From positions 124,001 through 188,000 of the forward strand of contig WHVD01000144.1 in assembly GCA_015178975.1 (NCBI GenBank): DNA of 64,000 nt. The letters run 5' to 3'. How positions within the stretch are numbered: position 1 is the first letter of the stretch; every line of letters begins with the position of its first letter. Position numbers and translations under genes: made by a program. The notes under the pieces are model-generated. The model was not told where the DNA came from. It was given only the letters and a program-made list of their open reading frames with translations, and searched no databases. The DNA comes from Hysterangium stoloniferum. Lineage: Eukaryota; Basidiomycota; Agaricomycetes; Hysterangiales; Hysterangiaceae. Below, one piece after another: positions 1 to 64,000 of this stretch.

Positions 1-1158
1 GGCTCATTGTGTCATGTAGCCCAATTTTGTCGTATGATTTTTTCCCTTGAGATTAAATGTTCACAGTTGCACTGAACATTTTCAATTTAGAATTCATTTC
101 GCTGTTTTGTTATGGAGCGTGTCAGATCCTCGTACCATTCGACTTTTCCTCCAACCACCTCATTCAAATAGTGGAGCAATGTGGGCTGACCACGCTCAAT
201 ATATTCTCTCACTGGTTCACGAAACACTTGAAAAATGCCCGTAATGATCCTACACTCATGTCTGTTCTTCAATCAATACATCAAATATATTGTGGTGGAG
301 CACCAATGCCGGAGGAGGATCTTGATTGGGCCTGTTCGAATGGTTTGCACATTATGGTAAGTATCCGTTTAGTCCCATTGTATTGAGACATTCAGCGGAG
401 GTGCCACATCATCTTAGATGAGGTTTGGATTGACCGAGACGGGTCCGCTTTTAATATCGGACAATGTGCGAGGGGAGAAGCCGGTAGCATATAAAACTCT
501 GGGTGTTGAGGGTTTCCATCACCACTTTGTTCCTGTTGAGGACCCTTCCTCGCTCAGTGGCGAAACGCTATTGGAGCTTGTTGTCCTTTCTGAATCACCG
601 GACTGTCCTGATGTCTCTTTTCGTTCCGCCGATGGTCATTTTCATACGAAGGATTCTTTCATAGAACTTTCCCCTGGACGTTATGTCTTTTGTGGTCGAC
701 TAGATGATCGCCTGCTGGTGGGCGGCCGCATTTATGATACAAAGTACGTCGATATTGGCTAAACCAGACAGTGGTTGGTTGATTACCACTACTCAGGGCG
801 ATCGAAACATATACAAACAAGCAGTGCAGCGATGTGATCACAGATTGCATCGTTGTAGGTGGTGGTCGTTTTTCTCCAACTCTCATCGTTGAAGCAAACT
901 CTCATGGTTTTGATGAAGCAAAAGTAAAAGCAGAGGTCGCTATCAGATTAGAAGCTTTCAACGAGAGGCTCTATCCGTCCGAGCGCATCAAGTCTGCTCA
1001 CATTCTTGTTGTAGGAGCTGGAACATTACCCCGAACTGTGAGTTCTGGGCTTTGTCAGTTGTAAATTGTCTAAACGATATCCTAAGGGCAAGGGAAACAT
1101 TCAGCGCGGCGTTGTGGAAAAGGGGTTCAAAGCACAGTTGGACGAACTAGATAACTAA
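1..1158 (+). CDS. Adenylate-forming (AMP-binding, ANL superfamily) enzyme, 3' part
   Basis: C-terminal half of an acyl/aryl-adenylating domain that activates a carboxylic acid with ATP. The 5' part lies outside the window. I read exons 91-356, 418-743, 797-1037 and 1087-1158, with a possible exon ending at 31; the introns 357-417, 744-796 and 1038-1086 are GT-AG and 49-61 nt long, and the frame stays open across all joins. Visible motifs in order: YCGGAPM, FGLTETGP (the A5 YGxTE-like motif), GRLDDRL (hinge region) and LPRTGKGNIQR with the C-terminal catalytic lysine. The stop TAA follows LDELDN. The protein ends right after the adenylation domain, as in stand-alone enzymes; an NRPS-like reductase would continue into carrier and reductase domains. 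Substrate cannot be told. Family call firm, exact start unknown. Confidence 0.8.
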
Positions 1159-1678
1159 GCCTCAAATGATTCCAGCAATACTCTTTTCTTGACATGCTTC
1201 GTAAAACTACTGCATTATCAATACATAATACCTTGATCTAGTAAAACGTCCAGCCCCGTTTGAGTCTGGTCCGGCTGAGCCCACCAAGGCTTAATTTGTA
1301 AACTGAGCAACTGTTGGATTAGCAAGCGTGCATTAGTCCCTTTATGTTGTCGGAAAAATCCGAAAATCCTGATCAGGCCTGTCGGGCTGGCTAGATGCCG
1401 CACCCGTGTATCTTCTATTTGTAACCTAATTAGCTTGCCACATAGCCCCTTGAACTCCGACCTAACTAGAATGCATAAGCTACTCTCCAGCTTCGTCTAC
1501 TTCGTTATGAACGTGCGAGGAGCGGTATGGTTGGGTAGAGGGAGTGTTAGCTCTCCGCGTATGCGTGGGAAGACTCGCCGCTCACCCAATAAGGCCTGGC
1601 TACAAAAACGCGGCGAGGCTACACCGCTCACCCAACCTAAGTAGCGATATTTCCGACAGTAAGGTTCCCTATGTGTCG
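1159..1678. other. Gene-free stretch left of the DIRS element
   Basis: No convincing exon on either strand. The part from about 1500 to 1650 carries GC-rich imperfect direct repeats around CCGCTCACCCAA, which occurs at about 1579 and 1629. It may contain the unrecognised 3' terminal repeat of the neighbouring DIRS-like element. Confidence 0.3.
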
Positions 1679-2563
1679 TTATGCGATTTGCTCGAAGGCT
1701 CTAATGTATGCCTCATAGGCTAATGATTTCCATCTCCCTGCCAGTCTCACAATTTCAGGGTCGACTCCTTGTGCTAAGAAAAAGGAAGTTCCCCTGATAC
1801 GAAATGAATGGCCGAAGGTTGTTTGCCATCCCCATGTATTGAGAATTGTGTTTATTTGCTCGAGTGCTGCTTTCTTGACTAATGGTCTTATTTCACCCTT
1901 GTTATCTTGCCAGCAAAAGAGTGGATCATCAGGTCCTGCTGGGACAATTCTCAATAGGTTGATGAGGGCTTCAATTGGGCAAGCTCTCTGCTGGTCTGTT
2001 AGGAATACTGATTGGGACATGCTGGTTTTGGCAGTTTTTGTTGAAGGTAAGTCTAAGTGTGCATACCATTTGCAATTGTCGTCCCAACTAATCAGTGCAT
2101 CCTTGCACTTTAGGTGTTTGTTGCCATTGAAATGCAATCTAGATTGGACTGATACCTCTCCAAATCTCATCAGCCCCCAAAATGCACATGATGATATGGC
2201 CCAAATACAAGCATTGAAGGGGTCATCCAAATTCAGGGACATCTTCAGTGCGAACAACATTTTAAATTTTATTGGCAGTCTTGGGGGCTTTTTCCGAGTA
2301 TTGCCCTGTAAGTTCTCCAGTCCTCTCAATGACCACTCTATTCTTGTATGCTCATCATTTGATAATGGTGGTGGCCAACCTTGGGCTGTATGCCACACTC
2401 TAATTGCTGATAGGTATTTCTGTGTGTCACTAATCAAAATTGTTTCGAATGCCATTCTGGCCATCAATGCCTCTCCCAGGCATAATGGGTCTGCTGCCAC
2501 CCAGAGGGTGAAAGAGTGCAAGACTGGAAAGGATGCCAGCAGCCTGTCTGTTTCTGCCACCAA
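1679..2563 (-). pseudogene. DIRS tyrosine recombinase domain (fossil part)
   Basis: Open frame of 294 codons. It has the expected order of a tyrosine recombinase: a core-binding helical region, FWGLMRFGE with the first catalytic arginine, HSFR as the HxxR box, LAGRWKS, and a tyrosine in YEAYIRAF as candidate nucleophile. In DIRS elements this enzyme joins circular cDNA into the genome. It is the best preserved part of the element. The open frames on the opposite strand here are shadows. Confidence 0.8.
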
Positions 2564-2609
2564 GAATATGTCACAAAATATATGGAACTTGTGCAGGCCT
2601 GATCCATAG

Positions 2610-3294
2610 CTACCTGCATCTCATAGTGTACACCTTGGAGGCTACTGATGTGAGCAACTGTAATATTGGGTGTTGCACTGTAGCTGGTGGTGGTATGTTG
2701 ATCCCTTTCCACTTAAACAACCTTTCTCCAGCTTTGCATGGTGGTCTCAATACTGACAGGGCCAGGTGCAATTGAACTGGTGTTATTGATTGCAATGATG
2801 AGGCAAATGGTGCCGATACCCTGGCTGGTGCTACCATGATTGGATATGTATCAAATGTCCAGGAATCTCCAGACTGGCCTGTGTATGTGCTGCTGGACAA
2901 CCTTTGAGGAATTTGGCAACTTGTCCTTGTGAGAGAGCATCTGCAATGTTGTGCCTCAATGGTATGTATTTGGCTCTCAGTTGCAAACGATTTATGGCTA
3001 ATAACTTGTAAACCTTTGTTTATTTCCTTGTTGCATGAGTGGTCCTTGTTTAAAATGGTGACTACACCTGTATTGTCTGACCACACCAAAAAAATCAAAT
3101 GTGCTGGGTCCTGCCACTGTGTTGAACCATTCTGCAATGCTAACCTTAGGCCCATCTCCACAGTGACTGTCTCTGCCCAACCAATATTGCATTGGCAATG
3201 TGGGCCTACTTTGAAGCCAGGAGCCCACTTCCATACCACCCATTGGTGCTGATCACCACACCTAGTCCAAAGGACATACTGGCATCTCCCCACC
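2610..3294 (-). pseudogene. DIRS RNase H domain (fossil part)
   Basis: Contains the TVEMGLRLAL and LVWSDNTGVVTILNK stretches typical of the DIRS RNase H-like domain, which removes RNA from the RNA-DNA hybrid. It ends where the solo LTR at 3295 was inserted; the element resumes at 4149. Confidence 0.65.
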
Positions 3295-4148
3295 TGTTAA
3301 GTTCATGAACAAAGCTCCACGGATAGTCCCATGGAGGTTTCCGGTAATTATTCTGAACACACACTTGCTTCCAGGAATTGTCCCACAGAGTCCCTGGGCA
3401 ATAAGTCTGGGGGAGTTTCCAGGGATTATTAGTACAAGGGAAGGTGGTATCAGAATACATAATTACCAGAAAGGCAAGGTAAACGACTGAGATGGACTTG
3501 GCTTCAGCTTATAGGCTGCACCCTCGTACACTCATTCGGGTGTCCATATTTCGAGCTGACAGAATGCATACAGGAAGATATAGATTCCAGAGTTCCCGTG
3601 GGAGTTCCAGGAATCAAGCATGCAGACAGACAAGAGGACTAGAGACTGTTCAAGGGTCAAACTTGTTCAGGGGAAAACTTGTTTGAGATTGAAACTGGAT
3701 TCTAAGTACATGAATATAGCAGACTTATATAGACTGTGAAATGTAATAATACCAAATCCGGTATTAATGAGAGGCAGAACGTATTAAACATAAAATGAAA
3801 CAAGTAAATACTAAACTGGGAATTAGGGACAGAACGGAACGGGAGCAGAGAACAAATCATGACAGGTCATTTAACCATAACTGGAGCAGGGCTCAGTTAG
3901 AGGGGTTCCAGAAGTCCGGTCTGAGTCCGGTCGGAGTGGTGTATGTAGGGTGGAGTCCAAGGACTGGTGTATGAGACACAGAGGGTTAGGTGCAGACAGG
4001 TGGGGTGCGTACAGAGAGTCAGGCATAAACAAGTTGACGTGCAGGCTCCGGTGGGGACTCTGGTTGTAACTATACAATATAAAGGGTCGGGAGCATGTAG
4101 GACAGGGTCTGGGGGCCCGGAGGCTGGCGGGTTTTCCGGTTCCTGACA
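3295..4148 (-). mobile_element. Solo LTR, family A/B (copy A1)
   Basis: Starts TGTTAAGTTC and ends CCTGACA on the plus strand, and is flanked by a perfect 5-bp target-site duplication CCACC (3290-3294 and 4149-4153). It sits inside the DIRS copy 1. In opposite orientation its ends match the family at 15184 and 30034. No internal region is present, so it is the product of LTR-LTR recombination. Many CpG sites kept in copy A3 are TG or CA here, which suggests greater age. Confidence 0.88.
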
Positions 4149-4321
4149 CCACCATCCTATGTCCATAATTTTTGGTGCTGTGATGTGCAGTTCATTTGGT
4201 AGGTGTTGTAGTATAAACTGAATTCACGACATGTCTGCTTGGACTGCTGGGCTGGGTGGGAATGCTGCCCTTCATGATTTGAAGCTGTGTATGAATGCAG
4301 TGATGGAGCAAAGGAGTGGCT

Positions 4322-5354
4322 TCATCCACAGAAAGATAGTTTTCCATGAAGGCTCTCTGCCTCAGTCACTGAGAATTGACTCCCTTCTCCCATCCACTGC
4401 TTGACAAGTCCCAGTGTCCCGTCAAACTTCTCTTGTGGTAGTGCTACTGTCCTGGCATCCAAATCCCACATAAAGCCAATGTATTTCTGTACTGAAGAGA
4501 ATGGTCTCATTTTGGTCTTGCTCCATGGTATACCAAACTATGCTGTCAAGGTAATGAAATCATCCTCTGTCCAAACCTGTCCTGGTAAGCAAATAACCAG
4601 GAAATTGTACACCCATTTGAGCAGCCATCCAAAGCCCACTTTCCAGTATAAGGTTATAAGCATATCCACTATGCCACTGAATACCCCTGCACTTGAGGCC
4701 AAACTGAATGTGACTGCATGGTTGATGTACACTAAGCCATCCCAGAAAACACAACATGTATTCTGCTGGTCTGGCCTTATGGGAGTTATTTGGTAAGCTG
4801 CTGATATGTTGAAGGTTGCTGCCACTGAACCATCTGGTAATGATAAAATTAATGCTGCTGCCTCCACAAACATGCCCCATTCCATTGGGAAATCATCAGA
4901 ATTTATGCAATTGTTTATGGAGGAATGAATTGGGTCATTTTGAGGGAAAGAGAGGTCCTGGATCATATAATATGTGTTTGAATTTGGTTTTGGGATTAGT
5001 CCCAGGGGAGATGTCTGAAATGGTCCTATGACCTGTTCTAGGTCCTCTGGCACAAAGCCTTTGGAGTAATGACCTGCTTCCTGCTTGCCCCTTATATACT
5101 TGGTTATGAAGTTCATATCTATTAATGATGATTTGTGGTTCTTGAAAAATAGCTGTTTGTGTAATATAGTGTTTCACTCTGATGTTGAATCCATTGATTA
5201 AACCTGCTATAATATTTTGCCAGTCCTGTAATATACTGTATTCACTCAATGTACATACTACCCTGGTGGGGTCAAGTGGCATTATGACCCTCCTTGGGTC
5301 AAAGCCATTTGCAAGCTCCTGCTCCATGGCAATCCTCAAAGTAGATGCTGCATG
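4322..5354 (-). pseudogene. DIRS reverse transcriptase domain (fossil part)
   Basis: Pieces of a DIRS-type reverse transcriptase: SPLGLIPKP, the palm segment AATFNISAAYQITPI, and QKYIGFMWDLDARTVALP with the following SLHGKLSF, which are characteristic C-terminal motifs of this RT type. Broken into several frames. The N-terminal side stops at the LTR inserted at 5355. Confidence 0.7.
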
Positions 5355-6058
5355 TGTTAAGTTCTGGAACACAAAGGTAAGTTCCAAGGAAGTCCTGTGG
5401 AGGTTTCCAGTAATTAATTCTGAACACTTTCTTCTAGGAACTGTCTCATGGAGTCCCCAGGTAATAGGTCCAGGGAGTTTCTGGGGATATTAGTACAAGG
5501 AATGTGGTATCAGAATAATTACCAGAAGTGGTGCTGCTGAGATGGACTTGGCTTCAGCTTATGTGCTGCACCCTCATACATACACTCATTCGGGTGTCCA
5601 TATTTCGAGCTGATGGAATGCATACAGGAAGATGTAGATTCTGGAGTTCCTGTGGGAGTTCCGGGAATCGAGCGTGCAGACAGACAAGAGGACTAGAGAC
5701 TGGATCAGGACATATTCAGGGTGTAACTTGTTCGAGATTCAAACTGGATTCTAAGTACATGAATATAGGAGACTTGTATAGACTGTGAAATGTAATAATA
5801 CCAAATCTGGTATTAATGAGGGGTGGAACTATTAAACATAAAACAAAACAAGTAAATACCAAACTAGGTATTAGGGATGGCACAGAATGGGAGTAGGGTC
5901 TGAAACATGACAGGTCATTAGACCACAATGGGAACAGGGTTCTATGCTCTGTTAGAGGGGTTCCAGGAGTCTGGTCAGAGTCCGGTGACAGGCACAGAGA
6001 GTCAGGTATAAACAGGTTGATTTGCAGGTCCAGCAGAGTCCAAGGACTGGTGCATGAG

Positions 6059-7155
6059 TGTGATGTAGCCAGTATATTTTTTAACGAATTTTCCCTTAAT
6101 TTTCCCGAATTTATTTCAATTCATTTTATTATAATTTTATTGTGAACTTTAGGCCTAATTCCTTTTAACTTCACATACATTAGTGACTGTCACACCTAGT
6201 CACACTAGTGATAGTCACATATGTTACAGTCACATAGTTGACTCATTAGCATTAGGTTCCATTCCGGGATCTCGGCCTCAGTAATTTATCAAACCTTCAA
6301 ATTCAGATTTAAAGGTTGGACCCTTGTCTCAGACACTGGAGTCATAGCACAGAAAAGGGGTAATAAATACTGAGACATGATATCATTATTGACTCACTAA
6401 TGATATCATAAAATAATTAAATAGTTAAATAATTAGTTATCAAAATGTATATAAGGAGGGCCAGAAATCCACAATAGAACAACTTATCAACTTATCTCAC
6501 ACATATTTTACAGCACAGCTCAGAAGCTTATCTCATCATCCTAAGGACAATAATAGCCTTAGCCTGATACACTAACTAACACTTGCAGTATCTTGAATTC
6601 TTTGTCAGCACTCTTGAACTTAGCTAATCATCTAAGTTCCCAGTTTCCCATAAATCTTTAGACTTATTAAATACATAGTAAACCTAAAACCTTTATTACT
6701 GATATCCCTGCCCATTTAGGTTATTCAAGAGCCCACTTTAACAGCACAGTTAATTGATCTTTAAACAAATGCTTGGATATTTGACCCTCAGACCATTTCT
6801 CTATTTATAAATTATTTAACAACTTGTTAATTCTTTATTTATAAATAGTAAACTCAAAAGCTACAAGAAAGCAAAGGCTTACAGCAAGTTTCTGCCAACT
6901 TATTGTGCATACATTCAACTCCCGATCCTTATTCTCAAGAAGACATTAGCTTTCATAGCACATGTCACTTCAAGTTCATCTGAATTTGTCAAGAGACCAA
7001 ACAAATATTGACTTTAGTTGTTTAAGCTTAACAGTGCAGCTAATTAATCTATCAGTACTTAAATTACTGGACCTCTATTTGTTTCTTTCTTGAAGCCCTT
7101 GCCATGTCAACATTTGTTAAACTATTTGAGAGAGTAAACAGCCGGATACCTTACA
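6059..7155 (+). mobile_element. Solo LTR, family E (copy E1)
   Basis: AT-rich LTR of 1097 bp starting TGTGATGTA and ending CCTTACA, with a perfect 5-bp duplication ATGAG (6054-6058 and 7156-7160). It lies inside LTR A2. Relatives are at 38402-39640 (same strand) and about 46765-47490 (opposite strand). No coding region. Confidence 0.88.
6448..6455 (+). promoter_or_regulatory. TATA-box-like site in LTR E1
   Basis: TATATAAG followed by GAGGGCC, conserved in the family E copy at 38961. It is the likely core promoter of this LTR family; the role is inferred from position and conservation only. Confidence 0.4.
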
Positions 7156-8280
7156 ATGAGACACAGACAAATCATGACAGGTCATGGGATCATACAGTGA
7201 CCTTAAAAACCCTTTCCATGTTGACCCCAAATGCAGTGTTTGAAGAACACCACCTTACAGCATGGGAATTACACTTAGCTTTGGTGGAGTCATACATACA
7301 TAGTACATCCTCTTGGCTACAATATTGCTCCCTGGGTCACGTAATTCCGATCACAGGGTATAGAGATATGATTAATTTAAGACAGCAATACTATGGAAAG
7401 GGTTTTTGCACTTTTGAACTGAACAGGGTATTTACATATTATCAGTACCTGGTATAACCACCTTTTGCTTTAAGCACTGCCTGAACCCTTCTAGACATGC
7501 TTTCAATCAATTTCTGACACTCCTCAACTGGTATTCTATCCCACTCCACTTGAATCCTTTCCCACAATTCATGAATTCCATTGGGGGGGTTTTCATGCTC
7601 TGCAACCCTTCTCTTGAGACAACCCCAGAGAGGTTCAATAGGATTCAGGTCTGGGGACTGTGCAGGTGTTACGACCGTGTCGTAACCGTGTCGCAATCTG
7701 ACAGTCCCCGAGAATACTACCGTCTATCGATGTTCCAACTTATTGATCAAGTCATTATTTTGGCAACCTTTGGAACACCGACACTGACGTATACCTTCAC
7801 GGTGATCAAACCTCATTTATGCCCCTGTCAAAATATACTCATACCATCTGGTTATGCTTTGATATGTCCCTTTTCATTATGATGATCCATTTTACTCTAC
7901 ATATGTTTCACATATGGCCATATATGTATACTTGTAGCCTGTGGACTATTCCCTTTTCTCGTAATCCCGCTCTTGGCTAAATCTCGGCTTCTGATCTTAT
8001 TGTAACCTTCCAGTTTCTAGTCAAGTCTATTTGTCAAATAGTGTTTCTGCTCTTCCCTTAGTTAGTAGTTTCTAGATGCTGATAACTTGTATATAAGACC
8101 CGCTGTAATGTAACTACTAGACAATCAGAATATCAACTTAGATCAACTTAGAATATTGACTTAGATCAACTTAGATACCCTTCTAATTTCCGACTCCATT
8201 ATCTATTCACGACCATGACATTCCGACTCCATCCGATTTACAATCCAACCTACATTTACGACTTCAACCTCTAATCTCCG

Positions 8281-8405
8281 ACTCTCAGTCTCCAACTCTC
8301 TCAGTCTCCAACTCTCTCAGTCTCCAACTCTCTCAGTCTCCAACTCTCTCAGTCTCCAACTCTCTCAGTCTCCAACTCTCTCAGTCTCCAACTCTCTCAG
8401 TCTCC
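8281..8405 (+). repeat. 16-bp minisatellite within LTR C1
   Basis: About seven near-perfect tandem copies of TCTCCAACTCTCTCAG. Neighbouring LTR sequence has looser TCCGACTC repeats, from which the array may have expanded. Confidence 0.85.
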
Positions 8406-8512
8406 GACCCCTCAGCCCAACCCTCAGTTTCTGATTGGTAGTTTACCGAGAGGTTTACTTGACAGGACTAGTTTCCACCCACCCGAAATTTAAGGACACC
8501 CGACGGTAACTT

Positions 8513-8547
8513 GCGAGGGCACAGCACATAAGCTGAAGCCAAGTCCT
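8513..8547 (+). repeat. LTR core motif shared between LTR families
   Basis: A segment of about 34 bp centred on ATAAGCTGAAGCC, with GCGAGGG just upstream and AAGTCC downstream. The same segment occurs in LTR sense orientation at 15899-15933 and 30788-30821 (family B), on the minus strand at about 3492-3525, 5543-5575 and 32930-32953 (family A), and on the minus strand at about 40385-40421 (another LTR). The rest of these LTRs is not alike by eye across families. Confidence 0.7.
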
Positions 8548-9989
8548 TCCCTTCGGTCCCCATCGGTCAACCGACATCCGTCAGTTTCTGCTCTTAACAG
8601 CAGGCCAACCCATAGTCCTGAATTCTTGCTCTTCTAGCTAGTTCTTGACCAGCCTGCAGGTATACTTAGGGTCATTATCCTGCTGAAAGATGATATCAGA
8701 AGGATTGAGACCATAATACTCCAGGGTTTGCTAAAGCTCATCCTTCAAAATTTGAAGATAGAGGTCTCCATCCATCCTACCATCAATCTTGCTAGCAAAG
8801 CCAACTTCCTCCCAAGTCATACAACCCCACATCATGAGAGAACCTCCTCCAAACTTCAGAGTTCCCTCTACCAGCCTATCATTAAGGCCTTCACCTGCCC
8901 TTTTCCATGCCCATTTATGTCCATCTGACCCTAGGCAATTGATTTTGGTTTCATCAGACCATATAACCTTCTTTCAGTCCTCCATAGTCCAATCTTTGTG
9001 AGCATAGGCAAAGTTCAAGTGAGCTTTGCAATGCCTAGTGGAAAGAAGGGGGTGTTTTGACTTGACCACAGCCTTCATACCAGCTTTCTTCAAGTGGAGG
9101 CAAACTGTACTGGCAGAGAGGGGCTGGTTGATAATGTTGGTAAGGGCTTTGGTCACTTGGACAGCATTTTCAACTTTGCCAGAGGTGATGAGATGCTGAG
9201 CATGTTGAATATTTGTAGGAGAAAGCTTTGAGAGATGACCCCCAACAGCTTTGGGAAGGAGAGAACAATGTTTGGAGTGAAGTTTGGATATGGCAGATGG
9301 GCTAACACCAGTTCTCTTGGCAATAGCTTCACCAGAGTGGCCAGAATCAAGCAAGGAGAGGATGGTATTTTGTTGAGTAAGAGAGAGGGATCTGACCATG
9401 ATAGTGGTTAGGAATCAAGAAGTGTGGAAGTGTGAGAACTTTTTTAAACTCAGACATACTATTTACATGTATCTATCTATTTGTACCACAAATAATAGCC
9501 ATTATTCTATGATTTGACTGAGATCCTAGTCATCAGTTCAAAAGTGCAAAAACCCTTTCCATGGTATTGCTGTTTTAAATTAATCATATCTCTACACCCT
9601 ATGATCTGAATCACATGACCAGGAAGCAATATTGTAGCTAAGAGGATGTACTATGTATGACTCCACCAAAGCTAAGTGTAATTCCCACACTGTAAGGCAG
9701 TGTTCTTCAAATACTGCATTTGGGATCAACATGGAAAGGGTTTCTGAGGTCACTGTAACAGGAGCAGGGTTCTATACTCTGTTAGAGGGGTTCCAGGAGT
9801 CCAGTGAGTGGTCCATGAGATACAGAGTGTTGGGTGTATATAGGGTGGAGTCCAGAGTCCAGCCAGTTTTCCGGGTCATAACAGAAGGTGTCTAGTTGGG
9901 GGCAGACTGACAGAATGGGATGTGAGTCAAAGGGGACTTGAGGGATGAGGGTCAGGTTCTGGTGGATTCTGGATCTTTATACTGGTCCA

Positions 9990-11542
9990 GAAGATGGTTC
10001 AGAACCTAATATAATATCCAAAGGATACTCTGTGGAGGTCCCGGGAATGTGTCTTGACAGCATGTGTGGGCATTGATGCAGCTGTTGCCACATTTACAAG
10101 ATGATCCAAGCACCCAGCCAAAGCAGAATTGCTTACCATTGGAGACAGTGAGGGCCTGTTTGTTTTTGGCACCCTGCATGATTGGGACAGCATTCTTTCC
10201 TGCTGTTGTGATCTTTGCCCTGCACTTGGAGTAAAACTGTCCTTGTGCTCCACATTAAAAGCAATGAGATGTATCCTTCTCAGTGCATGGCCTCTTCCCT
10301 GGCAAGACCAGTTGGGATGGTGCTCCAGCTGATCGTGGGCACTTGGGTGGTGTGGCCATGGGGCAGTTCACTCTCACAGCATATAGTGCCATATGTGTTG
10401 ATATAATTGTCAATGCATCAGTGTCCAAACAACTCAAGTCATGAGACAAGTCTGAGCTGCCACTTCCTGCTGCTGGACATCATAATCCATAGAAACTTCC
10501 CAGCTATGTGATTTTGCAATAGATGTTGGTGTGCTGCAAGTGTATTGGCTCTATCTCAACTGGCATGCACTCTGGTGTGGTCCACTGCTGCTGCTGTGGC
10601 TGCTAGCCATTCGATTATGCTGATACCCTTCTCATTCTCATGCTCTAGCCCTTTGGCCACAATACTACCTGATAGTGAGAAGATGAACTCTTCTGCACCC
10701 CTCTCTGCTTTCTGCCATGCTTCGGTGGTGAGTGCAATATAAGGGACATAATGGAGGTTTCTAAAGGTCTCTTCCACTTTCTGTGGAATCACTGGAAATA
10801 CATGCATGAGTCAGAAGCTCATACAAATATGGTACAGTCAAGAAAGCACAGCACAGCAGACCCAACTGCATGTGTTGTGCTGTGTGCATTCTGCAATGCA
10901 GCTAGGCTGTACACCCGATACCACAGACATGCATTCCACAATGCCATGAAACTGTCTGCCTGGTGTGGCACATGCACGTTCCACAGTGCAAATGGCTGTC
11001 TGTATGGCCATGTATCACACATAGTGCACCTTTGGGCCATCTAACCGTGATGTAGGAAAATGGGAGGGGTACTCATGGATCTCTAGTGGGTTTGCCTTGA
11101 AGCCTGGAATAATCTCTGGAATCAGTGTCCTCCTGCCGCTTTGGGTTTCCTCAGCTGGGACAGTTGTAGCCATGGTCCACCACAGTTCCTTTGGGGGGCC
11201 CACAAACAATCTCATCACTCCTTCTAGCAAATCCATTGTGGGTCTCCCCTCTTGATTACTGGGGCTATTATCAGTTGATAGCAGGTGCCTGTGTGGTGTT
11301 AACCATGCCATCTGAGCATCCAATAACTCAATTTCCAAAGCAGAGTGAGGGCCTAGTGGCCACATATTCCCACCATCAGTAACAGCCTCCATTGGTGGTA
11401 CTGCTAGCAAATTTGAGGTCCCATCCACCCTAGAAGGTACATTCTCCAGCCCTGCATCTGTGTGGGATAGGTGCTGCCAATCCTCACTCAGATTAATACC
11501 CAGGTGTGCAAATACCCCTTGTGGCAAGGATCCAGATGTCAT
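9990..11542 (-). pseudogene. DIRS ORF1 (gag-like) region (fossil part)
   Basis: The N-terminal frame (11015-11542) matches the ORF1 start of copy 2 through the shared IPEIIPGFKANPLEI segment. Further 3', at about 9990-10450, are two cysteine-rich motifs: a knuckle-like CGAQGQFYSKC and a CCCH-like segment (FCFGWVLGSSCKCG and on), as in DIRS nucleocapsid-like proteins. At about 10880-11015 lie three degenerate units of a repeat of about 41 bp around GCATTCCACAATGCC, also present in copy 2. Broken. Confidence 0.6.
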
Positions 11543-11735
11543 TCTGTGAGATATAAACTAGTTAAAATGACTAAATGAATGATAGTATGTGAAAGATTAC
11601 TAATCCTTAGGTCGTAATGACAGAGTTGTCACAGTAAGAAAATGAAAGGTGCGAGACACTTCCATACATTCAGGTGGACATTCAGAGCCAAACTACTCCT
11701 GGCATGCCAGGGATCATATGGCACTCAGTACTAAG

Positions 11736-12044
11736 CTGTATCCTTCTGGATGGTCTTGCACTTCCTGGCAGCTAGATGAGCCAGACTTCATTTGACCAAC
11801 CCAGATCACTTCCATGGGCACCATGGACCCCCAAATCGCAATGTGACCTCACTTAGTGCATCTCAACATCGTCAACCATAACCAATGTCAGAGAGTGTAC
11901 TAAAGTTTCATATAACTGTATAGACTATCTTTATTTCACCATTGTATTTCAACTAATAATTAGTTACATTTGAAACCTGTCATGATACTTATGACTCTGG
12001 AGTACTGCACAATCTTGCTAATGGTGAAGATTACAGCTGTTTCG
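11736..12044. other. Spacer between DIRS copy 1 and a fold-back element
   Basis: AT-rich sequence; no exon, repeat or RNA gene recognised. Confidence 0.3.
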
Positions 12045-12703
12045 GGTATGTAGTGTGGAGTTTGGAAATCAATAAAAAAAATTCCTCTTTGTCCCAAAAA
12101 TAAATTGCCAGGGAGGAAGTAAGATATAACACTTTGTATTTATCATATATATATATGGGGCAAGCTATTGCTATACTCAGAATTTCTTATTTCCTGTTAT
12201 TTAACATTTGGACCTTTGTCAAAGAATCAGCTCCTCCACCACAATTGCACATTTTTTTAGGTTGAAACCTGGGGAGAATAATATGATATATTATATATAA
12301 AAGTCTAAATAAGAATGGATGCTTATACAGTACAGAATGTAGTGAATGGCAACACTTGTATGCTGCATTAGTGTAGGTCTGGCCTTTCCCTACATTCTGT
12401 CCTGTATAGACATCCATTCTTGCTTATACTTTTATACATAATATACAGTGTATTATTCTCCCTGAGTTTCAAACCAAAAAGTGTGTAATTGTGGCAGAGG
12501 AGCTGATTATTTGACAGAGGTCCAAATGTTAAATAACATGAAATAAGAAATTTTGAGTACAGTAATAGCTTGCCCCATATACCTATATGGCGAATACAAA
12601 GTATTGTATCTTACTTCCTCCCCATTATGGAGTTACATAGCAATTTATTTTTGGGACCAAAGCAGAATTTTTTTATTGATTTTCAAGCTCTGCACTATGT
12701 ACC
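12045..12703. mobile_element. Fold-back (palindromic) element, MITE-like
   Basis: About 660 bp that reads nearly the same on both strands: the left arm (12045 to about 12355) is the inverted, diverged copy of the right arm (about 12370-12703). Outer ends GGTATGTAGTG and CACTATGTACC pair. No coding capacity. A target-site duplication is not evident, so the transposon superfamily is open. It sits between the DIRS element and the 3' end of the next gene. Confidence 0.7.
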
Positions 12704-12854
12704 TGTAAAGAAGAAAAGGTATAGAGAGAATCAATATGAAATTGCAAGATGAAGAATTAGGGAAACTGATTGGAAAAGTAAGATAATGGTGCAGGTGGGT
12801 AAGAGACAGGAAAGGGATGATTGGGAGTGATAATAATTGGAAACCAAGGAAGAC

Positions 12855-14770
12855 TTATTTGATGGACATCACATAGTTGGTGGAGGACTTATTGTTGCTG
12901 GCAGATGATACAGTGTTGGGAGGATTGCTAGAAGGTGTCTCACTGTGAGAGGATGCTGCATTGGGAGTATCACTGGGAGCAGTATTATTGGAAGAGGATG
13001 CTGCATTTGGAGTATTACTGGGAGTAGTATTGTTGGGAGATGATGCTGCATTGGGAGAATTGATATTCAGTATACTTAGTATCTGGGCTGCTAACTCTGC
13101 CTCAGTTAATTTCACCCATTTGCATTTCCCTTCTTGGAGTCCTCACCATACCAGACCCATGTTCTCTACACCACTAAGCTTCCCAGGATTAATAAATTCA
13201 TTACACAGCCACTGGCTCAATATTACCCCCCATCACCAGACAACTAGAGTTTAATATTGGTCATAATTCATCTTGGCAGGACCATCAATAACATGTGCTG
13301 ATAGGATTTTAGCTATGATTGTGTTAGACATTGAAAAATAGTAGTTTAAAAAAATGCACACCTAAACCAACATTGATCATGTGGCAGCAGTCACCCTCCA
13401 ATGCCTTGCAACTACTCTTCCCATGGACAGGTGGTTTCTTCTCTGTAAAGATATAAACATGATGAATGATAAGTATGCACTGAATGTTAATGAGTCATGT
13501 ACCAGAACAAACCCCAGCCAATGCATAAGCTTCAAACTTGTGCAAAAGACCATGTGATCCATATTGAGGACATCTTTGCAAAATTGCTGGGTGATAGGAC
13601 TAAAATAAGACTTTGGTTCATGGGTCTGATCTAGACTGCTATGTGCTGCCATATAGAATGCTTCAATCCCAGTGCATAAATGTGCAGGATGAACCTTGCC
13701 AATACTATATAGTTAGTTGATGAAACTATTATCCAAATGACGAAACATACCTTGTTACTAAATGCCTGTAATGTTGCCATAACATCACATAAGACAGCTT
13801 TTGGTTGCCTTCTGTCAGAGGACCCTCTGTCACTGACCTCAGGGAGCACCATTTCCTCATCTTATTTGAGTCCCTGAGTCTACAGTCCAACACCATGCCT
13901 TTTGTCACTTTCCCTTTCCTTGTGGATATCAACTCTCTGGCTAATATGTACATGCCACTGAGGAGTAGGTGGCTAACTTCAGAAGCTCATAGCATTAGTG
14001 TTCCATTGTGGGAAGGGCCCCCTGTTCTGTATTAGGTAGAGTTATTTTTACACTAGGTGAGTTAGGTAGTTGTTTGTGTATATATCAGTTCTAATATATC
14101 TTTGGATTCCCTCCTGCTAGCCTAGTGTGAGTACTACAAGTAGGGGTTGCCCTTACACCTACACTTGATTGAATTCCAGTCTTACCTGACATCACAAAGC
14201 TCCTCAACAAGTGCTGCATGATCCTCATCAGACAGGCTGTTGTACCTGGCTTTGACATCTTGATTATGTTGTTGGATATATTTGGGCAATGTGTAATGCT
14301 GACCTGGGGGGAGATCTGTTGAAAATTGTCAAGTTTCATGCTGAAAATACATATCTTTATGATGTACTTTTGTTAATTTCCTCCATCTTTTAAATTCCTC
14401 CATTTCCTTCCTAGTTCTAGTGAATGCAGTCCAAGCACTGGAATTGCACTTCTGAGCCAGGATTTTACCACCCAGTAGTAGCTGTGACTTTGTCCACTGC
14501 ATTGTTCTAGGATATAACATATGAGCAATTCTAGAATATACATCATTAAAAGGTGACAACTCACCTATTATGTTCAGCACTGATTTTATCTGCCTGAATT
14601 AGAAGTTCCTCATGCACTCTATTGAGATCTTTTGTCAGACCAGCTGCCCTCTCCCTTTGTTATGTTTTCTGTTCATTAGTGAGTTTTATTTGCCTATGTT
14701 TAGCCTTTGACATATCATTTTGCATGGGAGCCATATATGGTGTGGACAACACATGAAAGATGTGTTTATT
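12855..14770 (-). CDS. Uncharacterised Agaricomycete protein, spliced, possibly decayed
   Basis: Several exons in one order on the minus strand. A charged coiled-coil-like N-terminal part (about 14580-14750, with KDLNRVHEELLIQADKIS) is followed by TMQWTKSQLLLGGKIL (about 14440-14520), then PKYIQQHNQDVKARYNSLSDEDHAALVEELCDVR (14188-14308, cited in part), which ends at a GTAAG donor. Then come KAVLCDVMATLQAFSNK (about 13755-13820) and a segment from GIEAFYMAAHSS to VFCTSLKLMHWLG (about 13500-13660). The end is a Ser/Asn/Pro-rich tail with repeats of NAASS (12855-13050). I know this layout from large families of hypothetical proteins in repeat-rich mushroom genomes, but no function is established. 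At least one in-frame TAA lies in the N-terminal part, so the gene may be dead. Confidence 0.5.
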
Positions 14771-15183
14771 GATCATCAATTGTGGTTTTTGAAGAGGAGA
14801 GGACTGACAAGTGGGTATCACATGATCCTTGGGCAATTTGCAGGCTCCAACACTCCCCCTTGCACCTCAGTCAGCTAGGTCATTGCAGCATTATTTGGAG
14901 CATATCATATGTGCAAGAGATTGCATCAAATGATGCAAGAGGTGGGAATGAAAAACAGTGGGGAACTCAAGCACTTGTGGTTTTAAATTTTCTATCTAGA
15001 CCTTTGTGAAAAGTGGTCAATTGTCATGCAATATCATCAATGTCATGCCAATCAGGTTGTGTGTGCTTACAGCCTATTAATAACAGTATGTTATACTATT
15101 AACAACGGTGCATTATGCACAACTGTTACAGTGCAAGAACATGTCTGCATCAACCATATCATTTAAGTAATATGTCTTATCTG
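14771..15183. other. Intergenic stretch with no recognised feature
   Basis: AT-rich. Probably the 5' flank of the gene ending at 12855. No exon or repeat recognised before the LTR at 15184. Confidence 0.3.
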
Positions 15184-15985
15184 TGTTACGACCGGAAATC
15201 CCGCCGGACTCTGGGCAACCAACTTATATGCACCTGCACCCTATACGCACCCGTTATCAGTTCACCGGAATTCCCACCGGACTCCAAATGTCAGACTTAT
15301 CTGCATTCGTCTTCGTTAAGTTGTGTTTCAGTCACTGGAAAACCCACTGGACTCTGTCTATGTCTATGTCCGACCTTGTCCCACGTGTCAGTCGCTGGAC
15401 CCCGCTCAGTAAACCCATCTTCCCTCTAACAGAGCCCCATTCCCATTTTAGTCAAATGACCTGTCACTATTTGGACTCCGCTTCCGCTCCATTTCCCATT
15501 ATGGTTTATGATTTGTCACTATTCGGACTCCGCTCAGTTCTGTCCCGTTTTTAACACCAATTTGGTGTTTACTATTCCCATTTTATGTTTTGCTCGTTTC
15601 ATTTCATTATTACTGAATTTGGTATGACCTTCACTCCACGGTCTATTTAAACTGGCAGATGTTGTACATACAATCCAGTCAGAAAATCAGCTTAGATTCC
15701 CCCCAGTAATCTAATACATTTTCCGCTCTAAACCCTACTTGAATCACACCGCTCACACTAGTCGGAGCCCACGGGCTCTGGCACATCTATCTCACCTATC
15801 TCGACTCACAACCCCTCGACCCACAACCTCCGACCACGACCCCCACCTGGACTCCCAGGATTCCCATCCACCTGTCTGAAATTGGACAACACGATCTAGC
15901 GAGGGCACAGCCTATAAGCTGAAGCCAAGTCCTACCGGATATTCTGCAGGTTTCTCTGGAGACCCACCCTGTACATATCCTAACA
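15184..15985 (+). mobile_element. Solo LTR, family A/B (copy B1)
   Basis: 802-bp LTR starting TGTTACGACCGG and ending CCTAACA, about the same length and sequence as 30034-30874. The right flank is CTGTG; the left border reads ATCTG, then TG of the LTR, so a CTGTG duplication overlapping the LTR start by a small deletion is possible but not proven. Contains the shared core motif at 15899-15933. Confidence 0.8.
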
Positions 15986-16440
15986 CTGTGAGATACAAAC
16001 CACCTCCAGGTTAGCATTGATATTCTCCCTCATGCTGTTTAAAATTATTTATGCTTTATCTTTCACATTTTTGGGCTATTTTAGACCCATTTGTCTGAAT
16101 TCCTTTCACCTGGCACTCTCTACTGCTTTTGTGACTGCTCCCTGTAAATATTAGTGGAGTATTGAAAGTGAGTTCTGGCTGTGTAATTAGTTTGACCATT
16201 TTTGGCTTAGAAATAATTCATACAATTAAAATTGACCACCTATTCTGTGGCTTTTGGCTTTGTGGATGTTTCTATTCCCCCTGTGAGATATACAAAACAA
16301 CTCACCATCTCTGATTCTGTAAAAAATTATTCATAATTTCCTTTTTGCATATTTGACCTATTTTAGCCTAATTCATTTTAACTCTCTCCCCCTCCACTGT
16401 TTCTCCCTCCTTTGCAGGGTTTCTGTCTCTATTGCTGTTG
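15986..16440 (+). repeat. Partial copy of the ~290-bp repeat found in tandem at 47.8-48.6 kb
   Basis: About one and a half units with landmarks TGTGAGATAC, CACCTCCAGGTTAG, CTATTTTAGACCCATTTGTC and ACTGCTTTTGTGA in the same order as in the array at 47815-48560. Some of the unit edges resemble splice sites (TTTGCAGG). Origin unknown. Confidence 0.65.
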
Positions 16441-17191
16441 CTTTGATCTCTTTATATCATGGATCAAACACCTGAGCAAGATCAGGAGGAGGAGTGAAGG
16501 CAGCATAGGGCATAATTGTAAATAACACCTCCATCTAACCATCATCAACATTAAGCTGTGAATGATATGCCACTTCCTCCTCCATTATTCTTCCATCTCC
16601 CTGTTGATATAGGTCAATCTGATAATCCATTTTTGGTTGCTCTGCCGCAGGTGAGATGATGAATCAGAGCTCTACGAATTAATCCAAATAAAAGTGGCTC
16701 TTCACTTCGGGCTCTGCTTCAGGTAGCTCTGCTGCAAATGGCTCTGCTCCAGTTGGCTCCACTGCACTGGCTGACTTACATACTTAGTACATCAGTAACA
16801 TGGTATTGGCACCTGGATGGTCTTGGATGCTCCATGAGCACTGGAGGCATGGGAGGAGGTCACCCATTCTGGCAGCATCGTGGAGTGTCTGGGATTATAT
16901 CAGAATGCCTTGGATGTCTTGGATTACGCTGGATGATGCTGGATCATACTGCCTCCTGTGTCATCCACATCCTCCCATGTCATCCACAGACTTCCAGCAT
17001 CATCCACATGTCTTGTATATTGCTAATATATTAATAAGTTTTTCTTTTAATTACCCCACCATCCCAGTCAAATGGCTTCGAAAACTAATATTATTTAAAA
17101 AAGGTTGATTTTAAGTAATTCTAGATGCTGCCAGCAGTAATGAACTATCACTAGTATAATTTCACCAATTTGAAACCTAGACATAGATATA
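16441..17191. other. Intergenic stretch, no gene recognised
   Basis: Contains a short ATG frame (16459-16497) after TTTATATC, which I do not consider a gene, and imperfect short repeats (GGCTCTGCT near 16700; ATGCTGGATC and inverted relatives near 16930-17000). Confidence 0.3.
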
Positions 17192-19388
17192 CTACGCATC
17201 CAAGTCATCGGCCAGAATTACACTGCCATTGTCACTGTCATCACCAGAGTCCATGTCACTGGTGGATGACTCCCAATGCTCCAGATCGGATTGGTTGCTG
17301 TTATCCCATGTGGCTGCTTGGTATAATAAATGCTTACTACAAGTGACAGGAACTGGAAGGGGTGACATGGAAGGGGAAATGGCACTGTCAGGAGTGATAT
17401 CATCTCCAATGGTGAAATGATCATCATCAGATCCAGCATGCTGTATTGTGATACCCAACATAGCCCTGATAAATTTGTTAGAAAATAATGAATGAATCAT
17501 TTGACAGTTTATGGTGTACATTCCCTGTTGATACAAACTTGTTTGAAGGGCAGCACCAAAATATGTTGGTCTGCCTATCTGAACAATGTCGAGGTGTTCA
17601 AGGATCTTGTGGTATTTGGCACAATAGCTGTTTTTGTCTTCCAATGATATGTTTTTCAGTTCACCTGTCTCCCTCCACTGTGTGATGCCATTATGGATCT
17701 AACACAAATGTTACTTCATAGCTGAGTACAATAAATGAATTAGAACATACCACAATAGCTGTGAGGGCAATGACCTGAGCCGGAACAGTGCTGATTCCTT
17801 AAAATGTGCAATGCTTTGATGATGTGTGAAGGCACACATCTTCACAACATTTGCAATACACATGTGTTCAAATGGGCACTCTCAACGATATTCCTAGAAA
17901 CAAAAAGAAAGGAAAGAAATTAATTAGCAAAAATTGAAAATAAACCATGGTAGATAATGGGGTACAGGTTCACCAACTCTGGGCTGTCTGACCTGATGTA
18001 TACATAATGGAAATCCTGTAAAATAAATGTTGCATGTGCTTTTATCTGTTCATGGGTACCATTTAGTCCATACTCATCACAAACCACCATCATAGCAGCT
18101 GCCTTCCATCTGTTTCAAACCTTTGACATCTCATTCTTCACCTAGTAATCTATCTGTAAATTAAAATAACAATGAAAATAATATAATCTTACCATTTTTT
18201 GAATATCAGTTGATATCTTCACACCCACACCCATGTCTGTATTTGCAAACCAGACTGCATTGACAATAAAATTTTCCAACACCTCAATAGTCAGAAATGC
18301 ATCTTGAGTTGCAAGGAATAAGTGTATGTATTGTTTTGTGTGGTTTGAAAAACCTTTTGTGGTTTGGGGTGGGTTTGGGGTGTATGCACACAGTTGGTCT
18401 GCCCTGACACCTTTGGCAGGATTGGCAATAAGGCCAGTCCCAGCACTGAGGCTGAGACTTGACTCATGAGATATGGTAGTGGATGTGGAGGCTGAGCCTG
18501 AAGTGGAGGCCAAGGCAGAAGTGGAGGTTGAGGCAGAGATGGGGGCAGAAACTGGGGCAGAGGCAGAGATGGGGGCAGAAAATGGAGCAGAGGTGGTGCT
18601 GGAGATGGTGATAGACCTGTGAATGGCATTAAATATAAAAAAAGGCAAAGAAAATTGAACATACTTAGTGGCAACAGCCTGCTCTGTGGCATGCTGTTGA
18701 AGAAAATTTACCATGGGAAGTTTCTTTGAAGTCAAAAATGTTTTTTTGTGGGCCACAAGAATGTTATATGGCTCAGATAATACTGCTGAGCACTGGTGAA
18801 AAGAAATAGTAGGTTAATAAATAGTAATAAGTAAATAATAGGAAGAGGAAAGTAATGAGAAACTTCTCACCTTTTTTCCAGCCACAGGGCCAGGGCTGTC
18901 TGGACATGGAATGTGACTGGAATTGGTTTTGTGCATTTGCCATAGCAAGCTCATGTTTGAGGTGAGCAATATCAGCCTCAGCAGCATGTGAGACTACATC
19001 AACAACCACAGAGGGTTGTTCATAGTCAACCTCACCTTCAGTTTCACCTCCACCCTCATTATCATCCACCATATACTGTACCGAAACTCAGAGTCTTCCC
19101 ATGCCAGTGTTTCAGGCATGCCATCATCAAAGGTAAAATTGAAATTTGGGTCTGTTGTCATGGAGATATTATCATTATCCTAGTCTAAATTAGTTATACA
19201 ATATTTGTAAAGCAAAATATAGGATATACCTTATGAGTTCATATCTCCAGCTTATTTTGAGAAAAACCTAGCTGGTTTTGACTTTGGGTACTACAATGGT
19301 GTGGAGCAGTGGTAGTTGGTCCAGGCTCTATGGTACTAGTCTTCTGAGCTTGTTTTGACCTTGCTGAGGATCTTGTAGGTCTTGTCAT
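17192..19388 (-). CDS. DUF6532-like Agaricomycete protein, spliced, probably degraded
   Basis: Starts MTRPTRSSARSKQAQ (ATG at 19386-19388), an N-terminus common in this mushroom-specific family. Next come an acidic segment (FDDGMPETLAWEDSEF, about 19090-19160), MVDDNEGGGETEGEVDYEQP (18773-19072), a Ser/Ala/Pro linker (18440-18600), and the domain itself: FLTIEVLENFIVNAVWFANT, then AAAMMVVCDEYGLNG, then ILQDFHYVYIRSD (about 18000-18300). The C-terminal part reads VPAQVIALTAIV, an intron near 17700-17750, then ITQWRETGELKN and YHKILEHLDIV (17192-17700). It ends in a Ser/Asp-rich tail. Exon joins are not all in frame by my reading (for example near 19080 and 17800), so one or more frame breaks are likely. 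Function unknown; such genes are multiplied in mushroom genomes. Confidence 0.5.
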
Positions 19389-19566
19389 TGGAGGATAGTC
19401 AAAATTCTTTGAATATACAAAATTTTATGAAAAACTCCTCATATTTTTAAGTGAGACTACTTCCTCTGGCTATGACTACATGTTTTAGGGGTTTATATTT
19501 CATTACCCCAAAATTTGATCTTTAAGACTTGTATGCTCTTTTAAAATATGCAGAAATGTTCATGGT

Positions 19567-20106
19567 TGTTACGACCGTGTCGCAACCCTATTGGTCCCCG
19601 AGGTTATTGCCACTTATCGACGATTCAAGTTACTGTTCAAGTCACCACATCGGAAACCATCCACCTCCCGACGCTGACGTATGCTTTCACGATGATCAAA
19701 CTCCGTTTACACCCACATCAAGATGTACTCGTATTATCTGGTTAAACTTTGATACGTCCTTTTTTATTATGATGATCCATTTTATCCTATGTTTCACATA
19801 TGTCTATATATATCTGTAATCCTCGAACTATTTCCTTTTACTGTAGTTCCGCTCTCGGTTATCATCGGCCTCTGAACTAATCATAAACTTCCCATTCCTA
19901 GTCAAGCTTATTGTTAATACCATTTTCCACCCTTCTCCCCATTAGTATTTTATAGACACCTGATACTTGTATATGAACCCGCTGTAGTTGTAGTTACTAG
20001 GCAATCAGAATATTGACTCAGAATACCCTCATACGTTTGTAGCAGTCTCATACTAAGGATCCCCTCATCCACCTTCACGTGCACTCGCCCACTCTCGGTC
20101 CCACCC
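19567..20106 (+). mobile_element. LTR of family C (copy C2), truncated
   Basis: Starts TGTTACGACCGTG like copy C1 and follows it for about 540 bp (shared landmarks: CCCCGAG, GACGCTGACGTATRC, GATGATCCATTTTA, ACTAGRCAATCAGAATAT). It stops where the chromovirus LTR begins at 20107, so the chromovirus probably inserted into it. The other side was not found. Confidence 0.75.
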
Positions 20107-20504
20107 TGTAAGGGCTACCTCTAACAGGACCTGTGGTACTCACACTAGGCTAGCAGAGGGATATCCAAAGTATATTAAGTACCTAATATATACAGGAGAC
20201 TAAACTGCTCACCTAGCAGAGGGATATCCAAAGAGAAAAGGATAAGGGGGCGGCCTCTGCTAGGCAATCCGAAACTAGGGGGTGGCTAAAAATAGAATGA
20301 CAGCTCACCCCAACAGTCACTAACTACCTACTCTACCCTGGAGATATTCCTAGGGAGTGTTAGAAGTCATGGAAAAATACGAGAAGATTACAGGAAACAG
20401 TACTAATAACCCTCTTGGGGCTAGATTACTCAGAGGAACTTATTGGGGTTTTAGCAATATATATATCAACCATATTGAAGGCACAAATTGAACGTCCCCT
20501 TACA
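20107..20504 (-). repeat. 3' LTR of chromovirus 1
   Basis: 398 bp bounded by TGTAAGGG on the left and CCCCTTACA on the right, matching inverted ends as expected for an LTR. It is followed on the right by TCACCCCCTCTTCT, the complement of a polypurine tract. Confidence 0.75.
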
Positions 20505-20699
20505 TCACCCCCTCTTCTAAGGCGTGACGCCTCGGAACGCTCAAGAACAAGAAAAGGAGGCACATTGGAACTACCCTACAAATCACATGTCGACAATCCC
20601 TCCTATGTCATATGCCATATCAACCATCCAAACACCATTTCTTCTACTCCCCAGACCGAGATAGGACATGCACTGTTCCTACCCCTAAGGACTACCATT

Positions 20700-21156
20700 A
20701 AAAGCAAGGGAAGAACACCATTCTCAACCACACTAGAAATGCAAAACGATAACGCCCACGCTGGCATTTGACCTCACTTCCTACTGGCACTGGGATGCGG
20801 AACAACGAGGGTCCTTCGTGATCTCCAACAGGAGTGAACATGGCCTCGTAGTACACTTCCTCTGTTGGTGAGGAGCGAGATCATGGGAATGCTCGATCGA
20901 ATCGATATTGGTACACCTTATGGGAATCTTTGTTAACGCGGATGTAGACAGGGTCATCAGGAGCATATGGGGGTCGGATGCCTCGTCGATGAAGGATGCG
21001 ACGGTATTCCTTGGAGGAATATGAGTAAGGTGGATGGGATTGGGGAATACTCTCTGTGGATAAAGAGAATTGAGACTTCACAAGTTCGAGTTCAATGGTA
21101 GTGAGAGGAGTTGAGTTAGAGAGGGTTAATTTAGAAGAAGATGCTGTAGCAAACAT
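20700..21156 (-). other. Extra open region between integrase and 3' LTR of chromovirus 1
   Basis: Sense-strand coding-like sequence downstream of the integrase stop. It begins MFATASSSKLTLSN and includes RPPYAPDDPVYIRVNKDS; a second coding-like segment (EEVYYEAMFTPVGDHEGP) follows. Not similar to a known chromovirus protein as far as I can tell. It could be an accessory ORF of this lineage or captured host sequence. Not continuous. Confidence 0.4.
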
Positions 21157-21333
21157 GATGCAGTTGATTAGGATGTTTGGTCAATGAATTAGGGGGCTAT
21201 GTTGATATTATCTTAGTGCCCAAATATATATGTGAGTTCGGACTTTTAATTTAGCTGAGAGTCAGGCTGGATTTGGGATCTTTTAATTTCCGTTTCTATT
21301 ATGCTCGTGACAACATTGAGTTCAGTGAAGGGC

Positions 21334-22677
21334 TTATTGAAATGGCAGGGCATAAAACTGTACCGCTCTAATCCGTCTAGGGGCTCCTGGATGTTCCTGA
21401 TAGAATTCTGCAACTAAGTCTGGAGCCTTGACATCATTCTCTGAGACCCATTCATTATGCTCATATCCATAACCTTCCCACTTGATCAAGAATTGGAGCT
21501 GATTCCGAAATCTCCTGCTATTGAGGATCTTCTCAACATGATACTCCTCTTCACCTTCCACCAATATTGGCTCTGGTGCAGGTGGAGGATGGTGTCCTGG
21601 GAAAGGGTCATCCAGTGCTGGAGTCAGTTTGACCACATTAAACACTGGGTGAAGATGTTGCAAGGAATTGGGGAGTCTTAAACGATAAGCATTGCGACCC
21701 ACTTTGGCTTGTATGGTAAAAGGCCCCAAATTGCGGTGAGAGAGTTTGACTGATGGCCTAGTGGTTCTAATATCACTAGCATCTAGGTACACCTTGTCTC
21801 CTACCTTGTAGTCAGGAGCAGGTATTCGCCGCCGATTGTAATACCGTGCCATATCCTCCTTGGCTTTAATGAGTGCTGCCTTTGCCTCTTCCAGTGCATG
21901 GGCCATTCGATCTTTGAACTCATTGACTGATTCTAAATGGGATAAAGGCTGGTGTGGTTCAAATCCCATACGAGGGTGGCAGCCTGTATCTAGCATAAAT
22001 GGTGTCTGTTGGGTGCTAGAATGGGGTACATTGTTGTGACTAAACTCAGCCAATGGGAGAAGCTCATCCCAATCATCTTGTCGTTCATTGATCCACACCC
22101 GCAAGTACTGTTCCAGTTCTTGGTTGACTCGTTCTGTTTGGCCATCAGCCTGGGGATGATAGGCTGTAGTGGGGGATAATTTGATTCCCAGTAAACGAGA
22201 CAATTCTTTAGTGAATTCTGCCACAAATTGAGGGCCACAATCAGATACCACCTGTCTAGGTAACCCATGCAGTTTCCACACATGAGTCAGAAATAGTCAT
22301 GCTGCACCTAAGGCTGTGATTGTGGTGTTAGTTGGAATGAAATGAGCTCGTTTGGTTATGGAGTCCACCACTACCATGATAGAGTCAAAACCATGGGCCT
22401 CAGGAAGTTCTACAATGAAATCCACACTTATAGTGTCCCATCTGTTTTCTGGGATAGGGAGAGGTTCCAACTCACCCATAGGTTTCCTACGTTGAATCTT
22501 GGTCCTCAAACAAGGGTCACAAGTGGCAACATAACGTCCAATGTACCGTGACATTTGTGGCCACCAATAATTGCGTGCCACCAATTCTAAGGTTTTCCAT
22601 CGGCCATGATGACCACCAATGCGAGTATCATGATGCTGTGATACTATGACTCTTCGGAGCTCTGGGTCATTTGGCAC
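21334..22677 (-). pseudogene. Chromovirus 1 integrase and chromodomain (fossil part)
   Basis: H2C2 zinc-binding region ([11 protein letters not shown] then CDPCLRTK), catalytic-core segments ([40 protein letters not shown]) and a C-terminal chromodomain (EEYHVEKILNSRR, LIKWEGYGYEHNEW). The chromodomain places it among Tf1-like fungal chromoviruses. Broken. Confidence 0.85.
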
Positions 22678-22740
22678 ATAGATCTTGCCATGAAAGTAAA
22701 GGATGCCCTGTAGCTCTGACCACTCTGCAGTCAGGACTTG

Positions 22741-24300
22741 TCAGGAGTTGCCTTGTTGAAGCTCTCGTGCTGCCTTTGCAACTGTGTCTTCTCGCAATCC
22801 CATTTGCCCTGCTCTACGGATCTTGCGCAGGACATCCTGCTCTTCCCCCACCAGTGTCAGACCCTCCAGGGCTCTGATTCGAAACAGGTCAGGGCGCAAT
22901 AGTATTACATCAGCATTGTCTTCTGATCCTGTACCATGATCTGGTCTCCGTGACAGAGCATCTGGCTTCCCCATTGATTTTCCTGGCTTGTGGAATAAAT
23001 CATATTCAAAGCGAGAGAGGAATAATGACCATCTAGCCTGTCTACGGTTGAGTTTTTGGGCTGACCTGAAGTACTGAAGATTCTGATGATCAGTCCAGAT
23101 CTCTACCTTGTGCTGAGCACCTTCCAAGAAATGGCGCCATTCTTCTAAGGCCCGGATTATGGAAAGGAGTTCTTTGTCATAAATCTCATAGTTCCGTTCC
23201 ACAGCATTCAGACTTTTGGAGTAGAAGGCAACTGGGTGCCACTTCCCATCAGAGTCTGATTGCTGGGACAAGACTGCTCCTGTGGCAAAGTCTGAACTAT
23301 CTGCCTCAATTCGAAATGGTTGATTGTCATTTGGGAGTGTGAGGACTGGAGCAGAGGTCACCCGAGCCTTAATCCCATTAAATGCTTCTTGGGCCTCTGT
23401 GGACCACTTCCAGGCAATATCATTCCCTGTAAGATCAAACAATGGACGTGCAATCTTGGAAAAGTCTTGGATGAATCGACGGTAGAAATTTGCAAAACCC
23501 AAAAATGCCTGTACTTCCTTTTTATTTTTGGGAATGGGCCACTCTGCTACACCTGCTATCTTCACTGGGTCCATCTCCGTACAACCATGGGAGATAATGA
23601 ATTCAATCTTGGTCTTCTCAAACTCACACTTCTCTGGATGTAAGTAAAGTTTATGATGTTGGAGTCATTCCAAGACTAATCGCAGAACTCGGCGATGTTC
23701 TTCTAGAGTCTTGGTATAGATCAGGATGTCATCCAGGTATACACATACCACTCCTTCTCGGATCAGGTCTACAAAGATATCATTCATCATGGTCTGGAAA
23801 GTGGCTGGGCTATTGGTGAGTCCAAAGAACATCACCAGTGGTTTAAACAGTCCCCTATTGGTGCGAAAGGCTGCCTTCCATTCATCACCCTCTTTGATGC
23901 GAATGTTATTGTATCCCCATCGCACATCCAGCTTTGTAAAGTATCGAGCTCCCCTAAGCTGATTCACAAGTTCTGAAATCAATGGAATGGGATAACGGTT
24001 TTTCACTGTGATGGTATTCAACTCCCGATAGTCTTGGACTAACCGCAGAGATCCATCTTTCTTCTTGATGAAAAACACTGGAGAGGCCATTGGGGATTTG
24101 GAGGGGCAGATACACCCAGTTTCTAGATTCTCCTTGAGGAACTCATCCAGCTGCACTTGTTCAGATGGGGACAAGGGGTAGACCTTACAGTTGGTGGCTT
24201 TAGCACCAGGCTCCAGCTCTATGGCATGGTCCCAAATCTTGCGTTCTGGAAGAGTGTCAAAGGACTTCTTTGAGAAGACATCATGGAGAGAATTGTCATC
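22741..24300 (-). pseudogene. Chromovirus 1 reverse transcriptase and RNase H (fossil part)
   Basis: RT landmarks [32 protein letters not shown] and [11 protein letters not shown] (the YxDD active site). Then AFLGFANFYRRFI, RNase H with FRIEADSSDFATGAVLSQQ and ELLSIIRALEEWRHFLEGA. Typical Ty3/Gypsy order. Broken. Confidence 0.85.
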
Positions 24301-26821
24301 TTAACGTGTCTGCTCTTTATGATCCAAATTCATTGGTTATAAATCTCACTTCGGACCCCTTTGGGAGTCTTACTCTTCAAGCCCTCATAGATTCAGGTTC
24401 AACTCATTGTTTCATAGTATAAGTTTTTCCCAAAAACATCAGTTAAAAACCTGTGCAATAGATCCAATTGCACTCTGACTTCAGTTCCCATGTGGAACCT
24501 TTCAGACAGTAATTTTTTTGTAACACAGTTGGACTTGAGCTGTGCTGTGGTTCTAAGACATAACTGGCTCACCCGCTACAATCTGTTGATTGATTGGGTA
24601 TTGGGCAGTATCTATTTCCGAACCCCATCAGGACCCGATATGACTGTTCCATCTCTGCCTGTTTCAGCAAATATGGCCTCTACGGCACCTCTGGCCCCCA
24701 TGGCAAATATGAGTTTTTATTACCACTGATCTCTGATTTACTTGATGCCCCTCAGAAGGCCCAAATCTATACAAAGATAGATCTTGAACACACCTATCAT
24801 TTGGTTCAGATTGCTGAAGGTGACAAGTGGAAAACAGCTTTCCGCACTCACTATGGTTCTTTTGAATGGTTAGTGATGCCTTTCAGCCTCACCAATGCTC
24901 TGTCGGTCTTTCAACATTTTATCAATGACATTTTTTCTGACCTCCTTGGCATCTATGTCATTGTATACTTAGACAACATCCTTATATTTTCTGAAGACCC
25001 TACACTTCATGACAAACACATCCATGAAGTTCTCTGAAGACTCTGAAAACATGGTCTTTTGTGAATGGTAAAAAATGTTCATTTGATGTCAACACGGTTG
25101 AATATTTAGGTTTCATGATGGGATCCGACGGTCTCCGCATGGATGACTCTAAAAGTCAAGTCATTCAAGATTGACCAGAACTGAAAGGTTAAGGACATTC
25201 TGTCCTTTTTAGGCTTTGCCAATTTTTATCATCATTTCATTCACAACTACTCAAAAATTACTGTTCTGCTTACTCATCTTACTTGTAAAGACACCCTGTG
25301 GAATTTCTCTGAGGAATGCCACACAGCATTCCAGGAATTGAAAAGTGCATTTACATCCACCCCTATTTTGTCCACTGGAAGCCCGATGTTCAACTCATTG
25401 TGGAAACTGATGCCTCAGATTATGCACTTGCTGCTGCAATATTGTCCATTCTGGACACTGACAGTGAAGTCCACCCAGTAGCCTTCTTGTCTCACACTTT
25501 CTTGGCACCTGAAATCAGCTACAATGTTCATGACAAGGAACTACTTGTGATATTTGAAGTTTTCAAGACATGGCGACATTATCTGGAAGGATCGGCTCAT
25601 CTGATAGATGTTATAACCAACCACAAGAATTTGGTTTATTTTTCAACCACAAAACTACTCACCCATTGGCAAGCCTGATGGTCTGAATACCTCTCCGCTT
25701 TCAATATGGTCATCTACTTCTGTCCCAGCCAAACCTTGGTGGAAAACCTGACACTATGACTAGATGATGGGATGTCTATCCTAAAGAGGGGAGTAGCGAC
25801 TATGCCACAGTTAATCTGCATAACTTTAAGCCTATGTTTTCATCCAAACAACTGTCCGTGTCTATCCGAGCCACTTACCTCATTCATCCAGCCTTGCAAA
25901 GTGTTATCCTTTTGGACACCAAAAAGTTACATCAAGACATACTATCTGCAATTCCATTAGACCGAGTGGCCAAAGCACACCTTGATAACCCATCCGACCC
26001 TGATCAACCCTGATGGTCACTAGACTCACAGGGTTTCATTAGACTTGATAACCGCATCTATGTACTGGATTCTGACACCCTTCAGCTGTGAATCCTACAA
26101 CATAAGGATGAACACCTGATCTTGGGACATTTCAGCCTCAACAAGACTCTTTCACTCATTAGAAGAGAATATACATGGCCCGGCATCCGAGATTTCACCA
26201 AGCACTACTGCAAATCCTGTACAACCTGTTTACACTCGAAATATGGCCTACCCAAACAGTAACTGATACCAGAAAAACCCTGGAACATGATTTCTATGGA
26301 TTTCATTGAGCACCTACTGGCATCTGAAGGTCATACAGCAATCCTAGTTGTTGTGGATAGGCTCACAATGCAAAGTATTTTCATTCCAACGTATAACATG
26401 ATAACATCTGTACAGTTAGCTGAACTATTCATCACCCATGTATTTTCCAAGCACAGTGTTCCATCACATATCACATCCAATCATGGATCTGAGTTTGTCT
26501 CTCATTTCTTTAGGTCACTCAGAAAAGCACTAGACATGAAATTACACTTCACTTTGGGCTATCACCCGGAAGGTGACAGCCAAACTGAACACATCATTCA
26601 AACCTTGGAACAGTACATTCATGTCTATTGTAACTATCAACAAGATAAATGGAAATCACTACTACTGCTAGCTGAATTCACATATAACAATGCATCAAAT
26701 GCCACTACTGGCATTTCGCCTTTCTTTGCAAACAAAGGCTACAACCCCAATATCGCAATCCACCTGGAACATGATCTCACATCCACCCATGCTCAAGACT
26801 TCATTACAAACCTTGGCGAGC
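24301..26821 (+). mobile_element. Ty3/Gypsy chromovirus fossil 2, 5' portion
   Basis: Plus-strand pol remains: a protease-like segment LIDSGSTHCF (about 24390), RT with [20 protein letters not shown] and [11 protein letters not shown] (24740-25037), RNase H (25316-25678), and integrase with HCNSCTTC-like remains and MDFIEHLLASEGHT to SPFFANKGYNPN (about 26080-26821). Broken in many places with internal losses. The sequence stops at 26821 in the linker after the integrase core and TatD coding sequence begins at the next base. The remaining C-terminal portion of the same kind of element lies inverted at about 40163-41456. Confidence 0.82.
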
Positions 26822-27079
26822 TACACCAAAGCACATCTGGCATCACTACCTCCGGCGTTGAACACGCTATTCTTCCCGCCTGCGAAACGTCCAGAACAGT
26901 TCGTACTTGGACAAGCGGTGAAGGGGCGCAATGAGCCCTGTGCAATTGGGGGAGTTGCTTGGGTCGTCCATGAACTACACAGTGTGCCCTTCGAAAAGGT
27001 GGCAGAGAAAACGTGGAAACCGACTGTGGCATTATTTATATTGGAGGAGTTGAATGAAGATACGAAGGTGGAGTCGTAG
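26822..27079 (+). pseudogene. TatD-family nuclease, C-terminal exon, separated from its gene
   Basis: Encodes YTKAHLASLPPALN, FFPPAKRPEQFVLGQ and VKGRNEPCAIGGVAWVV, the conserved C-terminus of eukaryotic TatD-type metal-dependent 3'-5' DNases, ending EELNEDTKVES and TAG at 27077-27079. The first base follows directly on chromovirus integrase sequence. The N-terminal part is on the other strand at 41457-42650 and stops at STHA, exactly where this piece takes up. The two are best explained as one gene cut by an inversion. Without the rest this exon makes no enzyme; metal ligands in the N-terminal part are absent here. Confidence 0.85.
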
Positions 27080-27099
27080 AGGTTGTGCAGCCTTCCGTA

Positions 27100-27480
27100 A
27101 ATCTTACATATCATAGACAAGAAATGATCCCCCATACGAGATACAAGTCAATTCGATATGAAATGATAGACAGATAGTTTTGATATAAGGATGATTGCCA
27201 GGCCAGCCCCAGCAAATAGCCAGACTTCGGGGTATTGCGATCCAGGCATCTTCCGCGCGTTGTAGTCCCTCCAGTATTTCATACTCTTTCTTCGTATCAC
27301 CATCTAACCGAGCCGCTTTCTCTTCAAGACCTGTAGGCTGCTCTTGAAGAAAGAATTGATGCTACAGCCGTAACCAAACCTCACGATCGTGCACTTTTTC
27401 TGGCGGAATTGTAGTCCAGTCTGTCACATCTTCTTCAGGTATTTCTATCTCTTATAACGGTGAAGGAAAAAACAAGTTGA
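27100..27480 (-). pseudogene. Fragment of an unidentified small membrane-protein gene
   Basis: Coding-like minus-strand sequence: EEDVTDWTTIPPEKVHDREVW (about 27390-27450), QEQPTGLEEKAARLDGDTKKEYE (27290-27360, cited in part), and in another frame YNARKMPGSQYPEVWLF with a hydrophobic stretch GAGLAIILI close to the end (about 27160-27275). One stop and one frame change are seen, so it is a pseudogene or holds an unrecognised intron. A single C-terminal membrane segment is likely. Family not recognised. In the uninverted order it would lie just downstream of TatD. Confidence 0.4.
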
Positions 27481-28530
27481 GCCTTGTGGAGCCAAATAAA
27501 AGTTGGTAATGAGTGGATCTAAGAAGTTGTGATGTAGGAGTGTCGTTGGTTCTTAGTGTGATATCGTGGAGCAACAAGAGGACACATCGTGATCGCAGCG
27601 TCAGCATTAAAGAACTTTCACCAGGGACTTCTCCTACCGAGTGATTGGCATTCAAATACACCAGTATCAGCGTACCAATTTTTTGCGGATTTTAGTGTAT
27701 TATTGGTATTCACGAGTTTGATAGGCATTGCGAAAAATCCTGGACAGCCGATAACGGGAAGCTCTGGCTCCAGGACTTTCTCCCACAGGCTATACCTACA
27801 GCGCGGATCCTGTCGTGCGGTTATGATGCTTATACAGAGTTCTTCTTCTGAATAGACTTTGCAAGACCATGCACAGGATTTCTTCTACACCTTTCGATGT
27901 TCAGCGGCAAGCGGCACTCAGGTTCACTGACTGAAAATCACCGGTATTGGTCTTACCTTGCATTACTAATAATTTTCATTTATTTAGGAATGCCCAATAA
28001 TCTTCATTGTGCACAGCTCAGGGATAGTAAACACGTACAATAGATCGTCTACCGACACATATTTAGGCCTCGAGTAAACGGCCTTCGCCAGAGGAACTCT
28101 CCCCTTCTGTCTCTAATAAGGAATATAATTCTCCATCCAATCTCCTTCATATCCCTGTCGTCAAATATTCAAGTCAGGTACCAAAGCACAAGCTTCAAGG
28201 ACATATCTATATCGGCTTCCTCAAAGGGTAGGGCGCGGAGAAGTGGTAGGAGCCCATCACGTAGCACCGAGTTAGTCGGCACTTGAGCAGTTGGCGATGG
28301 ACTCAACACAGGTGGGAGTTCAACGGCGTGAAAGAAAGTCCAGCGGACATACGTGGTACAGCTATAAGGAATATAGGTCGAAGAGAAGGGGCATCATATT
28401 GGACATCGACTGATAATGTTCGCATAAAGGAATTGCGAAGTGGACTATGCTGGGAGTATTCATAGCACTGTATGCAATATGATATGACCATAATAGCGAC
28501 AACCGCTGTTGATGCAATAAGGGACACATG
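27481..28530 (-). other. Degraded coding-like sequence, unidentified
   Basis: Patches with coding character on the minus strand, such as DPRCRYSLWEKVLEPELPVIG (27740-27810, cited in part) and a frame of 74 codons (28303-28527) with a possible N-terminal membrane segment. No continuous gene model and no family recognised. Confidence 0.25.
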
Positions 28531-29771
28531 AACATATCAGAGTGAAGATGTACTTGATCTCAAATCGGCGTATGGCAGCTCAGCAAGAGACGTTAGCCCA
28601 AAGCACCCGAGCTTGCATATCAAACCTCGTTACTGTGGAGGGCCTCTGAATGCGAGAGAACGGCAGGGATTGTGACAGGGAATGGCTTGGCTTGTGGTCT
28701 TCACCCGTCGCGCCATATGCACCGCGAAAGTGGCCGATGGGATGGTCGGCGAGTATAATGGCCAGGCCTATCTACGATCCAAGGATCCCGCGTCATGACG
28801 GCGGAGTCGGGGACTGTGCATCAGTGGTTTCACACACATCATTATCCTTGTCGTGGTGCGGCGAGTTGTCGGGAGTCGAGATCAGAAAGAACTTCCATAT
28901 CTACAAGGGGAGCCTGCCGTCACCCAACTGACACTAAAAAGAATTGAATCAAACAGGGAGGTCGTGTGGCCCGTTGCGCCAGCCCACGTAAACAGCTTCA
29001 TGTTTAACTGTAATATGTTCATGAAAAACAGGATGTGAGTGATAAACGGGAAACGGTGGAAGGTGACGACAAGGAGGACGCGTCCCAAGCATCTGGGTTA
29101 CCTGTGCCATCACGATCCAATATAAGGGAGGGGTATGATTTAGGTATGGAGTAAGAAGTAAGAGGGACCGGACGGAAGTATGACACGAAGAATTCCAGTT
29201 GTGAGGTAAATGGAGAATCGATCGTGAACTGACCCCATTTCTGACGCGCGAAGCTGCTTCAGCGTGGTCTAGTGGATCCAGTGATGGTCAACATCTCGGC
29301 CAGAACAAATAATGACGACAACCGAGGACTACGCGAATAGTGGAGTTGGGAATAACTTGGAGGGAAGGGAAGAAGTTTGGCTAGCTGATGGCCCTTTAAC
29401 AGTGTTCATATTAGACAACAGATCGAGGCGATTAAGGGAGGTTACTGACTTTAACATGGCCATCCACACTAATACTGATCGTGGCAGCAAGACCATTGTC
29501 AGCAAATAGCACTCGGTGTTCACATTAAATTGCATGCGTTCTTGCGTAAAGTAAGTCAAGGAAAGAAAGACGGTATTATACCTTCACATGGTTTAAGAGA
29601 CACAAGATGGACACATCGTGGGAATTCGTTCATTCGTCGTTGACTTTTGAAATTTGAAGTTACGAAAGGGAGTCATAGGGACCATATCATCACAAACAAA
29701 TGAAAATACAAACCAATGTCCGAATATCTGTGACTTGAGCTCCATATTAATGGTTCGTGTTGATGTACTCA
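28531..29771. other. Gene-poor stretch, nothing recognised
   Basis: Higher GC than the flanking repeats, no long open frame on either strand, no repeat homologous to others in the window. Probably old host sequence. Confidence 0.3.
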
Positions 29772-31092
29772 CACATCAGGAGTTACAACATTTAAGGCGG
29801 CACTAAAATATTATCTAAACCTGTTTACAAAACTTTAAGTCCTAAAATGGATTTGAACTCAGTTATTACTTCAATTTTAGACATGATCTGAACTTGTTGT
29901 TTAGGACACACTTTTACCAGAGTTTTTATTCTAAGTCCAGACAAATGTTTACCCCTTATAGAAACCTCAAGTTTGAACATAGGTTTAAAAATAAAATAAA
30001 ACCCTAAGTTTTGTAATGACCTTAAACTAATTGTGTTATGACCGGAATTCCCACCGGACTCTGGGCACTAACTTATACGCACCTGCGCCCTAGATGCACC
30101 CATTATCAGTTTACCGGAATTCCCACCGGACTCCGTACATCAGCCTTGTCTATGTTCGTCTTTGTTATGTTGTGTTTCAGTAACTGGAAAACCCACCGGA
30201 CTCCATTCTGTCTATGTCCGACCTCGTCCTGCACGTCAGTCACTGGACCCTGCTCAGAAACCCTGTCACCTCTCTAACAGAGCCCCATTCCCATTTTAGT
30301 CAAATGACCTGTCACGATTTGGACTCCGCTCCCACTCCGTTTCCTGTTATGGTTTATGATTTGTCACTATTCGGACTCTGCTCCATTCCATCCCGTTCCT
30401 AACACCAATTTGGTGTTTACTATTCCCGTTTTATGTTTTGCTCATTTCGTTTCATTATTACTGGATTCAGTATGACATTCACTCCACAGTCTATTTAAAC
30501 TGGCAGATGTTGTACATACAATCCAGTCAGAAAATTGGCTTAGATTCCCCCCAGTAATCTAATACATTTTCCACTCTAATCCCTACTTGAATCACACCGC
30601 TCACACTAGTCAGAGCCCACGGGCTCTGGCGCATCTATCTCTCTCACCACTCACGACCTCTTGACCACGACCTCCGACTCATGACCTCTCGACCCACGAT
30701 CTCCTACCTACAACCTCTCGACCACAACCCCCGCCTGGACTCCCCGGGATTCCCGTCCACCTGTCTGAAATTGGACAACACAATCTAGCGAGGGTGCAGC
30801 CTATAAGCTGAAGCCAAGTCCTACTGGATATTCTGTGGGTTTCTCCGGAGACCTGCCCTGTACATATCCTAACAAATTGCCCACTCATCACCCACCCATG
30901 CAGGCAATTAGTTTAAGGTCATTACAAAACTTAGGTTTTATTTTATTTTTAAACCTATGTTCAAACTTGAGGTTTCTATAAGGGGTAAACATTTGTCTGG
31001 ACTTAGAATAAAAACTCTGGTAAAAGTGTGTCCTAAACAACAAGTTCAGATCATGTCTAAAATTGAAGTAAAATGTTGTAACTCCTGATGTG
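29772..31092. mobile_element. Fold-back (MITE-like) element split by a solo LTR
   Basis: Ends CACATCAGG and CCTGATGTG are flanked by TCA on both sides (29769-29771 and 31093-31095). The arms (to about 30024 and from about 30912) are inverted copies over more than 180 bp, with about 90 extra bases in the left arm. The LTR at 30034-30874 sits near the centre. No coding capacity. The CAC-starting ends and 3-bp duplication fit CACTA-like or Harbinger-like non-autonomous elements; not decided. Confidence 0.75.
30034..30874 (+). mobile_element. Solo LTR, family A/B (copy B2)
   Basis: 841 bp, TGTTATGACCGG to CCTAACA, with perfect 5-bp duplication AATTG (30029-30033 and 30875-30879). It is inserted in the loop of the fold-back element. 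TA-rich promoter-like segment CTATTTAAAC near 30491; shared core motif at 30788-30821. Confidence 0.9.
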
Positions 31093-31359
31093 TCAGATGC
31101 CAGCCGCGATTAATGTTTACCCAAGGTTTCCAGAAATATGAAATGTATGTAATTGTGGAATGGCTTTAGTATTGTTGCATCTGCTTGAATAAATTCTGCA
31201 TTTCAGGAATTATTAATTATGTATTAAAACTTGTAAACCAAGCAGCTGTTTCTCGAAAGTAGCTACACATTAGCCCATGCACCTATACCAGCAAGCCATG
31301 TTTGATATGATTATCATTCACTGCACATAAACAATTAAAAATACCATTGTCCTACTAGG

Positions 31360-31575
31360 CCAGGTCATACTGGGGCTGAACGATCTCTGCTTCCACCGGT
31401 AAAAGAAACTCGGTAAACCAATATGACCGTAAGTAGTCTTTGATATCCAGTTTATCCGCTAAGAGTGATTCTGGTGGATAGGGGGATGTATTAAAAGTCA
31501 TTAGCCATCGAGCGTCAGATGTGCTCCCCTTGCGTGCTGTTGAGTTGTCATCACATCCCGGTTTGCATTTGAAAG
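31360..31575 (-). other. Exon-like open segment, unidentified
   Basis: Minus-strand frame with coding character: DARWLMTFNTSPYPPESLL and DYLRSYWFTEFLLPVEAEIV, ending at a TAG near 31360. No family recognised; probably the last exon of an old gene or pseudogene. Confidence 0.3.
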
Positions 31576-31640
31576 AAATAAGTCAGTTAGCAGCCTCATT
31601 TTTTACTTACATTTTTTTGCATATTTGTATATTCTTACAG

Positions 31641-31888
31641 TCATTCTACCATAACATTTGATGTTTCGTCCAGTCACTTGATTGAACCTGTCTTGCGCGA
31701 GGCCCGAGTATTACCCTCACATCTTCAAAAGTACTGGGCATTCAGTTCAGTCTGCCCTTATGAGATATATTTAGAGTTCTCTGGGTGGTATCGACAACAT
31801 ATTGGTATGCCAGATACTTCCTCTCATGAACAATTATACAGACAGCTTCACCAGCTTGGAACTATTAGGTATAACGAGTATTGCAGAA
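31641..31888 (+). other. Exon-like open segment, unidentified
   Basis: Frame with coding character (LREARVLPSHLQKYWAF, VCPYEIYLEFSGWYRQH). It is preceded by a good acceptor (ATTCTTACAG) and followed by a GTAAGT donor at 31889, so it looks like an internal exon. The neighbours needed to build a gene were not found. Function unknown. Confidence 0.35.
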
Positions 31889-31949
31889 GTAAGTGCTTGT
31901 ATGAAAAAGGTGAGACAAAATGTCTCAAGAAGACACAATGAGTTATGAT

Positions 31950-32681
31950 GTTCAATCTCCTCTCAAATGTACTATTATATACGCGTAGTATAGTTAGTGA
32001 ATCTCTCAGTGAACGTTTAACTGCTGAGAGTAAGTGATATGTCTATTGCCTCATCATGAAGCAAAACTTATCATATGTATTTAGTACTTAAACGTCTTTA
32101 GGTATTGTATAATATAGCGAACCTTTAACCGCTGAGATACTTAAATGTCTTTAGGAACCAATTCACTAGATATGTTACAACTTCATCTATTTTTCCTTGA
32201 TTTCTATTCGAGGTTTGTGTTTCATCCTTCTGTTAAGGTTAAGTTCTCGGTGCAGACTAGACTTAACAATGAGTGATATTCGCGTTTGTCAAAGCTCTGT
32301 CAAACATGTAAGGAAAACTAGCTACACGACTCGACTAATATATAATGAACCAGCTGATTAAGCTTTTTAGTAGCTTCTAGCGCTTGCAATACTTTAACAC
32401 TTTCTTCCCATCCTAGGTTAATTTTGCTGTCATTTGTCTGGGATCCCAATTTTCACCATCATGCGACTGTCCGTATTGGCGACACATTGAAAACTTAGAA
32501 AACTTCCATAAAGAGCTACGTCATCATTACAGGTGATTTTTTTTTCTTTTGATGCCTATAAAATCAGCATCTTTATCATACCAAATTATTATTGTGTGAC
32601 AACAAGTCTGTGTGACAGATTGTTAGCCGCCATCGATCAACGCTCTTGCAACCACAGCGTACTCTTTGATACTCGTTAAAC
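31950..32681. other. Upstream region of the NLR gene
   Basis: No exon recognised. A short repeated phrase (GAACSTTTAACYGCTGAGA) occurs at about 32011 and 32118. The part next to 32682 is the likely 5' flank and leader of the NLR gene. Confidence 0.3.
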
Positions 32682-32726
32682 ATGTCTACCATCCTCTCAC
32701 CTTCCACAAATATCATACCCCCTGAT

Positions 32727-33781
32727 TGTTAAGTTCCCGAACAAAGCTCCACAGATAGTCCCACGGAGGTTTCCGGTAACTATTCCGAACACACACTTGC
32801 TTCCGGGAATAGTCCCACGGAGTCCCCGGGCAATAGGTCCCGGGAAAGTTCCGGGGATTATTAGTACAAGGAATGGTGATATCAGAATAATTACCAGAAA
32901 GTCTGGTGAGCGACTGAGATGGACTTGGCTTCAGCTTATAGGCTGTGCCCTCGTACACTCATTCAGGTGTCCATATTTCGAGCTGACAGAATGCATACAG
33001 GAAGATATAGATTCCGGAGTTCCCGTGGGAGTTCCGGGAATCGAGTGTGCAGACAGACAAGAGGACTAGAGACTGTTCAAGGATCAAACTTGTTCGGGGG
33101 AAAACTAGTTCGAGATTGAAACTGGATTCTAAGTACATGAACATAGCAGACTTATATAGACTGTGAAATGTAATAATACCAAATCCGGTATTAATGAGAG
33201 GCAGAACTATTAAACATAAAACAAAACAGGTAAATACTAAACTGGGAATTAGGGATGGAACGGAACGGGAGCGGAGAACGAATCATGACAGATCATTTAA
33301 CCATAACTGGAGCGGGGCTCAGTTAGAGGGGTTCCGGAAGTCCGGTCGGAGTCCGGTGACTTGGTGCACAGGATAGTGTCGGGTATAGACAGGCTTGATG
33401 TGCAGGAGGTCCGGTGGAGTCCGGTGGGTTTTCCAATGACTGGTGTGTGAGACGCAGAGACAGATAACAGGAGCGGGGTTCTATGCTCTGTTAGAGGGGG
33501 TTCCAGGAGTCCGGTCGGAGTCCGGTGACTGGTACATAAGACACAGAGTGTCGGGTGTACATAGAGTGGAGTCCGGAGTCCGGTGGAGTCCGAGGACTGG
33601 TGTATGAGACACAGAGGGTTAGGTGCAGACAGGTGGGGTGCGTACAGAGAGTCAGGCATAAACGAGTTGATGTACAGGGTCCCGTGGGAACTCCGGTTGT
33701 TACTATACAATATAGAGGGTCAGGAGCATGTAGGATGGGGTCCGGGGGCCCGGAGGCCGGCGGGTTTTCCGGTTCCTGACA
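32727..33781 (-). mobile_element. Solo LTR, family A/B (copy A3), in exon 1 of the NLR gene
   Basis: 1055 bp, TGTTAAGTTC to CCTGACA on the plus strand, with a perfect 5-bp duplication CTGAT (32722-32726 and 33782-33786). Removing it restores the exon between IIPPD and GSNF of the host gene. CpG sites are better kept than in A1 and A2, so it is the youngest of the three. It contains an internal duplication of the GTTAGAGGGG region (about 33322 and 33491). Confidence 0.9.
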
Positions 33782-36651
33782 CTGATGGATCCAACTTCGG
33801 GGTGAAAGTGCTCGTATCCGGGGGGACTCTCCTACCGTCGAGTAAGTCAGTTGATTAAAAACTAACGAGGGAATCCTCACATGTTCCATGTTCTACTTCT
33901 AGCATTGTTACCATTCACGGCCTGGACGGGCATCGTGAGGCATCCTTCACGGCCACAGTATTCTCTGGCTTCGTGATCTATTACCGGATACCCTTCCCAA
34001 TGTGAGGATTCTGACCTACGGCTATGATGCACGCACTCCTGGCGTGAATCGTTCCAACCAAGCTCTCTATTACTTATCCATTGACTTCATCACTAAATTG
34101 TCTAGTTTCAGAGTGTATACAAATACAGATGTATGTTATTGGCCTTGAGCAAATGAAGGGGTCTCGATGATTGATTTTTTTTTAGGCAAGGCCACTGATC
34201 TTCATCGCCCATAGTTTCGGGGGCATAATGCTGAAAAAAGTATGTCAAAGTCTTCGATAACCCACTCCCCGAAACCTTATTCTCGGATTTTTAAGGCTCT
34301 TATACATGCAAATGCGACCCATATTAAACACCTACCTGCCCACAAAGCTGTTGAAGTGTCCACCTATGGTATCATTTACTTGGGGACACCTCACCAAGGG
34401 ATTGATCTTACCGACTGGACGTGATCACTTTTGAGATCCTTTTCAATTACTTCTCAGGCCAATGGCCCAATTATGAAACACTTGGGGTTGCATTCTGAAA
34501 CGTTACAACAACTGATGGCTGAATACACTGTCATCAGTGGCAGATTTCAAACTGTCTTTTGCTATGAGACTTATGATACTCTGGGACTGGGTGCAACAGG
34601 TGTAAGTAGTTTTCTAAATTTCCTGAAGTCCTTTTAATATTTTTAATCAAATCATTCAAGCATGTCCCTGTCATCTCTGCTGTTGTCCAGGGGTCTGTTA
34701 ATACTGAGGTCATTGCAATCCACAAGGATCACTTGGGACTGGCCCATTTTTCCTCAGTATTTGACAATGAATATAGTATTCTTACTCAGCACCTTCTACT
34801 AATGGCCAGGCAGGCACCAGCTGTTATTCTCAAACATTGGGAAATACACAGTCTGACTTTGTGCAAAGGCTATCAGTGGTCCAACAACCCTGGTATGATG
34901 ATTTATATCTCAGCAAGTATGATGAATTAAATAAATCTTCAGAGACCAAGGAACTCCGTCTAGATATTTATAAATGGTTATCTGCGCCAGATCCATCAAG
35001 TCATTTAAATGCTGCAAAAGAGCAGTGCATGGCAAACACAGGGTCTTGGTTTATCAATGGTGCACAGTTCACAAAATGGAAGGAAGGTATTAACCAATGT
35101 CTCTGGATCTATGGTTGCTGTATGTTTAATTACTTTTGTGGGTTGCTCCTACTTTAATATTCAATTATAGCAGGATCTGGTAAAACAATTTTATGGTGAT
35201 TTTATATCTTTATCTCCAAAAGAAACACATTAGCTGAAAATTGGCTCTTAACTGTAGTTCATCAATCATTGGCAACATTCAAAACCTCTGTGATAATCAC
35301 CCATTACAAGCTGTAGTGTACTTTTTTTTTTATTCTAGAGACTCACAACAGGCCTTTCAATCACATCACAACTTAGTCAAATCTCTCATAAAGCAACTGA
35401 TCTCAGTCTGCTTTGATCTTCCAAACTGTGTAGTTCAGATCTATAAAAATGGCATCCAACAACCATCGCTCATGGATCTTGAAAAAACACTTTGTAATTT
35501 GCTTGCCCTGTTCAATCAGGTTTATATAATTTTGGATGCACTTGATGAATGCTCAGGATATCTGAGAGTACTCAAATGGCTGAAAGAGTTACTTGTTCAA
35601 AGTGGCTTGAAACTGCATATTCTAGTGACAACTCGGCCTCAAGAGTCTATTTGAAGGGAGTTAGATATTATGGGTTCGGAGTACTTGTCACTGCATGAGC
35701 AGCATGCCAATGATGATATTGCTTTCTATATTCAGACTACATTAAAGACACAAACTTTATTTTCATCAATGGATCAAAGTCTTCATCAGAATATTTTTGG
35801 AACACTCAATGATTTGGCAGAAGGCATGTAAGTGACATATTTATTTTCATTTTCTGTAACATTCTAATATTGACATTCAAACTTTGTTTCAGGTTCAGAT
35901 GGGTAGCCTTGCAACTTGAGGAGCTCTCTACCTGCTATAGTGATGGGGACCTAGAAGGCCAGCTGGGAAGACTGCCTGCCACTCTAGATGAAACATACAG
36001 CAGGATAATAGAGAAGATTCCCAAGAGACTGCAAGAAGATGCCTTAAGATTCTTAGACTGGCTGGCCTTTTCTTTTGAGCCCTTGACAAGCAGAGAGTTG
36101 GTTCAAATAATAGGAATAAATATGGATTATAAGATTGGTGGTACAACTTCTCCCTTTAATTCCCAAAATGTATATCGTGATCCAAATGACATTCTCAGTG
36201 TCTGCAGTGGTCTTGTTCTTCACTTAGGAGGTGGGTATTATAAGATGTGTAATGATTAGAAGAATGTGATATAAATTAACCCTTAGATAAAATCAAATTA
36301 GCACATTTTTCAGTGAAGGAGTATCTAATGGATAGTTCCATTATAGGAAGATATTCAAGTATTCACCTTGAAGTGCAATTATCACACAGTCACATAGCTA
36401 AGGTGTTTAATCTATTTGCTGCAGTTTCAGGACCTTTTGACTCCATCTACAAGAAATGAACAGAATATTGAAGAGGATCATCACTTGACAAGATACAGTG
36501 GCACTTGGTGGATTGCACATACAAAGTTGGTGGAAGTGATTCATTGAAAAATCATCATACTTTGATAATGAAGGTTTTTGAAGAGAGAAGCCAGCAATTT
36601 GAACTTTGGAGGAAAATTTGGATTGATAGTGAGTGGAAGGAAGGAAGGTAG

Positions 36652-37525
36652 TTGGCACCAACAATGATACCATTAGGTCTAGCCACATACAATGGCTTTT
36701 GTGATGTGACCACAGCTTTGCTAGGAAGTGGTGCTGATCCCAACATCCAGATCCAGGGAGGTCACTATGACACAGCACTTGTAGCAGCAGCATCTGGGAG
36801 TCACATAGAAGTAGTCCAGGCCCTCCTTACCCATGGTGCTGATCCCAATGCCCAGGGAAGTCATTATGGTACAGCACTTGAAACAGCTGCATACTGGGGC
36901 CACATAGAAATAGTCTGGGCCCTCCTTGCCCATGGTGCTGATCCCAATGTCCAGGGAGGGCATTATGGCACAGCACTTGCAGCAGCAGCATCTGGGAGTC
37001 ACATGGAAGTGATCCAGGCCCTCCTTGCCCATAATGCTGATCCCAATGTTCAGAGAGGTCATTATGGCACAGCACTTACAGTAGCATCATACAAGGGTGA
37101 CATGGAAGTGGTCCAGGCCCTCCTTGCCCATGGTGCTGATCCCAATGTCCAGGAAGGTCATTATGGCACACCACTAGCAGCAGCAGCATCTGGAAGTCAC
37201 ATGGAGGTGGTCCAGGCTCTTCTTGCCCATGGTGCTGATCCAAATATCCAGATATATCATTATGGCACAACACTTGCAGCAGCATCATACAAGGATCAGA
37301 CGCAAGTCGTCCAGGTCCTCCTTGTCCATGGTGCTGATCCCAATTTCCAGGCAGGTCATTATGGCACAGCACTTGCAGCAGCAGCATCTGGGAATCACAA
37401 GGAAGTGGTCCAGGCACTCCTTACCCATGGTGCTGATCCCAATGTCCAGGCAGATCATTATGGCACAGCACTTGCAGCAGCAGCATCTGGGAATCACATG
37501 GAAGTGGTCCAGGCCCTCCTTAGCC
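36652..37525 (+). repeat. Ankyrin repeat array with near-identical 99-bp units
   Basis: About nine ankyrin repeats of 33 residues with the consensus HYGTALAAAASGSHMEVVQ followed by ALLAHGADPNVQ. Neighbouring units are very similar at DNA level, so the array is likely homogenised by unequal exchange, as known for fungal NLR repeat domains. Large minus-strand frames here are shadows of the repeats. The array is cut by a family C LTR fragment. Confidence 0.88.
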
Positions 37526-37796
37526 ATCGTTCAAGTTATCGCTCAAGTTATCGCATTGGAAACTGTTGGTCTCCTGATGCTGACATATGCTTTCGTGGTG
37601 ATCAAACTCCATTTATGCCCCATCAAAATATACTTGTACTATCTGGTTAAACTCTGATACGTCCCTTTTTTATGATGATCCATTCTACTCCTATGTTTCA
37701 CATATGTCTATATATACTTGTAACCCTCAGACTATTTCCTTCCGATTGGTCCCATCAGCCTACCAACATTAGTCAGTTTTCAGTTCTTAACAAAGG
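37526..37796 (+). mobile_element. LTR fragment, family C (copy C3)
   Basis: About 270 bp matching the middle of copies C1 and C2 (landmarks GATGCTGACATATGC, GTGATCAAACTCC, GATGATCCATTCTA) and ending TTCTTAACA like C1. The first 100 bp and a central part are missing. It begins directly in the ankyrin array and closes the NLR frame. Confidence 0.7.
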
Positions 37797-38401
37797 TGGC
37801 AACACCATCGGAGTCCAATGATGAAGAGGGCAGGGAGGATGAGGAGGAGGTGCCAGGGCCTTTGAGCTTTAAAGTATATTCAGACTTCTATTATCTAGTT
37901 TTTTCCTAATTTTTTTCAGTTATAGAAACCAAAATAGGCCTCCAAGGTGGGGCCTGAAAACAATCCAAAGTGCAATTGATGCACTACCCAAGGTCAGACT
38001 TGCCATCCACAGGCCAATGGTCAGGGCCGCACATGCCAAGAGTGTACCCATCAAAAACTTGGTTGCATTTTCCTGGATACCAATGGGAACAGGCCCTATC
38101 AAGAGCAGCAGGCAGACACATTGGAGGAGCAAAATTGACTCCTACACACATACTTCTTGGAAACAAGTCAGTTCCGACACGTACAACTGTGACAACAAGT
38201 GCTGTTTACTGAACAACTGTGATTATTGGGCTTGGGGGTGGAGAAACAGACCAGCATCATAGAGTATATCAGAGGACAACTGGAACAGTATTTAGAAGTG
38301 TCAAGTCCTGAAGAAGCTGGGCCAGGGTTTGAGACATCAGAGAAGGGAGGTGAGAAGGAGGTGTTAATGGCCATCAGTGTAGGGGAAAACTCGGAGGCCG
38401 G
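37797..38401 (+). other. Coding-like remnant, unidentified
   Basis: Frames with coding character: ESNDEEGREDEEEVPGP (37815-37865), followed by a possible intron ending TTTTTTTCAG, then RPPRWGLKTIQSAIDALPKV and later VIIGLGVEKQTSIIEYI. Continuity is broken by stops. Could be the true 3' part of the NLR gene or an unrelated gene or element gag; not resolved. Confidence 0.25.
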
Positions 38402-39640
38402 TGTGAGGTATCAGCATTATCTCGTAAGGTTCTCTTAATTTGCTTTGAATTAATTAATATTTTCTCAAATTTATTGTATTTTTATTATATTTCTATTGTG
38501 AAATATAAGGCCTAGTTCCTTTTAACTTTGCATAATAATAGCATATATGAGCTCATATAATGCTATTATATCTTGGTTAATTTATTATAATTTTTAACTA
38601 ATTATTTATATTTTATTTACTTAGTTATTGCTTTTCGGCACATTGCTTGCTCCAATGTGCACATTTTTGGAGTCATGTGACTTATTAGATAAGCCTCCGA
38701 CTCGGGATATCATACAGTCACGAATGTGACTGTAACAACATACTCGAGTCATTATTTGATTCCACTGACTCAGCAATTGCTTCCATCCCGGGACCACGGC
38801 CTTGAACCTTCATGTTCAAGCAAAAGGTTGGAATCCTTGTCTCAGAGAGGGAGTCATAAGATAAATAAAGGGTAAAAAATAAGTAGAATATGAGGTCATT
38901 ATGACCTAAATAATGACCTCATAAAATAAATAAATAGTTAATTATTTAGTTATCAAAATGTATATAAGGAGGGCCAAGTTTCCAATAAAATCAATCTTAT
39001 CATACATATTTTACTGCACCAGCATTGAGCTTATCCCTTCATCCTAAGGACAAATATAGCCTTAGTCTGATATACTTACTGCAAGCACCTACACTTGCAT
39101 ATTCTGGAATTCTTTGTCATCTCTCTTGAACTTAGCTTCACAACAACTCTTAGGCTTATTAAATCCTTAATGAATCTAAGAAGACTCTTACTGAAATCCC
39201 TGCCAACACTTGGATTATTCAAGGCCCATCCCTTAAGCTAGTGAATTAATCAAGTACAAGCACACAAGAAAATCCGACATAAATTATCTTCTCTATTAAT
39301 AAATTATTTAACTCTTTGGTAAATATCTATTAATAGTTACAAATAAGCATACAAGAATATGAAGCTTTATATCAAGTCTCTGCTAAGTTACTGCACATAT
39401 ACTCAGCTTCTAGCCCCTATTCTCAAGGAATAGTTGTTTATTTGCTAAAAGAGTTACATATTGTTCTTTTGAACCTTTCAATAATTAAAATAAACATTGA
39501 TTTGAGTTGTTTAAGCTTAATAGCACAGCTCAATAATCTATCAGTATTTAAATTACTGGACCTTTGCTTATTTTATTGTTGAAGCTCTGTAACACTAGCA
39601 TATATTGGGCTATCTGAGAGAAACCCCTAAATACATTATA
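38402..39640 (+). mobile_element. Solo LTR, family E (copy E2)
   Basis: 1239 bp starting TGTGAGGTATC and ending ACATTATA, matching E1 at both ends. Flanks GCCGG and GCCAG form a 5-bp duplication with one mismatch. TATA-like TATATAAG at 38961. Confidence 0.8.
38961..38968 (+). promoter_or_regulatory. TATA-box-like site in LTR E2
   Basis: TATATAAG followed by GAGGGCC, in the same context as 6448-6455 in LTR E1. Confidence 0.4.
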
Positions 39641-39663
39641 GCCAGGGAAGAAGGGGAGGTCAG

Positions 39664-40157
39664 TGTCACGAATGTACAAGCTCAAATTTCGATAATATTC
39701 AATTTAATATTTCTTCAACATTTCTTCGACATTCATTTGACATTCCGACTCAATTTCCGACTCGACTTCCGACTCAACTATTCTTCGACAATATCTTCGA
39801 CAATCTCGAATATCTTCGACTTGTCTCAGGTTGATGTCATTGATGATTTCACTTTGATATCATATTATCATCATAGGTAAATGATATATAGTATGTATAT
39901 AAGGGCAATGATAGGAACGAAGGAAGTCAGTCAGAAAACCTGTATTATATTATATTATTACTGTATTATATAATCGCCGAACTTTTCTGAGTCCTTCTTT
40001 GACTTAATTATTCGTGAGCCTCTGTGTCCTATCTTTGCCTCACACTTTATCAACAGGACGAATTAATACTTCATCAAATGAGGCATCTTTATTCAATATT
40101 GTTGAATATTCTTCAATTGTTTATTCGACTTTATTGAGTAAAATTCGATTCGTGACA
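39664..40157 (+). mobile_element. Solo LTR, family D
   Basis: 494 bp with strong inverted ends TGTCACGAAT and ATTCGTGACA and a perfect 5-bp duplication GTCAG (39659-39663 and 40158-40162). Carries TTCCGACTC repeats (about 39744-39775) and a TATATAAG-like site near 39895. Orientation is not certain because the ends are symmetrical. Confidence 0.88.
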
Positions 40158-40308
40158 GTCAGAGAGGAGACTTTAGATAATTGAATATAATGGTTTTAAA
40201 CAAAACAAACAAAACAAAAAATGAAAACATAAGACATAGTTGGAAACAGGGGTCAGATACCACATGAAAATCTATGGAGAACCTAAGGGACCGGGCTTGT
40301 TTGGGTAT

Positions 40309-40934
40309 TGTTAAGTACCGTGTCGGAACTTATTCTGGAACTATCAGAAAGTCACCGGGAAGTCGGAAACTATTAGATAGGGTCAGGACGTCGGCTTCAG
40401 CTTATGTGCTGCACCTCTACGCAAACGCTCAATGTCCTTAATTTCGGAGGTGAGACTTATGAAGGAAGATACAGATATTCAGAGTTCCGAAGAGTTCCGA
40501 ATATCGAGCGTACAGAAAGACGGGAGAAGGAATAAGAAACTAAGTCGATATCAGATCTAAGGTAAAGTACAAATTTGCGGAAACTAATATAAGTCTTCTC
40601 GTTATTGTACTACAAACTAAGACCATAATAAGACGGAAACGGAAATAATCTTAAAACGGAAATACAATAAGACATATTGGGGACACAATATTCCGTAACG
40701 GGAATATAATAAACAAACGAGTGAATACTTGTCAACGGACAATTACCAAATGCAGAACAAGGGAAGAATGCGAATGATACGGTAACTATGATGTTCTGTA
40801 GTCAGAGATCGGAAGTCAGAAGTGGGAGATCGGAAGTCAGAAGTGGGAGATCGGAAGTCAGAAGTGGGAGATTGGAAGTCAGAAGTGGGAGATCGGAAGT
40901 CAAATATTGAAACATCTGGGAACGGGTCGTCACA
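40309..40934 (-). mobile_element. Solo LTR inside chromovirus 2
   Basis: 626 bp, TGTTAAGTACCG to GTCGTCACA on the plus strand, with a perfect 5-bp duplication GGTAT (40304-40308 and 40935-40939). Contains the shared core motif (minus strand, about 40385-40421) and a 21-bp minisatellite (40801-40905). Confidence 0.88.
40801..40905 (-). repeat. 21-bp minisatellite within a solo LTR
   Basis: Five near-identical tandem units of AGATCGGAAGTCAGAAGTGG plus one base. The open frame reading through it is an artefact of the repeat. Confidence 0.85.
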
Positions 40935-41456
40935 GGTATGCTTGATGAAAACCTAAAACAATTTCTGACACATTGCCAAGCTCTGTGGCTAGGATCCATG
41001 AAGTTTCTTCATCTGTACCTTCATAACCAGTCCATTTGACCAAATAAAGTAACTTGCATGAGCATTGGTGATTGTCAATCTTGGAGTCTAGGATTTCTGA
41101 TATCTCAAATTCAGGTTCTCCATCAATAATCACTGGTGGTGGTGGTTGTATGCAATCCAGTGTAGTGTTAGCAACATGTGGTTCTAACATAGATACATAC
41201 ATGAAATACTGGGTGCACTGCACGCATGTTGTCAGGAAGCCGAGAGTCCATGAAAATGTGCTGGCTTGTGCTATAACTTCAAAAGGACCTAAATATTTTT
41301 CAAAGATCTTTTTGGAAGGTCTAGTGGTTTGGAAACACTCAGCTTTAATGAATACTCAGTCTCTGATCTTGAAGTCAGGAGGTGGAAGTTGATTCTTATT
41401 TGCAGACCATTGGTATCATTCTTGGGCCATTGCAATAGTTTTTTGAAGTTCTTGAA

Positions 41457-42650
41457 GGCGTGAGTTGAAGTGAGTGTGCACCATGGTGCATCTATTCTTC
41501 GATGATGTGAATTTATGTACCTATGAAACGGGGGATGTCACTTGCCGGTTTCTAGCATCAATCTGTCTGGATGAATTGCTTTGACGACGTCAAGATTTTC
41601 CTTCGTTTTCATTGAGCAACCATTCACTCTGCAGGTAGTAATGCAAGCCTTATTAGAACCTTAGTCTTTGTTTTTGAAAAATAATTTTCTCACGATACAT
41701 GAAAGCCCATCGCCATCTGACATTCAGAGAAAGTCGACGGTAAAATATCGTGGGTGTTAATACTGTCAGAGTGGCGACTTACCACTTCCTCAAGTTCAGA
41801 GACCGAGCCTGTAAATGAGTGGACAACACCTCCATTTGCACCTACTTTCCGGCCACCGTCATCACCGAATCCCTCTTCTTTAAGAATCTTGACGAAATCA
41901 TCGTGAGCTGCTCGAGAATGCAAAAATAATGGGAGGCGATATTTCTTGGCTAGAGATAATTGCACTCCTACAGTTCACAATATTCAATCAAACCGTTTGA
42001 TAAATGGCCATGAAGTACGCACGAAAATACTTCTGTTGAGTTTCAGGTGGCGCAAATGTGTTCGGTCATAATCTTGAAACTTCACGGTTAGCTCCAACAT
42101 ATGAATGATTGAATAGACGTCGACAGACCGAGACCACACTCCCCCACGGCAACTACCCGACCAACGCCCTTGAGGTTTTGAGAAATGAGTTGGTCAAGGG
42201 CAGCGAGATAGGCATCGGGCCCAGCGCGGAATTTTTCAAAATCGGATGATCTAGTTGGGTGGCATCCAACAGTAGCGTATACCTCTTTGATTATTAACGG
42301 CATAAGCTAATTGCTTATTTGAGTATAATAAGAGCAGATGTATTTACTTAGTTGTTTAGCGAGTCTGAGTGCTTCACTCGATTCGTGGAGACTTCCGCCG
42401 GTAATAATCATGCTCTTCACTCCTGCGGCCTCAGAGCGTTTCATGACCTCAGCTAAGTCATCTGAAAATTATTATTATTAATTCGCTAGTTTTCCAGTTA
42501 TATTTACGCATTTTTCAAACCGTCGTGCTTGCGATTACCGCGGTAAATACCCCGGAAAATTGGATCGGTGAGATTGACTATAAAATAAATTCTGACAGAT
42601 AAAGACGATTACCATGAGCGCCGAGTGCAGGGAATAACTTACCAGCAATA
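41457..42650 (-). pseudogene. TatD-family nuclease, N-terminal and central exons
   Basis: Metal-dependent DNase of the TatD amidohydrolase-like family. Minus-strand exons in order: NLTDPIFRGIYRGNRKHDG (about 42530), EVMKRSEAAGVKSMIITGGS (42345-42463), [10 protein letters not shown] and VVAVGECGL (42133-42285), the APPETQQKYF exon (about 42020-42055), LPLFLHSRAAHDDF and GVVHSFTGSVSELEE (41785-41970), MAMGFHVS, VNGCSMKTKENLDVV and RLMLET (about 41553-41718), then DAPWC and STHA (41457-41491). Metal-site histidines (HPT, LHSR, VHSF) and LETDAPWC are present. Introns are GT-AG; one begins GCAAGT. One T seems to be missing before the APPETQQKYF exon, a frame break. The sequence stops after STHA and chromovirus DNA follows; the C-terminus is at 26822-27079. 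Confidence 0.85.
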
Positions 42651-43160
42651 TCTAGTCACGAATAGCTGAAATAATCGGAACATGAGACAATCAGTATAGA
42701 TCATACCAATGAAGCTCAATTTTGCCACTGCTTCCGCGGCAGATCTGGCTGCGGCAGCTGGATTTGGAGCTATGACAATTGGCATTCAAAGAATCAAACA
42801 AGTAATAATAAAAGCCGTGAAAGGAGGAGTCGAAGGCAGTGCTTGTAAGTTGACTAAAAAGGTTATAGCTTATATAAGCCAAATAATTGGGATCAGGCTC
42901 GGAAGCAGTGATTCGAATTCAGGTCAATCACAGCTGCGGTGTTAGGATTATGGGAAAGTCGGACCAGTCCAAGGATACAAGTGCTGATACACCGACAATC
43001 TCCCTCTATGTTACCTCCGCACCAACGGAGTAGTTCGAGTAGCAACTTGAAGTAATCTACCGATTATGCATGCGAAACCGAATATTATATACCCCTTATA
43101 CACCATTTATAAGGTATATCATATATGGAGGATGTCTAAGCCTTACCCTAGATGTAATTT
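42651..43160. other. Intergenic stretch, no firm gene
   Basis: An alanine-rich plus-strand frame (42709-42945, MKLNFATASAADLAAAAG) is the only long frame. It has no supporting homology I can name and may be chance. The first exon of TatD should lie near 42640-42700 but its start was not resolved. Confidence 0.3.
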
Positions 43161-43190
43161 ACCTCTTTAGCAACTTCCGATTCTCATAAG

Positions 43191-43575
43191 GTGCTGGAGT
43201 GAGCTTTCGACAAAATTAGAACAGAAGCAAGAAAACTTCAATGACCTCAAAATCATGAATTCGCAATGGAGAATGGATGTTTTAATCGCTGCTGCGTACC
43301 TTTGTCCTATACCTCAATGCAATTCCAAGTCCCCTAATGGAGTCCCAGCCTTCCTGACACAGAAGGCATTTTACAAACATATCAATTACCACATTACTAG
43401 AACTAAAGCTCAACCCACTCCCACTCACTCTCCGGATGTTATGCTGGAGGAAGGGAAGACCGATATGATGTCCCTGGCTGACACGTACTTTTCTGACCAT
43501 CCCTTTTGGCGGCCGGAAGAGGTTGCCATCTTTCCTGATAGGGACCAAAAACTTGTTTGGTTGTTTCATCAGTAG
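43191..43575 (+). CDS. C2H2 zinc-finger relative (fourth family member), 3' part
   Basis: Frame open from about 43173 to the stop at 43573-43575. From MNSQWRMDVLIAAAYLCP it aligns with INSTSRRDILLAAVYTCP of the three proteins at 52.8-59.9 kb. It keeps the second finger-like unit (CPIPQC, then KHINYH) and the C-terminal block FWRPEEVAIFPDRDQKLVWLFHQ (cited in part), with the same LVW-Q ending. The first C2H2 finger is missing, so it is either a diverged paralog with an unread upstream exon or a fragment. It stands next to TatD, outside the triplicated segment. Confidence 0.55.
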
Positions 43576-43897
43576 AATCCTCTGTCTGTGTGCGTGGTTT
43601 GCCGTAGATATGGATGTGACTTGCGTGAAGAGGTCCTTTTATCTAAGTATGTTACAGTATGGGCACGAGCACACGCATGTGATATGACCGTCTACTATAT
43701 CTGGGAGACCACAGTTGACAAACAGTAGCCAACATGTATAAAAATGTTTGCTTCTTTGATGACACTTACTATCCGTCCTGCGGTCCTTCAAGAACCCCAA
43801 ATGATTCCTCTCACTATTGAACCCTAGATACAAATAGTAATCGGGTGTGTATTGTTAGATGTTAAACCATGACAACCAAAGCTTGGACCATAGATCC
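43576..43897. other. Intergenic stretch, nothing recognised
   Basis: 3' flank of the zinc-finger relative. No exon or repeat recognised. Confidence 0.3.
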
Positions 43898-45600
43898 TTA
43901 TATCACTATTTCCGGTAGCATACTTCTGTAATTACTGTAAGTAATACTACAGACCTCCCAATGTAGGAATATAAAGTTAGGAATAATGACACTGAAGTCT
44001 GTTCTTCCGATTAACACGCGATCCGCTCCGTCATCAGCCACCTTAACGACTCGTGATACGTTTCTACTTAGGCTGCTACCAAGTACATCCCTCTTTTCTG
44101 TACGATCATGATTTTTGAAAATTTGTCGACATACTGAAAGGATTACTTCATTTTCCATTGACAGTTTATGCTCTCGGAAGTATTTCAGGCTGGGTGCTTG
44201 ATGAAAAAATTGGAAGGCTCAGTGGAGCCCTGGAAGTCGTTCCCGCCCTTCTCCGCCCAGTGGTCACGCTTTCCACATCTCGACATAAATTTCGAAGGAC
44301 GATGACCTCTTTCTCTCGGTGACAAAGGCTTGCCAACATGCCTTAAAGTTCTTAGTTCCTTCCTCGCGAATAATCAGAAGAACTCACTCAAGATAACGAT
44401 AGATGTCTTCAATAATATCGCTCTATTAGCAGACTCTCCAAGATATTTCTTGCCCCCGTTTCTTCTAGACGGCGGGCTATTTGTGATGCAAGCGCTCGGG
44501 TCGTAGGGAATATTTTTCCGAGGTTCCAGCGGCCAAAATATGTGAAGTGGAAGAGACTTCATGCACAGGAATTGAACGCTTGTAGAGTGTCTACTGAGGA
44601 TCCTAAAGTTTTTGGAGCGAAAGCTTTTCCCGGTGAAAACGCAATGTGTTCATCCTGGCGTTTGAGTTAAAAAAAAAGCCATTTCATAGCCAACTTCTTT
44701 ATCTTCTAGATTTCCTCAACACTTCTTCTCGATATTCCGGTGCGGAATGAACTCGCTAGACCACTGGTACATTTTCGCTACCTATCCCAAACCCGATTTC
44801 TTACCCTCGAGGTCACACCTGCATTCAAAAAGCCTAGAATCAGCCATCAAATCCTTTGACCACCTTTTGACGGACGTGGGGTAATAATCGGTTACTGACA
44901 ACGTTAATGTACAAGACCGTACTACTACATCCACCCATCTTTTTGCGGATGCATTCACACCGTAGACTATAGACATAATATCAAGTAATCTATGAATCTC
45001 ATCTCCCCTGGCCAACATGAAGCTCAATCCCCGATTGGCAGAGAGTCACCCAACGGCTCGCCATAGGATAATTCTTTAATTTATCTGTTTTTAGTGTTCC
45101 TTCCACTTCCGCGTCGCCTGAACTTTATACAATCAACTATGTGCTTTCCCAGTGCCCCCTCGATGTCCCGAGGGCTTCATTGGAGTAGTCCAGCCTCACA
45201 AGGTTAGGACACAAGCTTGGATCGAGGAATACGACTAATAATCTAAAATTCAAATTGTGGTTCCTAATGCTGAGCGTGTGGATTTGAGGAAACCGGTATA
45301 AAACCTTTGCACAGAACTTCTGGCAACTTTGATCGCGACGCACGGAGGGCAGCGCAAGTTCAAGTTTGGAAAAGTGAATCGCTTCGGAAATTACGGAGCT
45401 AAGGGGGATTCTATATCCGCATGAAGTTGCTCAAGATCCCAATATAACGTAAATTGATTGTGGAATCGACGGCCAAGAATGTCCTCGTCAAAGAGATCAT
45501 TTATTTCGAAACATTGCATATTATCATCAAACACTCTACCGTCGACCAGATGCACATGCCCAAGGATCCAAGATGGTGGCCTATGAAGAAATGCTGCAAC
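43898..45600 (-). pseudogene. F-box/LRR-like protein gene, degraded
   Basis: Minus-strand coding pieces: PPSWILGHVHLVDGRVF and FTLYWDLEQLHADIES (45420-45600), LELALPSVRRDQSCQKF, RFPQIHTLSIRNHNLNF and LCPNLVRLDYSNEAL (45137-45390), then weaker pieces at 44782-45027, 44374-44562 and 43898-44158. The leucine-spaced segments resemble the many F-box/LRR genes of mushrooms, but the F-box itself is not seen: the 5' end is cut at 45600 by a TRIM insertion. Frame breaks are several. A transposon-end fragment lies within it at 44595-44635. Family call tentative. Confidence 0.4.
44595..44635 (-). mobile_element. End fragment of the CACCGGG-type MITE
   Basis: TGAGGATCCTAAAG, TTTTTGGAGC and TTTTCCCGGTG in the order of the right end of the element at 57531-57870. 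Only one terminus is present. Confidence 0.5.
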
Positions 45601-46759
45601 TGTTGGAATTTGTGGTTCAGAACATTATGTACCCACATGTATCCATAATAGTCCCTATCCATGTCTGTGACTCTGTCCAGTATGCGGTCGTCTGAGTTCG
45701 GTTACTTCTGGTAACCAGTCTGTGTCTGTGTCCGAGTGGTGGTCTATTTGTCCACTAGGGTCACTATTCTGTGCCCCGATCCCCCTTTCATTTATCATTC
45801 TAACAGGTTATGGGCCCCGGCAATGCCCTGGCAACATCCACCATTATTCTTTGATCTCTGTGGGATCCACTTCACCAATTCCTTTCTTCTGCTCACAGCA
45901 CCATCTTGCAACCTCCATCCACAACTCATCCACATTTCATATCATGATGAGTTGTTATTGCCTCTGTGTAGCCCCCAATATCCGCCAGCAGATACCTGTC
46001 ACACCAATGTCACACCATTGTGACAGTCGTCATCCGGAATTTTGTAGACATTGTGAAGAGAGCCACAACCCGTTTCTGATGGAATTTTTGATGAGCATGA
46101 CAACTTTTAATCTCCATCCATCTTTCTGACCAACCAAACAATCTCTTTGTGGATCATTTTTGGTCATGGCCTTTTCAATGCATCATCCCATCCATTCCGG
46201 CATCTTCTTTCCATCATCCTCCACAATATATCATCTTCAACAAGTCCAACAACAACATTCCTTTCCATTATGGTCATCCCATGAGCATTACCAATGCCTC
46301 CTTTGATGGATTTTGGATTTTTGGGTCTGGATTTGCTGGTATTTTGGTTTTATTTTTCATCTGCCCCCATTTCCTTTCACAATGGAACTCCCAACCCTTA
46401 TTCAAGCTTTCTTTTCATATGGAGACTTCTCTTGCCATTTTCTATTTGGTTATTACTGGCAAGATTTGGTGGGAGCATTTTATATTTTGGACTATGGGTG
46501 GATTCTTATATTTGGTGGGAGCTCTGTTCATTTGGTTCTCTCACCAGGTGGGAGTGTTGGAATTTGTGGTTCAGAACATTATGTACCCACATGTATCCAT
46601 AATAGTCCCTATCCATGTCTGTGACTCTGTCCAGTATGCGGTCGTCTGAGTTCGGTTACTTCTGGTAACCAGTCTGTGTCTGTGTCCGAGTGGTGGTCTA
46701 TTTGTCCACTAGGGTCACTATTCTGTGCCCCGATCCCCCTTTCATTTATCATTCTAACA
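45601..46759 (+). mobile_element. Miniature LTR element (TRIM), looks whole and recent
   Basis: 1159 bp. Two LTRs of 205 bp (45601-45805 and 46555-46759), identical by eye over their full length, start TGTTGGAATT and end TTCTAACA. A perfect 5-bp duplication GCAAC flanks the element (45596-45600 and 46760-46764). A primer-binding-like GGTTATGGGCCCCGG follows the 5' LTR directly and a purine-rich AGGTGGGAG precedes the 3' LTR. The 749-bp interior has open frames but no gag or pol similarity, so it depends on enzymes of another element. Identical LTRs mean recent insertion. It sits at the 5' end of the F-box-like pseudogene. Confidence 0.9.
45806..45820 (+). promoter_or_regulatory. Putative primer-binding site of the TRIM, iMet half-tRNA type
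   Basis: GGTTATGGGCCCCGG lies directly after the 5' LTR. GGTTATGGGCCC is complementary to the anticodon arm of initiator methionine tRNA, the primer used by copia-type elements that prime from a cut tRNA half. This points to a Ty1/Copia-derived helper. Inferred from sequence and position only. Confidence 0.6.
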
Positions 46760-46764
46760 GCAAC

Positions 46765-47490
46765 CCAGTTAGTGTATCAGACTAAGGCTATTATTGTCCT
46801 TAGGATGATTAGATAAGCTTCTGAGCTGTGCAGTAAAAATATGTGTGTGATAAGATAATTGTATTGGAAACTTGGCCTTCCTTATATACATTTTGATAAC
46901 TAAATGATTAGCTAATTATTTAGTTTATGAGGTCACTAGTTAGATCATAATGACCTCATATTCTACTCATTATTTACCCTTTATTTATCACATGATTCCC
47001 CTCTCTGAGACAAGGGTTCTATCCTTTGGCTTGAACATGAAGGTTCAAGGCTGCGGTCCCGGGACGGAAGCAAACGATGAGTCAGCGGAATCAATTAATG
47101 ACTCGGGTAGTCACAACTGTGACCTGTGTAACATCCCGACACCGGAGGCTTATCTAATAAGTCACATCCATGACTTGTGTGACATCCCGACACCGGAGGC
47201 TATCTAATAAGTCACATGACTTCAAAAATGTGCAAACAAGCTGCAGCAAGGTGCCGAAAAGCAATAACTAAGTAGATAAAATATAAATAATTAGTTAAAA
47301 ATTATAATAAATTAATGAAGTAATAATAGCATAATATGAGTCCATATATGCTATTATTTATGTGAAGTTAAAAGGAATAAGGCCTATTTTTCCCAATAAA
47401 CATAGTAAAAATACAATAAAATTTTGAGAAAATATTAAATAATTCAAAGAAAATTAAGAGAACATTATGAGATAATGCTGATACCTCACA
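46765..47490 (-). mobile_element. LTR of family E (copy E3), truncated
   Basis: Reverse-complement relative of E1 and E2 (TATATACATTTTGATAACTAAAT at about 46883, cited from it CCTTATATACA; GAACCTTCATGTTCAAG complement near 47030; end GATACCTCACA at 47490). It lacks roughly the last 400-500 bp of the family; the TRIM sits just outside its broken end. Confidence 0.7.
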
Positions 47491-47499
47491 ATTTCTCAA

Positions 47500-48560
47500 G
47501 GTACCTGGGCCCATACCAAGGTGTGTTGAGGCCTCTATTTAATTGTATTAAATTTCACTTTTTTAATAATTAAATATATTATTCTGCAGTTAGAGTCTGG
47601 CTATCCACTGGCCCTGGACCCCCCATATTGAACATCTATCATATCTGAATCCTTCCTCAACTCTTCAGGCAATATAAAAGGTGTGGTGAGCTCCTATCTA
47701 TTATTATTTAATTTTTGCTTTTTTTAATGATTAAATAATTTATTTGCAGTCAGATTACCCTTTCCTGGGTGTTCTTCACATTGGAATACACAGTCTGAAG
47801 GCTACCCTATAGTCCCAGGTATGTTCTGGACTTTCTCATGCTACTTTAATTTATTTATGCATTATTTCTTGCATTTCTGGGCTATTTTAGACCCATTTAT
47901 CTGAATTCTTTTTCCCTGGGACTCTCACTGCTTTTTGAGTCCTCTCTGTGAGTATAAGTGGAGTATTGAAGGTGTGTCCTGTCCCTATAATTAACCTTAC
48001 CTTTTTTGGCTCAAATATTATTTATACAGTGAAACTGACCTTCTATTTTGTGCCTTTTTGCCTTGATTGCTGTTTCTATTCTTGCTGGAAGATATAATAT
48101 CCATCCAGGTTAGTACTTATATCTTTCCTCATGCTGTTAGAAACTGATTATGCTTTATTTTTTGCTTTTTTGGGCTATTTTAGACCCATTTGTCTAAGTT
48201 CCTTTTTCCTGGCACTCTCTACTGCTTTTGTGATTGCTTTCTGTAAGTATAAGTGGAGGAATTGAAAGTGAGTCCTTTCCCTGTAATTAGTTTCACCATT
48301 TTTGGCTTAGAAATAATTCATACAGCTAACATTAACCTTCCATTCTGTAGGTTTTGGCATTATTGCTGTTTCTATTCTCTCTGTGAGATACAGGCCACCT
48401 CCAGGTTAGTATTAATGCCATGCTGTTAAAGTTTATTCATGATTTCTTTTTTACATTTTTGACTTATTTTAGCCTAAATCATTTCAACCATCTCCCTCTC
48501 CTCTCTCCCCTCTTTTGCAGGTTTTCTGTCTCTGCTGCTACAGCTTGGCCTGCCTTTTTT
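47500..48560 (+). repeat. Tandem repeat array, units of ~158 and ~290 bp
   Basis: Two units of about 158 bp start near 47519 and 47677 (AAGGTGTGNTGAG, then an AT-rich tract ending TTYTGCAG). They are followed by three units of about 290-296 bp starting with CCAGGT at 47815, 48105 and 48401. The larger unit is also present near 15986-16440. Units look like repeated intron-exon edges (CCAGGTTAGT, TTTGCAGG), but no protein can be read through them. Confidence 0.7.
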
Positions 48561-48720
48561 TCTTTTTTGTTTTGTGGTGCTTCCCAATTGGTGCAAGTGT
48601 ACTATATTGGTGAACAGGTCTTTTGAGTGTATCTATACAGCCTTTGTTTGCTGTTACCAAGTATATTACACTGGCATTTTTCTCTTGAGTGGATCCTTCT
48701 ACTGTTATGGATCAACAGAA

Positions 48721-49571
48721 TCGAAGCTGTCACAATGCACGGCATGCATTCCACAATGCCGTCAAACTGCTGTAGCGTATGGCATGCATTCCACAATGCC
48801 ACCGCACTGTCCGTGAACTGCGACATGCCTTCCACAATGCCGTTGGACTGTCTGGACGGCCCACATGTGAAATCATGTGGACCGGCCGTCCATCTGTGAG
48901 ATAAGGAAAGGGTGGACTTACGGATCTCTAAAGGGTTGGCCTTAAACCCAGGTATAATCTCAGGAATTGGGGCCTTCTTGTTGCCTCGGGACTCGCTAGT
49001 GGGTGAAGGTATGTTCCTGGCCCATTGTAGTGCCTCTAAATCGAGGAACAAGCTTGTCACAGCTGGTGCTGCTTCTGTTGCACCTCGTCCATCAAAGTCA
49101 CCAGGGCTAGCATCACTTGTTAGACTATGTTTGTGCGCCAATAGCCGGGCTATTTGTGCATCCAGTCGCTCAATTTCAGAAGGTGGTGGGTGTTGGCCTG
49201 CCCTTTGTGATTCGCAGCTAGTGCCAGCCCCTTCTGATAGCAGTAATGATGAAGGATCTGGCCCTGGATTCACGTCCACTGGGGCAGTCTCCACTTGTGC
49301 CCCTGTGGGAGGTGGGTTCATCTCACCATTCAGATTTATACCAAGTGCACAAACACCCCTTGTGGCAAGGCTCCAGATGTCATAAGTGCGAAGAGAAATA
49401 AAAGAAAGAATTAATGAATGATAATCCGTGAAAGGATGCGAAATTTTCAGATACTGTACTGACAGAGATGTGGTAGGAAACAAAAGGCGTGCGACTCCTT
49501 CATACACTCGGCTGGACGTTGAGTGCCGAACTACTCCCGGCACGCAGGGATCGTGCGGCACTCGATACTAG
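48721..49571 (-). mobile_element. DIRS-like retroelement copy 2, 5' fragment
   Basis: Matches the 5' terminal part and ORF1 start of copy 1 (shared IPEIIPGFKANPLEI and GVCALGINL/GVFAHLGINL). Right end at about 49571 by comparison. No RT, RNase H or recombinase: truncated near 48721 against the tandem array. CpG-rich, so much less decayed than copy 1. Confidence 0.75.
48741..48862 (+). repeat. ~41-bp tandem repeat in DIRS ORF1
   Basis: Three units with core GCATGCATTCCACAATGCC at 48741, 48781 and (diverged) about 48822. The unit also exists, more decayed, at 10880-11015. Confidence 0.7.
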
Positions 49572-49793
49572 TCCAAACCAAGTGGCCAAACCAGAAAGCT
49601 CCGCAACTGTTGGTGCTATCTCACGTGACTAGTTGCGTGTTGAGCAGCAGACTCTGTCCAGTGTTTGACGTTCTCCTCCATCCCTTCCTGAAGACGAGAT
49701 ATCCTCTACCCAATCATGCTGGTCACCCTCCATACAAATTTATCTTCCGCTGATATCCCTACATAGCGCGCTTTAGCCTCACTTTCCTTCACC

Positions 49794-50610
49794 ATGTCCA
49801 AGAGCAAGTGGATTGTAGTGGTGACTGGGGCGGGTATCTCCTGTTCATGTGGCATACCTGGAATTACACACTGGTATCTTTACACGATAAATGCTAGCTT
49901 GAATTTGAAAGGATTTTCATTCTTCAAATGGTCTGTATGCACTCGTGAAGGCGAAGTGCCAGATGCCATTATGAAAGGCCGCAACCTATTCCACGCTGTG
50001 TTATTCCGCGTTCCCATGTCCACCGCACTTTTCTATACATTCATGGCAAAACCGAAATCATCCATTGACTTCGCGACCCTGTCCCCAACTCACTATTTTA
50101 ACAAGACTCTGGACACTAAAGGGAAATTTCTTTCCCACACCCAAAACATTGATGGACTAGAAGAAAGAACAGGGCCCGCTTGCAGCTCATCAGAATCAGT
50201 AAAAAATACAGGAAATGCAAAGGGTAAACTCAAGACAAAGGAGGTGCAGAATGTTCAGCTACATGGTGATATACATCGCGTCAGGTGTTTAATGTGTGCG
50301 GCCAATTTTAAATGCACCTCTGAATACCTTGAAGCCTTTCGAGAGGGCAACCCACCGGACTGCCCTGAATGTAAAACTCGCTGTGAGTTATCATGATTTA
50401 CCATCCTCGTCAAATGTTCAAGGCACCCGAAGAGCGAATTGCACGTTCAGCCCGAGCACTGAAAGTTGGCACCCTGCATCCTTCAATTGTCTTACATGAC
50501 GAATTGGAGGTTTATTGTTCCCGTGGGTTAGACGGAACATGGATGTGGTCCTGTTCCACCCGGAGACCTAGGTACTTTAGGCGTAGTTTTGTTGAGGTAA
50601 GTTTTTGGTG
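49794..50610 (+). pseudogene. Sir2-family (HST3/HST4-like) NAD-dependent deacetylase fragment, copy Z
   Basis: Starts MSKSKWIVVVTGAGISCSCGIP with the NAD-binding GAGIS motif. Then STALFYTFMAKPKSSIDFAT, TQNIDGLEERTG, the catalytic-histidine motif VQLHGDIHRVRC and the zinc-binding CPEC; IARSARALKVGTLHPSIVL follows in another frame (50393-50520). The order and the KVGTL..IVL segment are those of fungal HST3/HST4-type sirtuins, which deacetylate histone H3 in the nucleus. The DFRS part after GIP is not found, frames change, and the C-terminal third of the fold is absent; sequence passes into a GMC-oxidoreductase fragment. Nonfunctional as a sirtuin. Confidence 0.82.
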
Positions 50611-50638
50611 GTTGCATAATTTTGCAGGAATTGACTTT

Positions 50639-50930
50639 CTATCTTTTCAAGACCTCAAAATCCGTAGCTTGATCACCATTAAATCATCAGATCCATTTGA
50701 TGCTCTCATTGATCCCAAGTCCGTAAATCACATTTTTATTCAATCTGTTTCGCGACGTTCATGTTATTCCCAGATACTTGAATTCGACCAATGACGTCGC
50801 TCTACTCGTCTGCGGCTTGAAACTTCTCATCAAGCTCGCCAATACCGAACCGATGCTCTCAGCGTTGAAACAGGATGACAACCCTCTTTTGGACCACAAT
50901 TTGGGAAAACCGTCTGACAACGACTCTTCA
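50639..50930 (+). pseudogene. GMC oxidoreductase C-terminal fragment, copy Z
   Basis: Follows the Sir2 fragment in the same direction. Shows the start of the GMC C-terminal domain (ITIKSSDPFDALIDPK, an intron ending TTCCCAG near 50772, YLNSTNDVALL, KQDDNPLLDHNLG). It breaks at about 50930, before the catalytic HPTSTC region, and joins sequence that in X and Y lies elsewhere (CTCTTCAACGGCAGCAGG). Confidence 0.72.
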
Positions 50931-51290
50931 ACGGCAGCAGGACATCCATTCCCGACTTCATTTGATTTGGTTGCACATTCTCTCATCCCGCACTCTATAC
51001 ATACCGACTCGAGAGGTAATTATGATCATCCTGCACCAAAATGTCAGGCTGGAGTAGGACCACAAATTAGATTGAATTGTTCTGTTCCATCGTAAAGCAC
51101 AATATTTAGGGTGCTTGGATAACGTTGAATGTCAGAATCACCTGGGAGCTGACAGACTTCAGAACCTAACAACTTCGCATCATGTGGACCTGCCGAGAAT
51201 CCACTTTTTTCTTCATGTCTAGACTCGTGTTTACGAAATGGACTACCAGCCTTGATCACAGCCATTCCGTAAAATGGAGATCTCGTGGCA
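50931..51290. other. Rearranged junction within copy Z
   Basis: First about 60 bp match 56584 and 62048 in forward orientation; the rest has no counterpart in X or Y. A minus-strand frame (51044-51304) is unidentified. Confidence 0.5.
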
Positions 51291-52780
51291 TTCCTCATTG
51301 ACAATCAATGGATGTGCCCATTCACGGTTATAATTTGGAAGGTAGAATACATTGTTTAGGGGGAAGTTAAACATACTACAAATCATACTCACCCCGTAGA
51401 AGCAAAGCGTCTTTGACACATAGGCTTATTTCCTTATGGTCGTATTTCTCTACATTAATAGTGTAGTGCGTATCTCCTTCATTAATATTGCAAGCTAGAG
51501 ACACTATATATAATCGCATCATCGATGCTCAAAGTGTCGCATGGGTTTGGAGGCTATGAACAAGCCCATCATCGACTATCTATGTCTCAATCAGTCCTGT
51601 ACCAAGAACTGGGAAATAAAATTCACATCGACTCGTGGCATAGGAAGAAGTTGAAATGACATGTAGTTGTATTTTCATGCTGTTACGCGGTGTAAGCCAC
51701 TAAGACGCGACGATACGCCGTCTCCTTCACTTCCCCTCCTCGACGCAACGTGCTTGCTACAGGTCGCTAATGCGGGGGGCTATCAAATAAAAATCTATTT
51801 AAGCGTATGTATCTTTCCTCCCAAGGGGGTTTTCATCAGAATGCTATCGGCGAGACATAGTGTTTGTAATCCCGTCGTCACTTGGGATCACTGGCGGGTG
51901 TATTGTCCAGAACAAGAACAGGATACAGGCAGATGCAGCGTACGGTAAGGAAAGAGAAGGAAAACTACCTAGGCTATATATGCTGTGATCACGCGCTAGA
52001 ACAAAAGGAGTGGCACAAAAGGAGAATGGGTAAGACTGGGGGCACCAGGCTTACAGTGTTATACCTTTGTTCCGGGCAACCTCAAATGATAGCAAATTTC
52101 TCGCTGGTATAAACCTGATGATGATTGTTTGTCGTAGACGTGGACAGCATGAAAAAACGAGGTCGTACGGAGGAACCGACAATTGTAGCATGTACATAAT
52201 GCAAATCCCGTGTTCGGAGAAGCGATTCTGCGGTTTGTAGCCCCCAAATATCGGTGAGCTATTTTGCAAGTTCCTAGTCCTTCGGTGAAGGCAAAGAATC
52301 AGCCTAATGAAGAAAGCGATTGTTTCCTTGACGTCTGGACCGACGGCAGGCTCACTGATACTGCATATCAGCCTAATACCCAACGCCAGTTTTCCCACTG
52401 ACTGAGCCACTCTGAATTTACTCTGGCATTGTATAGATAGAAAATCTTTGTTTAAAACGCACTTCAATGGTTTTTCCATATTTCCTAAACTGTTGGGTTA
52501 TATTCCTATCATCATATCTATATCCTCCGAAGCGCCTCCGACCGGTCATTCGCTAATTCTCGCGAAGGTGTTTCTGTCACCTTCTATACCTCTTATGACA
52601 TACCAAAACTGTAATTGAAGTGCTATTTGAGAAATAACCCCTAAGAACGATATTAAGTCAAGTGTCACAGTACCTGAAGAGGCGCAGCTTATCGTAGATC
52701 CATCACATGGCTCAGATTAGCACCCAGACTAACAAGTTGTATAACAAGTCATATTCAAATAAAGTACCCTATACACCGCT
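51291..52780 (-). other. Conserved non-coding part of copy Z
   Basis: Reverse-orientation counterpart of Y (54200-56580) and X (59900-62040), with a large deletion near 51740. Frames in this part (for example 52051-52479) are not consistently open among the three copies, so I do not call a gene. Confidence 0.55.
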
Positions 52781-52790
52781 ATGGCGCCAC

Positions 52791-53471
52791 CTACTGATTC
52801 AACACCCAGACCAGTTTGGCGTCCCGGTGCGTGAAGTGCGCAAGTTCGCAATTCGTCTCTTGCCAGAAGGGATCTTTGTTCACGTATATTTCGAACCGCT
52901 CCCACAGTTGTTGCAACTCTGCCTCCACATTCCGTCCACTGTCCTGCCCTAATTTTTTCAAGCGTTTACAGTGCGCCTTTATATGGGTGTATAAACAATT
53001 TTTGGTTATAAAGACCCCGACCTGTGACAAACCCAGACACGCGTCCCATGGACAAGTGTACACGGCGGCCAGTAATATGTCACGCCTGCTTGTTGAATTG
53101 ATGATCAACTTATTGTGGTTCGCGTTTGGGTATGTCAGGGCAATGCCGAGGTCCTTATAGGCATGAGCTTGCAGCCAATGCCTGGTGAGGTAAGAATCTT
53201 TCTTGAAACTCTTATAGCACAGCTTGCAAATTTTCAAGTCTGAATCGGCGCTGATGAACCTCATGACGTTCCCCACTTTCCCGAATGGGGTGGGAAATAC
53301 CGCGGTCATGGTGGCGGCCTCAATAAGCGACGTGCTGACTGTGAAATGACGGCCACGCATGTGACTGGGTGTCATTTTATTATTAAACTCGCATCTCCAC
53401 TCCAGCTTCCCCGACCATGTAAATAAAAACCATGACAGACCCATGGGGTTGAAGTCCGGCGCCATGGGCAT
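52791..53471 (-). CDS. C2H2 zinc-finger protein, copy Z, N-terminus replaced
   Basis: 226 codons, stop at 52791. From MTPSHMRGRHFTVSTSLIE on it follows copies Y and X; the preceding residues (MPMAPDF and on) come from sequence across the head-to-head junction and are not homologous to the family N-terminus, so the real start may be the ATG near 53374. First finger CKLCYKSFKKDSYLTRHWLQAH (CX2CX12HX4H, cited here in part), second Cys/His unit CPWDACLGLSQVGVFITKN with HIKAHC, C-terminal block DPFWQETN and RDAKLVWVLNQ. Frame fully open from the junction to the end. Likely nuclear nucleic-acid-binding protein; role unknown. Confidence 0.6.
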   Translation of the reverse strand: MPMAPDFNPMGLSWFLFTWSGKLEWRCEFNNKMTPSHMRGRHFTVSTSLIEAATMTAVFPTPFGKVGNVMRFISADSDLKICKLCYKSFKKDSYLTRHWLQAHAYKDLGIALTYPNANHNKLIINSTSRRDILLAAVYTCPWDACLGLSQVGVFITKNCLYTHIKAHCKRLKKLGQDSGRNVEAELQQLWERFEIYVNKDPFWQETNCELAHFTHRDAKLVWVLNQ

Positions 53472-53486
53472 GAACCGTGGACAGAA

Positions 53487-54191
53487 ATGGCCAGGGAGCC
53501 AGAGGAAGTATTTTCAAATACGACCACGCTCGCACAGTTCCCTTCCCCCTCCGCTACCCTAATGAAGCCCACAAGAGCCAAAAAGGTAGCGAAGATGAAG
53601 ACGCCACCCAGTCGCATGCTTCGCCATCTTTTCACGGTCAGCACGTTGCTTATTGGGGCCGCCACCATGACCGCGGTATTTCCCAGCCCACTCGGGAAAG
53701 TAGGGAACGTCATGAGGTTCATCAGCGCCGATTCACCTACAGACTCCAAAATTTGCAACCTGTGCTATAAGAGTTTCAAGAAAGATTCTTACCTCACCAG
53801 GCATTGGCTGCAAGCTCATGCCTATAAGGACCTCAGCATTGCCCTGACATACCCAAACGCGAACCACAATAAGTTGATCATCAATTCAACAAGCAGGCGT
53901 GACATATTGCTGGCCACCGTGTACACTTGTCCATGGGACGCGTGTCTGGATTTGTCACAGGTCGGGGTCTTTATAACCAAAGATTCTTTATACATCCATA
54001 CAAAGGGGCACCGTAAACGCTTGGAAAAATTAGGGCAGGACAGTGGACGGAATGTGGAGGCAGAATTGCAACAACTGAGGGAGCGGTTCAAAACATACGT
54101 GAACAAAGATCCCTTCTGGCAAAAGACGGATTGTGAACTTGCGCACTTCACGCACCGGGACGCCAAACTGGTCTGGATGTTGAATCAGTAG
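53487..54191 (+). CDS. C2H2 zinc-finger protein, copy Y
   Basis: 234 residues in one open frame, from MAREPEEVFSNTTTL to RDAKLVWMLNQ. N-terminal third is Ser/Thr/Pro-rich with basic TRAKKVAKMK, which could act as a nuclear localisation signal. Then GNVMRFISADS, one classical C2H2 finger (CNLC at about residue 89, HWLQAH), INSTSRRDILLATVYTCP, a second Cys/His unit with longer spacing (CPWDAC, HTKGH), a charged helix EAELQQLRERFKTYV, and the family-specific tail. ATG at 53487 is conserved with copy X. Four homologues in this window share the tail. The family is not known to me. Neighbours are conserved non-coding DNA and a broken GMC gene. Confidence 0.7.
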   Translation: MAREPEEVFSNTTTLAQFPSPSATLMKPTRAKKVAKMKTPPSRMLRHLFTVSTLLIGAATMTAVFPSPLGKVGNVMRFISADSPTDSKICNLCYKSFKKDSYLTRHWLQAHAYKDLSIALTYPNANHNKLIINSTSRRDILLATVYTCPWDACLDLSQVGVFITKDSLYIHTKGHRKRLEKLGQDSGRNVEAELQQLRERFKTYVNKDPFWQKTDCELAHFTHRDAKLVWMLNQ

Positions 54192-57040
54192 GTGGCGCCA
54201 TAGCGGTGTATAGGGTACTTTATTTGAATATGACTTGTTATACAACTTGTTAGTGCGGGTGCTAATCTGAGCCATGTGATGGATCTACGATAAGCTGCGC
54301 CTCTTCAGGTACTGTGACACTTGGCTTAATATCGTTCTTAGGGGTTATTTCTCAAATAGCACTTCAATTACAGTTTTGGTATATCATAAGAGGTATAGAA
54401 GGTGACAGAAACACCTTCGCGAGAATTAGCGAATGGCCGGTCGGAGGCGCTTCGGAGGATATAGATATGATGATAGGAATATAACCCAACGGTTTAGGAA
54501 ATATGGAAAAACCATTGAAGTGCGTTTGAAAAAAAGATTTTTTATCTATACAATGCCAGAGTAAATTCAGAGTGGCTTAGTCAGTGGGAAAACTGGCGTT
54601 GGGTATTAGGCTGATATGCAGTATCAGTGAGCCTGCCGTCGGTCCAGACGTCAAGGAAACAATCGCCTTCTTCATTAGGCTGATTCTTTGCCTTCACCGA
54701 AGGACTAGGAACCTGCAAAATAGCTCACCGATATTTGGGGGCTACAAACCGCAGAATCGCTCCTCCGAACACGGGATTTGCATTATGTACATCCTACAAT
54801 TGTCGGTTCCCCCGTACGACCTCGTTTTTTCATGCTGTCCACGTCTACGACAAACAATAATCATCAGGTTTATACCAGCGAGAAATTTGCTATCATTTGA
54901 GGTTGCCCGGAACAAGGTATAACACTGTAAGCCTGGAGCCCCAGTCTTACCCATTCTCCTTTTGTGCCACTCCTTTGTGCCACTCCTTTTGTTCTAGCAC
55001 GTGATCACAGCATATATAGCCTAGGTAGTTTTCCTTCTCTTTCCTTACCGTACGCTGCATCTGCCTGTATCCTGTTCTTGTTCTGGACAATACACCCGCC
55101 AGTGATCCCAAGTGACGACGGGATTACAAACACTATGTCTCGCCGATAGCATTCCGATGAAAACCCTTGAGAGCAAAGATACATGCGTTTAAATAGATTT
55201 TTATTTGACAGCCCCTCGCCTTCACGACCTGTAGTAAGCACGTGTCGAATTTGCGTCGAGGGCCTTAGATGGTATCTATTCTCTTAAAATATAATTATAA
55301 AATATCTCCATAGAAAAATAGTAATGCCATTCCCTACCCTGAAATATGGCAATAATCGATCCAATGACAATGAGATAAGGGCTTCTTTCATACCAAAATG
55401 AGTTCAAAGCAAGTTAGACGAAAGCTATACATTAGGTATAGTATAATGTGTAATAATCACGCCAGAGAAGATAATTACCTCGTTCATATTAAGAGTCCTA
55501 AGACCGAACTTGGAAGTGTGGACCTCAGAAACAGCGTAGATGTCGGGCTGTCCACGGGAAATCCCGCTCCATAGCGGTACAAAGGCAAGAAGTTTCAGAA
55601 AAGAACTTTTTTAGGGAAGCATCGAATAATAACTGGTGATTAATAGAAGAAGAACTTTCACTGAGAAGTGAGTCCCGAGTGGGAATATGCTTTGTGAGAG
55701 AGTCGGGTATCCCGGGGTGTCCAAGAATATGCTATGTGAGAGTTGTTGAGAAACCCAGGGGCTCTGAGAATATGCTGGTGGAAGTTGAGTGTAACAAGGA
55801 TATACATATTGAGCAGGTAACTGGGTGGATACTAAGTTGGGCGGTTAGCTCTGAGTACCCCTGCATACATAAAACGAAAATGGTGAACAAATATTTTAGT
55901 GGATAGAGAGATATGTTTGCAAAGGTGTGTTGAAATAGTAAAATTTGGACATCTCGATGAGCGTAGTATTTTATTACGTGACATACCAGGCTCTTTGGAA
56001 AGCATATACCCCAGCTATCACCGCTGTCGGGAATAGATAGAAGGGGGAATGCCACAGCTGCGGCTCAAAGCTAGTCGTCGGAAGAAATCATTAGAGGCTA
56101 AGTGTTCAAATCGGTAAAGTTGTTACAATTGTAGCGACATGCCCAAGTCTTACCAATCAGGGGGGGGAAGTGAAGGAGACGGCGTATCGTCGCGTCCTAG
56201 TGGGTTACACCGCGTAACAGCACGAAAATGCAACTGATATGTCATTTCAACTTCTTCCTATGCCACGAGTCGATGTGGATTTTATTGCCCAGTTCTTGGT
56301 ACAAGACTGGGTTGTTCATACCCCCCAAACCCATGCAGCACTGTGAGCATTGACGATGCGACTATATATAGTATCTCTAACTTGCAATATTAATGAAGAG
56401 GATACGTACTACATTATGTTGTAGAGCAACACGGGCATAAGGAAGGAAGCCTGTGTGTCAAAAACGCTTTGTTTCTACTGCGGTGAGTATGATTTGTAGT
56501 ATGTTCAACTTCCCCCTAAAAAACGTATTCCTACCTTCCAAATTATACCCGTGGATTGGCACATCCATTGATTGTCAATGAGGCTCTTCAACGGCAACAG
56601 GACGTCCATTCCCGACCGCATTTCATTCAGTTGCACATTCTAAGCCAACAGGTAAAGAGGTTGAGGTCAAAGTGTCGCGTCGGGTATCTGTACAAGCGAT
56701 GTAGAAGTGCATTGGATCAGGAATACCAATGTGGCATGGCGAGGATCTGACGGAGAGCTAGGGAGCCATTGGAGAAATTTTGAGTTGGCTCCGTTGCTTT
56801 AAGTGATTAAACCCCAGGATGCAAGTACAATCAGAAGCAGCTCGCAATATGTCTTTACAGTCCATGATCCAACCTCATAGTGGCACTTCCGGCAACACTG
56901 TGCTAAACATCAACACGTGGTGTACATTTTGTAGGTTTATAGCGGGGATTTAGGATATTGCGATGTTAGCAAGATATATAGATGTACATTCTCGAAACTG
57001 GTATGATCGACCTCGAGCTCACCCAGCCTTGGCGGCAAGT
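54192..57040. other. Conserved non-coding part of copy Y
   Basis: Closely similar to X (59878-62420), with few substitutions and small indels in the first 300 bp by hand count. Frames such as 54584-54922 and 55679-55906 recur in the copies, but starts and stops shift between them; no known domain. A GC-rich GAGACGGCGTATCGTCGCG segment near 56178 is common to all three copies. Confidence 0.5.
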
Positions 57041-57500
57041 GACTCCTTGATTAAATCCGACGCCGTCTCCCCCGACAGCAGGGGAAGGGGCAGTCTAGGA
57101 AACGAATGAGACGTCCAGCTTGTAAAAACGCTATACCGAATTCACCGTGTGGCCTGCTACTATGCGGGAGAAAATGGATGCATCCGCAACCCTGACATTC
57201 TCTAAGCCATATACCTTCAAGAAGGGGTCTACCACGCTGTTTTCTTCCAATGGCACCACACTGCAAGTGGACGTAGGATGATAAAGGGTCCCAACACGTT
57301 TGCGAACTTCGTTTTCCAGCTCGTCGTCAGACAGTTTTCCCAAATTGTGGTCCAAAAGAGGGTTGTCATCCTGTTTCAACGCTGAGAGTACCGGTTTGGT
57401 ATTGGCGAGCTTGATGAGAATTTTCAAGCTGCGAACCAGTAGAGCGACGTCGTTGGCCGAATTCAAGTATCCGGGAATAACATGAATGTCGCGAAACAGA
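57041..57500 (-). pseudogene. GMC oxidoreductase C-terminal fragment, copy Y
   Basis: FAD-dependent GMC family, C-terminal domain: NSANDVALLVRSLKILIKLA, DDELENEVRKRVGTLYHPTS with the catalytic His of the HPTSTC box, VVDPFLKVYGLENVRVADAS and IVAGH, then an intron (GTGAAT to CCTAG) and a last exon ending DLIKESLAAKAG before TGA. One extra G in the last exon relative to copy X shifts the frame. All earlier exons, including the FAD-binding part, are missing. The upstream exon lies beyond the MITE at 57531 (about 57880-57975). Confidence 0.78.
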
Positions 57501-57530
57501 CCGAATAAAAATGTAATTTACGGACTCAAG

Positions 57531-57870
57531 CACCGGGATAACCCCCTCTCCAAAAAAGTTTAGGATCCTTAGTAGAGCCCTATTTTATATAAACTCCAAT
57601 AGCATCCATTGAATCCTTATAAGAGTTAAAAATGATTAGGGAACCTTTGAGGATCCTAAATTTTATTGGATTTTAAACCCTGCAATCACATTGTAAATCC
57701 TTGACCGATTTTAACTCGGTTATGGATCTTTTAAGGATCCAAAAGTTCGTTGGATTCTAAACCCGTCAATCACATGTTGGATCCTTAACCGACTTTAAAT
57801 CGGCTAAGGATCCGATGAGTTTATCTATTGAGGATCCTAAAAAATTTTGGAGCAAGGGCTTTTCCCGGTG
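57531..57870. mobile_element. MITE with CACCGGG ends, 340 bp
   Basis: Ends CACCGGGATAACCC and TTTTCCCGGTG form terminal inverted repeats that continue into CTCCAAAA and AGGATCCT. 3-bp duplication AAG (57528-57530 and 57871-57873). The empty site is preserved in copy X (about 62915-62925) and, reversed, in Z, which fixes the borders. Interior has two diverged units of about 80 bp around AATCACATGTTGGATCC. No coding capacity. CAC ends and a 3-bp duplication fit CACTA/EnSpm-type or Harbinger-type elements. Confidence 0.88.
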
Positions 57871-57990
57871 AAGATCAATGAGAGGAGCATCAAATGGATC
57901 TGAAGATTTAAGGATCGAGCCACGGCTTTGAGGTCTTAAAAGATAAAAAGTCAATCTCTGCAAAATTATGCAACATTTGATGTTAAGCCT

Positions 57991-59039
57991 CTCCGGCCCT
58001 GTCGTCTCGAAATCATGCTTTAATATGTGAATTTGAATAAATCTATGCGTGTCTGAAGGATGGCACGAGGTAGGAATATGAATAATTACAATGGTATTTT
58101 GACAGGTGTGGGAACTTCGCTTCGCAGCAGGTTCAAATAGCCATCCATCGATTCCGACCACTTCACCCACCTCACTCACATTCCCCATGGACGTCTGGAG
58201 AATTATCCACCATCAGACCCACGCTCAAAATGATGCAGAGTGTGTATTTTCCATTCAACTTCCACTTTATTCGTGAATGGAGGACTGATGACATGTTTCA
58301 TTGTGGCGGTAGGCCTTCAAGTACTGACAGAGACCCGGAGGGAGGGAGGGATATAGATATTCAGACGTGCGAAGCTTCATATAAGATATTGTGCGACCTG
58401 TTACGCATACTCATCATGTTTTCTTCGCAGACTGGAGGAGGGACAAGCTGGTTTGGGTGCTACATTGGGGAGTCATTCTCTGCACACAGGTAGCATGGGG
58501 ACATCGCCTTTTCTCCCCACGATCGCACATGTCCCTGGTGGGCCATCGACAGCGCCGCACCTCAATGGGCTCGAGTACAGAGATAGGTAATATTGTAATC
58601 TTTAGGGCAAAAATTCATGTTAACTTGAAATATTTCTTTCCTTACGTCCTTTTAGTTCTAGCCAACGCACGCGGAGATCGGATAGTTTTGGTTCAACAGC
58701 AATGCCTGTCTGCTCAAATCAGTGGGCGCCATCAGGTTTGTTCCATCCTCATTGGCCTCAATTTAAGCCAGAAATTTAGAGCGGGGATCAAACTAAATTT
58801 GTTTTGTAGCTCATGGATATCATAGTAGATCTACCAGGATGGAATCTCGGTAAATTCCATTTACCAATAATCAATGACTTTTATTGATGAAAACACAGCA
58901 TATTGCACCATAATTTCAGGGAAGAATCCTATATGAGTGGACCACAGACTGCAGCCACCACGCCCCCCAATCCGGAGCACCCCGATCATTCATTCGACGG
59001 AAATGCCTGCGCACGCCGGGGGAGTTTTATATAGTAAGC
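57991..59039. other. Spacer between copies Y and X
   Basis: Not present in Z. A plus-strand frame at 58391-58825 has an acceptor-like TTCTTCGCAG before DWRRDKLVWVLHWG, which resembles the RDAKLVW tail of the zinc-finger family; it may be a remnant of a further copy. Otherwise nothing recognised. Two frames of about 140 codons (57766-58188 minus; 58391-58825 plus) have no support as genes. Confidence 0.35.
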
Positions 59040-59160
59040 ATTTTCATGAATAAATATATACTGACTAATAATGTTATTATTACACTCGCATCTTTACTCT
59101 AGCTTCCCTGACCATTTAAATCAAGAACACGACAGACCCATGGGGTCTAAGTCCGCCACC

Positions 59161-59877
59161 ATGCAGTATGAACCGTGTACGGAGATGGCCAGGGAGCCAG
59201 AGGAAGTATTCGCGAATACGACCACGCTCGCACAGTTCCCTTCCCCCTCCGCTACCCTAATGAAGCCCACAAGCGCCAAAAAGGCAGCGAAGATGAAGAC
59301 GACACACAGTCGCATGCTTGGCCGTTTTTTCACGGTCAGCACGTCGCTTGTTGAGGCCGCCACCATGAACGCGGTATTTCCCACCCCATTCGGGAAAATA
59401 GGGAACGTCATGAGGTTCATCAGCGCCGATTCACCTGCAAAATTGAAAATTTGCAAGCTGTGTTATAAGGATTTCAAGCACAATTCTTTCCTCACCAAAC
59501 ACTGGCTGCAGGTTCATGCCTATGAGGACCTCATAATTGCCCTGACATCTCCAAACGTGAACCACAATGAGTTGATCATCAATTCAACAAGCAGGCGAGA
59601 CATATTGCTGGCCGCCGTGTACACTTGTCCATTGGACGGGTGTTTGGGTTTGTCACAGGTCGGGGTCTTTATGACCAAACGTTGTCTAAACAGTCATATA
59701 CGGGGGCACTGTAACCGCTTGAAGAAATTGGGGCAGGACAGTGGTCAGAATGTGGAGGCAGAGTTGCAACAACTGTGGGAGCAGTTCAATACATGCGTGA
59801 ACAAACACCCCTTCTGTTATGAACTTGCGCCCTTCACCTGCCGGGACGCCAAACTGGTCTGGATGTTGAATCAGTAG
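59161..59877 (+). CDS. C2H2 zinc-finger protein, copy X
   Basis: 238 residues from the ATG at 59161, which has the strong context GCCACCATG; the ATG at 59185 (MAREPEEVF) is the start shared with copy Y. One open frame to TAG. First finger CKLCYKDF then KHWLQVH, second unit CPLDGC with HIRGHC, tail RDAKLVWMLNQ. In the tail region the DPFWQKTDC segment of copy Y is replaced by the shorter HPFC. Compared with Y the coding part differs at about one base in six across the first finger, mostly changing the residue, while flanking non-coding DNA differs at only a few percent. Function unknown; nuclear nucleic-acid binding is a guess from the fingers. Confidence 0.7.
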   Translation: MQYEPCTEMAREPEEVFANTTTLAQFPSPSATLMKPTSAKKAAKMKTTHSRMLGRFFTVSTSLVEAATMNAVFPTPFGKIGNVMRFISADSPAKLKICKLCYKDFKHNSFLTKHWLQVHAYEDLIIALTSPNVNHNELIINSTSRRDILLAAVYTCPLDGCLGLSQVGVFMTKRCLNSHIRGHCNRLKKLGQDSGQNVEAELQQLWEQFNTCVNKHPFCYELAPFTCRDAKLVWMLNQ

Positions 59878-62420
59878 GTGGTGGCATAGCGGTGTATGGG
59901 ATATTTTCTTTCAATATGACTTGTTATACAACTTGTTAGTGCCTGAGCCATGTGATAGATCTACGATAAGCTGCGCCTCTTCAGGTACTACTGTGACACT
60001 TGGCTTAATATCGTTCTTAGGGTTTATTTCTCAAGTAGCACTTCAATTACAGTTTTGGTATGTCATAAGAGGTATAGAAGGTGACAGAAACACCTTCGCG
60101 AGAATTAGCGAATGGCCGGTCGGAGGCGCTTCGGAGGATATAGATATGATGATAGGAATATAACCCAACGGTTTAGGAAATATGGAAAAACGGTTAAAGT
60201 GCGTTTGAAACAAAGATTTTCTATCTATACAACGCGAGAGTAAATTCAGAGTGGCCCAGTCAGTGGGAAAACTGGCGTTGGGTGTAAGGCTGATGTGCAG
60301 TATCAGTGAGCCTGCCGTCGGTCCAGACATCAAGGAAACGATCGCCTTCTTCATTAGGCCGACTCTTTTCCTTCACCGAAGGATCAAGAACCTGCAAAAA
60401 TAGCTCACCAATATTTGGGGGCTACAAACAGCAGAATGGCTTCTCCGAACACGGTATTTGCGTTGTTTACATGCTACAATTGTTGGTTCCCCCGCACGAG
60501 CACATTTTTTCACGCTGTCCACATCTACGACAAACAATCATCATCAGTTTAATATCAGCGAGAAATTTACTATCATTTGATGTTGCCCGGAACAAAGGTA
60601 TAACACCATGTCTCGCCGACAACATTCCGATGAAAACCCTTGGAAGCAAAGATACATCCGTTTAAATGGATTTTTATTGATAGCCCCTCGCCTTCACGAC
60701 CTGTAGCAAGCACATGTCGATGTTGCGTCGAGGATCTTAGATGTTATCTATTCTCTTAAAATATAATCATAAAGATTTCGCCATAGAAAAATAGTAATAC
60801 GTTTCCCTATCCTGAAATAAGGCAATGATCGATCCAATGACAATAAAATACAAGCTTCTTTCATACCGAAATGAGTTGAAAGCAAGTGGGACGCGAGCTA
60901 TACATACGGTAGAGCATAATGTGTGTAATAATCACGCCAGAGAAGATAATCATCTCCTTCATATGAAGAGTCCCAAGACTGAACTTGGAAGTGTGGACCT
61001 CAGAAACTGCATAGATGTCGGGCTTTCCACGGGAAATCCCGCTCCATAGCGCTACAAAGGAGGAAGTTGCAGAAAAGAACTTTTCTAGGGAAGCATCGTA
61101 TAATGACTGGCGATTGATGGAAGAAGAACTTTCACTGAGAAGTGAGTCCCGAGTGGGAATATGCTTTGTGAGAGAGTCGGGTATCCCGGGGTGTCCAAGA
61201 ATATGCTATGTGAGAGTTGAGAAACCCAGGGGCTCTGAGAATATGCTGGTGCAAGTCAAGTGTAACGAGGATATACATATTGAGCAGGTAACTGTGCGGA
61301 TACTAAGTTGGGCGGTTAGCTCTGAGTACCCCTACATAGCATAAAATGAAAATGGTGAACAAATATTTTAGTGGATAGGGAGATATGTTTGCAAAGGTGT
61401 GTTGAAATAGTAAAATTTGAACATCTCGATGAGCGTAGTATTTTATTACGCGACATACCAGGCTCTTGGAAGGCATGTATCCCAGCTATCACTACTGTCG
61501 GGAATAGAAGGGGAAATGCCACAGCTGCGGCCCAAAGCTAATCGTCGGAAGAAATCATAAGAGGCTAAGTGTTCAAATCGGGAAAGTTGTTAGAATTGTA
61601 CCGACACGCCTAAGTCTCACCAATCAGGGGGGGGGGAAGTGATGGAGACGGCGTATCGTCGCGTCCTAGGCGTAACAGCACGAAAATGCAACTAATATGT
61701 CATTTCAACTTCTTCCTTTGCCATGAGTCGATGTGGATTTTATTGCCCGGTTCTTGGTACAAGACCGGGTTTGTTCATACCCCCCAAACACATGCGGCAC
61801 TGTGAGCATTGACGATGCGATTATATATAGTATCTCTAGCTTGCAATATTAATGAAGAAGATACGCACTACATTATAAATGTTGTAGAGTAACACGAGCA
61901 TAAGGAAGGAAGCCTGTGTGTCAAAGACGCTTTGCTTCTACTGCGGTGAGTATGATTTGTAGTATGTTCAACTTTCCCCTAAAAAATGTATTCCTACCTT
62001 CCAAATTATACCCGTGGATTGGCACATCCATTGATTGTCAGTGAGGCTCTTCAACGGCAGCAGGACGTCCATTCCCGACCGCATTTCATTCAGTGGCACA
62101 TTCTAAGCCAGCAGGTAAAGAGGATGAGGCCGAGGTGTCGCGTTGAGTATATGTACAAGCGATGGAGAAGTGCATTGGTATCAAGAATTACAAATATGGC
62201 ATGGCGAGAATCTGACGGAGAGCTAGGGAGCCATTGGAGAAATTTTGAGTTGGCTCCCGTTGCTTTAAGTGATTAAACGCCAGGACGTAAGTACAATCAG
62301 AAGCAGCTCGAAGTATGTCTTCACAGTCCATGATCCAACCTCATAGTGGCACTTTGCTTGGCAACACTGTGATAAACATCAACACGTGGTGTACACTTTG
62401 TAGGTTTATACCGGTATCCA
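59878..62420. other. Conserved non-coding part of copy X
   Basis: Parallel to 54192-57040 of Y. Contains short frames repeated between copies (60306-60665; 61015-61344) with shifting starts; none has a recognisable domain. Confidence 0.5.
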
Positions 62421-63010
62421 GGACAAGTGACTCCTTGGTTAAATCCGACGCCTTCTCCCCGACAGCAAGAGAAGGGGCAGTCTAGGAAACGAATGAGACG
62501 TCCGGCTCAGATAGATGCTATAGCGGACTCACCGCGTGGCCTGCTACTATGCGGGGGAAAATGGATGCATCCGCAACCCTGACGTTCTCTAAGCCATATG
62601 CCTTCAAGGAGGAGTCTACCACACCGTTATCTTCAAATGGCGCCATACTGCAAGTGGACGTAGGATGATAAAGGGTCTCAACACGTTTGCGAACTTCGTT
62701 TTCCAGCTCGGCGTCAGACAGTTTTCCCAAATTGTGGTCCAAAAGAGGGTTGTCATCCTGTTTCAACGCTGTGAGCATCGGTTCGGTATTGGCAAGCTTG
62801 ATGAGAAGTTTCAAGCGGCGGACGAGCAGAGCGACGTCGTTCGTCGAATTCAAGTATCTGGGAATAACATGAACGTCGCGAAACACATTGAATAAAAATG
62901 TGATTTACGGACTTGGGATCAATGAGAGGAACATCAAATGGATCTGACGATTTAATGGTGATCGAGCCGCGGCTTTGAAGTCTTAAAAGATAGAAAGTCA
63001 ATCTCTGCAA
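62421..63010 (-). pseudogene. GMC oxidoreductase C-terminal fragment, copy X
   Basis: Best preserved of the three GMC pieces: SRGSITIKSSDPFDVPLIDPK (about 62920-62990, cited in part), an intron (GTCCGT to TTCCCAG, about 62852-62908), YLNSTNDVALLVRRLKLLIK, DNPLLDHNLGKLSDAELENE, LYHPTSTCSMAP with the catalytic His, and LENVRVADASIFPRIVAGH; then an intron and TAPSLAVGEKASDLTKES. Typical of aryl-alcohol-oxidase-like GMC enzymes. The FAD-binding N-terminus is absent: upstream sequence is Sir2. Confidence 0.8.
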
Positions 63011-64000
63011 AATTATGCAACCACCAAAAACTTACCTCAACAAAACTGCGCCTAAAGTACCTGGGTCTCCAGATGGAACAGGACCACATCCATGTTCCGT
63101 GTAACCCACGGGCACAATGAACCTCCAAGTGGGTGAGGTTCATCATATAAGACAATTGAAGGACGCAGGGTACCAACTTTCAGTGCTCGGGCTGAATGTG
63201 CAATTCGCTCTTCGGCTGGGGTGACTTGAATTTTTAACGAGGATGGCAAATTATGATAACCCACAGCGAGCTTAACATTCAGGACAGTCCGGTGGGTTGT
63301 TCTCTCGAAAGGCTTCAAGGTATTCAGAGGGGTATTAAAATTGGCCGCACACATTAAACACCTGACGCGATGTATATCACCATGTAGCTAAACATTCTGC
63401 ACCTCCTTTGTCTTGAGTTTACCCTTTGCCTTTTCTGTATTTTTCACTGATTCTGATGAGCTGCAAGCCGGCCCTGTTCTTTCTTCTAGTCCATCAATGT
63501 TTTGGGTGTAGGAGCGCAGAAGTTTCCCTTTAGTGCCCAGAGTCTTGATAAAATAGTGAGTTGGGGACGGGGTTGCGAGGTCGATGGGTGATTTCAGTTC
63601 TGCCATAAATGTATAGAAAGTGCGGTGGACGTGGGATCGCGGAATAACACAGGTTGCGGCCTTTCATAATGGCATCTGGTGCTTCGCCTTCATGAGTGCA
63701 TACAGACCAATTGAAGAACAAAAATCCTTCCAAATTTAAGTTAACGCTTATCGTTTGAAGATACCAGTGTATAATTCCAGGTATCCCACATGGACAGGAG
63801 ATACCCGTGCCAGTCACCACTACAATCCACTTACTCTTGGACACGGTGAAGGAAAGTGAGGTTAAAGCGCGCCATGTAGAGATGTCAAGGAAGGTAAATT
63901 TATATCGAGCATGGTTGGGTAGAGGATATCTCGCGTTCAGGAAAGGATGAAGGAACGTCAAACACTGACCGAGTCTGCTGCTCAACACGCGACTAGTCAC
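63011..64000 (-). pseudogene. Sir2-family (HST3/HST4-like) fragment, copy X
   Basis: Mirror of 49628-50610. WIVVVTGTGISCPCGIP, TQNIDGLEERTG, LRPSIVLYDEPHPLGG and a zinc-site CLMC region are present. The start codon of copy Z is GTG here (63842-63844), GAGIS has become GTGIS, and LHGD lies beyond an in-frame stop near 63388. It runs directly into the GMC fragment, as in Z, so the fusion predates the duplication. Confidence 0.8.

Follow-up and report, generated by a model that had tools for sequence, protein, structure and literature searches.

The window analyzed here, a 64,000-nucleotide stretch of Hysterangium stoloniferum contig WHVD01000144.1, very probably carries a real balanced two-break inversion, in which a 14,630-bp block was reversed between a TatD gene and a chromovirus. 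At C399:375.9-396 kb of the same assembly, the uninverted TatD-NLR order is kept at 93 to 98% identity, which makes a genuine inversion of end-joining type, balanced and with two breaks, the most likely reading. Moreover, a second sister copy at C399:565-609 kb carries a separate, independent balanced rearrangement with three breaks. The features of the window are as follows.

24288..26825, plus strand: left part of an apparently old chromovirus (RT, RNase H, and integrase to mid-domain), identified by Pfam and cut at 26825
26826..41455, no strand: inverted block (14,630 bp), delimited by comparing the junctions with contiguous TatD and chromovirus copies
26826..27079, plus strand: coding sequence for the TatD C-terminus, from behind STHA in the last exon to the stop codon, with homology to C399 running on to 28686
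33782..37529, plus strand: NLR gene region (NPHP3_N/NACHT and an ankyrin array with a 99-nt period), from Pfam and repeat analysis, with its 3' end cut at 37530
37530..37792, plus strand: retroelement fragment abutting the ankyrin array of the NLR, in the orientation opposite to the one it normally has next to the chromovirus
37793..41455, minus strand: right-hand portion of the chromovirus listed first (from the end of its integrase), cut at 41455 and containing a 1.25-kb repeat at ~38396-39642
41456..43194, minus strand: TatD N-terminal exons and upstream sequence, from comparison with the C399 copies, with one base deleted in a short exon
43195..45603, no strand: flank outside the inversion, matching C399:375920-378290 (93 to 100%) and C12:14327-16755 (97%)

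Junctions of the inverted block

At the left junction (26825/26826), the last base of plus-strand chromovirus sequence is 26825 and the first of the TatD C-terminus is 26826. At the right junction (41455/41456), minus-strand chromovirus sequence occupies the positions through 41455, followed from 41456 by the TatD N-terminus. The initial annotation had placed these junctions at 26821/26822 and 41456/41457, positions that were off by 4 and 1 bases, respectively, and both junctions proved real. Its central proposal, that flipping the block rejoins both TatD parts and both chromovirus parts without loss or gain, holds exactly at the revised positions; judged against contiguous copies at both junctions, the exchange was reciprocal, with 0 bases lost, gained, or duplicated. 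Homology at the cut was 0 bp, with CAA common to both sequences one base to the right, so the earlier statement that at most 1 bp was shared is fair. Each base at both junctions was present once, and the inverted duplication of breakpoint sequence that would mark a staggered break was absent.

The four ends at the two junctions pair as two once-contiguous sequences, as seen for TatD in 3/3 and for the chromovirus in 19/19 copies. Such agreement of two sequences on the same breakpoints had been considered hard to obtain by chance, and we would put it, as an estimate rather than a computed value, at the order of 1 in a million if the junctions were unrelated. Two independent rearrangements or insertions that happened to hit this one pair of sequences, with two TatD copies as possible sources, would be in keeping with the other rearrangements of this locus (the 37530 junction) and with the two TatD halves differing in their most similar C399 copy; nevertheless, where each sequence stops at one junction it continues at the other with the adjacent base, no base being missing or repeated, and neither a target-site duplication nor an element end was seen, which leaves this explanation exceedingly improbable. 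A retroelement insertion into TatD was likewise rejected, given the absence of an element end or target-site duplication and the resumption of both halves in the other junction.

Both cuts fall inside coding sequence, one in TatD and the other in the integrase of the chromovirus pol. TatD was split after STHA, as originally claimed, within its last exon. Uninterrupted TatD was seen in all three other copies found in the assembly (C399:384214-386421, C399:610359-612586, and C399:525518-526734), two of which were open where examined. The last exon alone (L029:4766-5098) gave no Pfam match at E 0.01 and was named TatD because it is contiguous with the N-terminal exons in those three copies. The window pieces differed by 1.7 to 2.6% from the two close copies and by 14 to 17% from the third: the N side by 2.6% from C399_1 and 1.7% from C399_2, and the C side by 2.3% and 2.5%, respectively. 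Columns 250-750 of the C side were nearer C399_1, against the N-side trend toward C399_2, a mosaic that could have come from gene conversion or from another source copy. The initial annotation had named intact TatD flanks in relatives failing to match these pieces as a sign against inversion; instead, each of two intact copies matches both pieces, at 95 to 98%. The window TatD also carries its own one-base deletion (frameshift) in a short exon, which may have arisen either before or after the inversion.

The chromovirus was contiguous across the break in 19/19 distinct copies fetched, 18 by matches to both flanks and 1 (L026) by reading, in which one flank matched and the sequence reads through the break for ~60 bases; with ~40 candidates scored per search, the family has at least 19 copies, and more exist. 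The left part, bounded on its left side (24288) where a younger element ends, contained Pfam RVT_1 and RT_RNaseH above the cut-off and rve below it (27.3 versus 32.6 bits). The nearest fetched copy was 92.7% identical over 26500-26829, and the divergence of the window element from the closest copies fetched was 7.3% for the left flank and 10.6% for the right. Considering this divergence, the spread of pol over several short ORFs, and the divergence of only 1.7 to 2.6% in TatD, the element was probably old when it was cut, and it looks broken as well. A transposase- or integrase-driven (alternative-transposition) inversion would fit the retroelement on one side of each breakpoint and the chromovirus at two junctions of the C399 event. 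However, the cuts lie inside pol (integrase and RT) rather than at element termini, target-site duplications were absent from the junctions in both the window and C399, and the division of pol into short ORFs indicates a probably inactive element, so that we regard such a mechanism as extremely unlikely.

Ectopic homologous recombination between inverted repeats might also have flipped the block, considering that the region is full of repeats with inverted pairs nearby (38402-39081 with 46766-47490). Yet none of the eight inverted pairs detected (at least 40 nt, seed 14, 18-48 kb of the window) spans 26825 and 41455, inverted homologous repeats at both breakpoints were not found in this search, and the breakpoints join chromovirus to TatD with only CAA as identity beside the cut; such recombination is thus hardly credible here. 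An assembly error, with the block flipped or mis-joined by the assembler, was the main concern for a repeat-rich region with near-identical sister copies. Misjoins normally fall in long shared repeats. In this case, the sequences that meet are unrelated, share 0 bp at the cut, and form two base-exact reciprocal joins; moreover, TatD and the chromovirus differ from even the best fetched copies by the percentages given above and so were not borrowed from those, and the window TatD has a deletion of its own. Assembly error is therefore very unlikely. Altogether, the inversion explains both junctions exactly and finds its uninverted order on C399 of the same assembly, in support of the earlier interpretation.

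The uninverted counterpart and the NLR gene

The comparison with C399 concerns a sister locus or possible haplotype of the same assembly, not a second strain. A sister locus is favored by the sequence comparison, with a retained haplotype as a possible alternative. PF00562 was found at 3 loci in the assembly, as expected for three RNA polymerases if it is haploid or collapsed, a count based on one family only. The outer flank resembled C12 (97% identity) more than C399 (93% along most of the flank), and ~6 kb of C399 between this flank and TatD was not colinear with the window. The chromovirus side was not conserved on C399, so the uninverted neighborhood on that side was deduced from the chromovirus itself.

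The NLR gene placed inside the block by the initial annotation is present, with NPHP3_N/NACHT and ankyrin repeats, and ORF 35870-36259 of this region gave no Pfam match at E 0.01. Copies occur at C399:565569 (97%), C399:390327 (95%), and C399:495986 (89%). The window gene lacks its 3' end, a loss not noted in the initial annotation, being broken at 37530, and joins at 37530 and 37792/37793 connect it to the reversed retroelement fragment, indicating that one event cannot account for the whole locus. The 3' tail of this copy was absent among the matches: beyond the repeat array, a tail query hit C399_1 (itself) and C399_2, and weakly a stretch of C399_3, among the best 40 of 1032 candidates. 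A partner of the 37530 break was not found among the same best 40 of 1032, and a balanced exchange at this junction is thus unsupported.

A three-break rearrangement in the second sister copy

In the second sister copy, the NLR gene, a chromovirus (in RT), and a third repeat, A, were each cut once, and the ends were rejoined with new partners at three junctions.

C399:565,569: A_L to NLR3' junction
C399:608,574-608,578: NLR5' to chromovirus junction, with a 3-bp filler
C399:604,366/604,367: chromo_L to A_R junction, predicted from the other two junctions and then found

A simple two-break inversion (565.6-608.6 kb) was rejected, as the two TE ends were not contiguous in the copies read (4 copies of A; chromovirus L051 and L050), and it followed that the missing chromovirus half and the missing A half must be joined. 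All six ends of the three sequences were recovered in new joins, forming a closed chain, with 0 to 1 bp of homology, a 3-bp filler, and at most 1 to 2 bp lost. These junctions suggest that, probably in a single end-joining event, a 38.8-kb segment was inverted and shifted to the other side of a 4.2-kb one; alternatively, there may have been two inversions that shared a breakpoint at exactly the same base.

Proposed mechanism and comparison with known systems

In the window, the breaks would have occurred in the integrase gene of the old chromovirus and in the last TatD exon, presumably as two double-strand breaks present at once. The 14.6-kb piece between them would then have been sealed back in the opposite orientation, without loss, gain, or duplication of a single base, which left TatD in two parts. 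Judged from junction form only, sealing was likely by nonhomologous end joining (NHEJ), and the integration machinery of the element itself probably took no part. The characteristics of NHEJ (0 to 4 bp of homology and little or no loss or filler) were seen in both the window and the three-break copy. Considering the inversion together with a separate three-break event in a near-identical copy, this immune-receptor region may break and rejoin repeatedly. A bolder and rather doubtful extension is that the TatD-NLR loci constitute a breakage hotspot, where clustered double-strand breaks in chromovirus pol and the adjoining host gene would be end-joined into balanced local rearrangements, as in a small natural chromoplexy, with sister copies reshuffled independently.

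An NLR with NACHT and internally similar ankyrin repeats, as in the window, is described in a study of fungal NLR repertoires as a recognized fungal architecture, and that study treats repeat variation and domain architecture, with the stem "rearrange" occurring 0 times in the main text (PMC4986451). For Fusarium graminearum, a study of structural variants reports that inversions overlap repeat content and that some breakpoints lie in coding sequences (PMC11152077); that study counts variants over eight isolates, whereas the present analysis gives base-level junctions at one NLR locus in one genome. Among the titles listed in a literature search, none dealt with balanced end-joining rearrangements at fungal NLR loci. 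The window provides a base-resolved inversion of end-joining type in which a gene next to an NLR receptor was split, the unbroken arrangement being preserved elsewhere in the same genome; the independent three-break case in a sister copy adds to it. Should rearrangements of this sort prove frequent at fungal NLR loci, repair of double-strand breaks would be a route for remodeling receptor clusters, beside repeat shuffling and homologous recombination, and this role can be checked by assembling several strains from long reads.

Cut-and-paste inversions, balanced events with two breaks closed by end joining, are a known kind of rearrangement. The window inversion resembles them in its reciprocal junctions, absence of homology at the cut, absence of duplication, and gene broken at one breakpoint; nothing differs in kind, and intact copies elsewhere in this genome allow both sides to be verified. 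Chromoplexy, a balanced multi-break rearrangement, is known from cancer genomics. The three-break copy is similar to it in that each of three sequences was severed at one point and the ends were linked into a closed chain, hardly any bases being lost, but it is local (43 kb), fungal, and possibly the product of two inversions reusing one breakpoint. Both events are of kinds already known; what is of interest is that they recur in sister copies of a single NLR locus.

Junctions of the inverted block and the uninverted order

The 111.1-Mb, 554-contig assembly containing the window was searched, with ∼40 candidates scored per search, and the repeat-copy counts given here are lower bounds. When 901 bases spanning the first junction served as query, the matches fell into two sets: the query's TatD C-terminus part, from base 327/328, matched three places on another contig, C399 (98, 95, and 83%), and its chromovirus part, up to approximately base 330, matched many places. 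Across the second junction, a 2-kb query gave the same two-set pattern, with chromovirus matches up to approximately base 356 and TatD N-terminus matches starting at base 353. Alignment of fetched loci revealed that the TatD halves abut in all three other copies found in the same assembly, settling in the affirmative the question raised by the initial annotation of whether TatD is contiguous elsewhere. The chromovirus halves abutted in 18 of 19 distinct fetched copies; in the 19th (locus L026), one side was matched in the alignment, yet ∼60 bases read through the break site.

Apart from small differences between copies, the break reads ..GAGCTACA^TCAAGAACTTC.. in the chromovirus and ..CTCACGCCT^[A/C]CAAAGCACATC.. 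in TatD, while the window reads ..GAGCTACA^CCAAAGCACATC.. at 26825/26826 and, on the opposite strand, ..CTCACGCCT^TCAAGAACTTC.. at 41455/41456. In each product, the T/C difference lies to the right of the exchange point; therefore, the exchange neither removed nor added nor duplicated a base, and it did not need the CAA that both sequences have one base from the cut, although this CAA may have helped. Both cuts were inside coding sequence, no element termini or target-site duplications were detected at the window junctions, and none of eight inverted pairs (≥40 nt) spanned both breakpoints. Two double-strand breaks closed by end joining would be the simplest account of the inversion.

In one direction, C399 carries the outer flank 45603-43195 (93% over most of its length), ∼6 kb without colinearity to the window, TatD 43194-41456, the segment 26826-33954 (matched with insertions and deletions), and the NLR gene 33955-37525 (95%, with a longer ankyrin array on C399). 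Because C399 keeps the uninverted order, this comparison identifies the block between the junctions as the segment flipped in the window. The ankyrin arrays of the sister NLR genes at C399:393.3-396.4 and 568.4-572.3 kb both exceed that of the window copy in length. An insertion with 138-bp perfectly complementary inverted ends occupies window positions 29866-31071, the C399 sister locus matching nothing between 29771 and 31093, and further insertions separate the window from C399.

Sister loci, TatD copies, and age of the chromovirus

The RNA polymerase model identified three loci in the assembly, one core family that looks single-copy. Considering this and the mosaic similarity of C51 (the contig on which the window occupies 124001-188000) to C399 and C12, these are likelier to be sister loci than alleles, with a leftover haplotype being possible. 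The chromovirus flanks at the first and second junctions reached at best 92.7% and 89.4% to any fetched copy, and its pol was spread over several short open reading frames (ORFs), versus a difference of 1.7 to 2.6% between the window TatD and two close sister copies; on these grounds, the chromovirus was probably already old when it was cut. A young chromodomain retroelement (window 20106-24287, minus strand), 98 to 99% identical to several copies elsewhere, adjoins this older element.

In translated TatD segments, delimited by eye from open stretches rather than by a gene finder, the two close C399 copies (C399_1 and C399_2) were open, and the more distant C399_3 contained stops. In the window TatD, one base is deleted from a short exon, and the last exon carries several replacements without counterpart in C399_1 and C399_2; C399_2 has some replacements of its own. 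The last exon alone gave no Pfam match; thus, its assignment to TatD relies on its being contiguous with the N-terminal exons. Since the Pfam TatD model had further matches on C549 and C511, the cell may be unaffected by the loss of the window copy. Along the gene, the similarity pattern among the three close copies (C51 and C399) switches, suggesting that sister loci have undergone gene conversion.

A three-break rearrangement on C399 and a third disturbance

The closest copy of the window NLR (97%) runs from C399:565,569 onward, and the first 173 bases of homology are missing there. These bases were found 43 kb off on the other strand (C399:608,757-608,584), flanking a TatD copy on its NLR side. 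The NLR 5' piece passes through a 3-base filler into a chromovirus, at a point inside its reverse transcriptase, and the 3' piece abuts an internal part of another repeat, labelled A. Copies at C399:390 kb, C399:496 kb, C537, and C12 keep the NLR uninterrupted across this site, as does the window, which has 4 bases fewer there. A two-break inversion was ruled out for the C399 copy, given that A and the chromovirus are not neighbors in the copies read. Under a three-break account, the other halves of the chromovirus and of A must adjoin each other. Searching with the continuation of A led to C399:604,367, where the match begins at the expected base and is preceded by the missing chromovirus half.

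Junctions of the three-break rearrangement
C399:565569, 604366/604367, and 608574-608578 (loci L039, L054, and L030): balanced; sister NLR-TatD copy

The third junction (C399:604366/604367) reads ..CCGAATTGCCG/GCCAATGGCC.., where the intact chromovirus reads ..GAATTGCCG^AGGGCGATG.. (both of two copies) and intact A reads ..CAGCAATAA^AGCCAATGG.. or close variants (four of four distinct copies). All six ends were thereby recovered, with 0 to 1 bp of homology, 3 bp of filler, and a loss of ≤1 to 2 bp. We infer an earlier order in which the 4.2-kb segment 604,367-608,574 stood ahead of a reversed 38.8-kb segment, 565,570-604,366. A single three-break event would suffice to explain this, and two inversions would do so as well, with one breakpoint reused to the base. 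Judging from the sequences, the C399 event is independent of that in the window, because the window NLR is uncut at the C399 site and the TatD beside the C399 copy is uncut at the window site.

The window NLR is also disturbed at its 3' end, where the ankyrin array breaks off at 37530 and gives way to a retroelement fragment of 263 bases (37530-37792). This fragment and the next piece (37793 on) lie on the same strand in the window and on opposite strands at C49, C442, C201, C84, C516, and C9. Among the matches scored, the NLR tail beyond the array was matched only by C399_1, C399_2, and weakly C399_3, so the window copy seems to have lost it. Two or three disturbed loci, all encountered by tracing a single family and without a control set, are too few to establish a breakage hotspot. 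Window positions 49600-64000 and locus L033 hold an array of repeated units in both orientations (up to 2.3 kb, ∼85 to 97% alike), in which one ORF matches Sir2 and another weakly matches a C2H2 zinc finger, below the cutoff.

Comparison with known fungal inversions and NLRs

One published study describes fungal inversions that overlap repeats and have breakpoints in coding sequence (PMC11152077), and another describes a fungal NLR architecture in which NACHT is combined with ankyrin repeats of high internal similarity (PMC4986451). The window inversion resembles the former in its repeat overlap and coding-sequence breakpoint, and the window NLR resembles the latter in combining NACHT with ankyrin repeats. 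Because both are known in fungi, the window inversion belongs to an already known type of event.
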